A stretch of DNA of 64,000 bases from Hemileia vastatrix (Eukaryota > Basidiomycota > Pucciniomycetes > Pucciniales > Zaghouaniaceae): assembly GCA_030280995.1 (NCBI GenBank), contig JASXTE010000010.1, positions 27,706,823 to 27,770,822 on the forward strand, given 5' to 3'. A model generated the notes under the pieces. That model ran no database searches, had not been told where the DNA came from, and was given only the letters and a program-made list of their open reading frames with translations. Shown here piece after piece: positions 1 through 64,000 of the stretch; the stretch's first letter is position 1; each line of letters opens with the position of its first letter. Both the position numbers and the translations under genes were made by a program.

Positions 1-6
1 GGTTGA

Positions 7-24
7 GGACTTGCTAGCAAGTCC
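7..24. repeat. 18-bp perfect palindrome
   Basis: GGACTTGCTAGCAAGTCC reads identically on both strands. It lies just left of the point (about 39) where similarity to gypsy family A begins, so it may belong to the flanking sequence or to a lost terminus. No function is visible. Confidence 0.6.
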
Positions 25-41
25 ACCCCCTATATTGCGTA

Positions 42-3000
42 GTGACTGAACAAAGTGGTTCTGCTGCACGTGAAGAGGAACTAGACTTGATTGATTATGA
101 TGAGCCCACTTCTGTAAGTTCTCCTTTAACAAGAAGAATTTCTCAGACTAATAAATACTTTCCCCAAACAGGATGTAGAGATGGAAGAAGTAGAAATACT
201 AGTGGACACAACTCAGGATCAGAAGCCTATGATAAACCCACCAGAAGAGCTTCCAAAAGGCTTCAGGATAAAACAGATGCCATTGTCTCAACAGGTAAAG
301 AATCTGTCAACTCACATAAAGGAGCTAAGGACAGAAAACTTGAGACTAAAGGCAAGGGTAGATGCTCTGGAAGAAAAGGTGAGAAGGATAGATAACTTTC
401 TTCAAGAGAAGAAGAAATCTCTTCCTCCCAGGGATCAATAACAATTGACTCCCCAGTCCCAAGAAAAGGTGGAAGTGTCCAAGTGGAAGTGGGACTGGTT
501 AAACACTCAGTGGGACTATCTGTCTCAAAATCAGCATCAGTTACCTCAGGAAGGTCCGTCAAGGCCCAACCAGGTCAACCCCACACCTCCCCACCCCTAT
601 CAAGGAGGCAAAAGAAGAAGAAAGCCCAATATGGTCATACCCAGCAAACCCTGGTACGTCCCTCGATTGATTCTCAAGTGCCTTTTCTTGTAGCTGATTC
701 TGTTCTTTCCAGTAAATCTGAGAGGGAAGAAGACACCTTGAGACCAGTAGTGGCTGGGAGCAGTAGACAGATATCTCATGTATCTAATCCATTACTTCTA
801 ATTTCTACCTCAATGATTAACCCTGACATGGCTGTAATTGATGAAACTCTTGACCCTGAGTTCTATGAAAGTCTGGAAATTTACTAAGTTTCCTTTTTGA
901 GAAACACTCCAGATGTAGCAAGAATTAATGATAAGTACTTGAGAAATATTATTACCAAACAAAATCATATAATGAACTATATGTAATTGACTCAGAGATA
1001 TAATAGTTTGTTAACTTCTCAGGGTTATCAAGCATTAAGAAGTGAATCACAGAGAGTCTCTGATGAATTGTCTCATTACAAAGCAACCCATGAAAAGAAA
1101 GTTGCTTTATGGCAAAATATAAAAAATGATTTGTCTAAACTAAAAGATACTGTATCTGCCTGTCGCCAGGAGGTGGAGATAGATAAGATAAATCTGAAAA
1201 GATTGAATGACCATTATTTATATTTTCAAAAGAAAAATCAGTTATTTTTTGCAACTATCAATGAGAGTTTATCTAGTCTTCCAAGAATGAAAACAAGACT
1301 AACAACCATTGAAGAAAAATTGAACTCATTGTTGAATGACCAGAAATATTATGACATTTGTGTGAAGGAACATATAGTGCAGGATGCTCAAATAGTACCT
1401 GTGGCTAGTTCATCTAAAGTAAAAATAGCTCCAGAAATACCTGTTGATAACACTGAGTTTCCATCAAAAACTGATGATGCACCAGAATCTGCAACAGAAG
1501 GATTAAACAATGAGATTTCAGCACAATTAGAGAAATTACAGCTGCTTCTTACTCAGAAACAAGCTAGTACTAAGGAGACTCCTTCAAATTAAAATAATTG
1601 GCCAAAACTTGACCAATATCCTACAATTGATGGTGATTCTTCCTCTGATTGGCAACAATTTATTTGCAGAATTGATAAATTAAAAAATTATTACAAACTC
1701 CCAGATGAGAAAATTGTGTCCAAGTTAATTTCTTTGTTGACTAATGTCTCCCTAATGTGGTATGAATCTGTTCTCCTGGATGGGAATGACTACTCATGGG
1801 AGTATTGGAAGAAATTGATTAAAGCACAATTTGGTGGCTCCAAGTTCAGAATGGCTCAACAAAGGCAGTATGAGGAAACTAGATATAGCTCTTCTACTGA
1901 TAAACCCATTGGGATTTTAATGAAACTTGTAAAAATCTTAAGGGCAATGGACCCAAATATGGAGTTTGATTTATGGAAGGACAGGATCCTTTATAAATTA
2001 CCAATGTCTCTGAGAGACTTGCTAGTGGCTATGACTGAGTTCTCCAAAGAACCCTCTTCTTTCATTAATACTTTCAATAAGATCCTTCTAAACAATAAGT
2101 ATGATGCCAGAAGATTCATTCCTAGGACCCCTTTGGAGAAACCCTCCACTTACCAACAGAAACCTCTGGAAAAGGTTGGTAAACCTTCTGCCCCTGTTGC
2201 ACCAAAAAAGTATGCAACAAACATTTGCTTCAAGTGCAACAAGCCTTGGCAGAAAGGCCATGTTTTTGACAAGAAGATAAATCTTGAAGAACAAACAGAG
2301 GAGCATGCTGATGACACAGTGGCACTGGATGATACATCAAGTGATTGTGCCAGCAGTATTTCATATGAATCTCAACAAGAAATCTTGATGCTAGAAGAGG
2401 ATATTCATTATTTAACTACTATTGATATTGATAATAATGCTTTATCTACAGTTGAGGATGCTGAGATCATAAAGAACATTGAGGATAACTCAATTGTTAT
2501 TGCCCCTCTCAAGGCACCAGTCTTGATTAATGGAACCAGCATTGAAGTTGTTCTGGATTCTGGAGCTGGAGGAAGTGTAGTTTCTATAAGAGCACTTGCT
2601 TCAGTGGATCAAGACTATCAATCAAAACTGATGCCTATCATTTCTGAAAATTGGAGAGGTTATGTCTCTGTTTTGTCCGCCATTGGTAAATACAAAGCCA
2701 CAGTGTTTTTTAAATATAACCATGGTTTTGTAAGAGCTATTTGTGATTTTTTTGTCATGAAGAATGATAACTTAAGCAATTGGTTTATTGTAGGGAATGA
2801 TATTTTAACCAAGTATGGCATAAAATTAGATCCCTCAAACCAATGTTTCACAATGGGGATGAATGGGAAGAGAAAATTTAAGATCTCCTCCCCTAAAAAA
2901 TTATTGAAACCAGAATTGAACACATGGAATTCTGTAGTTCAATGTAAAGGAAGATCTACAAAAGAGATGCATGCCCTTTTCTCTGAAATTGACAATGCCT

Positions 3001-6000
3001 CTTTTGGAGAACAACTTTCTGGTGAGGATAAAGATTCCATCATTAACTTGACAAAGTCTTTTCCTATGGCCTTTGCTCATGGGTCACATGAACTGGGATT
3101 AGTTAAAGAGGAAATGAAACTTTCATTGTCTTGCCCACTAACTGATATACCACCTAGTATAAAGAAGAAGCCTTATCCTGCTTCTCCCACAAAGAGAAAA
3201 GATATTGAAGACAATATCTCTACCCTTTTAAAAATTAATATTATTGAAAAGGTAGTTGAAACACCTAAATATTGTGTTATCTCACCTGTCCTAATTTCTT
3301 ATGAGAAAGATAAATCCAGGTTTTGTGGTGATTATAGAGCACTAAATACTTATACTGTTGATGATATCTACCCTTTACCTAGAATTAGCTCTATACATGC
3401 TACTTTACAGGGTGCTAAATATATCAGCTCTTTGGATGGTAACAAAGGATATCACCAGGTACCTGTTGAGAAAAATTCTCAGAACTTTCTGATGATTGCC
3501 ACTCATATGGGTATTTATAAGTATATTAGGATGCCATTTGGCCCTAAAAATGCCCCTTCAGTTTTCCAAAAAGTCATGGATAACACATTCCATCAAGAGA
3601 TAATTGAAGGATGGCTGATGGTTTATATTGATGATATCATTATATTCTCAAAAACATTTGAGGACAATCTCAACCACCTGTGTAAAGTGTTACAAAAAAT
3701 GGATGAGATAAATATGACACTTGCTTTGAAGAAATGTAAATTTGGTTTCTATTCTTTAAAAGTTCTTGGCATGTTGTTTCAGGCTTACAGATATGTGTTG
3801 ACAAAAACAAAGTGGCAGCCATACAACAGGGGAAGGCTCCTAATACAGTTAGAGAGCTACAGAGTTTTTTGGGAATGTGTGGATACTATAGAAAGTATAT
3901 TAAAAATTACCAAGTCATAGCCTTACCCCTTACCCAATTAACTAGAAAGGATGTTGCTTTTGTCTGGAATAGTGAAAGACAAAGAGCTTTTGACACTATG
4001 AAACACAGTTTGATATCAGCACCAATTCTTGCTTTACCTGACTTTAATCAGCCATTTGTTTTATATACTGATGCCAGTTTTATTGGTCTGCGTGCTGCCC
4101 TCCATCAAAAACAAGTGATGAATGATAAAGTATCAGAAGTAGTAATTTGTTATATTTCAAGAACCTTGAGAAATAGTGAATTTAAATATGGTGCTACTCA
4201 ATTAGAGTGTTTAGCTGTAGTATGGGCTCTAGAAAAGCTTCATTATTACCTAGATGACCAGAAATTTGAACTTGTCACTGACTGCAGTGCAGTTAAATCC
4301 CTTTTAAACTTGAAAACACCTAACAGACATATGTTCAGATGGAAGTTAGCTGTTCAAGAGTACAGAGGGAGAATGACAATTATTCATAGGGCTGGTACTG
4401 TTCACTCAAATGTGGATATGTTATCAATGTTACCTTTACCAAATAATGATTCTAATCCTGCTTATGATCTTGAGGATGAAATTATTCATATTCATGGAAT
4501 ATATGTGGTTGATATGGAGGAAGAGCTATTTCAGCTTATTCTGGATTCATATGAGAAGGACACTGACTTAAAAAAGTTATGCACCGTATTAAATGATACA
4601 AAGAATGCTTCAATAAAAGCATTAATTAAAACCCTTCCACCAAAGTACCAAAAAGCTTTGGAAAAAGGTAAATTTTCAATTGATGAAGGATATTTATATT
4701 ATAGAATAAAGTTGAGTAATGTCATTGTTATTCCTCCTTCTATGAAAGAAATCATCTTGAAAATTTGTCATGATGACATATTAGCTGGACATTTTGATCT
4801 TGAAAAAACAATTATCAGAATTAAAAACACCGCTTGGTGGGTTAATATGTCTGAAGACACAAAATTATATGTTGAATCTTGTGATTCTTGCCGAAAATCT
4901 AAAATATTTACTGGTAAAAGAGCTGGATTATTGAAACATATTGAACCTCCTGATGCATCATGTAAAATAATAAACATGTATTTTGTAACAGGCTTACCTA
5001 TTGCAGGAAAAGACAGTTATAACTCTTGTTGGGTTATTGTGGACAGATTCACAAAAATGTGTAAATTTATCCCTACCCACAAGGATGTTTCCACAAAAGA
5101 ATCAGCTTTCTTATGGTGTCTCATATGTTTAATACTGCTGGTTTTCCTAAAGCCATAATCTCTGACAGAGACCCTAAATTTACTTCTGAATTTTGGATGT
5201 CTCTGATGGATGTTTGTGGTTGTGATCTGAAACTTTCTACTGCCCATCATCCACAGACTGATGGCTTAGCTGAAAGAATGATTCAGACTTTATAGGACAT
5301 GATAAGAAAGTATTGTGCCTTTGGCCTTGAGTATAAAGATAATGACAGATTCACTCATGATTGGGTTACTTTACTTCCTGGGTTGGAATTTGCTTATAAT
5401 AGCACTGTTCATTCTGTTACTCAAAGAAAGCCTTTTGAGCTCTGGCTTGGATATGTTCCAAATACTCCTGCCTAAATTCTCAATAACAAAATACCTAAAT
5501 TGGATATACATCCTGGCTTAAAATCTTTTCTTCAAATGCAACAACTTTTCAGAAATCATGCTCAAAAATGTATTGAAAAACTATTTGAATATGAGAAGAA
5601 GAGATGGGACAAATCCTATAAAGAATACACTTTCAAAAAGGGTGATGAAGTGTTGATTTCTACAGTCCACTTCAATTTACAAGGTAATAACAAATTGAAA
5701 GACCCATTTGTTGGTCCATTTGTTGTCAGAAGAATGATTGGAGATAATGCAGTTGAGGTTATTTTGTATTCTCCATATGACAGAAAACATCCTGTTTTTC
5801 CAATATCTCTTCTGAAACCTTACACATCCAATAGTGATTTATTTCCAAAAAGGAGGGGAAGACCAAAGAAAACCCCAAATGAAATCACTAAAACAGCAGA
5901 AATTGAAAAAATTCTGAATGACAGAATAGTCACTGCTGAAAAAGGTGCAGAAGAGATTCAAGAATAGATCATCTGAATATGATTCTTGGATACCTGGGAA

Positions 6001-6055
6001 GGAGATATCTAATCTTCCTACTCTACTAAAAAAGTATAAAAAGAAAAAATCATAG
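42..6055 (+). pseudogene. A1 gag-pol polyprotein remnant
   Basis: Decayed single-frame gypsy polyprotein. Visible parts in order: Ser/Lys-rich gag start (the family ATG is GTG here at 42), coiled-coil gag (987-1592), capsid-like region (about 1600-2150), a zinc knuckle near 2229-2272 of the CX2CX7HXC type that has lost its last Cys (now Phe), protease with DSGAGG (about 2555), reverse transcriptase with YIDD (about 3630), RNase H (about 4050-4450), integrase (HHCC, SDRDPKF, HHPQTDGLAER) and a chromodomain-like C terminus (about 5900-6055). In-frame stops at 393, 885, 984, 1590, 5293 and 5473; frameshifts near 3770, 5115 and 5955. Comparison with A2 shows each stop is a single-base change in an otherwise matching frame. 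Confidence 0.92.
181..693 (+). pseudogene. Overlapping +1-frame coiled-coil ORF in A1 gag (one stop)
   Basis: A second reading frame (+1 relative to gag) encodes a small protein starting at ATG 181, with a basic LPKGFRIKQMPLSQQ stretch, a heptad-like segment rich in Leu and Glu (about residues 35-75), then a K-W-K-W-D segment and a Pro-rich tail. One TAA at 439-441 interrupts it where A2 has CAA. The same protein is open in A2 (14479-15018), B1 (43387-43899) and B2 (57972-58505). See the finding on overprinting. Confidence 0.6.
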
Positions 6056-6075
6056 CATTTTATTATTGTTTTTTT

Positions 6076-6087
6076 AGAGTGAGGGAG
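6076..6087 (+). other. Polypurine tract of A1
   Basis: AGAGTGAGGGAG lies directly before the TGTCAGCC start of the 3' LTR. The same purine block precedes the 3' LTRs of A2, B1 and B2, as expected for the plus-strand primer of LTR retrotransposons. Confidence 0.85.
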
Positions 6088-6602
6088 TGTCAGCCAGGCT
6101 ACTAGACTTACCCAGTAAAATAATTTATTATCTTACTGAGGTGAAGCCACGCCTTTTAAATCCTTATTAACAATTGATTATTTATTAACTACTTATGTGT
6201 TACTTACAAAAAACTAGCTAAGTACACTAAGTAATGTAGATAATTAATAAAAATAAGTACTTGTCCCATATATATTTTTACTCCCAAACACCGTGCTCAA
6301 TAATACAGATGAGATGGGAATAAAATTAGTATTAAAAAATATAAAATTATCAAAAGAAAAATACTTTTCAAATTCCTTTATTTAGATTTTATTGATTCAA
6401 TATTTCAAATCAAATGTTCTTGCACTAAAATGTGACAGACCAAAGGGTTCAGAGTTTTATTTCAAATAAAATAAATACATTTATTAACACACTATTTAGT
6501 CTTACTCTTATTATTTCACATACTCTCTTTATTTAAGTTTTTTCCTCTCACACTCTTGTATCAGGTGGTGTTAATTACGTGTTTTATTTCTCACATTTTG
6601 CC

Positions 6603-6610
6603 TATAAAAG
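6603..6610 (+). promoter_or_regulatory. TATA box of the A1 LTR
   Basis: TATAAAAG inside the LTR, followed by GGCCC. Equivalent boxes are visible in the other LTR families here, so this is the probable core promoter of the element. Confidence 0.55.
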
Positions 6611-6886
6611 GCCCTTCCTTTTTGTACTTTTTGATTCATTCCTTATTTACTTTACAAATTTTTATAACACATTAGTTAAACAAATTTATTACTATTATTT
6701 ATAACCATTAGTATTTACATCACCGTAATTCTAAGAGATATAAATTATAATAATATTAAAATTTACCTCTTATTAATTTGAGTAAAACAATCAAGTAGAT
6801 TAAGAAATACGTACCTTGCCTTTGAGAGTCCATTAAAACTCTTAGAAACCTCACAGAACCTTCGAATAAATCTTCTAGACAAAAAG

Positions 6887-8138
6887 TGTCGGTCAGTTGT
6901 CTAGAAGAGAGGAAGAAAAATGGGAAGAAGTAGAAGAGGAGATGGAGGAAAGGATTATGGATAATAAAAGAAATAAAAATTATAAAAATTATTTAATTTA
7001 TTGAGGAAAATCAACGACGTCTTTCTTGGGAGGTGACAAAAGTAAGGTTCTTATTAAATAATAATATTATTCTAATGTAAGGGCTATGCGCGGCAGACAC
7101 TGTGATTACTATCAGACTTAAAGCAACATTTAAATTGTTATATAGAATTTTAATTAGAATTTTATTACTAATAAAAAGAATATAAACGTAATGTAAAAGT
7201 ATATTTAATTTGTTGAGTGTATAGTAAGTGATGAGGCTACAGGGGATTATCCAAGGCCCTTTTATAGGCAATGGGTCCTCTGAAGCACCACTATATTTGT
7301 AAATACAAGAATTATAATAGGATGAAACAAGAATATAAAAGAATAAGTGAAACATAACAATGTAGAGAAAAATATGAAACAAATAATTAAAAACCCCAAT
7401 TAAGAATCAAATTTTCCCACAATTAATTCCCAAATCAGTAAGTAAAAATAGTGAATAACTAAACAACCATGTGATCTAAGAACTATGGGAAAAACAAATC
7501 AAAACAAGTATTACAATACGTTTTCAGCATTTCTAAGTGAAACAAATAACATGTTTTGACGCAACAAGGTATGCAATCAATTTAATTCAGCGTAAATTTA
7601 TATTATTTAATTGTTTTCACTTATGTAATTAAATAATAGTATAACTGAAACAATCAATTAATTTAATTTGAGAAATTATAACACTATTTTAAAAAATAAG
7701 TGCTATAATTTATTAAATTTTCTTCCTGACACAATTAAGGGTCAAGAGAAGCGCCATTAATTATTGATTAATACTATATGAAGGATGTTATTTAATATAT
7801 AAATGTAAATAATTAATTTAATTATATTATAAGTCAATTTTACACTTATAATTATAATATATGTTCTTAATTAATTAAATATAAATTTATAATTATTAAA
7901 TACATAAAAATGCGCCGTTATTTGTAGAATATAAAATATATTATGTTTAATTTAAATGTATAAAAATTTATATAAACAATAAAATTAATATAACACTTAT
8001 ATGTAATAAGATACTTATATAATTTTATTATGCAATAAAATATTAATTTATATACATTAAATACAATTCTTACGCCCTCTCTCAGGTCCTATAAGTTAAC
8101 ATATCATTTACTGGACTCCTGGAATAGCCTGGCTGACA
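6887..8138 (-). mobile_element. Solo LTR of family B, minus orientation
   Basis: Begins TGTCGGTCAG at 6887 and ends GCCTGGCTGACA at 8138 (1252 bp), which is the reverse complement of a B-type LTR (compare 51327-52451). It is flanked on both sides by AAAAG (6882-6886 and 8139-8143), a 5-bp target-site duplication, and lies inside the A1 3' LTR. No internal region is present, so it is a recombination-derived solo LTR. Its reversed TATA region is at about 7258-7268. Confidence 0.92.
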
Positions 8139-8154
8139 AAAAGACCCCTTGACA

Positions 8155-8410
8155 CAAATACACAACACAATCTTATTATATATAATATAGTTATATGGTT
8201 ACAATCATTAGCCTTTTAAATATAATTTTTATTCTATTTTTCTGTCAATTTTAAGCGCCATTTATATTTATGTTAGTGAGATTATTTGATATGCAGGCTA
8301 CTAATATTTGAGTTGATATAATATTTTACTTTAAATTAGATTGGTGAGCAACTAATATTCATACTGGACCATAAATACTTCTAGACAACAATTTTTCTGA
8401 GAACTTATTA
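8155..8410. other. AT-rich spacer, nothing recognised
   Basis: Sequence between the A1 LTR end and the readable Tc1/mariner transposase. It should contain the left inverted repeat of that transposon, but only a weak match (TACTGGACC at about 8362) to the right end is visible. No gene is seen. Confidence 0.5.
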
Positions 8411-8971
8411 GTTCTTCAGCCTGACAGGGGATGTTCCAAATTGGAAAATCTACAGAATTTTTGAATTAAGGCCTTCAAATGTATCTAACCTTTTCAAACT
8501 TTGGAATGAACAAGGCATTGTTGAAACAGCTCCCCAATCTGGATATCCTCATAAGCTTCAGAGTTTCAACCTCTGTCTACTTTCAGATATTGTCTCAAGT
8601 TAAAGAAAACAAAAACTCTCAGAAATTACCAATTCACTAGCAACCCCTGCTTCATCTAGCATTGTCAGAAGAGGAATTCACTCACTTAGTTTCAAAAAAT
8701 GTGTTTCAGTAAAGATACTTTTTCTCACCAAGGCCCATAAAGCGAAAAAATTGAAATTTGCTAGAGATCATGCTCACTGGACTGTTAACAATTGGAGAAA
8801 GATCATCTTTTCAGATGAATCTTCATTTGAGATAGGGAAAAGTCCATCTGCTTTTCTAGTTTGGCACAGAAAATATGAAAAATATATTGATCAATGTCTT
8901 TAACCCACATTTAAGAGTGGACAAACATCAACAATGGTTTGGGGTGCATTTTTCAACAGAACAAAACTTTC

Positions 8972-9762
8972 TGTCAAGGGGTACTTTTGGTCTAGAAGCT
9001 TGTTTCGAGGTCTTCATGGGATTTTTAAAGGTTAAAAGTCTCTCAACAAAAAGGTACGTATTTCTAAAATCAATTTGATTAATTCACTCAAATATAAGAG
9101 ATAGATTTAAGATATCAATATAAATTATAGATTAGAATTACGATGTTGTAAATACTAAAGTTATAAAATTTAGAAATAAATGTAGTGTTGTAAACATAAT
9201 AGTAATGTAAGTGATAAAAAGAATGATTTGAAAAGCACAAAGTAAGAGGCCTTTTTTAGGCAAAACATGAGGGAATAAAATATATGGAATTTACACCATA
9301 TATTGTAAGCATGTGAGAAAAAGAATGACTGAAAGGAGTACATATATGACACAAGAATTAAATATACTGGTACATCAACAAGGACATCAAATTTATTAGC
9401 AATAAAGTTTGAGTTCTTTGGACTGTCACAATTAATTACACAATAATTAATTAATTATATTACTTTCACGGGATTCCAGATCTCTCACTGAGGTAATATA
9501 ATTGTTTTAAAGTTCTTTTATTATAATTTTATTATTAAATTCTATTCCCATTGACTTATACCATTGAGCATGGTGTTAGGGAGTAAAATTGTAAGGGACA
9601 TTTTATTTACACTAATTAATTATACTACTTATTGTACTTAACTAGTTAATTGTAAGTAATGCTTAAGTAGATAATTAATTATTAGTAAGAAAAAGGGGCA
9701 TGGCTTCAACTCAGTAAAATAATTAATTATTTTACTGGTTAAGTCTAGTAGCCTGGCTGACA
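8972..9762 (-). repeat. A2 3' LTR
   Basis: On the plus strand it reads TGTCAAGGGG at 8972 through GGCTGACA at 9762. It matches 16145-16934 over its length. Confidence 0.92.
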
Positions 9763-9795
9763 CTCCCTCACTCTAAAAAAACCAATAAAAAAATG

Positions 9796-12700
9796 CTATG
9801 ATTTTTTCTTTTTATACTTTTTTAGTAGAGTAGGAAGATTAGATATCTCCTTCCCACGTATCCAAGAATCATATTCAGATGATTTATTCTTGAATCTCAA
9901 TAAGTATTCTGTACCTTTTTCAGAAGTGACTATTCTTTCATTTAGAATTTTTTCGATTTCTGCTGTTTCAGTGATTTCATTTGGGGTTTTCTTAGGTCTT
10001 CCCCTCCTTTTTGGAAATAAATCACTATTGCATGTGTAAGGTTTGGGTCTCTGTCAGAGATTATGGCTTTAAGAAAACCAGAAGTATTAAACATATGAGA
10101 CACCATAAGAAAGCTAATTCTTTAGTGGAAACATCCTTGTGGGTAGGGATAAATTTTTACATTTTTGTGAATCTGTCCACAATAACCCAACAAGAGTTAT
10201 AACTGTCTTTACCAGCAATAGGTAATCCTGTTACAAAATCCATGTTTATTATTTGCCATGGTGAATCAGGAGGTTCAATATGTTTCATTAATCCTGCTCT
10301 TTTACCAGTTAATCTTTTTGATTTTTGGGAAGAATCACAAGACTCAACATATAATTTTGTGTCTTCAGACATATTAACCCACCAAGCAGTGTTCTTAATT
10401 CTGATCATTGTTTTTTCAAGATCAAAATGTCCAGCTAATATGTCATCATGACAAATTTTTAAGATGATTTCTTTCATAGAAGGAGGAATAACAATGACAT
10501 TACTCAACTTTCTTCTATAATATAGATATCCTTCATCAATTGAAAATTTACCTTTTTCCAAAGCTTTTTGGTACTTTGGTGGAAGGGTTTTAATTAATGC
10601 TTGTATTGAAGCATTCTTTGGATCATTTAATATGGTGCATAACTTTTTCAAGTCAGTGTCCTTATCATATGAATCCAGAATAAGCTGTAATAGCTCTTCC
10701 TCCATATCAACCACATATATCTTATGTATATGAATAATTTCATCCTCAGGATCATACGCAGGATTAGAGTCATTATTTGGTAAAGGTAACCTAGATAATA
10801 TATCCACATTTGAGTGAACAATACCAGCCCTATGAATAATTGTCATTCTCCCTCTGTATTCTTGAACAGCCAACTGCCATCTGAACATATGTCTGTTAGG
10901 TGTTTTCAAGTTTAAAAGGGATTTAACTGCACTGCATTCAGTGACAAGCTCAAATTTCTGGTCATCTAGGTAATAATGAAGCTTTTCTAGAGCCCATACT
11001 ACAGCTAAACACTCTAATTGAGTAGCACCATATTTCAATTCACGATTTCTCAAGGTTCTTGAAATATAACAAATTACTACTTCTGAAACTTTATCATTCA
11101 TTACTTGTTTTTGATGGAGGGAAGCACCAAGACCAACGAAACTGGCATCAGTGTACAAAACAAATGGTTGGTTAAAGTCAGGTAAAGCAAGAATTGGTGC
11201 TGATATCAAACTGTGTTTCATAGTGTCAAAGGCTCTTTGTCTTTCACTATTCCAGACAAAAGAAACATCCTTTCTAGTTAATTGGGTAAGGGGTAAAGCT
11301 ATGACTTGGTAATTTTTAATATACTATCTATAGTATCCACACATTCCAAAAAAACTTTGGAGCTCTCTCACTGTAGTAGGAGCCTTCACCTGTTGTATGG
11401 CTGCCACTTTGTTCTGGTCAACACATATCTGTAAGCCTGAAACAACATGACCAAGAACTTTTAAAGAATAGAAACCAAATTTACATTTCTTCAAAGCAAG
11501 TGTCATATTTATTTCATCCATTTTCTGGAATACTTTACACAGGTGGTTAAGATGGTCCTCAAATGTTTTTGAGAATATAATGATATCATCAATATAAACC
11601 ATCAGCCATCCTTCAATTATCCCTTGATGGAATGTGTTATCCATGACTTTTTGGAAAACTTAAGGGGAATTTTTAGGGCTAAATGGCATCCTAATATACT
11701 TATAAATACCCATATGAGTGGGAATCATCAGAAAGTTCTGAGAATGTTTCTCAACAGGTACCTGGTGATATCCTTTGTTACCATCCAAACAGCTGATATA
11801 TTTAGCACCCTGTAAAGTAGCATGTATAGAGCTAATTCTAGGTAAAGGGTAGATATCATCAACAGTATAAGTATTTAGTGCTCTATAATTACCACATAAC
11901 TTGGCTTTATCTTTCTCATAAGAAATTAGGACAGGTGAGGTAACACAATATTTAGGTGTTTCAACTACCTTTTCAATAATATTCATTTTTAAAATGGTAG
12001 AGATATTTTCTTCAATATCTTTTCTCTTTGTGGGGGAAGCAGGATAAGGCTTATTCTTTAAACTAGGTGGTATATCAGTTAATGGGCAAGACAAAGAAAG
12101 TTTCATTTCCTCTTTAAATAATCCCAGTTCATGTGACCCATGAGCAAAGGCCATGGGAAAAGACTTTATAAAGTTAATGATGGAATCTTTATCCTCACCA
12201 GAAAGTTGTTCTCCAAAAGAGGCATTGTCAACTTCAGACAAAAGGGCATGCATCTCTTTTGTAGATCTTTCTTTACATTGAACTACAGAATTACATGTGT
12301 TCAATTCTGGTTTCAATAATTTTTTAGGGGAGGAGATCTTAAATTTTCTCTTCCCATTCATCCCCATTGTGAAACATTGGTTTGAGGGATCTAATTTTAT
12401 GCCATACTTGGTTAAAATATCATTCCCTACAATAAACCAATTGCTTAAGTTATCATTCTTCATGACAACAAAATCACAAATAGCTCTTACAAAACCATGG
12501 ATATATTTAAAAAACACTGTGGCTTTGTATTTACCAATGGGGGACAAAACAGAGCCATAACCTCTCCAATTTTCAGAAATGATAGGCATCAGTGTTGATT
12601 TATAGTCTTGATCCACTGAAGCAAGTGCTCTTTCAGAAACTACACTTCCTCTAGCTCCAGAATCCAGAACAACTTCTCTGCTGGTTCCATTAATCAAGAC

Positions 12701-15157
12701 TGGTGCCTTAAGAGGGGTAATAAAAATTGAGTTATCCTCAATGTTCTTTATGATCTCAGCATCTTCAACTGTAGATAAAGCATTATTATTAATATCAATA
12801 GTATTTAAATAATGAATATCCTCTTCCAGCATCAAGATTTCTTGTTGAGATTCATATGAAATATTGCTGGCACAATCACTTGATGTATCATCCAGTGCTA
12901 CTGTGTCATCAGCATGCTCCTCTGTTTGTTCTACAAGATTTATCTTATTGTCACAAACATGGCCTTTCTTCCAAGGCTTTTTGCACTTTAAGCAAGTGTT
13001 TGATGCATACTTCTTTGGTGCAACAGTGGCAGAAGGTTTACCAACCTTTTCCAGAGGTTTCTGTTGGTAAGTGGAGGGTTTCTCCAAAGGGGTCCTAGGA
13101 ATGAATCTTATGGCATCATACTTATTGTTTAGAAGGATCTCATTGCAAGTATTAATGAAAGAAGAGGGTTCTTTGGAGAACTCAGTCATAGCCACTAGCA
13201 AGTCTCTCAGAGACATTGGTAATTTATAAAGGATCCTGTCCTTCCATAAATCAAACTCCATATTTGGGTCAATTTCCCTTAAGATTTTTACAAGTTTCAT
13301 TAAAAACTCAATAGGTTTATCAGTAGAAGAGCTATATCTAGTTTCCTCATACTGCCTTTGTTGAGCCATTCTGAACTTGGATCCACCAAATTGTGCTTTA
13401 ATTAATTTCTTCCAATCATCCCATGAGTATTTATTCCCATCCAGGAGAACAGATTCATACCACATTAGGGCAACATTAGTGAACAAAGAAATTAACTTGG
13501 ACACAATTTTCTCATCTGGGAGTTTGTAAGAATTTTTTAAGTTATCAATTCTGCAAATAAATTGTTGCCAATCAGAGGAAGAATCACCATCAATTGTAGG
13601 ATATTGGTCAAATTTTGGCCAATTCTTTTGATTTGAAGGAGTCTCCTTAGTACTAGCTTGTTTCTGAGTAAGAAGCAGCTGTAATTTCTCTAATTGGGCT
13701 GAAATCTCATTGTTTAATCCTTCTGTTGCAGATCCTGGTGCATCATCAGTCTTTGATGGAAACTCAGTGTTATCAACAGGTATTTCTGGAGCTATTTTTA
13801 CTTTAGATGAACTAGCCACAGGTAATATTTGAGCATCCTGCACTATATGTTCCTTCACAGAAATGTCATAATATTTCTGGTCATTCAACAATGAGTTCAA
13901 TTTTTCTTCAATGGTTGTTAGTCTTGTTTTCATTCTTGGAAGACTAGATAAACTCTCATTGATAGTTGCAAAAAATAACTGATTTTTCTTTTGAAAAGAT
14001 AAATAATGGTCATTCAATCTTTTCAGATTTATCTTATCTATCTCCACCTCCTGGCAACAGGCAGATACAGTATGTTTTAGTTTAGACAAATCATTTTTTA
14101 TATTTTGTCATAAAGCAAATTTCTTTTCATGGGTTGCTTTGTAATGAGACAATTCATCAGAGACTCTCTGTGATTCACTTCTTAATGCTTGATAACCCTG
14201 ATCAGTTAACAAGCTATTATATCTCTTGGTCAATTGCCTATTGTTCATTATATGATTTTGTTTGGCAATAATATCTCTCAAGTACTCATCATTAATCCTT
14301 GCTACATCTGGAGTGTTTCTCAATAAGGAAACTGAGTAACTTTCCAGACTCTCATAGAACTCGGGGTCAAGAGTTTCATCAATTACAGCCCTATCAGGGT
14401 TAATCATTGAGGTAGCAATTAAAAGTAATGGATTAGATACATGAGTTATCTGTCTACTGCTCCCAGCCTCTACTGGTCTCAAGGTGTCTTCTTCCCTCTC
14501 AGATTTACCTGAAAGAACAGAATCAGCCACAAGAAAAGGCACTTGAGATTCAATAGAGGGACGTACCAGGGTTTGCTGGGTATCACCATATTGGGCTTTC
14601 TTTTTCTTTTGCCTCCTTGATAGGGGTGGGGAGGTGTGGGGTTGACCTGGTTGGGCCTTGACGGACCTGGCTGAGGTAACTGATGCTGATTTTGAGACAG
14701 GTAGTCCCACTTCCACTTGGACACTTCCACCTTTTCTTGGGACTGGGGAGTCAATTGTTGTTGATCCCAGGGAGGAAGAGGTTTCTTCTTCTCTTGAAGA
14801 AAGGTATCTATTCTTCTCACCTTTTCTTCCAGAGCATCTACCCTTGCCTTTAGTCTCAAGTTTTCGGTCCTCAGCTCCTTTATGTGAGTTGACAGATTTT
14901 TTACCTGTTGAGACAATGGCATCTTTTTTATCCTGAAGCCTTTTGGAAGCTCTTCTGGTGGGTTTATCATAGGCTTCTGATCCTGAGTTGTGTCCACTAG
15001 TATTTCTACTTCTTCCATCTCTACATCCTGTTTGGGGCAAGGATTTATTAGTCTGAGAAATTCTTCTTGTTAAAGGAGAACTTACAGAATTAGGCTCATT
15101 ATAATAAATCAAGTCTAGTTCTTCTTCACGTGCAGCAGAACCACTTTGGTCAGTCAT
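9796..15157 (-). pseudogene. A2 gag-pol polyprotein remnant, integrase deleted
   Basis: Read on the minus strand from ATG at 15157. Gag 5' part (15157-14108) ends at a TGA that is Trp in A1; the next frame (14089-11660) carries coiled coil, capsid-like part, zinc knuckle CLKCKKPWKKGHVC, protease with DSGARG (one changed residue against DSGAGG in A1) and the first half of reverse transcriptase. The YIDD catalytic motif is in 11644-11324 and RNase H plus N-terminal integrase in 11221-10157. Near 10020-10050 the integrase jumps from the SDRDP region directly to the KPYTCNSD region: several hundred bases with the rest of the catalytic core are missing compared with A1. The chromodomain-like end follows to 9796. 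Confidence 0.92.
14479..15018 (-). CDS. Overlapping +1-frame coiled-coil protein of A2
   Basis: Intact 179-codon frame inside gag, +1 relative to it, starting at ATG 15018. It has an acidic start (MEEVEILVD), a basic LPKGFRIKKMPLSQQ block, a regular Leu/Lys/Glu heptad region (about residues 38-78) likely to form a coiled coil, a Trp-Lys-Trp-Asp-Tyr-Leu segment and a Pro/Lys-rich tail. The matching frame in B1 and B2 encodes a closely similar protein although the gag frame diverges more, which argues for real coding. No known domain is recognised; expression by leaky scanning or splicing is inference. Confidence 0.6.
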   Translation of the reverse strand: MEEVEILVDTTQDQKPMINPPEELPKGFRIKKMPLSQQVKNLSTHIKELRTENLRLKARVDALEEKVRRIDTFLQEKKKPLPPWDQQQLTPQSQEKVEVSKWKWDYLSQNQHQLPQPGPSRPNQVNPTPPHPYQGGKRKRKPNMVIPSKPWYVPLLNLKCLFLWLILFFQVNLRGKKTP

Positions 15158-16144
15158 TTTAAGATTTTTCTGAAATGAAGAAAAGAGACAATAAGATTAA
15201 TTAGTCTTTATTTTTGATTTTTATTTAAAAAAAATAAAATAAGTAAAAAAAAATCTTTTTGCGGATAAAAATCAACTAAATAAAATTTATTTATTAATGT
15301 AAAAAATAATTTAAAACCATGATTATAATATAATCAACTGTAGAAATAAATTAAAATTTTTATTAATAATTTTAATTAATTATTTTCAGGATTTGAATCA
15401 ACTAATTTATTACCAGGACTTAATGTCAACTGAAGTAATTAAATATGAATCTTTATTAATTAGAAATTTTTTATTAAACTGATCACTTAACTACCAGGAC
15501 TTAATGTCAACTGAAGTAATTAAATATGAGTTTTATTAATTAAAAAAATATATTGAACTACCAGGACTCAAGTTCAACTGAAGTAATTAAATATGAATTA
15601 TTTATTAATTAAAAAAATATATTATTGTCAGGACAATTTGTCAACTGGAACAATTAAAATTTAAATTAATCAGGACAAATTTCAACTGAAAAATTATAAT
15701 AATTAATATTAAAATATAATTATTTTATTACTTCTGGGACTAAAAACACTTATTGCTCTATTATGGTCAACCAGGAAAAATAAAAAAAATATAATAATAA
15801 AAATAAATTCCAAATTACCACACCTCCCCCTGTAAAATGAGCAAATTAGTGCCACTTACAGAGTGCTGAGTAAAAGGAAATACGTAGCAAATGAAGAGTG
15901 AAGAGTAACCCACAAATAGTAATGTCAATAATTACCATGATATATACGAAGTTTAGTCAATATATGAACCTATTTTTGGAGCGCGGTTCGATTCCCGTTT
16001 GCAGCAAAATTTTTTGTCACGTGACATATGACATTCGTCGTTTTCATCGCTTTCTCGTCTTTACAGGTACTCGAACGCCAATGGTCCCTTCAATTATGCC
16101 GTCAAATCACAATGCACCATCGATAATTTGGGAAGGCCCTCAAT
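15158..16144 (-). other. A2 leader with tandem repeats and splice acceptor
   Basis: About 1 kb between 5' LTR and gag. It contains three to four degenerate tandem units (about 15412-15680) built on ACCAGGACTTAATGTCAACTG, a conserved leader block at 15731-15778 shared with B1 and B2, and, just before the gag ATG, a polypyrimidine stretch ending TTCATTTCAG (acceptor boundary near 15170 on the minus strand). This layout suggests a leader intron, though no donor was proved. Confidence 0.55.
15979..16006 (+). other. tRNA T-arm-like fragment in A2 leader
   Basis: GCGGTTCGATTCCCGTTTGC contains the exact B-box/T-arm consensus GGTTCGATTCC, and a T run follows at about 16010. No matching 5' half (A box, acceptor strand) is found upstream, so this is a fragment or a retained tRNA-complementary stretch, not a tRNA gene. 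Confidence 0.4.
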
Positions 16145-16934
16145 CGTCAAGGGGTACTTTTGGTCTAGAAGCTTTGTTTGAGGTTTTCACGGGATTTTTA
16201 AAGGTTAAAAGTCTCTCAACAAAAAGGTACGTATTTCTAAAATCAATTTGATTAATTCACTCAAATATAAGAGGTAGATTTAAGATATCAATATAAATTA
16301 TAGATTAGAATTACGATGTTGTAAATACTAAAGTTATAAAATATAGAAATAAATGTAGTGTTGTAAATGTAATAGTAATGTAAGTGATAAAAAAATGATT
16401 TGAAAAGCACAAAGTAAGAGGCCTTTTATAGGCAAAACATGAGGGAATAAAATATATGGAATTTACACCATATATTGTAAGCATGTGAGAAAAAGAATGA
16501 CTGTAAGGAGTACATATATGACACAAGAATTAAATATACTGGTACGTCAACAAGGACATCAAATTTATTAGCAATAAAGTTTGAGTTCTTTGGACTGTCA
16601 CAATTAATTACACAATAATTAATTAATTATATTACTTTCACGGGATTCCAGATCTCTCACTGAGGTAATATAATTGTTTTAAAGTTTTTTTATTATAATT
16701 TTATTATTAAATTCTATTCCCATTGACTTATACCATTGAGCATGGTGTTAGGGAGTAAAATTGTAAGGGACATTTTATTTACACTAATTAATTATACTAC
16801 TTATTGTACTTAACTAGTTAATTGTAAGTAATGCTTAAGTAGATAATTAATTATTAGTAAGAAAAAGGGGCATGGCTTCAACTCAGTAAAATAATTAATT
16901 ATTTTACTCGTTAAGTCTAGTAGCCTGGCTGACA
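16145..16934 (-). repeat. A2 5' LTR
   Basis: Partner of 8972-9762. The inner end reads CGTCAAGGGG where the 3' LTR has TGTCAAGGGG, a single terminal change. The 18-20 bases inside this end (GGGAAGGCCCTCAAT on the plus strand) are similar to those beside the B1 and B2 5' LTRs and are the candidate primer-binding region. Confidence 0.92.
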
Positions 16935-17683
16935 CTTTCCCTCATCTTACTGCCTCCTAAACAAAGAAAGTCAGCCTATTTTATCAAAAATGTATATGAG
17001 AAAACTCTTGTTCCTTTTCTTAAGAAAAAAGACACCCAACATATCCTAATGTTAATCAAAGACAATGCCCCTGTGCACAAAGCCCTGGCATCACAAATTT
17101 TCCAAGAAGAACATAAAATTAAGAAGATAGTCTGGCCAGCTCAATCTCCTGACCTCAATCCTATTGAAAATGTCTAGAAAGCTCTCAAATGTGATGTGCA
17201 AGAGAAATACCAGCCTAAAAATGTGACTGAAATGCAACAAGCATTAAAACAAGCTTGGGACAACTATCCAATAACTCAATTAGAAAATTTAGTTAACTCA
17301 ATGCCTTTGAGGATGAAAATGGTCATTGATAACCATGGAGGATCAACTTGTCAGTAGCTTACAGGAGTGGAGGAGAGGGGAGGGGACTTATTTTATTTTT
17401 GAAAATTTTATATTTAAATATTTTTTTTTTTGAAATTTCCTTTTGGGGAGACATTCTATAATGTCTGGGCTATCTAATGGTATGTATTTCATCTGGCCAA
17501 AAAATTATTTATGGTAGCTGAAAAATTTGCTTTTTGGATTTCCATTTAATTTTTATGTTATCATAGTGTTTTTGTACTTATATATGATTATCTTGATTAG
17601 AAACATGCTTTTGAACCAGAATACAATACTAGAAGTTTTTCTGAGAAATATTGAGTGAGTGACATCATAAAAAGACCATTCAC

Positions 17684-17705
17684 AGACTTTTGGTAGGGCA
17701 CTGTA
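17684..17705. repeat. Right terminal inverted repeat of the Tc1/mariner element
   Basis: Outward on the minus strand it starts TACAGTGCCCTACCAAAAGT, the typical beginning of Tc1/mariner ends (TA target plus CAGTGCCC). The internal boundary is not defined because the left repeat has decayed. Confidence 0.65.
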
Positions 17706-17713
17706 CATTCTCT

Positions 17714-18015
17714 AAGAAAAGGAAGTGCAAGGAAAATAAGTGCGAGACAAGTAAGTGTAAGGAAAATCATTTGCGACCATGAGAATTTTTTTTTTCAAAA
17801 AAAAATTGTGAAAAAACAGGAAAAAACAAGAAATGAAATAAAAAATCATTTTCTAGAGAAAAAAGATAAAAAACAAAACTTTCCATGGTTGCAAGATATT
17901 TTTCTTACACTTATTTTTCTCACATATTTTTTTTGCTCATATTTTCCTTACACGTATTTTTCTCGCACGTATTTTTCTGGCACGTATTTTTCTCAAACAT
18001 ATTTTTCTATCCTTA
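17714..18015. repeat. Foldback repeat with short tandem arms
   Basis: The left arm (about 17714-17795) carries GTGCAAGGAAAATAAGTGCG, AAGTGTAAGGAAAAT and TTGCGACCATG; the right arm (about 17881-18015) carries their complements in reverse order, CATGGTTGCAAG, ATTTTTCTTACACTT and CTCGCACGTATTTTT, the last repeated about five times as a 15-16-bp unit. The centre is A/T homopolymer. The transcript or single strand could fold into a long hairpin, as in foldback or MITE-like elements. No coding capacity is supported. Confidence 0.6.
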
Positions 18016-18781
18016 TGTCTCTCCCTACAATATCCCCAAGCCGCGCTGAATATCCCCATAAGGGATATCTTACTTGGTGCGTAGTGCTTTCCGCTACGTC
18101 GGCTGTTTGCACGTGGTGTGATGGATTCGCAAAATCCTCCGCAGTTTGCACGTGGTGTCAGCTGACCTAAATTCATGATTTTGGCTGGGGATGGGATGCA
18201 AAACAACCGCAAGCTTTCCAGGATTAGCTGTATCTGTTGCAACGGCTGGAGATGCTCTTAGAAATAATGAAACCTGGCACTTCTGACAAGTAATGAATGA
18301 GACACATGATCTGTTTGCGTCTCTCGAGAATATTATGTGACTTGCCCAAACTTTTATGGCCGGCAGCTTACATTAGTGAGGATAGTTTGTTTGGCGTTTA
18401 CTTTTTGATCACTAGTGGTATACGAAAACCGAACTCAAAGTACATAGTGTGGTAACACCATAACATTTCTCACTATAACATAATCTTGGCAGAATATTTA
18501 TTTACCTTTAATCTTAGCTCTGAGTATCATCACTGAAAAGTGAATTAACCGTCACAAATTAACAGTTAGAAAAAAACTTTATTATTTATTCCGTCGGATC
18601 GCGCACCTCTTGAGCCTGAAACTGCAAAAGAAAAGGTTTCGATTATAGAATATCTAACAAAAAGTTATTCATACTTAAACAACTTATATGGCATAATTAT
18701 GGAAGGGTTTTTTGTATTTCACTTTTCCTGACTTTAATAACACCCATTCTCCTAGTCTCTTTCATAGAGAAAGAAAAAAAA
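18016..18781. other. Intergenic region upstream of the host gene
   Basis: Unique-looking sequence with a duplicated GTTTGCACGTGGTGT (about 18108 and 18144) and a palindromic ATCCCCATAAGGGATAT near 18053. It presumably holds the promoter and perhaps an upstream exon of the gene at 18782, but I could not define either. Confidence 0.45.
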
Positions 18782-21611
18782 ATGAAAATTGCAATTCTTA
18801 AACGAATTTATATAGGATACAATTTGTTGAATACACTCCGAATTTTGATATTTGCAAAACTATTACAAAGATCAGGAAGCATTTCGAATCCCATGAACGA
18901 TAATGACCTAGTTAAATCCTTTCCAATACTTGATAAAGACTTATCAATCCTTTCACCTGATATTGATTGGGAGTTAAATTTCAATGGATACTCACCTATT
19001 GGGGGTGTAGAATCTATAGACAAACAACATTCAAGTGCCAATTCTAGAATACAACGAACGGCGGACTATGATTTATACTCAACAGCAAGTGATCTTGTCA
19101 GTTTTTACAAAAGAAGTTGAGAAAACATACTATCTATCTACTAATACTTGTAATGTTTACCACATTAGCAAGGCTCTCATGATACTTATGAGAGCATATT
19201 ACAATCTCGAAACCAATATTTGAGTGCAGGAAGTGCCGTTCTTCCGACATCAGGTCATGATAGATATGTTTCTACAAGTGATACTGTCAGTGTTTAGAAA
19301 AGTAGGGAAAAAAGTGGTTGTTAAGTCATTGATATCTCTCATATTTATCACTTCAGCAAGCCTATCACAGCACACATGATAACATATTAGGCACATCAAC
19401 TTACCATGCTATTACAAATCCTTACATCCACCAAAAATCCGGCTTTTACACCTATGGTTCAAACAATGATCTTGTCGGTGCTTGATATTTATTATCAGAA
19501 GAAAGACTATTATCTCTCTAATTCTTTTAATTTTTTATAACTTCAACAGGTAAATCACCCCGCATATAATAACAGAATACAGTACAATCAGGAGGCACCA
19601 TCAGTTTTACAATTGGCCCATGATAGCAGTCACCCGCTACTTATGAGCTCATATGAAGAACACATTTATCCTGAAGCATTATATTCTGAATTTGTTTGTT
19701 ATTTCTATTTTCAGTCAGTAACATCAGATAACTCAAAAATTTTTTTAGGATCCCCAATCCTCGCTCTACTCAGAATTTTATCCTTATGGCAGCAACATGA
19801 ATCTTGCGCAGGAAATGAACATTCCTGATCCTGAATTCACCCAAACAAACTCTCATATGTACTTTTTTCAAAGAGATCAAGATTTAGAAAATCAAAACCC
19901 TTCTTCCCTGCCTTCGCAAACTCCTCTAATAAACTCAAATATCGCAGATGAAACTCCTAATCAAGACAAAGGTGCAGAGAGCAAAAGACGTGGCAGAGGA
20001 AATGATTCGGAAGGCAGGTAAGAATTTTAAATACATTCTAGGTTTCTAGCATTTATAGGTGTAATATTTTCTCGTAACAAATTAATAAAACGCATGTGTT
20101 GACAGAAAAGACAAGAAAAAGGTTTCATCGGTTCCATCTGAGAATTATAATCCAACGGTTACTCAATATGATTGGGGAAATTCTCATGTCAATGGATTAT
20201 CTTCTCAATGGGTTTGTGGCTTTCATTTTTATCTAGTGAGAGAAGATTGCTTAAGTATAATTTCTAGGATGCTGGAACTAGGCCAATTACAGAACTTTCA
20301 TCATATGACAATGTGAACCTTGCACATGGAATTAATTTTCCTAATCCTCATCCTACCGAAGCAAACCCTCGTATGAATTTTGTTGAAAGATCTAAAAGGT
20401 TGAAAAATAACAACCTTTCCCCCTCGCCTTCGGAAAATCCTCTTATAAATCAAAATATCGCAAGTGATATTTCTATTCCAGATGATAGTGTAAACGAAAA
20501 ATGGATGTCCGAAAATAATTTTCAGTACAATCCAAACTCTCGTCTAATATGTTATCGATGGCTATCATATATCGGCATGACTTCAACTAGTAGAGATCTA
20601 GAGAATGATATTAATGATATGTTAAAAAAACTTCCAGCTCAATGGCAGCAAATTAGAAGACGGTCCAAGAATCCTAAAATTGCTGATCTACAAAAATGGG
20701 TCGAAGTAATTTTTCTCATGTCTGGAAGACTATTCACATATTCACCAACCAGTAAAAATTATCCAAGAGAACAAGGACCTTTTAAAATTTACCAAATTTT
20801 TCATGACGGTATTGGTACAGATTATTCTCATCTCTTGGGAGATTTGTCTGATACAGAACACGCAAAGATTGCTCAGTTTTTGATCTTTCAAGGGGTTCAG
20901 CAAATCACACACGCACTACATGGATTTGAACTTATTAAGCCTTCTAGCCCTAAAAATATAGCTGAAGTTGCTCTGTACTGGAGAGCTTATAGTACAGCGA
21001 TGAAATTGATGGAACAAGGTCTACATAGCTCTGTTGCAATATGTTGTGTTAAATATATCGAAGATTTCATACGGGCGCTGGGAAGACCATTTGACACCCC
21101 CGACAAAAAACGAGAAATACTTGAAAGGCTTATTCCTCTGATGGAGGAGTGGTTAGACATGACAAATGAAGATGAGCTGATGAAGCTCAGAAAACTACCC
21201 AAAAAATACTTACTGAGATCTAACACATATCCAGGTAGTATTTCCAATCCTCAAAGACGCCATCGATATATTTTCTATGTAAGTATTTTGAATTGGAGGG
21301 AAAACGGTGACACTACATGGAAGTTTTTTATGAAAGATGTATGGGGAATATATGAGACCATACTCATGGAGAAATATAAGGATGCACCAATATATCTTGG
21401 CTGGAATGATATGAAGAAAATAGGCTTAGATTTCTCAAATTTATTTCCGATTCAGCTCAAGAGATACATTGATTCCAATTTCGAAATTATTACTGGAAAA
21501 ACTGTAAGGATACAATTAACAAGTTTGCCTGATGTAAGATTTAAAAAATTGTCGAGAGTGCAGCTTGATAATAGGGGGATGGTCTTTGGAGAAAGACCAA
21601 AAAATAGCTAG
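18782..21611 (+). CDS. Seven-exon host gene, unknown rust-type protein with duplicated exons
   Basis: Proposed exons: 18782-19096, 19169-19285, 19357-19473, 19550-19693, 19749-20017, 20106-20211, 20268-21611; introns 55-88 nt, GT-AG, the first with a CTAAT branch-type sequence (TACTAATAC). Joined they give about 803 codons with no stop. Exons 2 and 3 are both exactly 117 nt (39 residues, each starting Gln and containing His-x-x-x-x-x-Ile-Leu); exons 1, 2, 3 and 5 end or contain Tyr-x-Tyr/Ser-Gly/Ser-x-Asn-x-Asp/Asn-Leu-like motifs; exons 5 and 7 repeat the NLAxxxNxPxP and NPSSLPSQTPLINSNIA type block. Exon 5/6 has a basic KRRGRG...RKDKKK stretch, possibly nuclear. The C-terminal 330 residues look like a helical globular domain that I do not recognise. 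The N terminus has a weak hydrophobic segment (about residues 10-28), not a clear signal peptide. The true start could lie in an upstream exon. Confidence 0.75.
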
Positions 21612-22105
21612 ATTGGAAATTTTAGTATCTGTATCTTTCATTTTAGCAGTCTTGAAAAATTTCAGTGAATTCTCATGTTTCTCCGAAAAAATGAACAAGC
21701 CTGGAGACCTAAGAATTGATGAAAGATGATTTGAAATTTTTAAGGTTGAGAATAAGAAAACTATATCGAGAGAGATAGCTTTGCTCTTGCATGAGAAAGT
21801 GTATGAAAATTTTTAAGTGAGTGAGGAGAAATTGTTAAGAAGGGCACTTGTTATGTCCCCATTTTAAATACACTTCGACACATTACAATATGATCATGGT
21901 GCTAAATTTTGAAGAAAATTACTAGCTACATTGACACCCTATTACTGATTATGTGGTTCCAAGAAAGGTAAGTTAAAAAATTGATCATGAGCTGTGTAAG
22001 AACGAATAATTATGGGTTCATATTTTCTTTCTTATTTATATACTATTTTTATATTTTCTACCGTTTTCTATAAGTAGATGTTACTTTGTTTCCATAGAAT
22101 GTTAC
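21612..22105. other. 3' flank of the host gene
   Basis: No gene seen. The region ends in GTTAC (22101-22105), the left copy of the target-site duplication of the copia element; the ancestral sequence resumes at 38962. Confidence 0.55.
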
Positions 22106-22282
22106 TGTAGCACGGTGTCAGCCTGTAGAACTCCGGAAAGAACCAGGATATATTCATTGCTTACCTGTAGCATGGTGTCAGCCTGTAGAACTCCGGAAAG
22201 AACCGGAGAACAGGAGACGCCGCGACTACAGACTATATACATTCACACACATAACTAAGTACATAGTCCTAGTGACTTAACA
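22106..22282 (-). repeat. Copia 3' LTR
   Basis: 177 bp, TGTTAAGTCA to GTGCTACA on the minus strand. It contains an internal direct repeat of about 39 bp (TGTAGCACGGTGTCAGCC and following) separated by about 22 bp. A purine tract (GGGGGGGA on the minus strand, 22283-22290) precedes it. Confidence 0.93.
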
Positions 22283-22433
22283 TCCCCCCCACTTAGTTAT
22301 GAAAAAATATTCTGATATCCCCCCCCATGCAAACATAACCAACTCCAAAGTGAAAAAATATAATAAAAAAGAAATGAAAAAAGAATAAGAGAAATAAAAG
22401 AAAAAAAAATAAGAGGAAAGAGATATAACCCCA

Positions 22434-24000
22434 TCACCACACACACACATCCTTCCTTCTCAGCATTGTTAGAGATGGGCCCAGTGATTTTGTAAGTATA
22501 TCAGCCTGCATTTGCGCAGTAGGAACCCATTCCAACGTTTCTTTTTTTAGAAAGAGTTGTTCATTAACAATATAGAAACACCTATCCACATGCCGTGCCC
22601 GCTTGTTGCCAGGGTTATCTTTTGCATTGGCAATTGCACCTTTGTTGTCGCAGAAAATCTTTATAGGGGGAATATCGGGGAAGATATCTTTGAGCAAGTT
22701 TGAGATCCAAATTGCGGCTTTCATACCACCACCAAGTGCCACATACTCAGCTGTGCATGATGAATCACTCACTGTCAGTTGGCACCTTGATGTCCAAACA
22801 ATTGGGCAGGAATTAAGGAGTAGCAGATGTCCACTTTGAGCTCTTGAGAATTCTTTGTTATTCCAAGTGGAATCAGAAAAAGATAGGAGTTCAAGTGGTG
22901 AGTCACGGTCGGGGTGGATATGAAGACAAAGGGTAGTGGTGTGCTGGACATATCTAAGGAGGTGATTGAGAGCGATCCAGTGGGTGGCATAAGGTTTGGA
23001 TGAGAAGTGTGCCAAAAAATTGACTGGGAACAACAGATCAGGTCTAGTTGCAACTGCTACATAACTGAGGGCACCTAGAATGAAGAGATATTTAGTTGTC
23101 TCTATAGCTACTTCTTCATCCTTTGCAGTGGTGATTTCCAACTTGTTAGGTAGGGGCGATCTCGTTGTTAATCCAGATGGGTTATGTGTCCGTAGAATCT
23201 TATCAATGAGCTGAAAATTGTGTAGGTCAAAACCCTCTGGGACTTCTTTGATAGAAACACCTACTATAACATCAACACTATCATTCCATTTTACTTTCAA
23301 ACTACCATCCAAACCATCTTCTAAACCCTTTAACACCTCCTCACTGCTACCAGTAACTATACCATCATCAACATGTATCCATATCACACCCAAACAATCC
23401 TTCTTCCTAAGAACATAGAAACTTCTATCATACTGACTTGCTTTATACCCCAGAGCATCCAATTTGCTGGCTATATGTAGCCACCAGCATCTTGCTGCTT
23501 GCTTGGTACCATAGAGGGCTTTCTTTAAGCGCAACGCATTGCCAGCTTCACGTAGCTGGTAACCTTCAGGAGGATGCACCCAAATTGCTTCATCAATTGG
23601 ACTGTGAAGGTAAGCAGCGGTGACATCAAAAGATTTGACAGGCCATTTGTGATAAGCTGCCAAAGTGAGGAGAAGGTGTTGTGAAGCGAAAGTAGCAGTT
23701 GGGGCAAAGGTGTCAGTAAAATCAATACCATACTGTTGTAAAAAACCTTTAGCTACATATCGTGCTTTATAGATTGGAGTTTTGGAAGAAGGATTTTTGA
23801 TTGTAAAGACCCATTTTGCATTGGTGAGCTTGGCGCCAGGGGAAAGCTTTTCCTCATACCATACATCCATATCTTTCATGTTTAGTAGTTCCCTTTTGCA
23901 TGCTTGGTCCCACTTGCGATTGTCAGGCGAGATCATAGCTTGCAGATGGGTTCTGGGAATAATGGATGATTGGGACAAACTTTTTGTAACAGTCTCACAT
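22434..24000 (-). CDS. Copia reverse transcriptase and RNase H segment
   Basis: Open frame of over 500 codons read from the D insertion point to a stop at 22434. It starts in the RT lead-in (KWDQACKREL), includes the conserved WVFTIKN, ARYVAKGFLQQYGIDFTDTF and FDVTAAYLHSPIDE stretches, the YGTKQAARCWW motif and the catalytic HVDDG (about 23360), then RNase H with DSSCTAEYVAL and FCDNKGAIANAKD, ending in the usual ADILTKSL region. Catalytic residues look intact. It lost its 5' part of the polyprotein to the 10.7-kb gypsy D insertion: the frame resumes at 34670 with QEKAVR when D and one copy of a 4-bp duplication are removed. Confidence 0.93.
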
Positions 24001-25088
24001 TATGGTAAGGTAAACTCTTACAGTCGCCTTGCTGTAAGCAGAATCCGGAGGAGATATGTGGATTTAGCTGAAAACCCCGTCCTTCCAATAAAAATAACAA
24101 AATGGGAATTCTAAATCACTAAGCTAACCAGTCTACTTGGATCTGATTAATAAAAATAATGAAACTCTAAAATATTTAACGCTTATTGAGATTTAAAGAA
24201 AGTGGCTGTTGAGAAAGAAATACTGAATACAACAATTAAGGTGTACCAGTGAAAGATCTGTAAAGATTGACTTTTATGTTTTTATAATAATTTGAATTTT
24301 TATGAGACAGCAATAATCAAGTCCCAGTGATGAAGACCTTTCTAAAGATACCCTGTATGAAGTGTGATTTTAAATTGTGTAGTAGTATTTCTAAAATGTT
24401 ATATATAAAATATAAAGTTATAAGGGTATTACAAATTTATTTAATTTGTTGAGTAATAAAAAATGAGACCGTGGTGGTTAATGATTAAGCTGTATGATGT
24501 GTCCCCCCTCTCAATTTCGAGTTTGAGAAGCGCTTAAGTATTCCTAGTCACGTGCCTAAGTTTTCCCCTCCAGAGCTCTTCCAGAGTCAATCCGGAGCCG
24601 GAACGGAGTCCGTCCGGACTTCCGGACTCAATTAGAACCTTAAAACTATAATAAAAAAATCTAGAAAAATTACACATAATAGAGCTACTTCCCCTTTACA
24701 TACCAAACTAATTTTCGTAGTCTGCGCAGCTCTAATTACCCCGTGAAAATTCATCAAAGTTAAGTAATTTTTGAAAACGTAAATATTTCTATAAAACTTT
24801 AAAATTCATTTAAAAATATAAGAAAAATAGTAAAAATTCTGGGAAAATTTCCCAAGGTTCTTGAGTGACTTGACTTGATACTTATAAATTTTTCAGACCA
24901 TAAAAATAAGTTTTCTCCGTAAACTAAATTGTATTTGTGTAGGCATTCGCTCGTGACCGATTTCTTCATATTTTAAACTCCAATAAATTAAATAAAACCC
25001 TTTTATAAAAAATAATAACGCCAATCTCGCACGCCGTAATAACTCCATTTACATATTTAGGTGCCGTACTAAACTTTAGGCTACCACA
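24001..25088 (-). repeat. D 3' LTR
   Basis: About 1088 bp, nearly identical to 33567-34665; a short insertion in the latter (an extra GGAGTCCGTAT-type repeat near 34170) accounts for the length difference. The purine tract TTGGAGGGAGGA is immediately upstream on the minus strand (25089-25100). Confidence 0.93.
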
Positions 25089-27915
25089 TCCTCCCTCCAA
25101 TTGAGAATGTCCCCATTCTTAAAACTTTGCATAAGTGGTTGAGCAATTCCAAAAGAATTATCTTTTCTAATAAAATAATTTGATAAATTTGTTTTAGCTG
25201 GTCTTCTTTTAAATCTTTATAATAAAAATGTTCTTTCTTCTTCTCTGGCTTGATATAACATAAAATAATATAAATCTTGTGATGATTCCACTACGAGAGC
25301 AAGGTTTGAATCCCTTCAGACTCCCATTAACCAGTCTTCTTTCTTGTCACAGCATTGAGAGAGTGGATCTTCCTATGAGCCGAATACTCCTGATTCCAAC
25401 CTCATAGGGCCCCCCACTGAGCCGAATTCTATGATTCCATTCTTGCCATAAGGTTCTCCAAGCTTCACACCAAAAAAAAAATGGCCTAACTATGAGGCAC
25501 TAAAAAAAATCATTCCCTAAAATCCAACTACCATCCTAACTTCTGATTCCTTCATCACAATTTGAAAACTTTGCTATACAGCAAACCCATAAAATACTTT
25601 TGCCAGGCTTCCAATAATAATATTAACTTTAGACCATGTTAAAGCGCCACAAATTTCACCTAATTAAACATTATGCTTTCCATAGCATCATTACCACCTA
25701 AAATTTTAACCTCCTAAAGCTTATCAGCACCCAATTCCAGAAATAATTGAATAACCAGTTTTGAGTCATAGTGGACAGTGATAAATTAAAAGATTGAATT
25801 GAGTTATCCAAACAAGATTGACATTCCAGTTTAAAGTCTTGGTGGACCAAAAATATAATCGATTGCCAGTTTATGGTCTTGGTGGACCAAAGATCGTTTA
25901 GGTGCATAAATAACTTGATATATTCCTAAGTAAGGCCTAGGCTTGACCAAAGATTGAATAAATTTGATAATCCAGTTTAATGTCATAGTGGACCAAACAT
26001 TTGATCGACAAGTAATCCAGTATAAGGCCATAGTGGACCAATGAATGTTGAATTATCCTGCAGATATTAATTTTCCAGTTTAAAGTCATAGTGGACTAGA
26101 CAATGAATGAACTACCAGTTTAAAGTCATGGTGGACCAAACATTTAATCGATAAGAAATCCAGTTTAAGTCATGGTGGACCCAACACTTGATAATAGTCC
26201 AGTTTAAGGTCTTGGTGGACCTAAAAAATCCAATAAAAAAAAAAATTTAACGATAGTCTTGAAAATTAGCCAGTTTAAAGTCTTGGAGGACTAACAGCTC
26301 CAAAATTTGTATAAAACCTTAAGGAAAGTCTTGAACAGTAGCCAGTTTAAAGTCTTGGAGGACTAACAGCTCCAAAATTTGTATAAAAAAATCTTAAAGA
26401 ACGTCTTGAACAGTAGCCAGTTTAAAGTCTTGGAGGACTAACAAATCCAAAATACGTATAAAAAAACTTAAAGAACGTCTTGAAGAGTAGCCAGTTTAAA
26501 GTCATGGAGGACTAAACAGATGTCTTGAAGTAAAATCCCATAGGTATTGAGTTCCCCTATACCCTGTTTCCAGTCTAAACTATATGAATAAACTAAAAAG
26601 AATGATGACTGAAAAATAAAACTAGGAAATATAATAATAATTTTGATTTAATTATTTTTTTTTTTTTTATTTTATTTTTATTTTTATTTTTATTTTATTT
26701 TTATTTTTTTATTTTTTTTATTTTATTTTTATTTTTTTTAAATTTAAATTTGTTTTTTTTTATTTTTATTTTATTTTATTTTATTTTTTTATTTTATTTT
26801 ATTTTATTTTATTTTTATTTTTATTTTTATTTATTTTTATTTTTATTTTTATTTTTATTATTATTTTATTTTATTTTATTTTATTTTTTTTTTTAAAAAA
26901 TAAAAGATTTTAGAAAAGATAGTTTAGAAATAAAATTTAAAATTTAATTTTTAAAGAAAGATAAATGAATGTGAAAAGAAGTAATAAAAAAGAATTATCA
27001 AAATTAAAATTTTAAAAGATGCCCCCCGGCCATTTGATGAGCCGTACCCTCGACATCATACCCACATCCAAGTGCAACTTGATGTGGTTACACAATTTTG
27101 AGAAATTGAAAAGAAAAGAAAATAAATGAAAGTTTTTAGAAGATAATTTTTATAATGATGATCACTGGGTGGGCTCCCTCCAATTTATAAAAATGATTAG
27201 AGACCACCAGTGAGCATCACCTTTACATTAATTCATAATATATATTAAAGAAAAGAAATCACAATCTAACATAAAAAATCAAAAACAAAATAAAAAAATC
27301 TTGAATCCGGCGTTGAGAGCGGTGTCTCTTGATTCGTTCCAGTTTATAGTCTTAGTGGACTTCCTATAATTAAAAGACAAAGCCAGGATTCAACTAGAAA
27401 CAGGGAAAATTTTGGAAACGAACATTATGGGGTAATTGTGTATAGAGCAGCCAGCCCATCAATTACCCCCACACTTGCCAATATTAAATTAAGAAGGTTC
27501 CCCTGTGAACACTTCTTCCAATAAATTTTAAAAAATTTTCCAACACTATCTTCAACCATATTTTAAGAATTTTTAATTTTGAAAATTTTCAATGAAGGTT
27601 TTCTTGCATTTCGTTATGTTTCATCACAGTTTTGTCGCCCATATGCAGTGTAATGATAGTAAAGTATTTTTTGATAAAAATAAGAAGATAGTTTATACTC
27701 GTTGCGGAGGAATCCATAAAATTTCGTAGATATCATAGTTTATCCTCATTGTGGAGGTCGTCATAAAATATTGTCGATATCATAGTTTATCCTTATTGCG
27801 GAGGAATCCATAAAATTTAATAAATGTCATTAAAATTGTAGTTTATCCTCATTTTGGAGTTATCCATATAATTTCATAAATTTCATAAAAATTGTAGTTT
27901 ATCCTCATTTCGGAG
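25089..27915 (-). other. D 3' untranslated region with repeated hairpin motif
   Basis: Non-coding stretch between the integrase stop and the 3' LTR. It holds 13 copies of a hairpin-plus-tail motif at 25755-26513 (starts 25755, 25826, 25866, 25972, 26017, 26075, 26115, 26160, 26199, 26270, 26342, 26417, 26491), one at 27339 and five at 27689-27916. From 26270 they sit in tandem units of about 70-75 bp. Each reads CCAGTTTA followed by a short stem-loop on the plus strand. It also has a pure T/A tract (26649-26897) and an inverted repeat GATCACTGG/CCAGTGAGC near 27162-27216. Confidence 0.85.
26649..26897. repeat. TTTTA-type low-complexity tract
   Basis: About 250 bp made almost only of TTTTA and TTTTTA units, inside the 3' untranslated region of element D. 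Confidence 0.95.
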
Positions 27916-30900
27916 TTAGACTTCGGCACTCCTGGTGCCTCTAGGATAGAACCGTTTCACTTGATCGGCTGCTACCCTCTTCTTTAATACTACTCCATCC
28001 AACTCTTCTAGCACATATGAACCGCCGGAAACTTGCTCCTTGATTTTATACGGTCCATTCCACCTATCTGCAAACATCTTTCCCCACTGGCTTTCCAAAC
28101 TCCTATTATACACCAAGACCATATCTCCTGGGTTCAAAGGTTTCCTTAATCGATGTGCCAACCGCTCATCCCAATATCTAACTGATTGATTTCGGATCTT
28201 CATCATCCGCGAATATGCCTTTTCTAAATATTCTTCTTTCTTTTCTAGCTGCATCATTCTTGCACACAACAATTCTTCAGTAGTTTTGACCGTGTCCCAG
28301 TCAACTCCAAGATATGATTCAGCTTCTAAATCAACTGGTAAAACTGCTTTCTGTCCAAAAACAAGTTCATAAGGTGAAAATCCGGTCGTCCTTTTGGCAG
28401 TGATTCAATCAGCAAATAAAACTAAAGGTAAATAGTGCCTCCACTTTTTGGCACTTGTCCCACACATTTTAACTAAAGCATCCTTAATAACTTGATGCCC
28501 TCTTTCAACCATGCCTTCAGCTTCAGGATAATATGGGGTTGCTACCCTAACCTTTGATCCAACTTTCAATACGGCCTCTTTAAACTCTGTCCCAAATTCA
28601 GGACCTCCATCTACCGTTACCAACTTCATCACCCCATACCTATATACCCAATTATTCAAAAAAAATTCTGCCACATTTTTGGCAGTTAAATTAATAAGAG
28701 GCGCTGCCTCTACCCAACCAGATAAATCATCTCTGGCCACAATTAAATATTTATACCGTCCCTCTTTTATATGAACGGCATCTAAACTAACTCTTCCAAA
28801 GAGCGTATATTCACCGGTCGCGCGTCCAGGTTCTTTTGGCCTTAAATAACTTTGTCTTTGACATTCTTCGCATGACTGAACCCACTGTTTAACAGCCATC
28901 TTCATGCCAGGCCACCAAAATCGATCAGAAATTCTTCTAAATGTTTCTCCAACGCCTCTATGCCCGAGATCTTCATGCAGTGATTTCAAAACTAATTCTT
29001 GCCCCTTCTGTTGAGTTATAACTACTTGAGGATTTGGATATCTCCTCCTCATTAAACATCGACCAGATAGGTAAAACGTAGATGACTTCCTCTTGATAGC
29101 CACCCATTCATCGTCTTCACACTCTTCTGGCCTCTCTAAAGTCAACAAATATTTGACTAACAAAAAATAAAAACCAGTCTGACCCCAGACTTCATCTTGA
29201 AAATCGATTAATATAACATCAATAGGGACTTCTCTATCACCAATATCACCTGCACATGAATGAGCCAATAATCGTTGACCCCTAAACAAATCTTTAATCG
29301 AGCTATGTTGACGTTTTTCTTCTGAACCTTTGGATCCTTCGTAAACCGTATTCGAAAATACCTCTTTCTCTTTATCCATCTTTTTATTTAAATTCTCTAA
29401 TTCTCCAACATATACACCATTCCTTAATTTACTACTATCCCACACTACCAATCCATTTTCCTCTACATACACTACATCTTCTTCTACCTCCTCTCTGCCG
29501 AATTTATCTACACCTTTTCCAACACCTTTATTAACATAAAAACTATTTTCTAGTTTATCCTCTTGGTGGAGGTCATCATCTCCATAATCTAAACACAATA
29601 GTCCTGCCAGTTTAACCTCATGGGGGAGGTATGGAAAGTCTTCAGCTCCTTTAGTGCTGGCTTTGATAATAGGTATATCTTCATCAAACTCTTCTGAGTC
29701 TGAATCTTCTTCAGTGGGTGGTCTCCTTGATAAACCATCTGGCATAGTAAAAGTTTTGCCAGGCTTATGAACTAAATCAAACAAAAAATGTTGAATAAAA
29801 GCTACCCATCTCGTCATGGGTGCATTCGGTAAACTTGGGGAATTAATCATCTGGATTAACGATTTCGCATCCACTTGCAACTCAAAATGTTCAAAATATG
29901 CTGAAGTTTCTTCAGTATTTTCGCCACACCACATAATTCCAATTTTGGTTGAGAATATCTTGATTCGACCTCAGTAAATACTACAGATTCATACCTAACT
30001 GGCCTGATGTAACCAGCTTTATCCATCTGAGACAAAACCGCCCCAGCTGCAACCTGACTTGAATCAACTGCTAAATAAATTCTGTCAGAATCTTTTCCAT
30101 AATCCAACTTGTGCAGGACTAAATCCTTCCCCACAACCTCCTTCAACTTCACAAACGCCTTCTCACACTCTTCATCCTTTCTCGTTAACAGTCTCAATGG
30201 AGCTGCCAATGAAGAAAAGTCCTTGATAAACATTCTAACATATACGCAAACGCCTAAAAACCCTCTGACTTCGGTCGTATTCTTGGGTCTTGGCCAGGAC
30301 TGAATTTTGTTAACTTTCTTCTTGGACATAATCCTACCCTCTCTACATACCACATGGCCTAATATTTCTAAGGCTGGCACACAACATGAAAATTTTGAAC
30401 CTGAAATAGTTAAACCAGCCTCTTCAATTCGAAACAAGATTCTTTCTAATGTAATTGCAAACTCCCAAATGAATTTGCGTATCCCGGGATTCTCTTCCAA
30501 CACCTGGTTATCATAGTCGGTTTTTGGTCCCTTAATTCCTCCATCATCTATAAAGATTCCAGCATATTGTGGAATTTCATATTGAAGGATCCAAGCCATC
30601 TGAGCTTGATAAACTGCAACCGAATTTGTTGCTCCTTGAGGTAATCTTGTTAACTGTAAACGTCCAAGTGGCGTATCGAATGTAGTGAGTGGCCTTGAGT
30701 CCGGATGTAACTCTCTCTCATCATATCCACCCATAATATCTCCCAAACCATAACACACTCTCCCTGCAAACGCTTCAACAAACTCCTCAGCACTAGGTGG
30801 TATCCCAGCATCCTTTATTGTAACCCTATTTAATTCCCTAAGATCATGAACAACTCTAAGCTTGCCATTCGGTTTCTTGATACAAAATACCGGACTAGAA

Positions 30901-32129
30901 TAACTTGACGTTGATTGCTCATACAGTCCAGTGCGTATCCGTTCTCTGACAACTTCGATATAAGCTTCTTTCAATGCAGCCGGAATAGGAATCGGTTTCT
31001 GCTGCCATGGTTCATGACATACCACAGGAATCTTGTAAGGCTCCCCATAGGAATGCTTCAACACACCCCTCTCCTCTTCTACAAAAGCAATGGCCTTCTC
31101 TCGCTTGACCATCACATCCAACAACAACTTCTTCTCTTCTCCAGACAACCAACCATCAGGTCCAAAATTAACAACACCCAGTCTCTCAAAAGTGATTCTT
31201 GACGTCTCAGAAAATTCAGGCGGATTCTTTACCAAGGGACTTTCATAAGGATCTCTTGATAACCTTGGTCTTCTCAAAGGTGGATTTAATTCAGCAGGTA
31301 GCGGTTCATTAATAGGTCGAACTTTATTTGCTACTTTCTTATATTTGGCTGCGTCCACATCTAAATTAACCTGAGGTAAAACATTTTCTTTTGTATCGCC
31401 ATTAAAACTTTCATCAAATGAATCTTCTTCATCGCCAGAATCAGAATAAGAAAAATTAGAAAAATATTTTATTTCATTTTTAAATTTTACCCTTTTCTCC
31501 TTTCCCTCGTCTAATTTATAAACAGATTTTCCAACACCTTTTCTTCCCTTATCCAACAGTAAATCACCCGTAAAGAAAGTCGGCAGTTTAACCTCTTGCT
31601 GGAGGACCGGAATTGAATTTTCACAAAAATTATTATTTTGAGTTTTAATTATACTGAGATTTTTTATTGGATTTTGATAAGATTTTCGCAGCTTACCCTC
31701 TTGCTGGAGAACCGGAATAACATTTTCACATAAATTATTTTTTTGTGTTTTACTTATACTGAGATTTTTAATCGAGTTTTGATGAGATTTTCGCAGTTTA
31801 CCCTCTTGCTGGAGGTCCAAAAACATACCCTTCCAATTTTTATCCAACCTAATTTGGCCCATTTTGCCTTTTTCACCGTTTTTAAATTTAATAGAAAAAC
31901 CGGGTAAATCCAATAAAGATATGGAAAAGTCCAAAACGTATTTGCACTCCAAATTAATATTAACAGAAAATAATTGAGAATCCACTTGAAGTATCTCCAA
32001 GTGAGCTGACCTATTGCAATCCGGGATCTCATCCTGAGGAGAGATTACAACATTAGAGTGATCAGCCCCTGCTACCCCAAAAAATGAGGGCATCCATAAT
32101 AATTTGAATCCTGAATAAATTGAAGACAT
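27916..32129 (-). pseudogene. D pol: reverse transcriptase, RNase H, integrase (two breaks)
   Basis: Read from 32129. The N-terminal part (about residues 90-200) contains 35-residue tandem repeats, each starting LQQEGKLRKS; no protease motif was recognised. Reverse transcriptase has RLPQGATNS and FIDDGG (a variant of YxDD). A frameshift near 29900 inside RNase H shifts to the frame 29934-28405, which carries the integrase HHCC finger (HRGVGETF...CEEC), the Asp motifs VTVDGGPEFG and the Glu motif EAEGMVERG. A TGA at 28405-28407 interrupts before the C-terminal part, which continues to 27916 with a GPYKI-type motif. All catalytic residues seem present, so the element died recently or the frameshift is programmed; I favour mutation. 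Confidence 0.9.
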
Positions 32130-32185
32130 AACAATAATAAAAAATTTCAGCCGAGTTTAGGTAGTTTATCCTCATTTCGGAGGAA

Positions 32186-33391
32186 TTAAATTCTTGATAT
32201 CCCCTGGAGATAATCCAAAATTTTGCCCCAAGGGCTTATCCACCAATTCCATAAAACCCAAAAATAAACCCCCATAATTTGTCCTACCATTGGACATAAA
32301 AAATAAACAACCCTTTTCCAAAATATGAGTGCATCCAATTTATGCACTCTATTACCAAATGCCACTACACTCTTTATTAGTGCAGGGAAAACCATATCCT
32401 CCTTAAAAATCTCTTCCTGAGATTGAAGCAAATCCACCATACATATACCAGATTCATAAACCATATCCACATCTGAATTGCAGACAGTCTCCGCTTTTGA
32501 AGACAAAACCTGAGGTAAATATTCCTCTAAATCAAATTCCAAATTATCCAAAACAAAATTATCCCCAACATCCAAATTTTCTTCATCAGTGACAATAATA
32601 TCTTCATCTTCAGAAACCTCTTCTTTCCTAACAGAAGATTCAACAAAAATAATATCTTCAGGCTGGACAAAATCTTCAGGAATGGCTGAATCTGAAATTT
32701 CATCAGTAACTAGTTCTTTTACACCATCCTCTTCTATCTCTTGAGCGACCTCAGTGTCTTCTCCAGAGTCCAAATCAACAGAGTTATGAGTATCCAGATG
32801 TTCCAAAATAACCTTCTTTAGCACCTCCATACCAGGAATCCTAGTTTCTCCATCTGGAAGATCCTTCATTAAATTTGCTTTAATAAGCACCATCAAAACA
32901 TCTTTCTTAACCTTTTCCCCCATAGCATCCCAAAAAACATACTTTGATGCATTATCATGAAATAAAATTTCATACTCCAACAAATAATCCAGAACCACCT
33001 GAAATTCAACCATAAACTGATGATACTGATGCAGAGATGTTACACCACCTTTTGATTCCCATTTCCTAGCTATATCCTTTAGATCCTCCAATGAATAAAC
33101 TTTTGGCCACCTTTTTTCCATTTCCATCTTGAGCTTTCTCCAATCTTGATCTTTATAACCATCCATAGAAATAACCCCCTTTTCCACCTCTCTGTCCAAA
33201 ATAAAGAACCTAATCTGCTTCACCATATCCAAAGGTAAAGCACCATCAATAGCAGCTGCAGTTTCATACCTATAAAAAAATCCTTCTAAATCATCTCCAG
33301 AAAACTTGGGCCCAACCCAAGATACAATCCTTACTGATGCCCTAACAGGTACACCAGCAGCCAACACAGCAGTTCCACTAGTAGAAGACAT
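32186..33391 (-). CDS. D gag
   Basis: Open frame of about 400 codons, from MSSTSG at 33391 (an upstream ATG at 33418 is also in frame) to a stop at 32186. The first 200 residues have the pattern of a gypsy capsid domain (WVGPKFSGDDLEGFFYRYE ... hydrophobic helices); the middle is very acidic (Glu/Asp-rich, about residues 210-300). No zinc knuckle is visible. It lies 180 bp inside the 5' LTR, and pol starts about 57 nt after its stop; a hairpin motif copy lies in this gap (32161-32183). Confidence 0.85.
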   Translation of the reverse strand: MSSTSGTAVLAAGVPVRASVRIVSWVGPKFSGDDLEGFFYRYETAAAIDGALPLDMVKQIRFFILDREVEKGVISMDGYKDQDWRKLKMEMEKRWPKVYSLEDLKDIARKWESKGGVTSLHQYHQFMVEFQVVLDYLLEYEILFHDNASKYVFWDAMGEKVKKDVLMVLIKANLMKDLPDGETRIPGMEVLKKVILEHLDTHNSVDLDSGEDTEVAQEIEEDGVKELVTDEISDSAIPEDFVQPEDIIFVESSVRKEEVSEDEDIIVTDEENLDVGDNFVLDNLEFDLEEYLPQVLSSKAETVCNSDVDMVYESGICMVDLLQSQEEIFKEDMVFPALIKSVVAFGNRVHKLDALIFWKRVVYFLCPMVGQIMGVYFWVLWNWWISPWGKILDYLQGISRI

Positions 33392-33547
33392 CCCAAAACA
33401 TAAGAAAAGCGTTAACAACCGTTAAAATAAAAAGCCTCTTGCAGGCCAATAACAAAATCCAATTAGAGTTCCAGAGAATAAGCCTCTTGCAGGCTAAGAA
33501 CGTTCTTGATCCAAGTAAGTCTTTTAAAGAAAGCTAGAGAATTCGAA

Positions 33548-33564
33548 CCCCACGTTGGGCGCCA
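33548..33564 (-). other. Primer-binding site of D
   Basis: On the minus strand TGGCGCCCAACGTGGGG starts two bases inside the 5' LTR. It begins with TGG (complement of CCA) and continues as GTTCGAA, so it is complementary to the 3' end and T-arm of a tRNA. This is the clearest tRNA primer site in the window. Confidence 0.9.
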
Positions 33565-33566
33565 AC

Positions 33567-34665
33567 TATGGTAAGGTAAACTCTTACAGTCGCCTTGCTG
33601 TAAGCAGAATCCGGAGGAGATATGTGGATTTAGCTGAAAACCCCGTCCTTCCAATAAAAATAACAAAATGGGAATTCTAAATCACTAAGCTAACCAGTCT
33701 ACTTGGATCTGATTAATAAAAATAATGAAACTCTAAAATATTTAACGCTTATTGAGATTTAAAGAAAGTGGCTGTTGAGAAAGAAATACTGAATACAACA
33801 ATTAAGGTGTACCAGTGAAAGATCTGTAAAGATTGACTTTTATGTTTTTATAATAATTTGAATTTTTATGAGACAGCAATAATCAAGTCCCAGTGATGAA
33901 GACCTTTCTAAAGATACCCTGTATGAAGTGTGATTTTAAATTGTGTAGTAGTATTTCTAAAATGTTATATATAAAATATAAAGTTATAAGGGTATTACAA
34001 ATTTATTTAATTTGTTGAGTAATAAAAAATGAGACCGTGGTGGTTAATGATTAAGCTGTATGATGTGTCCCCCCTCTCAATTTCGAGTTTGAGAAGCGCT
34101 TAAGTATTCCTAGTCACGTGCCTAAGTTTTCCCCTCCAGAGCTCTTCCAGAGTCAATCCAGAGCGCGTACGGAGTCCGTATGGAGTCCGTCCGGACTTCC
34201 GGACTCAATTAGAACCTTAAAACTATAATAAAAAAATCTAGAAAAATTACACATAATAGAGCTACTTCCCCTTTACATACCAAACTAATTTTCGTAGTCT
34301 GCGCAGCTCTAATTACCCCGTGAAAATTCATCAATGTTAAGTAATTTTTGAAAACGTAAATATTTCTATAAAACTTTAAAATTCATTTAAAAATATAAGA
34401 AAAATAGTAAAAATTCTGGGAAAATTTCCCAAGGTTCTTGAGTGACTTGACTTGATACTTATAAATTTTTCAGACCATAAAAATAAGTTTTCTCCGTAAA
34501 ATAAATTGTATTTGTGTAGGCATTCGCTCGTGACCGATTTCTTCATATTTTAAACTCCAATAAATTAAATAAAACCCTTTTATAAAAAATAATAACGCCA
34601 ATCTCGCACGCCGTAATAACTCCATTTACATATTTAGGTGCCGTACTAAACTTTAGGCTACCACA
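33567..34665 (-). repeat. D 5' LTR
   Basis: About 1099 bp, starts TGTGGTAGCC on the minus strand and ends CTTACCATA. It is almost identical to the 3' LTR, indicating a fairly recent insertion relative to the A and B elements. Confidence 0.93.
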
Positions 34666-34669
34666 ACGT

Positions 34670-37137
34670 ACAGCTTTTTCCTGAGAGATAAGAGTTTCCT
34701 CATCCTTGAAATCACCTAGCTTCATATTATTGAGGATATGACCTAGAGAGCCCTTAGATGGTGGTGGTTGACAAGCAGCTTTGTGAGCCGGAAGTTGGTC
34801 ACCAGGGAAAACAGCCATAGCAGATTCAAAGAAGGAGTTTGACTCTGGGTGCCAAAAAATCCAACCTGCATTATTCAGAGAATAGCCTATACACTTACAA
34901 ATCAAAGCTCGTTGGTCCAGTTTACGTCTAGTTTCTTTGTGGATATGGACAAAAGCTGTTTCACCAAATATTCTGAGGTTTGAGTAAGTTGGGTCACAAT
35001 TGTACATGAGCTTCAGAGGAGTTTTGTCACCAGTCTTGACATTTGGGAGCCGGTTGTGAACATGAGCTGCCCATTTGTAAGCAAGGCCCCAGAAACATTC
35101 AGGTAGTTCACTTGCTAGTAAGATTGTCCTGGCAATGTTGTCACAGGAAGACCTACGCACAAGGTCGAGGATGTTCCTGAAAGTGAGATGAGGGGTTTAG
35201 AAACTTCTTCGAAGCACAGAGGAATGATTCGAGGAAATGATTCGAAGGTCACTCGAAGTAATAGCTACAGGTTTGAGGTTCGTTCGAGAAGAATTATAGA
35301 CTAGTTTCAGAGGTAATAGTAATTCTTAAAATCTCACAAAGGGTTGGAAACTCAATAATCAAAGATTTAGGATTTAGAAATGAATATTGAGAAAATAAGA
35401 GAAAGATACAATAATAATGATTTTAACTTTAAGGATTTACCACTATTTATGTAAATACGATTTTATAATTTAATTCTAAGGAATATCGAACCAAATACCC
35501 AACCCCTTTTATATCCTTTGTTCCTCCTCGCATTGAACTCCCTTCCATCGCACCATTCCCATTCCATTGACCATTACTAACATACACTTAGACCCTCTTT
35601 GCTAAATATCCGTCCATGCTCAATTTACCCCTTTTTAATTCATTAACAAAACTTTTAATGAAAACTACTACTGTACTATTTTGTTGAACCTAGAGTTGTG
35701 CGTTGCTTATTGAAAAGGACTAATGTACCCTATTGGGAGATTGACTCATTTAGATTTAGAGTTTAGGCTAGCGCAGTTAAATAGTAAGTACACAAAGGAA
35801 AATCGCAGTTGCTATGGAGAATTGCTTTCTGCGCTTCGAGCATAGATTTAGGACTCGATATTATTGATTTAATGAGTTGATTTCGCCTCAAGTGTCACGT
35901 GGCGCATGACAAATGTCCCCGACAGTTCTGTTGAAACGTTCAGCTGATCCATTTTGTTCATGGTGGTGAGGACAGGTGATCTCGTGAGTAGCCCCAATGT
36001 CAGCCAGGATCTGAGCCATCTGTTTACTGTGCATTTCCCCCCATCTGTTCTTAATGCTTGTAATTTCTTACCAGTAACATTTTCTAGCTTTTTATAAAAG
36101 GTAACAAAAGCAGTTGTGGCCTCAGATTTGGAGTTGAGTAAAAATATCTCACCATAGGAAGTTGAACTTTCTCTAAACATTGCTGCCCATCTTGCCCCAT
36201 TAACAGTAGGATCCATAGGACCAACCAGGTCTCCAACAATGAGGCTCATCATTGATTCTGGTCTTGATTCCCGTGTTGCTGATGGTTTTCTTTTACTTTT
36301 GGCTATTTAGCAATCTTCACAGTCAATCTTACCTGGTGGCATAGAAAGGGGCAAGCCAGCACCAATTCCAGTTCTGATTATATTGCCAATTGAGTTTTCA
36401 CTGGTGTGACCAAGTCTTCTATGCCAGTCCATGAGGGAACCTTTTTCAGCAGGTGGTCAATTAATGGTCTCATTCTTTTTTACAGTACGCAGGAGAGAAG
36501 GATGCAACGGTAAATGATAAGAGGAAACATTTTGATTGCAGTCACTAGACCTAATTACATCTAAAATCCATCTTCTCCTAGTACTTTCCAACCGCCCTGT
36601 CATAATCAGTTCATCTTTAAAATAAATCCCTAAATTTTTTTCTTCAGAACATAAATCAAAACAAAAACCATTGTCCACTAAATCAAAGAGAGAAATAAGA
36701 GTGGTTCTAACTTCTGGACAATAAAAAACATTGGTAATAGTAACAACTTTCCTATCTCCTTTTATTTTTAGGTCCCCTATGCCAGTGATAAATGATGAAG
36801 GACAATTAGTTGCTACTTTGATAGGGATTTGATTTTTAAGAGATCTGAAATTGCTGAGAAGGCTCACATTGCCAGTGACATGATGGGTAGCACCAGAATC
36901 CAATACTGCCACATTCCTGGGGAGCGCTTCAAGTGACCATCCTGCACTGTTCAGATCAATTTGTTCCAACTGTTCATACAAAGCCTCCACATTTTCTTCA
37001 AAGATAGTGACTTCATCTGCATCAATTTGTACATCCTGTGCCCTAATTTGCCTGTGTTGTGGTCTTCTGTAAGGGATGTATATTGGTTTGCTTTTTGCCT
37101 TTGGGTCAGAAGCAAGGGTTGTAGCACGCTCTCTCAT
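34670..37137 (-). pseudogene. Copia protease and integrase region, interrupted
   Basis: Read from 37137. Protease has LDSGATHHVTGN (about 36890). Next the GAG-pre-integrase finger (WHRRLGHT ... CEDC, about 36310-36440) followed by an in-frame stop, then the integrase core (DLVGPMD, LRTDGG at about 36050, ERFNRT at about 35930) with a frameshift in its middle. A 773-bp solo LTR (35139-35911) splits the frame in the codons after ERFNRTVGD; removing it and one AATGT restores ARTILLASELPE. The downstream region continues to QEKAVR at 34670, where element D begins. Confidence 0.88.
35139..35911. mobile_element. Solo LTR of family F in copia integrase
   Basis: 773 bp from TGTCACAGG to GCGCATGACA, flanked by AATGT on both sides (35134-35138 and 35912-35916). 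It is the same family as the 773-bp LTR of element F at 59338-60110. Confidence 0.95.
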
Positions 37138-38676
37138 GAGGTAGAGTCTTGCAGAAAAGGTGGAAGAGTTAAGGTTTTATGGACAATGGGTGAAGAAATG
37201 AGCTGTTGATCTACATTCATGACATTGTCTTTGAGCACCAGGGGTTCTTTAAGAGTCAGTTTGACATTGAGGATGTGCCGCCGCATTAAAGATGGGTTCA
37301 GTAGACAAGGATGTTGTAGAAGTAGGTGAAACCAATTCTCTATCTGCTCTGTTTTGAGCTAACAATGGCATGAGTTGACAGAAATCTTCAAAGGTGACAG
37401 ATTTCAAGTCAGGGCGGTTATCCATAGCAACAAACAGATCAACATACAGGTCTTTTAGAGACAACAGTAAAAGTGCGTGGGACATCAGTGCTTTAAAAAC
37501 TTTATGATCAAAAGTGACTCCTTGACGCTCAATTGCTTCAAAGTATTTGTTGAATGCCTCTAGATATTCATCATGGGAAGTAAACTGGGTTTGTTTCAAG
37601 TTGATGAAATTGCAGATGGCTGTCATTTTAGATGTATGATTACTTCTAGAGAATTTGTTGTTGATTTGAAAATATGTTTGATGCGCATTCCAATCAGTTG
37701 AAATCTCATGACACAAATTAGGGGATAGTGAGTGTTACAGGATAAGGTGGGTAACTCTGTCCTCAAAATCGTCAGGTCCAGGCTCATTGTTTAAAGCATA
37801 TGCTCTGGTCCCGACAAAGTCTTTGATAAGTGCCATCACATTGGTGTGCAAGTCATGGAAGTTGTGACCTGATGTGTCAAGGGGAGGGAATGTTTTGGTG
37901 AATTCTATTACATTTTTTAATGTTCTTTGGCGCTAAAGCATTCCTATCGGCTGTGGGAGATGTGGTGGCATAGGGCGACGGAAAGGTGAAATGGCACGAC
38001 CCTGTGTAGGCGCCTGTTGCTTATTTGTTGTTGACATAACACCAGGTGATTCCACTATTTTATCGTTTAGTGACAAACAGCCGACTGCTTTGGCAAGAGC
38101 AGATAGTGGGTTTGGTTGTTGGGTAACAACAGGGGGTGGGATGATGGTAGAGGGAAGTGGAGCGCTTGTAATAGGGGGGGGCTTACTTTTGTATTAGGCA
38201 AGAGCGCTGAGGTAGGGGTGATGCTTAAATAAGGGGTAGAGGCGATGTTACCCTTAGGGGTAGATGAAGGGGATGTGGAGGTAGATGTGGAGGTAGAGGC
38301 AATGCAAGGTTTAGGGGTAGAGGAAGGGAATGAGGAGGGAGTGCTTAGATTATGATCAGGGGGGGTTTTCTTGAGTTGCTAATAGCGAAGGGAAGGTAGA
38401 GGGGATTTCAGGGGGAGTAGGGGAAGTTTTAGTAGGTGAGGATAATTTTTGTTGTTGTAGGTGCAAAGAGGGAGGGGTGGCCGGTATGGGGGTAAGGGTA
38501 GGGGCCGGGGTGAAAGAAGTTGATTCAGAGCGAATGTGAGAGTTGCGCGAGTTAGAGCGATGTTTTGGAAGGGCAGATGGATCAATGCTGAGGCTTTGCA
38601 GCTCTCGGTTGGAGATGGAACGAGATTGTCAATGATTTTTAGCAGCACAATTTTCAGGTGAGTCGTTTTTTGACAT
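37138..38676 (-). pseudogene. Copia gag remnant
   Basis: Likely start ATG at 38676. A Ser/Pro-rich N-terminal third (broken by stops and frameshifts) is followed by a capsid-like region (open from 37716 to 37249, with KTYFQINNKFSR-type and TSHDEYLEAFNKYF stretches) and a CCHC zinc knuckle CHECRSTAHFFTHC (about 37190-37230). Its 3' end runs into the protease frame. Confidence 0.75.
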
Positions 38677-38769
38677 CCGCTGGGGGTTTTTTCTGCTACT
38701 AGCGCTCCTAGTGTCGCTAACGCTAGTGGAGTTTCTTTTTTGGCTAACATTTCAATGCCCGCGGGTACA

Positions 38770-38779
38770 GCCCATAACC
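38770..38779 (-). other. Copia primer-binding site of internal tRNA type
   Basis: Directly inside the 5' LTR the minus strand reads GGTTATGGGC. Its complement contains CAUAACC, the anticodon loop of initiator tRNA-Met. Drosophila copia is known to prime with an initiator tRNA-Met fragment at such a site, so the same half-tRNA mechanism is inferred here. Confidence 0.65.
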
Positions 38780-38956
38780 TGTAGCACGGTGTCAGCCTGT
38801 AGAACTTCAGAAAGAACCAGGATATATTCATTGCTTACCTGTAGCACGGTGTCAGCCTGTAGAACTCTGGAAAGAACCGGAGAACAGGAGACGCCGCGAC
38901 TACAGACTATATACATTCACACACATAACTAAGTACATAGTCCTAGTGACTTAACA
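38780..38956 (-). repeat. Copia 5' LTR
   Basis: 177 bp, matching 22106-22282 with few differences, including the internal 39-bp direct repeat. Confidence 0.93.
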
Positions 38957-38961
38957 GTTAC

Positions 38962-39165
38962 ATGTGTTTTTGTGGCGTTCTTTTCACGTGCTATTCATTC
39001 ATACCTGCCTGTATTGAGCAAACTACTAATATATATACTGGACTCCCTTTATTATTTTTGTCTGTTTTTTTCTGTTCACTCAATATTATTATTTATTTTT
39101 ATAGGTCAGAGATACTCTTCTATTACCATTTACTTTTTCTCATTTTTATGACTATTGTATGTAGT
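38962..39165. other. Ancestral intergenic DNA right of copia
   Basis: Continuation of the sequence interrupted at 22105. No gene recognised. Confidence 0.5.
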
Positions 39166-39456
39166 TAACAGCGGCACAAGATAACTCTTGAGGGCAGATC
39201 GTTCTATTGACTCTCTGCTTATTTATTTATAAAAGGTTAGAATTGTGTATTTAGCTGTTACTTTGTATTGTCAGTAATTTTCTGTTCACTCAATAGTATT
39301 ATTTATTTTTATAGGTAACAGCAGCACAAGACCACTCTTGAGGACAGATCGTTTTATTGACTCTCTGCTTATTTATTTATAAAAGGTAACAGCGGCACAA
39401 GACCACTCTTGAGGGAAGATCGTTTTATTGACTCTCTGCTTATTTATTTATAAAAG
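39166..39456. repeat. Three copies of a 71-74-bp repeat
   Basis: Units at about 39166-39236, 39314-39384 and 39385-39456, each running from TAACAGCGGCACAAG to TTATTTATAAAAGG. A second short repeat (TTTTCTGTTCACTCAATA) precedes units 1 and 2, so the block arose by stepwise duplication. Confidence 0.85.
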
Positions 39457-40476
39457 GGGTTTAATTGCTTTAAGCTTTCAAGTGTGTGTGTGGGCTGGCA
39501 GGTTCCACCGGACTAACAACAGACAGTTGCTAGTAGATATAATCATTGTAGCTTATAATAAATTAAAAATAATATAAAAACATTAATATATTGTTAAAAA
39601 GATCATAAAAAGGCATATATAACTATAAAAAATGAAATAAATAAATAATTATTTTTACTTCAATCCATGAAGATACCAATGGATATATTCTGTTCATAAG
39701 TTGTTATGTAGAAAAAGGATAACCACATAAATTATATTTAAAGTAAAAATTGAGAGCTGATAAAGCACTTAATGATAAGGTCTTACAAATGGGACTCAAC
39801 TTGATCAACAAATTCCTCTTGGATGCGCAAGGAACAATGAAGAGTCACTATTCTCACTTGGGTGGAAAACCTCACTGGACAACTTAATCTCTTCCTTTCA
39901 GTATTGAATCTTCTGTATTCATTCTTGGATCGCTTTAACACCTAATAGGACACTTCAAATGGATACCAATAGACTTCATTTACTTTATTGATATTGTTTT
40001 TCTATTATTATTTCTGTTATCTTTTTCCTTTCAAACTGTATCTTAAAAAAGGCTGTGTTTTTCTTATCTAGTTGTCATATATATAGTTATAGAAATTATC
40101 TATCCATCACCTGATAAGAGATGTGTTTGTTATGGCGCCTAAAAATCTATTTATTTGTTGTCTAGCTATCAATTAAATATATGTATGATTTCCCACATTT
40201 ATCTACCTTTTACTCTATAAAAGTTTTATTAAAACCTTATTATTCCTTCCTTTAAGTTCTTTCCTTCATTTGCATTACTTTTCTGTAGGTTACTTTAGTT
40301 TTTTTTCTACTCTATTTACTTATATTTTCTTCTAATTCGAACTTTCTTCACCTTAACTCATCTCAGATATTATTTTCTCACCCTTATTAGATAGATTGTG
40401 TGTCTCTCATGAGAACTTTGTATGCACATGGTGTGGGAGGTTAATAGAGATTTAGACTTGACTCATCCTGAGTAGG
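39457..40476. other. AT-rich intergenic sequence
   Basis: No coding sequence or clear element recognised. A TATAAAAG-type sequence is at about 40217, which could belong to an old LTR, but no LTR borders were found. Confidence 0.45.
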
Positions 40477-41188
40477 TGTCAGCCAGGCTGTCCCAGGAGC
40501 CAAGTAATAAACATACAATTTTATTGGAGTTAATAAATGAAATAATAGTTGCAGCTTATGTATATATATTAAATTTATATTACATAATAAATTATATTAA
40601 AATATTATTTTATAATTAAAATAAATTTTATACTAATTTTATTATCATATAAATTAAGTATACATTAAAATAATTATTATATTCCATATAAAGAGGTGTT
40701 ATGTGTATTTAATAAATAATTAAATAATTACATGTTGATAATATAATTATATCTGATTAAATTATCTTATATTGTAATTACATTAATTTTTAAAATTTAA
40801 ATATATAATTGAACCCTTTTCATATTCAAAATTATCCATAATTATTGACGTTGTTTTTTGACCCTTATTTGTGATGAATATTAAATGCATTATAATAATT
40901 ATAATAAATTTAAAATTCTAAATTTGGTTCAGTAGAAAAATTAATTACTTGTTTCAACTAGTTATTATATAGTCAAAACAATTTATTAATTTTCTACAGA
41001 CTAACACTAAAATTGATTACAATATTTTGTTGTGTCAAAAAATTCCATTTGCTTCACTTAAAAAATCTATAAAAAATATTGTTATACTTGATTTGATTAC
41101 TTTTTCACATGGTTCTCCTGTCTCAGAGCTTGTTTAATTACTCACTATATTACTTAAATGATTTGGGAAATGGATGTGTGAAAATTTT
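40477..41188 (+). mobile_element. First part of a B-like LTR, interrupted by B1
   Basis: Starts TGTCAGCCAGGCTGTCCC at 40477. Its last 150 bp (CACTTAAAAAATC ... TCACATGGTT ... GATTTGGGAAAT) match the reverse complement of 7420-7570 in the solo B LTR. It stops abruptly at 41188, where B1 begins; the remainder should lie beyond the window. Confidence 0.8.
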
Positions 41189-42298
41189 TGTCAGCCAGGC
41201 TGTACCAGGAGCCCAGTAAAACTTATGTTAAGTCATTGGACCTGAAAGAGGGCAAAAATTTATTCTTTTTATGTATATAAATTAATATTTTATTGCATAA
41301 TAAAATAAATTACAAATTACCTTATTAAATAAAATTAAAATAAGGGTTATATTTATTTTATTATGTTATTAATTATATACTATTAAAATAAACATAAATT
41401 ATATTATATTCTATAAAAATTGGGCGCATTTTTATGTATTTAAATAATTATAAAATAATAATTAATTAATTATAATATTATATTATACTTATAAGGCAAA
41501 ATGTTGACTTATAATAATATTAATTAATTATTAGACCCTTATAATAATTTATACATTATTATTCCTGATTTTTGGGCGCTTCTGTGGCTCAAAATTATGT
41601 AATTAAATTTATTAAAACATTTAAATTAATTACATTCTCATATTTTAATCTAAAATAATTACTTATATTAATTGTATGAATTAAAATACTAATAAATTAC
41701 ATTCCACTTTAAAATAGTACTGCATAATACTTATTTTAAATTACATTAGTTATTTTTTATATTCCTTGTACTTATTTATGCATAATATCCAGGGGGAATT
41801 AATACTGGTGAAATATTGACTACTGCATTTCAACAAATTAGTACATTTTTTATTTTTCACCCCTTACATTTACTCATTATTTATTGTATTTACTCTTGTG
41901 GCGCTTCAGAGGGCTCCTTGGCTATATAAGGGCCTTTCCAACCCCCTTCAGCTGCATCACTTACATATTTACCATTTACTTACACTTATATATTTTTATA
42001 CACGTATTAATTCTTTTTCTTTTTAACTATTAATACAGTTTTAGTTGAAATAAGATAAAAAATACTATATACAAAATCCTAAAAGTTGCGGTAAGAACAT
42101 TAGAATATAAAAATTGACTATTGCACATTGAATTTAAAACACTTACATTACAATATCATTATTACTACTCACCTTATATATTAAATCTTTTCCCCTTATT
42201 TGCTTTCCTTCCCTCCTTTCCTCTTTCCACTCTTTGTCTTCTTGTGTCCTTTTCTCTTTTTTCTTCTCTCTTCTTCCACCTTCTAGACGACCGCACCA
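41189..42298 (+). repeat. B1 5' LTR
   Basis: TGTCAGCCAGGCTGTACC start; the inner end is approximate (about 42298) because the terminal ACCGACA of the family is altered here. A TATATAAGG box at 41923-41931 follows a GTGGCGCTTCAGAGGG block that is also present before the TATA box in the other B LTRs. Confidence 0.85.
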
Positions 42299-43238
42299 AT
42301 ACTTGAGGGCCTTTCCAAACGACGAATCAAAGCTTGACGACCATTTTGGACGAACATCAAAACGCACGGACCACTTGCGCCAAAAGGTGAACTATTTCTG
42401 CGACCTTGAATCGAACCGGGGAACTAAATATAAGGTTTATATATTTTTTAAAGTCATATATATTGTCATTGATTTAACGATCACTACTGTAAGTCAATCT
42501 CTGCCACTTTCAGCTATTATACTAGATTTTTTATTGCAATAACAGTGTTGTTGGCTTAATTGCTAAAACACTGAGTGTAAGTGATCATATTTTTTTTTAT
42601 TCCTAGTTGAACATAATAGAGTATATCTCTTAGTCCTAGAAGCCATTTATTTTATTTAAATTATTTAATTAATTATCTTAAATATTTGGTATTATTGGTT
42701 GACCAAAATAGTATTATATACTTAGTCCCAATAAATATTATTAATTATTTTGGTTGACAATAATAATACTCAGTGTATTTAGTCCCAAATTTAATTCTAT
42801 TATTGATTATTGTTTTATAACATAAATAATAATCTTTAAATTTAAATTTTTATTGTTTAATAAATTTGACATAATAAATTAAAGTTTGATTATTTTAAAA
42901 TAATACCTTTTCTTTATTGTTTTTAGGATTTAAAATAATAAATAATTTTATTATTACTTTGAGAATTTTTTTTTTCTAATAATAATAAATTGTTTATTGT
43001 TGATAAATTCAAAATAATAATAAATAAACCTTATTGTTTAAAGATTTTGAAATTTTAAATAAATTTTATTATCCAAATCAATTGAGATAATATATTATTA
43101 AATTAAATCAATTTTATTTTTATTATCATTGTTGTGATTTCTAAATTAAAAAGTATAATAAAAAACAATAATTAATTACCTTTTGAATCAGTGATTTTAT
43201 ATTAACCACTTGATTTTTTTTTATCCCACAGATAAAAC
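42299..43238 (+). other. B1 leader with conserved block and splice acceptor
   Basis: About 940 bp, very AT-rich. It contains ACTTGAGGGCCTTTCC just inside the LTR (candidate primer-binding region), GAATCGAACCGGGGAAC at about 42409 (complement of a tRNA T-arm), a conserved block at 42601-42642 shared with A2 and B2, and a polypyrimidine stretch ending TTATCCCACAG at 43231, seven bases before the gag ATG. A leader intron is likely. Confidence 0.55.
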
Positions 43239-43386
43239 ATGTCTTCCAAATTGAGTGAAACCATGGAAAATTTGAATGTGGATGAAGTTGAAATTGATTA
43301 TGATGCTGATACTGTGAGTTCTTCTAAAGTTGCACATAAAAAATCTTATGCTAACAAGAAAAATTCACATAATTCAGGATGTGGAA

Positions 43387-43899
43387 ATGATAGGAGAAGT
43401 AAACAAACCAAACCCCCTTCCCCCAGCACAACAGAAGGAAGTAAAACCTCCAGTACCTCAAGAAGGTCTTCCAAAAGGCTTCAGAATAAAAAAACTTCCT
43501 CTGTCCCAGCAAATCAGCAATCTGTCCAGTCACATCAAAGAACTGAAGACAGAAAACATGAAATACAAGGTAAAAGTAGACACCTTGTGGGATCAAGTTC
43601 AGGAACTGAGGACCAAAAATCAGGCCCAGGCCCCTCCTCAGTTGCCTCTCAGTCAGCCTCAGTTTCAGGCTCAACCTTCTCAGTCCCCCAGCTCCTCCAC
43701 CCAAAATCAAAACATTCTACAAGTGGAACAGTGGAAATGGGACTACTTGATGAGCCATTACCAGCAGAATGCTCAACAACCAGCTCAACACCCTGGCCCA
43801 TCCAAGACACAAACCTACCATCCATCTCCTCAGCCCCATCCTTATCAGGGAGGTAGAAGAAAGAAGGCCCAGGGGAAGTTTCCTCCTCTACCATGGTAA
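43387..43899 (+). CDS. Overlapping +1-frame coiled-coil protein of B1
   Basis: Open frame of 170 codons inside gag, from ATG 43387 to TAA 43899. Same order of parts as in A2: LPKGFRIKKLPLSQQ, a heptad-like SHIKELKTENMKYK region, a VEQWKWDYL segment and a Pro/Gln-rich tail ending PPLPW. The final Trp codon overlaps GTAAGT (43896-43901), a perfect splice-donor sequence that is also present in B2. The gag frame has a stop at 43854 within this segment, but this frame does not. Confidence 0.6.
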   Translation: MIGEVNKPNPLPPAQQKEVKPPVPQEGLPKGFRIKKLPLSQQISNLSSHIKELKTENMKYKVKVDTLWDQVQELRTKNQAQAPPQLPLSQPQFQAQPSQSPSSSTQNQNILQVEQWKWDYLMSHYQQNAQQPAQHPGPSKTQTYHPSPQPHPYQGGRRKKAQGKFPPLPW

Positions 43900-46800
43900 G
43901 TGATTTGGTTGATAAAAATTTTGGTATTTATACTAATAAGAATTCTTCTACAGGTAATCTTATTGACTATGGTGAAAGAACAGTTAAACCTATTAAAAGA
44001 CAACTTCCTGTAATTAGTAGCCCTAATGATGTTCTAAGCAAACTTTCTTTTGATGAACCATTACATTTGACCTCTACTTCTTTAGTTAATCCTTCTCTAG
44101 CATTAAAAAATGATTCTGTTGCTTCTGAGATTTATGTTTTACTTGAGAAAACTTCTGAAGAAATATTTAAAGGTTCTCCTGATTTTAATGTTAACAAAGA
44201 TAAAATTTTAAGAGATTTATTAAAACATGAGAATGATAGATTAAATAATTTACATTTAAACTGCAAAGTGAGTTCTTCTGTCCAGGACACAGCTTATTTC
44301 AGATTGAAAGATACTTTAAATACTGTCCTTTCTCAGCAAAAGTCTACTAGAAATGATCACAGATCACTCTCTGATAAAAATAATCATCTTAATAAAGTTG
44401 TCAATGATATGAAGCCACTTATGGATGAAAAAACTTCCTTGAAAAATGACAATAAGCTTCTGCACAGTGAATTAAGAAAATTGAAAATTGATTTCCAGAA
44501 TTTGAGTAATAAATGCTCAGTAGAAGCGGACAGAAATGTTCTATCTATTGCTAAATTTAATGATAAACTATCTTATATCCCTGAATTAAGGAATAAATTA
44601 TCTGATCTTGAGAAAAATGTTTCTACATTACAAGCTATTCATGATGACAGTTGTGATGAGTTAAGAAATAATACTAAACTTTCTTTTAATTATAAAAATA
44701 AACAGCCTGAACAGGGTGTTTCTTCTCTCACTTGTAATGCCCCAATTAAACCAGTTGATAACTTGTCTGTGAAGTCTGGTGCTTCGAACAAAAAGTATTT
44801 TGATACTCACAATGAGCCATCTGCCTCTGTCAGTAATGAAATATCTGAACACCTTTCAAGACTTCAAGAATTGATTACCTTGAATAATTCAAACAATAAG
44901 GCTGACCACCCTAGCAGTAATAAAAACTGGCATAAACTGGACCAATACCCTACCTTTGATGGTGATTCTTCATCTGATTGGCAACACTTTATCCAAAGAA
45001 TTGATAATTTAAAGAGATCTTATAAACTACCTGATGAGGAAATTGTTTCTAAGCTAATTTCTTTATTTTCCAATTTAGCCTTGATGTGGTATGAATCTGT
45101 TTTATTGGATGATATCCATTATACATGGAATGAATGGAAAACCTTAATTGAGTATCAATTTGGTGGTTCAAAATTTAGATTTGCTCAACAGAGATTTTAT
45201 GAGAACTCTAAATATATCTCTTCCTCTATTGATAAACCAATTGTTTTTCTTATGAAAGTAACAAAAATCCTGAGAGCTATTGATCCAAAAATGGATTATG
45301 ATATTTGGAGAGATAAAATTCTTTATAAATTACCAAATTCTCTAAGAGATTTAATTGTGGCTAGAACTGAGCATGTAAAGGAACATTCTTCTTTTATTAA
45401 TATCTGTAATGAAGTATTACTTAAACATAGATATGAACCAAAGAATTATCCTATGAAATCTTATCATGATCAGAGTAAGCCCTCTACCAGACCTCCAGAA
45501 AACCCTGGTAAACCCTCTGCCCCAGTTGCACTCAAAAAATATGCAACTAATACTTGTTTTAAATGTTACAAACCTTGGCAGAAGGGCCATGTGTGTGACA
45601 AGAAAATTCATCTTGTTGAACAAACTGCAGACACTGAGGATGCTGATGTTGATCTCAATGATTCTTTCAGTGACTGTGACAGTAATATCTCCTATGAAAA
45701 TGACTCCCTTAAGGATGTCTTAATGTTGGAAAAAGATGTGCAATATTTAGACAATATTTCTGAGGAGTGTAATTTAGATTCATCTTCAGTGGAAAATGCT
45801 GAAATCATTAAAGATATTACTGACAGCTCTATAACCATATCCCCTTTGAAGGCACCAGTTATCATTAATGGTAAAAATGTTGAGGTTGTTCTTGACTCTG
45901 GCTCTGGAGGAAGTGTGGTGTCTGAAAAGGCACTGGCTTCAGTGGATAAAGATTATATGGATAAATTATTACCTATGACATGTGAAAAATGGAGAGGTTA
46001 TGGCTCTATTTTGTGTCCCATTTGCAAATACAAAGCCACTGTATTCTTCAAATATAATGGTGGTTTTGTCAGAGCTGTTTGTGAATTTGTTGTCATGAGA
46101 AATGATAATTTGAGCAATTGGTTTATTATGGGTAATGACATTCTGACCATGTTTTGGTGTAAAATTGGACCCTGCCAAAAATTGCTTCACATTGGGATTG
46201 AATGGCAAAAGGAAATTCAAAATTTCCTCCCCTAGAAGATCTTCTGCATATTTGTTAAAGTCTTGTAACTCATTAATTCAATGTACAGGTAGACCAACAA
46301 CTAAAATGGATAGTTTATTAACTGAAATAAATACTGCTTCTTTTGGTGATCAATTAACTAGTGAGCAGAAGGATTCTATAATTGCCTCGATTACCTCTTT
46401 TCCTTTGGCTTTTGCTCATGGTTCTCATGTCCCAGGAGTTGTTAAGGATGAAATAAAAATTACTTTATCCTGTAACTTGAGTGATATTCCTCCTAGTCTT
46501 AAGAAAAAACCATATCCTGCTTCTCCAACAAAAAGAAAGGATATTGAAGATAATATTTCTACCTTATTAAAAATGAATATAATTGAGAAAGTGGATTTCA
46601 CCCCAAAATATTGTGTCATATCCCCAGTCTTGATTTCTTATGAAAAAGATAAGGCTAGATTATGTGGAGATTACAGAGCATTAAACACTTATGCTGTGGA
46701 TGATATTTATCTTTGCCCAGAATTAATTCAATTCATGCTACCTTACAGGGTGAAAAATTTATTAGTTGTATGGATGGCAATAAAGGTTATCATCAAATTC

Positions 46801-48485
46801 CTGTTGAGAAAAATTCACAAAATTTTTTACTAATTGCTACTCATATGGGAATATATAAGTATGTTAGGATGCCATTTGGCCCTAAAAATGCTCCTTCAGT
46901 TTTCAAAAAAGTCATGGATAACACTTTCCATCAAGAAATAATTGAAGGATGGCTCATGGTTTATATTGATGACATCATTGTTTTTTCTAAAACTTTTGAT
47001 GAACATATGATTCACTTGAATAGAGTTTTCCAAAAATGGATGAAATCAATATGACCTTGTCCTTAAAAAAGTGTAAATTTGGTTTTCCATCTTTGAAAGT
47101 CCTTGGCCATGTTGTATCAGGCTTACAAATTTGTGTAGACCATAACAAAGTTGCTGCCATTCAAAATGTAAAGCACCAACTTCTGTAAGAGAAATCCAAA
47201 GTTTTTTGGGTATGTGTGGCTATTATAGACAATATATTAAAAATTATCAGGTCATAGCCTTGCCACTTACAAAACTGACCAGAAAAGATGTTGCTTTTCA
47301 CTGGAATAATGACTGTCAAAAATCTTTTGATACATTAAAAAGTTGCTTAATGACAGCCCCTATATTGGCTCTTCCAGATTTCAACAAACCTTTTGTCCTA
47401 TACACAGATTCTAGCTTTGTTGGTCTGGGTGCTGCCCTTCACCAGAAACAAATTATAAATGATAAATCCTCAGAGGTTGTAATTTTTTATATTTCAAGAA
47501 CCTTGAGAAATAGTGAATTGAAATATGGTGCCACTCAATTAGAGTGCTTAGAAGTTATTTGGGCTCTTAAAAAACTTTATTACAACCTAGATGACCAGAA
47601 GTTTGAACTGGTAACTGACTGTAGTGCTGTGAAGTCCCTCTTAAACCTGAAGACACCAAATAGACATATGTTTAGGTGGCAACTGGCTGTTCAAGAGTAC
47701 AGGGGAAGAATGAAAATTATCCATAAAGCTGGAAATGTTCACTCAAATGTTGATATGTTGTCAAGACTACCCCTACCTAATAATGACTCCAATCCTGCCT
47801 ATATCCCTGAGGATGATAACATTCACATTTATGGTATATATATATTGTGGACATGGAGGGAGAATTGTTGAAATTAATTCTGTATTCATATGAAAAAGAT
47901 TCTGATTTGAATAAATTGGCTACTATCTTGAATGCTTCAATTCAAGCATTAATAAAAACTCTCCCTCCAAAGTACCAAACTGCTTTGAATAAAGAAAGTT
48001 TTCAATTGATGATGGTTATATTTATTACAGGAGAAAACTTACTAATGTAATTGTTATTTCTCCTTCAATGAAAGAAATCATTTTAAAATTATGTCATGAT
48101 GACATATTAGCTGGTCATTTTGATCTAGAAAAAACTATGGTCAGGATTAAAAACACTGCATGATGGGCTAATATGTCTGAAGACACAAAATTATATGTTG
48201 AATCTTGTGATTCTTGCCAAAAATCTAAAAGATTGACTGGTAAAAGAGCAGGATTAATGCAACATATTGAAGCACCTGATGCTCCTTGGCAAATCATTAA
48301 TATGGATTTTGTCACTGGTTTTCCTGTAGCAGGGAAAGACAGTTATAATTCTTTCTGGGTTATAGTGGACAGATTCACTAAAATGTGTAAATTCATTCCT
48401 ACCCACAAAGATGTTTCCACCAAAGATTAAGCCTTTTTGTGGTGGTCACATATGTTTAATATTGTTGGATTTCCAAAAGCCATCA

Positions 48486-49988
48486 TGTCAGCCTGTATAT
48501 CTCCAGGACTGAGTAAAAAGTAATTATAAGTTATGTTAAACACATGAACTATACATGGGAATAATAAATAAGAGTGCACAAATAGTATACATAAGTAAAA
48601 TTATGATAATACACAAAAAATGCCATTATAACACCTTATATACACACATATATCCACCTTTTATAGATCTTATGTACTTAATATTAAGTTGGAATATGTT
48701 AGGGTAATCTTAAGAACCTTAAGTATAAGGCTACATAATTTTTAAGTACACTTAAAGCTGTTATATTCATTGTTTTATGCAAAAAAACAAGAAATGCGCT
48801 TTATTTCACTTAAAAGTTGACTATATGCGCTATAAAATTGAGAATATCAAAATTGCGCTTTGACAGATCACTTGGGCTCATTTAGAACTATTGATTTGGC
48901 TATTTAAATGCATAAAAATAACACTTTTCAAATTTGGTGTTTTTTATGCCAGAAATGGCTTCTGTGTACTGGCCACATACTGCCTGCTTTTTTCCCGTGT
49001 GAATAGCTTCATTTTTTAGCAAAGTTAGCTTTTTCACACTATAATTACCCCACATTCTACGCCCACTGTGGGGAAACACACTAAAATAGGCGACAGGCGC
49101 TTATTTAGTGTCCTAGCTTAATTAATAATGCATTGACCTTGTTTATATGCACTAATTTCATTAATAACCTCACTCTTGGCACTTTATTTCATCACCACGC
49201 TTAAATTCGCCTAATTTTAGTCAAGGATTTACCCGTGCAAGAGCCTTCCAAGAACTGCATGTAGTTACCCCACATCTCACGCTCTTTTTTAAGTTTTTGG
49301 GTGGTTTCTCAGTCAATTTTGGTTATTTTTGAATGGGAATTTCACGTAGTATAATGTCAGGATTAGCCCCATTATTTCTACAGCCAATCCCCCTTATTAT
49401 TAAGCTATTACTAACCTTAAAAAGTCTCCTTTAGTCTTTAATATTATTGTTTTATACGCATATACTCTCTTTTTGTCTTTTTCTTTAATTTTGATGGATT
49501 TCCCTTATTATTACAGGATTTTGGCGGTTGTTACTCTTCTAATTATGTCATGGGTTACTAAGAATGTTGATGGGCATGTCTATTAGTTGTTTAGAGGCGT
49601 CATTAACTGTGTATTGGGTGGTACATCAAGGGAATCATTGGGGAACTCAGTGTGTATAAAAGGAGGAGGTTTTTGGGTTGTATTTCTTCATTCTTTATCA
49701 TTACAATTTAACCAATATAACCAAATCAATTACAATACATATCAATTAGTACTTTTATAATACTTTTGAATAGTATCTGAATTTATATAATCTATTTTTC
49801 TACCAACTATAAAGATTGTAAGCCATATATAAGAATAGTGAGAATTATATTACTGAGACCTTTATATTTGATTATATTTTACAACTTAGTGGATTAAAAC
49901 TACAGTATTCATATAGGAACATTAAAATCTTCTAGACAACTGAATATTCAAGCTAGTTCACGTCCTTGTACTTGACCATAGCCTGACA
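48486..49988. mobile_element. Solo LTR of family E in B1 integrase
   Basis: 1503 bp, TGTCAGCCTGTATATC to ATAGCCTGACA, flanked by CATCA on both sides (48481-48485 and 49989-49993). Removing it restores the SDREPKF integrase motif of B1. It has a TATAAAAGG box at 49655-49663 in plus orientation and no coding region; no full element of this family is in the window. Confidence 0.95.
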
Positions 49989-50932
49989 CATCATATCAGA
50001 TAGAGAACCAAAGTTTACTTCTGAATTTTGGATGTCTTTGATGGATATATGTGGTTGTGAGTTGAAATTATCCACTGCCCACCATCCTCAGACTGATGGA
50101 CTGTCTGAAAGGATAATTCAAACCTTGGAAGATATGATTAGAAGGTATTGTGCCTTTGGATTAGAATATAAAGACAATGACAGATTTACACATGACTGGG
50201 TAACCTTACTTCCAGGTCTTGAATTTTCTTATAATAGCACTGTTCATTCTGTCACTGAGAAAAAGCCTTTTGAGCTATGGCTAGGTTATGTTCCAAGTAC
50301 TCCTTCCCAAATACTCAATAACAAATTACCAAAGTTGGAATTACATCCTGGTGTGAAGTCTTTTCTCCAAATGCAGCAACTATGCAGAAAACATGCCCAA
50401 AGTTGTATTGATAAAGCATTTGAATATGAGAAAAAGAGATGGGATAAATCCCATAAAGAGCACACTTTTAAAAAGGGTGATGAAGTACTAATATCTACAG
50501 TTCACTTCAATTTACAAGGCAATAACAAATTAAAGGATCCATTTGTAGGACCATTTGTTGTTAAAAGAATGGTGGGAGATAATGCAGTAGAAGTTATATT
50601 GTATTCTCCTTATGACAGAAAACATCCTGTTTCTCCCATTTCCCTCCTTAAACCTTATACTTCCAACAGTGACTTATTTCCTAAGAGAAGGGGAATACCC
50701 AAGAAAAATCCTCAGGAAGTCACAGAAATTGCAGAAATTGATAAAATTCTTAATGACAGAGTTATCACCTCTGAAAAAGGTATTGAATATTTATTGAGAT
50801 ATAAAAATAAATCATGTGAGTATGATAAATGGGTACCTAGAAAAGAGATTTCTAACCTTTCCACTCTATTAAAAAAGTATAAAAGGAAAAAATCTTAGCA
50901 TTTTTTTTATTGTTTTTTTTAGAGTGAGGGAG

Positions 50933-51326
50933 TGTCAGCCAGGCTGTACCAGGAGCCCAGTAAAACTTATGTTAAGTCATTGGACCTGAAAAAGGGCGAA
51001 AATTTATGCTTTTTATGTATATAAATTAATATTTTATTGCATAAAAAAATAAGTTACAAATTACCTTATTAAATAAAATTAAAATAAGGGTAATATTTAT
51101 TTTATTATGTTATTAATTATATACTATTAAAATAAACATAAATTATATTATATTCTATAAAAATTGGGCGCATTTTTATGTACTTAAATAATTATAAAAT
51201 AATAATTAATTAATTATAATATTATATTATACTTATAAGGCAAAATGTTGACTTATAATTATATTAATTAATTATTAGACCCTTATAATAATTTATACAT
51301 TATTATTCCTGATTTTTGGGCGGTTC
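50933..51326 (+). repeat. B1 3' LTR, first 394 bp
   Basis: Matches 41189-41582 closely, then stops after GGCGGTTC where B2 begins. GGTTC (51322-51326) is the expected left duplication of B2. Confidence 0.92.
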
Positions 51327-52451
51327 TGTCGGTCAATCGTCTAGAAGAAGGTAAGGAAAAGATGAGAAAAGGAGGAGGACAAGGAAAAAAAATAAAAGAA
51401 ATAAAGTGTAATAGATTATTTAATTTATTTAAAAGAAAAGCAACGACGAGTAACTTGAGAGATGACAAAAATTTAGGCTTTATTAATAATAATATTATTT
51501 AAAGTAAGGGTTCTGCGCGGCAAACACTTTGATTACTATCAGACTTAAGGCAACCTTTTAATTTTTATATAGAATTTTTAATTAGATTGTAATACTAATA
51601 AAAATAATAATAAATGTGATAAAATTATATTTAAGTTGTTGAGTGTATATTAAGTGATGAGGCTACAGGGGATTATCCAAGGCTCTTTTATAGGCAATGG
51701 GTCCTCTGAAGCGCCACTATATTTGTAAATACAAGAATTATAATAGGATGAAACAAGTATATCAAAGAGTAAGTGAAACATAACAATGTAGAGAAAAATA
51801 TGAAACAAATAATTAAAAACCCCAATTAAGAATCCAATTTTCCCACCATTAATTCCCAAATCAGTAAGTAAAAATAGTGAATAACTAAACAATCCTGGGA
51901 CATACGGACTATGAGAAAAATAATTCAAAACAGATTGTACAGTCTGATTTAAGGATTTTTAAGTGAAACAAAGAATATTGTTACGCAACAAAATATGTAA
52001 TTAATCTCAATTTAGTATAAATTAATTAATTGTTTTTCCTGAATCAATTAAGGGTCAAAAGAAGCGTCATTAATTATTTTTTAATATTATATGAAAGGTG
52101 TTATTTAATATATAAATTTAAATAATTAATTTAATTATATTATAAGTCAATTTTACACTTATAATTATAATATATGTTTTTAATTAATTAAATATAAATT
52201 TATTATTATTAAATACATAAAAATGTGCCATTATTTGTAGAATATAAAATATATCATGTTTAATTTAAATGTATAAAAATTTATATAAACAATAAAATTA
52301 ATATAACACTTATATGTAATAAGATACTTATATAATTTTATTATGCAATAAAATATTAATTTATATACATTAAATACAATTCTTAAGCCCTCTTTCAGGT
52401 CTTATAAGTTAACATATCATTTACTGGGCTCCTGGAATAGCCTGGCTGACA
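51327..52451 (-). repeat. B2 3' LTR
   Basis: 1125 bp, TGTCGGTCAATCG to GCCTGGCTGACA on the plus strand. The purine tract (CTCCCTCACTCT on the plus strand) follows at 52452. It closely resembles the solo LTR at 6887-8138. Confidence 0.93.
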
Positions 52452-52486
52452 CTCCCTCACTCTAAAAAAAACAATAAAAAAAAATG

Positions 52487-55400
52487 CTAAGATTTTTTCT
52501 TTTTGTACTTTTTCAACAGAGTAGGCAGATTTGAAACCTCCTTTCCAGGTATCCATGCATCATGTTCAGATGATTTGTTCTTATATCTCAATAAATATTC
52601 AGTACCTCTTTCAGAAGTGATAATTCTATCATTGAGAATTTTATCAATTTCTGCTGTTTCTGTGACTTCCTGAGGGTTTTTCTTAGGTCTTCCCCTTCTT
52701 TTGGGAAATAAGTCACTGTTGGAAGTATAAGGCTTAAGAAAAGAAATGGGAAAAACAGGATGTTTCCTATCATATGGAGAATACAAGACAACTTCTACTG
52801 CATTATCACCAACCATTCTTTTAACAACAAATGGTCCTACAGAAGGATCTTTTAATTTGTGGTTACCTTGTAAATTGAAATGGACAGTAGGATCAACACT
52901 TCATCACCCTTGTTAAATGTGTATTCTTTATGGGATTTATCCCATCTTTTCTTTTCATATTCAAATGCTTTATCAATAAAGCTCTGAGCATGTTTTCTGC
53001 ATAGCTGTTGCATTTGCATGAAAGATTTTACACCAGGGTGTAGTTCCAACTTAGGTAATTTATTATTGAGAATCTGAGCAGGAGTATGTGGGACATAAGT
53101 TAACCAAAGCTCAAAAGGCTTTTTCTCAGTTACAGAATGAACAGTGCTATTATTTGCAAATTCAAGACCAGGAAATATAGTGACCCAATCATGAGTAAAA
53201 CTGTCATTGTCTTTATATTCTAAACCAAAGGCACAATACCTTCTAATCATATCTTCCAGAGTTTGAATTATTCTCTCAGCTAGACCATCAGTCTGAGGAT
53301 GGTGAGCTGTAGACAATTTTAACTCACAGCCACAAATATCCATCAAAGAGGTCCAAAACTCAGAAGTGAATTTTGGATCCCTATCAGAGATAATGGCTTT
53401 TGGAAAACCAATAATATTAAACATGTAAGACCACCATAAGAAAGCTAATTCTTTGGTGGATACATCTTTGTGGGTTGGAATAAATTTGCACATTTTTGTG
53501 AATCTATCCACTATTACCCAACAAGAGTTAAAGCTGTCTTTACCTGAAACAGGAAGACCAGTGACAAAATCCATATTAATGATTTGCCAGGGAGCACTAG
53601 GTGCTTCAATACGTTGTAATAACCCTGCTCTCCTACCTGTTAACATTTTAGATTTTTGGCAGGAATCACAAGATTCAACATATAATTTTGTGTCTTCAGA
53701 CATATTAGCCCACCATGCAGTGTTTTTGATTCTAATCAATGTTTTTTCAAGATCAAAATGACCAGCTAAAATGTCATCATGACAAAGTTTGAGGATAGTT
53801 TCTTTCATTGAAGGAGGAATTACAATTACATTGGTAAGCTTCCTTCTATAATATATATAACCATCTTCAATCGAAAACTTTCCTTTATTCAAAGCATTTT
53901 GATACTTTACAGGAAGAGTTTTAATTAATGCTTGAATTGAAGCATTCTTAGGATCATTTAAGATAGTAACCAATTTATTTAAATCAGAATCTTTATCATA
54001 TGAATCCAGTATTAACTGTAATAACTCCTCTTCCATATCAACTATAAATATACCATGGATATGAACAGTATCATCTTCAGGTACATAAGCAGTATTTGAG
54101 TCATTATTTGGCAGAGGCAATCTGGAGAGAATATCAACATTGGAGTGAACATTTCCAGCCCTATGGATAATTGTCATCCGTCCTCTGTATTCTTGAACAG
54201 CAAGTTGCCACCTGAAAATATGTCTGTTAGGAGTCTTCAGGTTTAAGAGGGACTTCACAGCACTACAGTCAGTTACCAATTCAAATTTTTGGTCATCTAG
54301 ATAGTAATGAAGTTTCTCAAGAGCCCAAACAACTGCTAAGCACTCTAATTGAGTGGCACCATATTTCAATTCACTATTTCTTAAGGTTCTTGAAATATAA
54401 CAAATCACAACCTCTGAGGATTTATCATTAATAATTTGTTTCTGGTGAAGGGCAGCACCCAGACAAATAAAGCTAGCATCTGTATACAGGACAAATGGTT
54501 TGTTAAAATCTGGAAGAGCCAATATAGGGGCTGTCATTAAGCAACTTTTTAATGTATCAAAAGCTTTTTGACAGTCATTATTCCAGAGAAAAGCAACATC
54601 TTTTCTGGTCAGTTTTGTAAGAGGCAAGGGTATGACCTGATAATTTTTAATATATTGTCTATAATAGCCACACATACCCAAAAAACTTTGGATTTCTGTT
54701 ACAGAAGTTGGTGCTTTCACATTTTGAATGGCAGCAACTTTTTTATGGTCTACACAAATTTGTAAGCCTGACACAACATGGCCAAGGAATTTCAAAGATT
54801 GAAAACCAAATTTACACTTTTTTAAGGACAAGGTCATATTGATTTCATCCATTTTTGGAAAACTCTATTCAAGTGAATCATATGTTCATCAAAAGTTTTA
54901 GAAAAAACAATGATGTCATCAATATAAACCATGAGCCATCCTTCAATTATTTCTTGATGGAAAGTGTTATCCATGACTTTTTGGAAAACTGAAGGAGCAT
55001 TTTTAGGGCCAAATGGCATCCTAACATACTTATATATTCCCATATGAGTAGAAATAAGCAAAAAGTTTTGAGAATTTTTCTCAACTGGAACTTGATGATA
55101 TCCTTTATTACCATCCAGACAACTAATAAATTTTGCACCTTGCAAGGTAGCATGTATTGAATTAATTCTGGGTAAAGGATAAATATCATCAACAGTATAA
55201 GTGTTTAAAGCTCTGTAATCTCCACATAATCCAGCTTTATCTTTTTCATAAGAAATCAAGACTGGGGAGATGACACAATATTTGGGGGTGACATCCACTT
55301 TCTCAATGATATTCATTTTTAATAATGTTTCAATATTATCTTCAATATCCTTCCTTTTTGTTGGAGAAGCAGGATATGGTTTTTTCTTAAGACTAGGAGG

Positions 55401-58400
55401 AATATCACTCAAGTTACAGGATAAGGTAATTTTCATCTCTTCCTGAACAATTCTCAAGACATGAGAACCATGAGCAAAAGCCATAGGGAAAGAGGTAATA
55501 GAGGTAATAATAGAATCCTTTTGTTCACTAGTCAACTGATCACCAAAAGAAGCAGTATTTATTTCATTTAATAAATCATCCATTTCAGTTGTTGTTCTAC
55601 CTTTACACTGGATCAGTGAGTTACAAGATTTCAACAAATGCCCAGAAGTTCTAGGAAAGGAAATTTTGAATTTCCTTTTCCCATTCATTCCTAAGGTAAA
55701 GCAATTATTTGCTGGGTCCAGTTTCATACCAAACATGGTTAAAATATCATTTACCATAATAAACCAATTGCTTTAATTATCATTTTTCATGACAACAAAC
55801 CCACAAATAGCTCTGACAAAACCACCATTATATTTGAAGAATACAGAGGTTATGTATTTGCCAATAGGAAATAAGGTAGAACCATACCCTCTCCATTTTT
55901 CAGAAGTTATAGGTAATAATTTACTCAAATATTCCTTATCCACTGAAGCCAAAGCTTTTTCAGACACTACACTTCCTCCAGCACCAGAATCAAGAACTAC
56001 ATCAACAATTTTACCATTAATGATAACAGGTGCCTTCAAAGGGGATATAGGTATAGAATTGTTAGTAATATCTTTAATTATCTCAGCATTTTCTACTGAA
56101 GATAAATCCAATACACATTCTTGAGATATATTATTTAAATAATGGACATCTTGTTCCAACATTAAAACATCTTTAACAGAATCATTTTCTTAGGAGATAT
56201 TACTTTCACATTCACTGGAATGATTATTGATATCAAGTTCAACTTCATCAGTGTCTTCATTTTGTTCAACAAGATGAATTTTCTTGTCACAAACATGACC
56301 CTTCTGCCACGGTTTGTTACATTTATAACAAGTATTTGTTGCATATTTTTTAGGTGCAACTGGGGCAGAGGGCTTACCAGATTTTTCTGGGAGCTTTGTA
56401 GAAGGTTTATTCTGATCATTATAAGATTTACCAAGGTAATTCTTTGGTTCATATCTATGGTTGAGTAGTACCTCATTACAGATATTAATGAAAGAAGAAT
56501 TTTCCCTTACATGCTCAGTTCTAGCCACAATCAAATCTCTAAGAGAATTTGGTAATTTATACAATATTTTATCTCTCCAAATATCATAATCCATCTTTGG
56601 ATCAATTGCTCTTAGGATTTTTGTCAGTTTCATAAGAAAACCATTGGGCTTTTCAACAGAGGAGGGTAAATATCTAGTATTCTCATACAGTCTTTGTTGA
56701 GCTAACCTGAATTTTGAACCACCAAACTGATTCTCAATCAAGGATTTCCAATCATTCCATGTATAATGATTGTCATCTAAAAGAACAGATTCATACCACA
56801 TCAAGGCTACATTGGAAAATAAAGAAATTAGCTTAGAAACAATTTCCTCATCAGGTAGTTTATAAGATCTCTTTAAATTATCAATTCTTTGGATAAAGTG
56901 TTGCCAATCAGAAGAAGAATCACCATCAAAGGTAGGATATTGGTCTAACTTAGGCCAATTTTTCTGACTACTTGGATGGTCTACTTTTTGGTTTGAATTA
57001 TTCATTAGTAATAATTCCTGAAGTTTAGCCAGGTGTTCAGAAATTTCATTATTTACAGAAACAGCTGGTGCATGACCATGACAAGATTTTTTGCTAGTAG
57101 CAAAAGATTTTACAGACTCATTGTCAGTTTGTTTAATGGCTGAAATATGAGGAAGAAAGGATGAGCTTTGCTCAGGTTTTTTTCCTTTATTTTTATGCAG
57201 CTTATTGACAGCATTCTCATTCAATTTATTATTGATGGTGAAGGTTGAGAATTTTTCCTGCAGGTCAGACACATAGTTTCTTATTCTTGGAATTTCAGAC
57301 ATCTGGTCATTTACTTTTGCAAGAGATAGAACATTTCTGTCCTCAGAAACTGAGTGTTTGGCATTTAGTGCATGGAAATAATTTCTTAGCTTTTTAAACT
57401 CATTTTTCAGAGATTTTATTTCATTTTTTAATGAATAATTTTCTTCAATAAGGGGTTTCAATTCACTCAAGGTCTTATGTAGATTGATATTTCTATCTGA
57501 GATAGCTCTATGGTCACTTCTTATTTGTTTTTGTTGACTAAGAATAATACTCAAGGTTTCTTTGATTTTTAAATAAGCTGTATCTTGTACAGAAGAACTC
57601 ACTTTACATTGCAAGTGTAAATTATTTAATCTATCATTTTCATGGATTAACACATCTCTCAAATGTTTGTCTTTCACAACATTAAAATCAAGGGTATCTT
57701 TCAATATTTCCTCAGAAGTTCTTTCAATTAAGGTATAGATTACAGGGGGAACAGAAACATTTTTAATTTCAAGAGAAGGATTAATTAGAGAAGTAGAAGT
57801 TAAATGTAAAGGTTCATAAAATGACAATTTTGCTAATTACATCAATAGGGCTACTAGTTACAGGAAGCTGTCTTTTAACAGGCTTAACTGTTCTTTCATC
57901 ATGTTCAATAATATTACCTGCAGAAGAAGTTTTATTAGAAAACATACCCAAGTGACTATCAACCAAATTACTTACCATGGCAGAGGAGGAAGCTTCCCCT
58001 GAGACTGGGTTTGGGATTGTGCTTGGGCCTTCTTTCTCCTGCCTTGTTGGTAGGGATGAGGAGGTGGATGGAAATTGGGTGTTCTGGATGGGCCAGGCTG
58101 ATGATGAGGAGGGTGTTGCACATTCTGTTGGTAGTGACTCATTAGATAATCCCATTTCCATTGCTCTACTTCCATAGTATTTGGATTTTGGATGGTTGAG
58201 CTGGGTGGCTGTGAAGGTTGAGCCTGAAACTGAGGCTGATTGGGAGGCAACTGAGGAGGGGCCTGGGCCTGATTTTGGTTCCTGAGTTCTTGAACCTGAT
58301 CCCACAAGGTGTCTACTTTTGCTTTGTACCTCATATTTTCTGTCTTCAGCTCTTTTATATGACTGGACAGGTTGCTGATTTGTTGTGGTAGAGGAAGCTT

Positions 58401-58653
58401 TTTTATTTTGAATCCTTTTGGAAGACCTTCTTGAGGTACTAGAGGCTTTACTTCCTTCTGTTGTGCTGGGGGAAGGGGGTTTGGTTTGTTTACTTCTCCT
58501 GTCATTTCCACATCCTGAAGTATGTGAATTTTTTGTGTTAGCATAAGATTTTTTATGTTCAACTTTAGAAGAACTCACAGTATCAGCATCATAGTCAATT
58601 TCAATTTCATCCACTTGCATGTTATCCATTTTTTCAGCCAAATTGTTGGACAT
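52487..58653 (-). pseudogene. B2 gag-pol polyprotein remnant
   Basis: Read from ATG 58653. Gag first part to 57814 ends by a frameshift; then 57827-56190 with coiled coil, capsid-like part and zinc knuckle CYKCNKPWQKGHVC; a stop; protease DSGAGG (56162-55773); a stop; reverse transcriptase (55757-54834) with YIDD; a frameshift; then a long frame (54852-52852) with RNase H, integrase HHCC, SDRDPKF and HHPQTDGLAER intact; a frameshift; and the end (52816-52487) with the chromodomain-like region NDRIITSERGTEYLLRY. Only five or so single lesions separate it from a whole polyprotein, so it is the least decayed A/B copy here. Confidence 0.93.
57972..58505 (-). CDS. Overlapping +1-frame coiled-coil protein of B2
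   Basis: Open frame of about 177 codons inside gag, from ATG 58505 (in-frame upstream ATG at 58544) to 57972, ending PPLPW with GTAAGT overlapping the stop (57969-57974 on the minus strand). Very similar to the B1 and A2 products: LPKGFKIKKLPLPQQ, heptad-like SHIKELKTENMRYK, VEQWKWDYLMSHYQQ. No known domain recognised. Confidence 0.6.
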   Translation of the reverse strand: MTGEVNKPNPLPPAQQKEVKPLVPQEGLPKGFKIKKLPLPQQISNLSSHIKELKTENMRYKAKVDTLWDQVQELRNQNQAQAPPQLPPNQPQFQAQPSQPPSSTIQNPNTMEVEQWKWDYLMSHYQQNVQHPPHHQPGPSRTPNFHPPPHPYQQGRRKKAQAQSQTQSQGKLPPLPW

Positions 58654-59308
58654 ATTAGTGGGAAGATTAATTATCTTTTAAAAAAAATAATAAAAGTTAG
58701 TTAATAATTGCTCCAAAAATAAAAAAAAATTTTATTAATTAAATTATAAAAAAAAAATTTTTAATATAAAGTAATAATTATAAAAAATAAATTAAAAAAA
58801 TGGATTGCAAGGTTAAATTGGGAATAAACAATCAATTTAGTTCAACCAATTAATTACCAATATTAAATATGGCAATATATTTGGGACTAAGCACAAAGTA
58901 CTTTTAAGTCAACCAAAATTAACAATAATTAATAATATAAAAAAATTAATTTAATAATTCAATTTGTATTAATAATAATGTCAATTCTTCTAGGACTAAG
59001 AGGATTTAACACTCTATAATGGTCAACTAGGAAAAAAAAATTTATAATTGAACACTTACACTCAGTGAATCAGCAATTAAGCCACAATCACTGTTATTGC
59101 AGTAAAAATATAGTAATATGAGTGAGAGGTGCAAAGGAGAACTTATTATAGTGATCGAAAAATCACTTCAAAATAATATAAGAATTAAAATAATATAAAC
59201 CTAAGAAATCGAACCCAAGTTCAAAACACGGTCGCGGCAAAAGTTTCTTTTTTGCTAGGTGGTCTGTGCGTTTGTCGTTTGTCGTCGTTGTTTGGAAAGG
59301 TCCCCAGT
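58654..59308 (-). other. B2 leader
   Basis: AT-rich, about 650 bp, with the conserved block at 58986-59032, a T-arm-like ATCGAACCC at about 59207-59215 and GGAAAGGTCCCCAG beside the LTR (candidate primer-binding region on the minus strand). Only a weak splice acceptor (AAAG) precedes gag here. Confidence 0.5.
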
Positions 59309-59337
59309 TGTCGGTCAATTGTCTAGAAGAAGTTAAG
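59309..59337 (-). repeat. Inner 29 bp of the B2 5' LTR
   Basis: TGTCGGTCAATTGTCTAGAA and following bases match the 3' LTR at 51327-51355, then TGTCACC of element F starts. TTAAG (59333-59337) is the expected left duplication of F. Confidence 0.88.
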
Positions 59338-60110
59338 TGTCACCGGACGACCTATGCACAAGGTCGAGGATGTTCCTGAAAATGAGATGAGGGATTTAGA
59401 AACTTCTTCAAAGCACAGAGGAATGATTCGAGGAAATGGTTCAAAGGTCACTCGAAGTAAGAGCTACAGGTTCGAGGTTCGTTCGAGAAGAATTATAGAC
59501 TAGTTTCAAAGGTAATAGTAACTCTTAAAATCTCACAAAGGGTTGGAAACTCAATAATCAAAGATTTAGGATTTAGAAATGAATATTGAGAAAATAAAAG
59601 AAAGATACAATAACAATGATTTTAACTTTAAAGGTTTACCACTATTAATGTAAATACGATTTTATAATTTAATTCTAAGGAAATATCAAACCAAATACCC
59701 AACCCCTTTTATATCCTTTGTTCCTCCTCGCATTGACCTCCCTTCCATGGCACCATTCCCATTCCATTGACCATTACTAACATACACTTAGACCCTCTTC
59801 GCTAAATATCCGTCCATGCTCAATTTACCCCTTTTTAATTAATTAATAAAACATTAATGAAAACTACTACTGTACTATTTCGTTGAACCTAGCGCTGTGC
59901 GTCGCTTATTAAAAAGGACTAAGGCACCCTATTGGGAGATTGACTAATTTAGATTTAGAGTTTAGGCTAGCGCAGTTAAATAGTAAGTACACAAAGGAAA
60001 ATTGCATTTGCTACGGAGAATTGCTTTCTGCGCTTCGAGTATAGATTTAGGACTTGATATTATTGATTTAATGAGCTGCTTTAGCCTCGAGTGTCACGTG
60101 GCGCGTGACA
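59338..60110. repeat. LTR of element F
   Basis: 773 bp from TGTCACCGG to GCGCGTGACA, the same length and sequence family as the solo LTR at 35139-35911. Since GATGC on the right does not match TTAAG on the left, this is an LTR attached to an internal region and not a solo LTR. Confidence 0.92.
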
Positions 60111-60219
60111 GATGCCCGGGTATAAGAATTGCGAACTCCGTTGAGCTTGAGCCATCTTCCCGCACTAGTTTCGCTTCTTCTATAATTTTTTCCTCACCTA
60201 TTAATTTCTCTTTTTTATA

Positions 60220-61170
60220 ATGAACTTCCCCACTCCCACACCTACGCCTCCACACCCTAAAGCGGATGGGGGAATGATCACGCGACAGTTTTCACAAACT
60301 TGCACGGCTTGTGAAAGCATGGAGTATTTCTGTGTCGAAAGTATGGCGACTCGAGGCCCTCGCCAGAAATGCGAGTTTTGCCGTTGGCGACGAGTGGCCT
60401 GCGATGCGTTGACGAAGAACGCAGAGATCAAAAAGTGATTCACCAAGACCAAGTTTTGTGTAATCCCTAAAACCAAAGAGGTGGTCGAAGACATTTGGGA
60501 TGTCTCGATTGAAGATGAACAATTGGTGGGGGAAAATGATAAGGAATTAAATAACAAGATCTCAACCTGGGTAACCCAGACCACAAGTTCGAAGCGAGGT
60601 GTTGAGGAAGAGGTCGACGAGTTGGTGGAGGAAGATGAAGATGAAGTCCCTGTTCCAGGGCAGGCACTCAAGAAACGAAGGGTGGTCATCGAAGATGAAG
60701 AGGAGGAGAGAGAGGCAGAGGTTGAAGTGGCGCCAAGGTTATTTTTAGAGCCTGACCCCATCTTCAAGGTAAGTTTTAATTGTTATTTTTTAAGGATGAA
60801 GTTACTGATGAGTTATGTTTAGACATTGAATACCCTTGAAGAGCCGATTGGGGAGCCTGCACCGGTTATACCAACTGAGGCAAACCCTCTGGCCACAGAA
60901 GTAGTTGAAGAACCTGAAGACACCCTGGACCAGGTGTGGTCGATGAAACCTTGTCAAGGTTGACGAGTAAGGTTCGCGGAAGAATTATGTGGGGAGGTCG
61001 ACACAATTATCGACGCTGTTTCCTTCAACGTGGCAGAGGAGCTCTTGGAGATGGGAGAGGTGGTTCCGGTAGGAGAGGAGGAGGTATTTGAGAAATGCAG
61101 GAAGGAGATAAGGGTAGTTTTGGAGAAAATGAAAAGATTGGTTCGAGAGAAATTAAAAGAAAAGATTTGA
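60220..61170 (+). pseudogene. Antisense spliced ORF with Zn2Cys6-type cluster
   Basis: Two exons, 60220-60768 and 60823-61170, with a 54-nt intron (GTAAGT donor, TTACTGAT branch-like site, TTTAG acceptor) in phase 0; about 298 codons. The N-terminal region has six Cys at residues 28, 31, 38, 51, 54 and 61: C-x2-C-x6-C-x12-C-x2-C-x6-C, the spacing of fungal Zn2Cys6 DNA-binding clusters, with a basic RWRR between the last two. The rest is strongly acidic, with a KKRR-type basic patch before the intron and a Lys/Glu-rich helical end. Two in-frame TGA codons (60436, 60961) break this copy. It starts 110 bp from the LTR, which could supply an antisense promoter. Confidence 0.65.
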
Positions 61171-62081
61171 AATGAAAAAGAGATGTAAAGAAGTAGAAAA
61201 AAAAATTGTATTTTAGTTTTATTTTATTTTATTTTATTTTTTTATTGTAGGTGAATATTATTAATTTTATAAGATTTGGGAGAGAGAGAAAAAGAAAGAA
61301 GAAGTTTAAAATAAAAAATTTTAGAATTTGAAAGAAGAAATTTAAAGAAAGAAAAAGGTTGTTTAATTGAAGGAAGTTATAATGTTTTTTAAAAAGAAAA
61401 TTTTATGTAAGAAAAGAGAGAGAAAAAGAAACAATTTTGTGATTGAGATGAGTTTGTTAAATTGAGGATTTAATGAAAGAAATTTTTTTTTTTTAAAAAG
61501 AAATTTTAGTTGAAAAGAGAGGAAGAAGAAAGAAAAGAAAAAAAACAGAATTTAGAATTTAAGAGAATTTGGAAAGAAGAATTATTTGTTTCGAAGAATT
61601 ATTATAGGGAGATTTAGAGGTTGAAGTTAATTTCGAGGAAATGGTCGTGTTGTACAAGATTTGATAATTTGAAGGAAAGAAAGTTTTAAAAGAGAGAATA
61701 AATTTTTAGAAAAGAAATTTTTAAAGAGAATTTTAAATTTAAGAAAAGAATGTATTTAGAGAATTGAAAAAGAAAAGAAAGAAAATATTTAGAGAGATTT
61801 AAGAGTTTTTTATTTTATTTTATTATTTATGTTTATTTTATTTTATTTTATTTTATTTTTATTTTATTGTTTATGTTTATTCTATTTATTTTATTTTATT
61901 TTATTTTAATTTATTTAATTTTACTTTGATTTTACCTTGTATGTTTATTCTATTTATTTTATTTTATTTTAATTTTGATTTTACTTTTAGTTGGTTTTGG
62001 AGAAAATTTTATAGAAGGAGAAGAAAAAAAAAAGAAGAGAGAAAAAAGAAAATAAAAAGAAAATTTAAAATAAAAGAAATT
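61171..62081. repeat. Purine-rich and TTTTA low-complexity spacer
   Basis: A/G-rich repeats (GAAAGAAAAAG-like) followed by TTTTATTTTA tracts (about 61800-61990), between the ends of the two convergent reading frames of element F. No gene is supported. Confidence 0.85.
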
Positions 62082-64000
62082 TTAAGGTTTTGGTTTTAAA
62101 GGGTATTTAAGATGAAAAGATTTTAGGAGTTCAGGGGCATTAGAAACATTGATGGCTGGTTCCCAGGATGTTTTGTCCGAGTCATTGAGGAAGCCTTCCC
62201 ATTCCACGAGGTATTGAAGTTTCCCCTTGCGTATTCTTGAATCAAGGATACGGCTTACTTCCCACTCTAGATGATCTTCTACTTCGACCGGTTCCGGAGG
62301 GGGTTGGTTCTTGCCCGGGTATATTTCTCGAGCCAGTTCCAGGAGAGATACATGGAAAACAGGGTGAATCGCCTGCCATTTAGGAGGTAACTTGAGTTGA
62401 AATGCAGTTTTAGAGACTTCAGAGTCGATTTCAAATGGTCCCAAGCGCTTTTCAGCCAGTTTCTTTGATGGTCTTGTTGTTCGAATGTTTCGTGTGTCGA
62501 GCCATACTTTGTCGCCTGGTTTAAAGGAAGGAGCAGATTGTCAATGTTTTGTTGGCCTGTTCCTTGTATCTTTGAATCGCTGATTCCAAATTTGTTTTAA
62601 GTTCTTCTTGGAGTCATGATATTGTTCGAAGATAATGTTCCGCAGGATGATTAGTTCCTACATGGATTGAGTTGAATCAAGGATGTCGTCCATAAATGGT
62701 TTTGAAGGGAGATTGTCGTGTCAAAGAATGAGTTGAGTTATTATAAGCAAATTCGACCAATGGTAACCATGTGGTCCAATCGTCTTGTTGGTAACTGACA
62801 TACATTCGAAGATATTGTTTGAGGATTTGGTTAACTCTTTCTGTTTGACCATTGGTTTCAGGGTGATAGACCGTGGAGAGATTCCTCGTGATATTGAGTT
62901 GTTGACACAGTTGGGTCCAGAATGTGGATACAAACAAGGAGCCTCTATCTGAAATAATATCATTTGGTAAGCCGTGTTTAGAAAATACATATTCTAGAAA
63001 CAATTTTGACAAATCTTCTGCTGTAGCAGTAGTAGTGGTTTTAATAAAAATAGACATTTTTGAAAATCTATCTACTATTACTAATATAGCATCAAAATTA
63101 TTAGAAATAGGAAGTTGAGAAATGAAATCCATCGATAAAGATTCCCAAGGTTTAGAGGGAATAGGAAGTGGTTGAAGCAACCCATGCTTCCGGTGATGGG
63201 GAGCCTTATTCCTATTACATTCGTAACAAGCTTTTATATAGGCCTTGATTTTCCTGGTCATACCTGGCCAGAAGAAATCCCTTGCTATTAACTGGTAGGT
63301 TTTATCAACCCCAAAATGACCAGCTAATGGAGAATAATGTCGACTGTTGAAAATCCATAATTTTATCTCATTGTTGTCGGGTATGACTACTCTACCTTCA
63401 AAGACTAATAGACCTGATTCAATACTAAATCTTTTGGCCCCTTGCTTTGAGAGTATTTTGTTTTTTAATCCTAATCAATATTCGTCCTTCTACTGAGCTT
63501 CGAGGATGTTGGATAGTGGATTACGAAAAGATTGAATTGTCATCGAATTAAGTTGATGAGTCGTTAACATTGATTTGTTGAAGATTGATTGCACATTTGC
63601 TGGGTTCTTGTCAGCAAATGTGTCCCCCCGCTGTGGGTAAACGTCGTCCCGACGTGACAAGATATCTGGGACAATGCAGTTTTTACCTGGGCGATAGGAA
63701 ATAGAGAAAGAAAATTCAGACAAAAATTCAGCCCACCTGGCTTGACGCCTGGTTAACACTTTAGAAGACATGAAGTATTTCAAAGCATTATGATCTGTAA
63801 AGATTTGAAAAGGACTATCTAGGCTGAGAAGAAAAGAACACCATTTTTTAAGACAATGGATAATAGCTAAAAGCTCTTTGTCGTGAATTTCATAATTTAA
63901 TTCTGCGGCTATGAGTTTGCGTGACTCAAAAGCAACAGGATGAAACAAATTTTTTTCAGGATTTAATTGGGAGATGACCCCTGCAATAGCATAATCGCTT
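62082..64000 (-). pseudogene. F pol: RNase H, integrase, chromodomain (5' end outside window)
   Basis: Enters from the right edge. RNase H (63490-64000) with [10 protein letters not shown] and [10 protein letters not shown]; then a stop; integrase finger with CYECNRNK and core with MDFISQLP, ISDRGSLF and YHPETNGQTERVNQ (63261-62677); a frameshift; then the C-terminal part with GPFEID and HPVFHVSLL, and a classic chromodomain (WEVSRILDSRIRKGKLQYLVEWEG at about 62200-62270) ending at 62082. Chromodomains direct integration to particular chromatin in chromoviruses. The chromodomain is closer to the canonical HP1 type than the one in A/B. Confidence 0.9.

What the first reader, a model, noticed from the sequence alone, without database searches (positions are those of the whole stretch)
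25755..32183. About 25 copies of a covarying hairpin-plus-tail motif throughout gypsy element D
In the sense of the element the motif is a short stem, a six-base loop (C-N-N-C/A-A-A/U), the closing stem and a near-invariant TAAACTGG tail. Non-coding copies mostly have GTC...GAC stems (for example GGTCCACCAAGACC); copies in pol (29551, 29606, 31582, 31688, 31793), between gag and pol (32161) and after the integrase stop (27689-27916) mostly have CCTC...GAGG. Two adjacent base pairs change together (G-C to C-G, G-U to C-G), and one copy (26017) has GGTC...GGCC. The coding copies always use the same frame (LxxExKL). Compensatory change in coding and non-coding DNA suggests an RNA structure or protein-binding element used many times per genome: packaging, RNA stability and copy-number control are options. 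I know no described element like it.
Basis: partly seen in the sequence, partly recalled or inferred. Interest (0 to 1): 0.87.

Follow-up and report, generated by a model that had tools for sequence, protein, structure and literature searches.

The report
Coremin-like RNA knots in a retrotransposon
A jumping element in a fungal genome carries about 25 copies of a tiny knotted RNA motif that closely resembles one which RNA viruses of plants and fungi use to stop the cell's RNA-destroying enzyme Xrn1, so it may shield its own RNA in the same way.

Summary
Gypsy element D (about 24001-34665, minus strand) carries 25 copies of a 23-nt unit, all sense-strand; no other site in the 64 kb scores as high. 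Each is a 4-bp stem, a six-base loop and a nine-base spacer. Twenty more loci from the same genome plus the window gave 386 hits (379 sense) in 78 site clusters, and conservation stops at the unit's edges. The stem covaries. It survives a test on a tree built from flanking DNA. The motif is not unknown: stem, hexaloop and spacer match the published 'coremin' Xrn1-resistant RNA of RNA viruses (hexaloop YGNNAD, spacer UUAAACUAC). Six window copies are of that form, the first of them at stop codons; nineteen are a compensated variant. At least 68,033 exact copies occur in the 748-Mb genome. The second hairpin that coremin needs was not found above chance, and Xrn1 stalling is untested. Best reading: a battery of coremin-like Xrn1 roadblocks in a retrotransposon RNA. 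My searches found no report of such elements outside RNA viruses.

The parts
24001..25088 (-). 3' LTR of element D (BLAST boundaries; no motif inside)
   Evidence: self-BLAST 98.6% identity to the other LTR; no motif hit of 12.5 or more inside
33567..34665 (-). 5' LTR of element D (BLAST boundaries; no motif inside)
   Evidence: a PBS-like TGGCGCCC follows it in the sense direction (PBS reading recalled, not tested)
32186..33421 (-). gag-type ORF, 411 aa; this copy shows no CCHC zinc knuckle
   Evidence: no Pfam hit; called gag by its place before pol, relatives found
29856..32156 (-). pol ORF, N-terminal part (RT, RNase H)
28405..29970 (-). pol ORF, middle part (integrase zinc and core domains), other frame
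27916..28404 (-). pol ORF, C-terminal part after an in-frame TGA (28405-28407)
32161..32183 (-). motif, canonical-like: CCTC[CGAAAT]GAGG ATAAACTAC; starts 2 nt after the gag stop codon
31793..31815 (-). motif, variant, in pol: loop CAGCAA, tail TGC
31688..31710 (-). motif, variant, in pol: loop CAGCAA, tail TGC
31583..31605 (-). motif, variant, in pol: loop CAGCAA, tail TGC
29607..29629 (-). motif, variant, RNase H-integrase linker: loop CCCCAT, tail TGG
29550..29572 (-). motif, variant, linker: loop CACCAA, tail TAG here (TGG is the majority of its 12-copy site cluster)
27894..27916 (-). motif, canonical-like: loop CGAAAT; overlaps the last base of the pol stop codon
27838..27860 (-). motif, canonical-like: loop CAAAAT
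27782..27804 (-). motif, canonical-like: loop CGCAAT
27735..27757 (-). motif, canonical-like: loop CACAAT
27688..27710 (-). motif, canonical-like: loop CGCAAC
27339..27361 (-). motif, variant: loop CACTAA, tail TGG
26491..26513 (-). motif, variant: loop CTCCAT, tail TGG
26417..26439 (-). motif, variant: loop CTCCAA, tail TGG
26342..26364 (-). motif, variant: loop CTCCAA, tail TGG
26270..26292 (-). motif, variant: loop CTCCAA, tail TGG
26199..26221 (-). motif, variant: GGTC/GACC stem, loop CACCAA, tail TGG
26160..26181 (-). motif, variant with a spacer one base short
26115..26137 (-). motif, variant: loop CACCAT, tail TGG
26075..26097 (-). motif, variant: loop CACTAT, tail TGG
26017..26039 (-). 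motif, variant: GGTC/GGCC stem, loop CACTAT, spacer TTATACTGG
25972..25994 (-). motif, variant: loop CACTAT, tail TGG
25866..25888 (-). motif, variant: loop CACCAA, tail TGG
25826..25848 (-). motif, variant: loop CACCAA, tail TGG
25755..25777 (-). motif, variant: loop CACTAT, spacer CAAAACTGG

Best explanation
Element D's RNA carries a battery of coremin-like exonuclease-stalling RNAs. Each is a 4-bp hairpin with a six-base loop, followed by the spacer WUAAACU-NN. In the variant copies the loop pairs back onto the end of the spacer and forms a small H-type pseudoknot (supported by covariation). I infer that when the element's RNA is decapped, the host 5'-to-3' exonuclease Xrn1 runs into the first intact copy and stops just upstream of its stem, as it does on viral coremin RNAs. 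This would protect the RNA downstream and leave nested 3'-coterminal fragments. Many copies in series would give back-up when one is unfolded by a ribosome or lost by mutation. Shown here: the motif, its copy number, orientation, pseudoknot covariation and sequence match to coremin. Inferred: the stalling and its benefit to the element.
For: Published coremin is GUCCGAAGACGUUAAACUAC; hexaloop versions need YGNNAD, and natural loops CGCAAU and CGAAAU resist Xrn1 and occur in several viruses, among them chrysovirus CcCV1 (PMC10520033, parts 1-5 of 6 read). Window copies 32161 and 27894 have loop CGAAAU and spacer AUAAACUAC, 8 of 9 spacer letters as in coremin; 27782 has CGCAAU. The loop-strict pattern TCYGNNADGASNWTAAACTAY occurs 14,135 times in this genome and its reversed control 0 times. 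Information content is confined to the hairpin and spacer, positions -2 to +19, the parts of coremin conserved in sequence. The loop-closing C-G (37 of 38) and the U-A below it (36 of 38, 2 U-G) hardly vary. Pseudoknot: 94.4% of 266 cells paired against 79.7% in shuffles, covariation score 0.410 against 0.151, 0 of 500 shuffles as high. On a tree of flanks only, loop3/spacer9 has 7 double Watson-Crick changes (null mean 0.35, largest 4 in 400 simulations). All 17 full-length window variant copies with G at spacer 8 have all three S2 pairs, G-U allowed; of all 312 sense units with that G, 256 do (185 by Watson-Crick pairs alone). Genome-wide: loop GCA with tail TGC 18,693, with TGR 756; loop TCA with TGA 10,293, with TGC 141; other combinations were not counted. 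Places (after stops, between ORFs, 3' UTR, coding) are of the kinds reported for viral coremins. The genome encodes XRN_N proteins. A gag-only relative in which no pol match was found keeps 18 motif hits (L033), and its junction is matched at 40 of 40 scored places (1,033 candidates).
Against: No excess of a second hairpin (hp2) right after the spacer: 22% of 78 clusters have one with negative energy at offsets 0-2 against 29% in shuffles, and no excess at offsets 0-1, 0-5 or 0-8. The paper calls hp2 absolutely required, although 2 bp can suffice. Nineteen of 25 window copies are the variant, which lacks the G at loop position 2. In the BNYVV context loops without that G (CAGAAA, CAAGAA, CAAAGA, CCGAAA) failed; the spacer there ended UAC, not UGN. 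Of the six canonical-like window copies only three meet YGNNAD, and of all 66 sense units with A at spacer 8 only 37. The CCCCAA loops with tail TGAGG break the third S2 pair. In my first R-scape-like run the S2 pair had E = 1.9. Rfam shows no matching family. No RNA or nuclease data exist here.
Confidence: 0.6

Rival explanations
1. Repeated binding site for Gag or another element protein that marks the genomic RNA for packaging or dimerisation.
For: Many sense-strand copies per RNA. A gag-only relative without a detected pol keeps the motif, as a cis-acting mobilisation signal would. Ty1 Gag binds a pseudoknot at the 5' end of Ty1 RNA (passages of PMC4974528).
Against: The canonical-like copies match a coremin xrRNA nearly letter by letter, which packaging does not predict. 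No motif was found in the window's LTRs. Copies of the same family do encode a CCHC knuckle (L046, L050), so Gag has an ordinary RNA-binding domain. In Ty1 a packaging role of the pseudoknot could not be shown.
Confidence: 0.15
2. Ribosome control: copies at the gag and pol stop codons and in inter-domain linkers slow or block ribosomes, to tune Gag:Pol output or co-translational folding.
For: Coremin stalls scanning ribosomes, and the CGAAAU hexaloop does so more than wild type. Copies sit 2 nt after the gag stop, on the pol stop, before RT and between RNase H and integrase.
Against: Fourteen of the window's 25 copies lie 0.5 to 2.2 kb beyond the pol stop, where no ribosome is expected. Of the six loci with a gag match (window, L031, L032, L033, L035, L037) three show a copy at the gag stop (window, L031, L033).
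Confidence: 0.12
3. No function: a short unit that spread by tandem duplication and template switching and is conserved only because copies are young.
For: Several copies lie in tandem units of 45-105 nt, and the window element's LTRs are young (98.6% identical). Between D and D2, at five shared sites, unit columns are only moderately more alike (0.83-1.00) than flanks (0.77-0.81).
Against: Across different sites the flanks carry 0.0-0.5 bit while the conserved unit positions reach 1.5-2.0 bits. Subfamilies whose gags are 43-46% identical over the aligned parts keep it. Covariation exceeds tree-based nulls.
Confidence: 0.07
4. DNA-level protein-binding site with interleaved inverted repeats.
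For: The stem is an inverted repeat in DNA too (seen directly in the sequence).
Against: 379 of 386 hits have one orientation relative to the transcript and the other seven are poor matches. Two interleaved complementary helices plus an A-rich spacer fit an RNA pseudoknot and a published RNA motif.
Confidence: 0.03

Closest known systems
Coremin xrRNA (xrRNA_C) of beny-, cucumo- and other RNA viruses, hexaloop form (Dilweg, Peer and Olsthoorn 2023, PMC10520033; Flobinus et al. 2018, PMC5869530)
   Same: Four-bp hairpin with loop-closing C-G, hexaloop YGNNAD in much of the canonical-like class, spacer (U/A)UAAACUA(C/U), and places after stop codons, between ORFs, in the 3' UTR and in coding sequence.
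   Different: Host is an LTR retrotransposon in a cellular genome, not an RNA virus. About 25 copies per element instead of one or a few. Most copies are a variant with loop YNN(C/U)AW and tail UGN joined by up to three base pairs. No enriched second hairpin. Xrn1 stalling untested.
Flavivirus xrRNAs (recalled, and as described in PMC10520033)
   Same: Proposed role: tandem Xrn1 roadblocks in a 3' UTR.
   Different: Those are large multi-helix ring folds; this unit is 23 nt.
Polerovirus frameshift pseudoknots such as BWYV (recalled, from no call)
   Same: Small H-type geometry: short first loop starting with C, 3-bp second stem, one junction base, A-rich third loop of about 6 nt.
   Different: Different function; most copies here lie outside coding sequence.
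Ty1 5' RNA pseudoknot (passages of PMC4974528)
   Same: Pseudoknot in an LTR retrotransposon RNA.
   Different: Long-range and at the 5' end of the RNA.

Membership tests
coremin xrRNA (xrRNA_C) | 4-bp hairpin hp1 with conserved loop-closing pairs | tested here: met
   96.1% of stem cells paired in 38 variant-class cores; closing C-G in 37 of 38, next U-A or U-G in 38 of 38. In the window 18 of the 24 full-length copies have 4 of 4 pairs and 6 have 3 of 4, G-U allowed
coremin xrRNA (xrRNA_C) | Loop YGAD or, for hexaloops, YGNNAD (canonical-like class here) | tested here: inconclusive
   Met by 3 of 6 canonical-like window copies, by 37 of 66 sense units with A at spacer 8 and by 14,135 exact genome sites, reversed control 0. 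The tetraloop form occurs 0 times
coremin xrRNA (xrRNA_C) | Loop YGNNAD (variant class here) | tested here: not met
   None of the 18 full-length variant copies of the window (17 with G at spacer 8, plus 29550) has G at loop 2; the spacer changes with the loop
coremin xrRNA (xrRNA_C) | Spacer UUAAACUAC with essential C and U | tested here: met
   Canonical-like: AUAAACUAC or AUAAACUAU, so 7-8 of 9 letters; variant: mostly WUAAACUGN. C and U nearly invariant
coremin xrRNA (xrRNA_C) | Second hairpin hp2 directly after the spacer | tested here: not met
   No excess over dinucleotide shuffles at offsets 0-2, 0-1, 0-5 or 0-8 in 78 clusters. A 2-bp hp2 can suffice, so absence is not proven
coremin xrRNA (xrRNA_C) | Stalls Xrn1 one nucleotide upstream of hp1 | not testable with these tools
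   Needs a nuclease assay or 5'-end sequencing
H-type RNA pseudoknot | Two crossing helices supported by compensatory change | tested here: met
   S1 and S2 on 38 of 52 distinct cores (the 14 with A at spacer 8 left out): covariation 0.410 against 0.151; flank-tree test. Not true of the canonical-like class, whose loops do not form the same S2
retroelement packaging signal | Needed for selective encapsidation by Gag | not testable with these tools
   No binding or transposition data

The most novel reading that the evidence does not exclude
Working exoribonuclease-resistant RNAs are not confined to RNA viruses. A fungal Ty3/gypsy family has turned a coremin-type xrRNA into arrays (8-27 hits per fetched locus) and spread at least 68,000 units through one cellular genome. 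It uses host Xrn1 as an RNA-processing enzyme: decay of the full transcript would stop at the copy 2 nt after the gag stop and leave a shorter RNA whose first ORF is pol, and would stop again in the 3' UTR to make stable non-coding RNAs. The variant class is a second, self-compensated form of the motif in which a 3-bp loop-spacer helix replaces both the G of YGNNAD and the second hairpin.
Probability: 0.3. Interest if true: 0.95.

Novelty: new variant of a known kind. Interest (0 to 1): 0.86.

Why it matters
If it works like coremin, this is an Xrn1-resistant RNA in a retrotransposon; my paper searches found no report of one outside RNA viruses (the broader one search was uninformative). The 2023 paper states that no coremin structure had been solved; hundreds of natural copies here give covariation evidence that loop and spacer pair, which makes the fold directly testable. 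LTR retrotransposons such as Ty1 and Ty3 depend on P-body proteins (passages of PMC4974528), and an element carrying its own decay blocks would give that link a concrete RNA handle. It also raises the question whether such motifs move between RNA viruses and cellular genomes.

Tried and rejected
Zinc-knuckle loss: the window's gag shows no CCHC knuckle, which suggested that the motif replaces it. Rejected as a family trait: L046, L050 (D), L049 (D2) and L035, L037 (E) carry one.

Coding motif in relatives: of 76 public pol relatives (Puccinia striiformis, Austropuccinia psidii and others) only two match L[PQH][QHPE]E.KL (P0049, P0058: LPEE.KL), in a context that looks like the ...GEEKKLLL... 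stretch before RT and not like the motif. The coding copies therefore look lineage-specific; most of these hits cover about 64% of the query or less and may lack the linkers.

Virus contigs: the variant pattern hit 48 IMG/VR stretches, one match each. The canonical pattern hit 112, of which 80 rows were listed, one match each; one contig appears twice. No array was seen. No shuffle control was run there and I read this as chance.

Rfam: two matches, both under their gathering scores and unrelated.

First R-scape-like run (60 simulations): only the stem pair -1/+10 had E below 0.05 (0.017). Loop3/spacer9 had E = 1.9 by the pooled null, although it was the top pair outside the stem columns and above its own null maximum (247 against 183). 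Signal rose when the class with spacer G8 was analysed on a flank-only tree, a choice made after seeing the first result. In one search one control pair (loop2/tail4) also showed 3 double changes (null largest 2), although its Watson-Crick count equalled the null; the loop4/tail2 pair showed none, since its tail side is fixed by the selection of rows. Shuffles stratified by stem class give weaker p values, 0.0084 and 0.0034.

First count of structure pairs had S2 one column out of register; repeated correctly.

Idea dropped: that the canonical-like class pairs loop 2 with spacer 9. The examples I looked at are mixed; not claimed. No target-site duplication was found.

Full report
WHAT IS THERE. 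Element D is a Ty3/gypsy-type LTR retrotransposon on the minus strand: LTRs at about 24001-25088 and 33567-34665, 98.6% identical; a gag-type ORF; pol with RT, RNase H and integrase domains. This copy is broken in pol, by an in-frame TGA at 28405-28407 and a frame change around 29856-29970. Between pol and the 3' LTR lies a 2.8-kb stretch without a long ORF. The motif occurs 25 times, always on the sense strand: once 2 nt after the gag stop, three times before RT, twice between RNase H and integrase, five times in a row of which the first overlaps the pol stop codon, and 14 times further into the 3' UTR. No other site in the 64 kb scores as high, and the window's two LTRs hold none.

BREADTH. 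The pattern TCCNCNAWGACTTTAAACTGG occurs 24,912 times in the 748-Mb genome. The hexaloop coremin pattern occurs 14,135 times, loop TCA with tail TGA 10,293 times and loop GCA with tail TGC 18,693 times. The four patterns exclude each other by their tails, so at least 68,033 exact units exist; all four reversed controls are 0. I fetched 20 ten-kb loci, all from the first 3 Mb of one contig and chosen because they hold hits, so not a random sample. With the window they give 386 hits, 379 of them sense, 8 to 27 sense hits per locus. They fall into at least three subfamilies, which I sorted by eye from motif flanks and BLAST: D, D2 and E. Against the window's D, E-type gags are 43-46% identical over 156-257 aa, and E pol pieces 35-83%; yet units sit in the corresponding places. 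A gag-only relative, L033, shows no pol match at 1e-10 yet keeps 18 hits; its 301-bp junction is matched over its full length at 94-100% identity at 40 of 40 scored places (1,033 candidates).

THE UNIT. I clustered the 386 hits by their flanks into 78 sites. Over the 56 sites with two or more members, information content is 0.0-0.5 bit outside the unit and 1.5-2.0 bits at its conserved positions, and the change falls at the hairpin start and the spacer end. Between D and D2, at five shared sites, unit columns are 0.83-1.00 identical and flanks 0.77-0.81, a modest difference. Coding copies use rare leucine codons as the RNA motif demands: CTC makes up 10 of 121 Leu codons in the two pol frames, and 5 of those 10 are in the five coding copies.

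A SECOND HELIX. Mutual information over 230 distinct sequences put loop base 3 and the last spacer base above every pair that is not within the stem. Among site-cluster sequences, a scan of positions -2 to +7 against +8 to +25 for excess complementarity again put this pair directly after the two stem pairs (z = 6.7; other loop-with-spacer or downstream pairs at most 2.4, loop 6 with the outer stem base 3.3). Spacer position 9 carries only 0.2 bit itself, as expected for a base that is free except for pairing. Types are C-G, G-C and U-A; the neighbouring pair is C-G or U-G; the third is A-U in all 38 cores. On those 38 variant-class cores (of 52 distinct cores; the 14 with A at spacer 8 left out, weak hits included) S1 plus S2 pair in 94.4% of 266 cells against 79.7% in shuffles; sliding drops this to 15-40%. 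With a tree from flanks only (196 distinct sequences), loop3/spacer9 is Watson-Crick in 160 of 196 (null mean 71, largest 136 in 400 simulations) with 7 double changes (null largest 4); stem pairs show 3 and 4. Of 312 sense units with G at spacer 8, 256 have all three S2 pairs with G-U allowed, 185 by Watson-Crick pairs alone. Weaker results are told under Tried and rejected. The layout is an H-type pseudoknot: stem 4 bp, first loop 2 nt beginning with C, second stem 3 bp, one junction base, A-rich third loop WUAAAC.

WHAT IT MATCHES. PMC10520033 (parts 1-5 of 6 read) describes coremin: a 4-bp hairpin, loop YGAD or for hexaloops YGNNAD, a spacer ending UUAAACUAC, then a variable second hairpin. 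It stalls Xrn1 one base upstream of the stem and impedes scanning ribosomes. Natural hexaloops CGCAAU and CGAAAU are resistant and occur in several viruses, including chrysovirus CcCV1; some motifs lie in coding sequence or embed a stop codon. PMC5869530 (passages) shows that yeast Xrn1 makes the protected BNYVV RNA. Canonical-like copies here (loops such as CGAAAT, CGCAAT, CGGAAT; spacer ATAAACTAC/T) match this, and in the window the first of them start 2 nt after the gag stop and on the pol stop. The other copies keep stem, first loop C, A5 and UAAACU but change loop 2-4 and spacer 8-9 together. The paper proposes that the loop's flanking bases contact the spacer; the covariation here supports such pairing for the variant class.

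WHAT DOES NOT FIT. The second hairpin, essential in the virus, is not enriched. The variant lacks G2, essential with a UAC spacer. Three of the six canonical-like window copies, and 29 of 66 such sense units overall, break YGNNAD. Until Xrn1 is tested I do not file the element as a member of the coremin family; I say it looks and probably works like one.

MECHANISM. Best-supported chain: transcript decapped, Xrn1 enters, stops at an intact unit, downstream RNA persists. The genome encodes XRN_N proteins. Redundancy would explain why dozens of units are kept and why decayed ones are tolerated. A gag-stop copy would leave an RNA with pol as first ORF, since the first pol ATG is about 30 nt further; this is speculation, and among the loci here only the window and L031 have a copy between gag and pol. 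Packaging and ribosome control remain open.

NOVELTY. 'Retrotransposon' with 'Xrn1-resistant' gave 3 papers; the 2 listed are on other subjects by title and abstract. 'Exoribonuclease-resistant' with 'transposable element' gave 0, with 'benyvirus' from 2019 gave 0, 'rust fungi' with 'gypsy' and 'pseudoknot' gave 0. (retrotransposon, hairpin or pseudoknot, packaging terms) listed 2 and 7 papers, none on this motif by title and abstract. Of 143 papers holding 'coremin' or 'xrRNA' I saw 30 in the listing. The broad search gave 3,142 papers, of which the 3 listed do not mention xrRNA, so it says nothing. Subscription papers and preprints are not held, so absence from print is not proven.

Noticed in passing
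L033 (reverse strand about 4746-8257): A gag-only relative: gag-type ORFs ending ISRI-stop, a canonical-like unit right after it, then the 3' UTR array, with no pol match between. Amplified (40 of 40 scored junction matches at 94-100%); resembles TR-GAG-type non-autonomous elements (name recalled).
   Followed up: partly
window 32186-33421 and L046, L049, L050: Two gag types: the window type shows no CCHC knuckle while other D and D2 copies encode CSYCNRRGHR..-type knuckles.
   Followed up: partly
window 31583-31815 and C2:865622-866092: The coding units before RT vary in number between copies (2 to 7 seen in lists), spaced 45, 66 or 105 nt, all multiples of three, so the frame is kept.
   Followed up: no
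E-family loci such as L035, L038, L042: Units with loop CCCCAA are mostly followed by TGAGG: the third S2 pair is C-A, but loop base 2 can pair with the next G, as if one base were bulged.
   Followed up: partly
window 26600-26960: Very A/T-rich simple-repeat stretch inside the element's 3' UTR, splitting the motif array.
   Followed up: no
window 39139-39458: Three copies of a 99-nt unit containing TAACAGC(A/G)GCACAAGA..ACTCTTGAGG, an inverted-repeat-like core outside element D.
   Followed up: no
window 34543-35196: A copia-type (SH3_retrovirus) ORF overlaps the outer end of D's 5' LTR by about 120 nt, which may mean that D lies inside a copia element; no target-site duplication was found.
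   Followed up: partly
own genome: All 150 scored places (of 33,249 candidates) encode an RT piece 100% identical to D's over 167 aa, so the family was probably active very recently.
   Followed up: no
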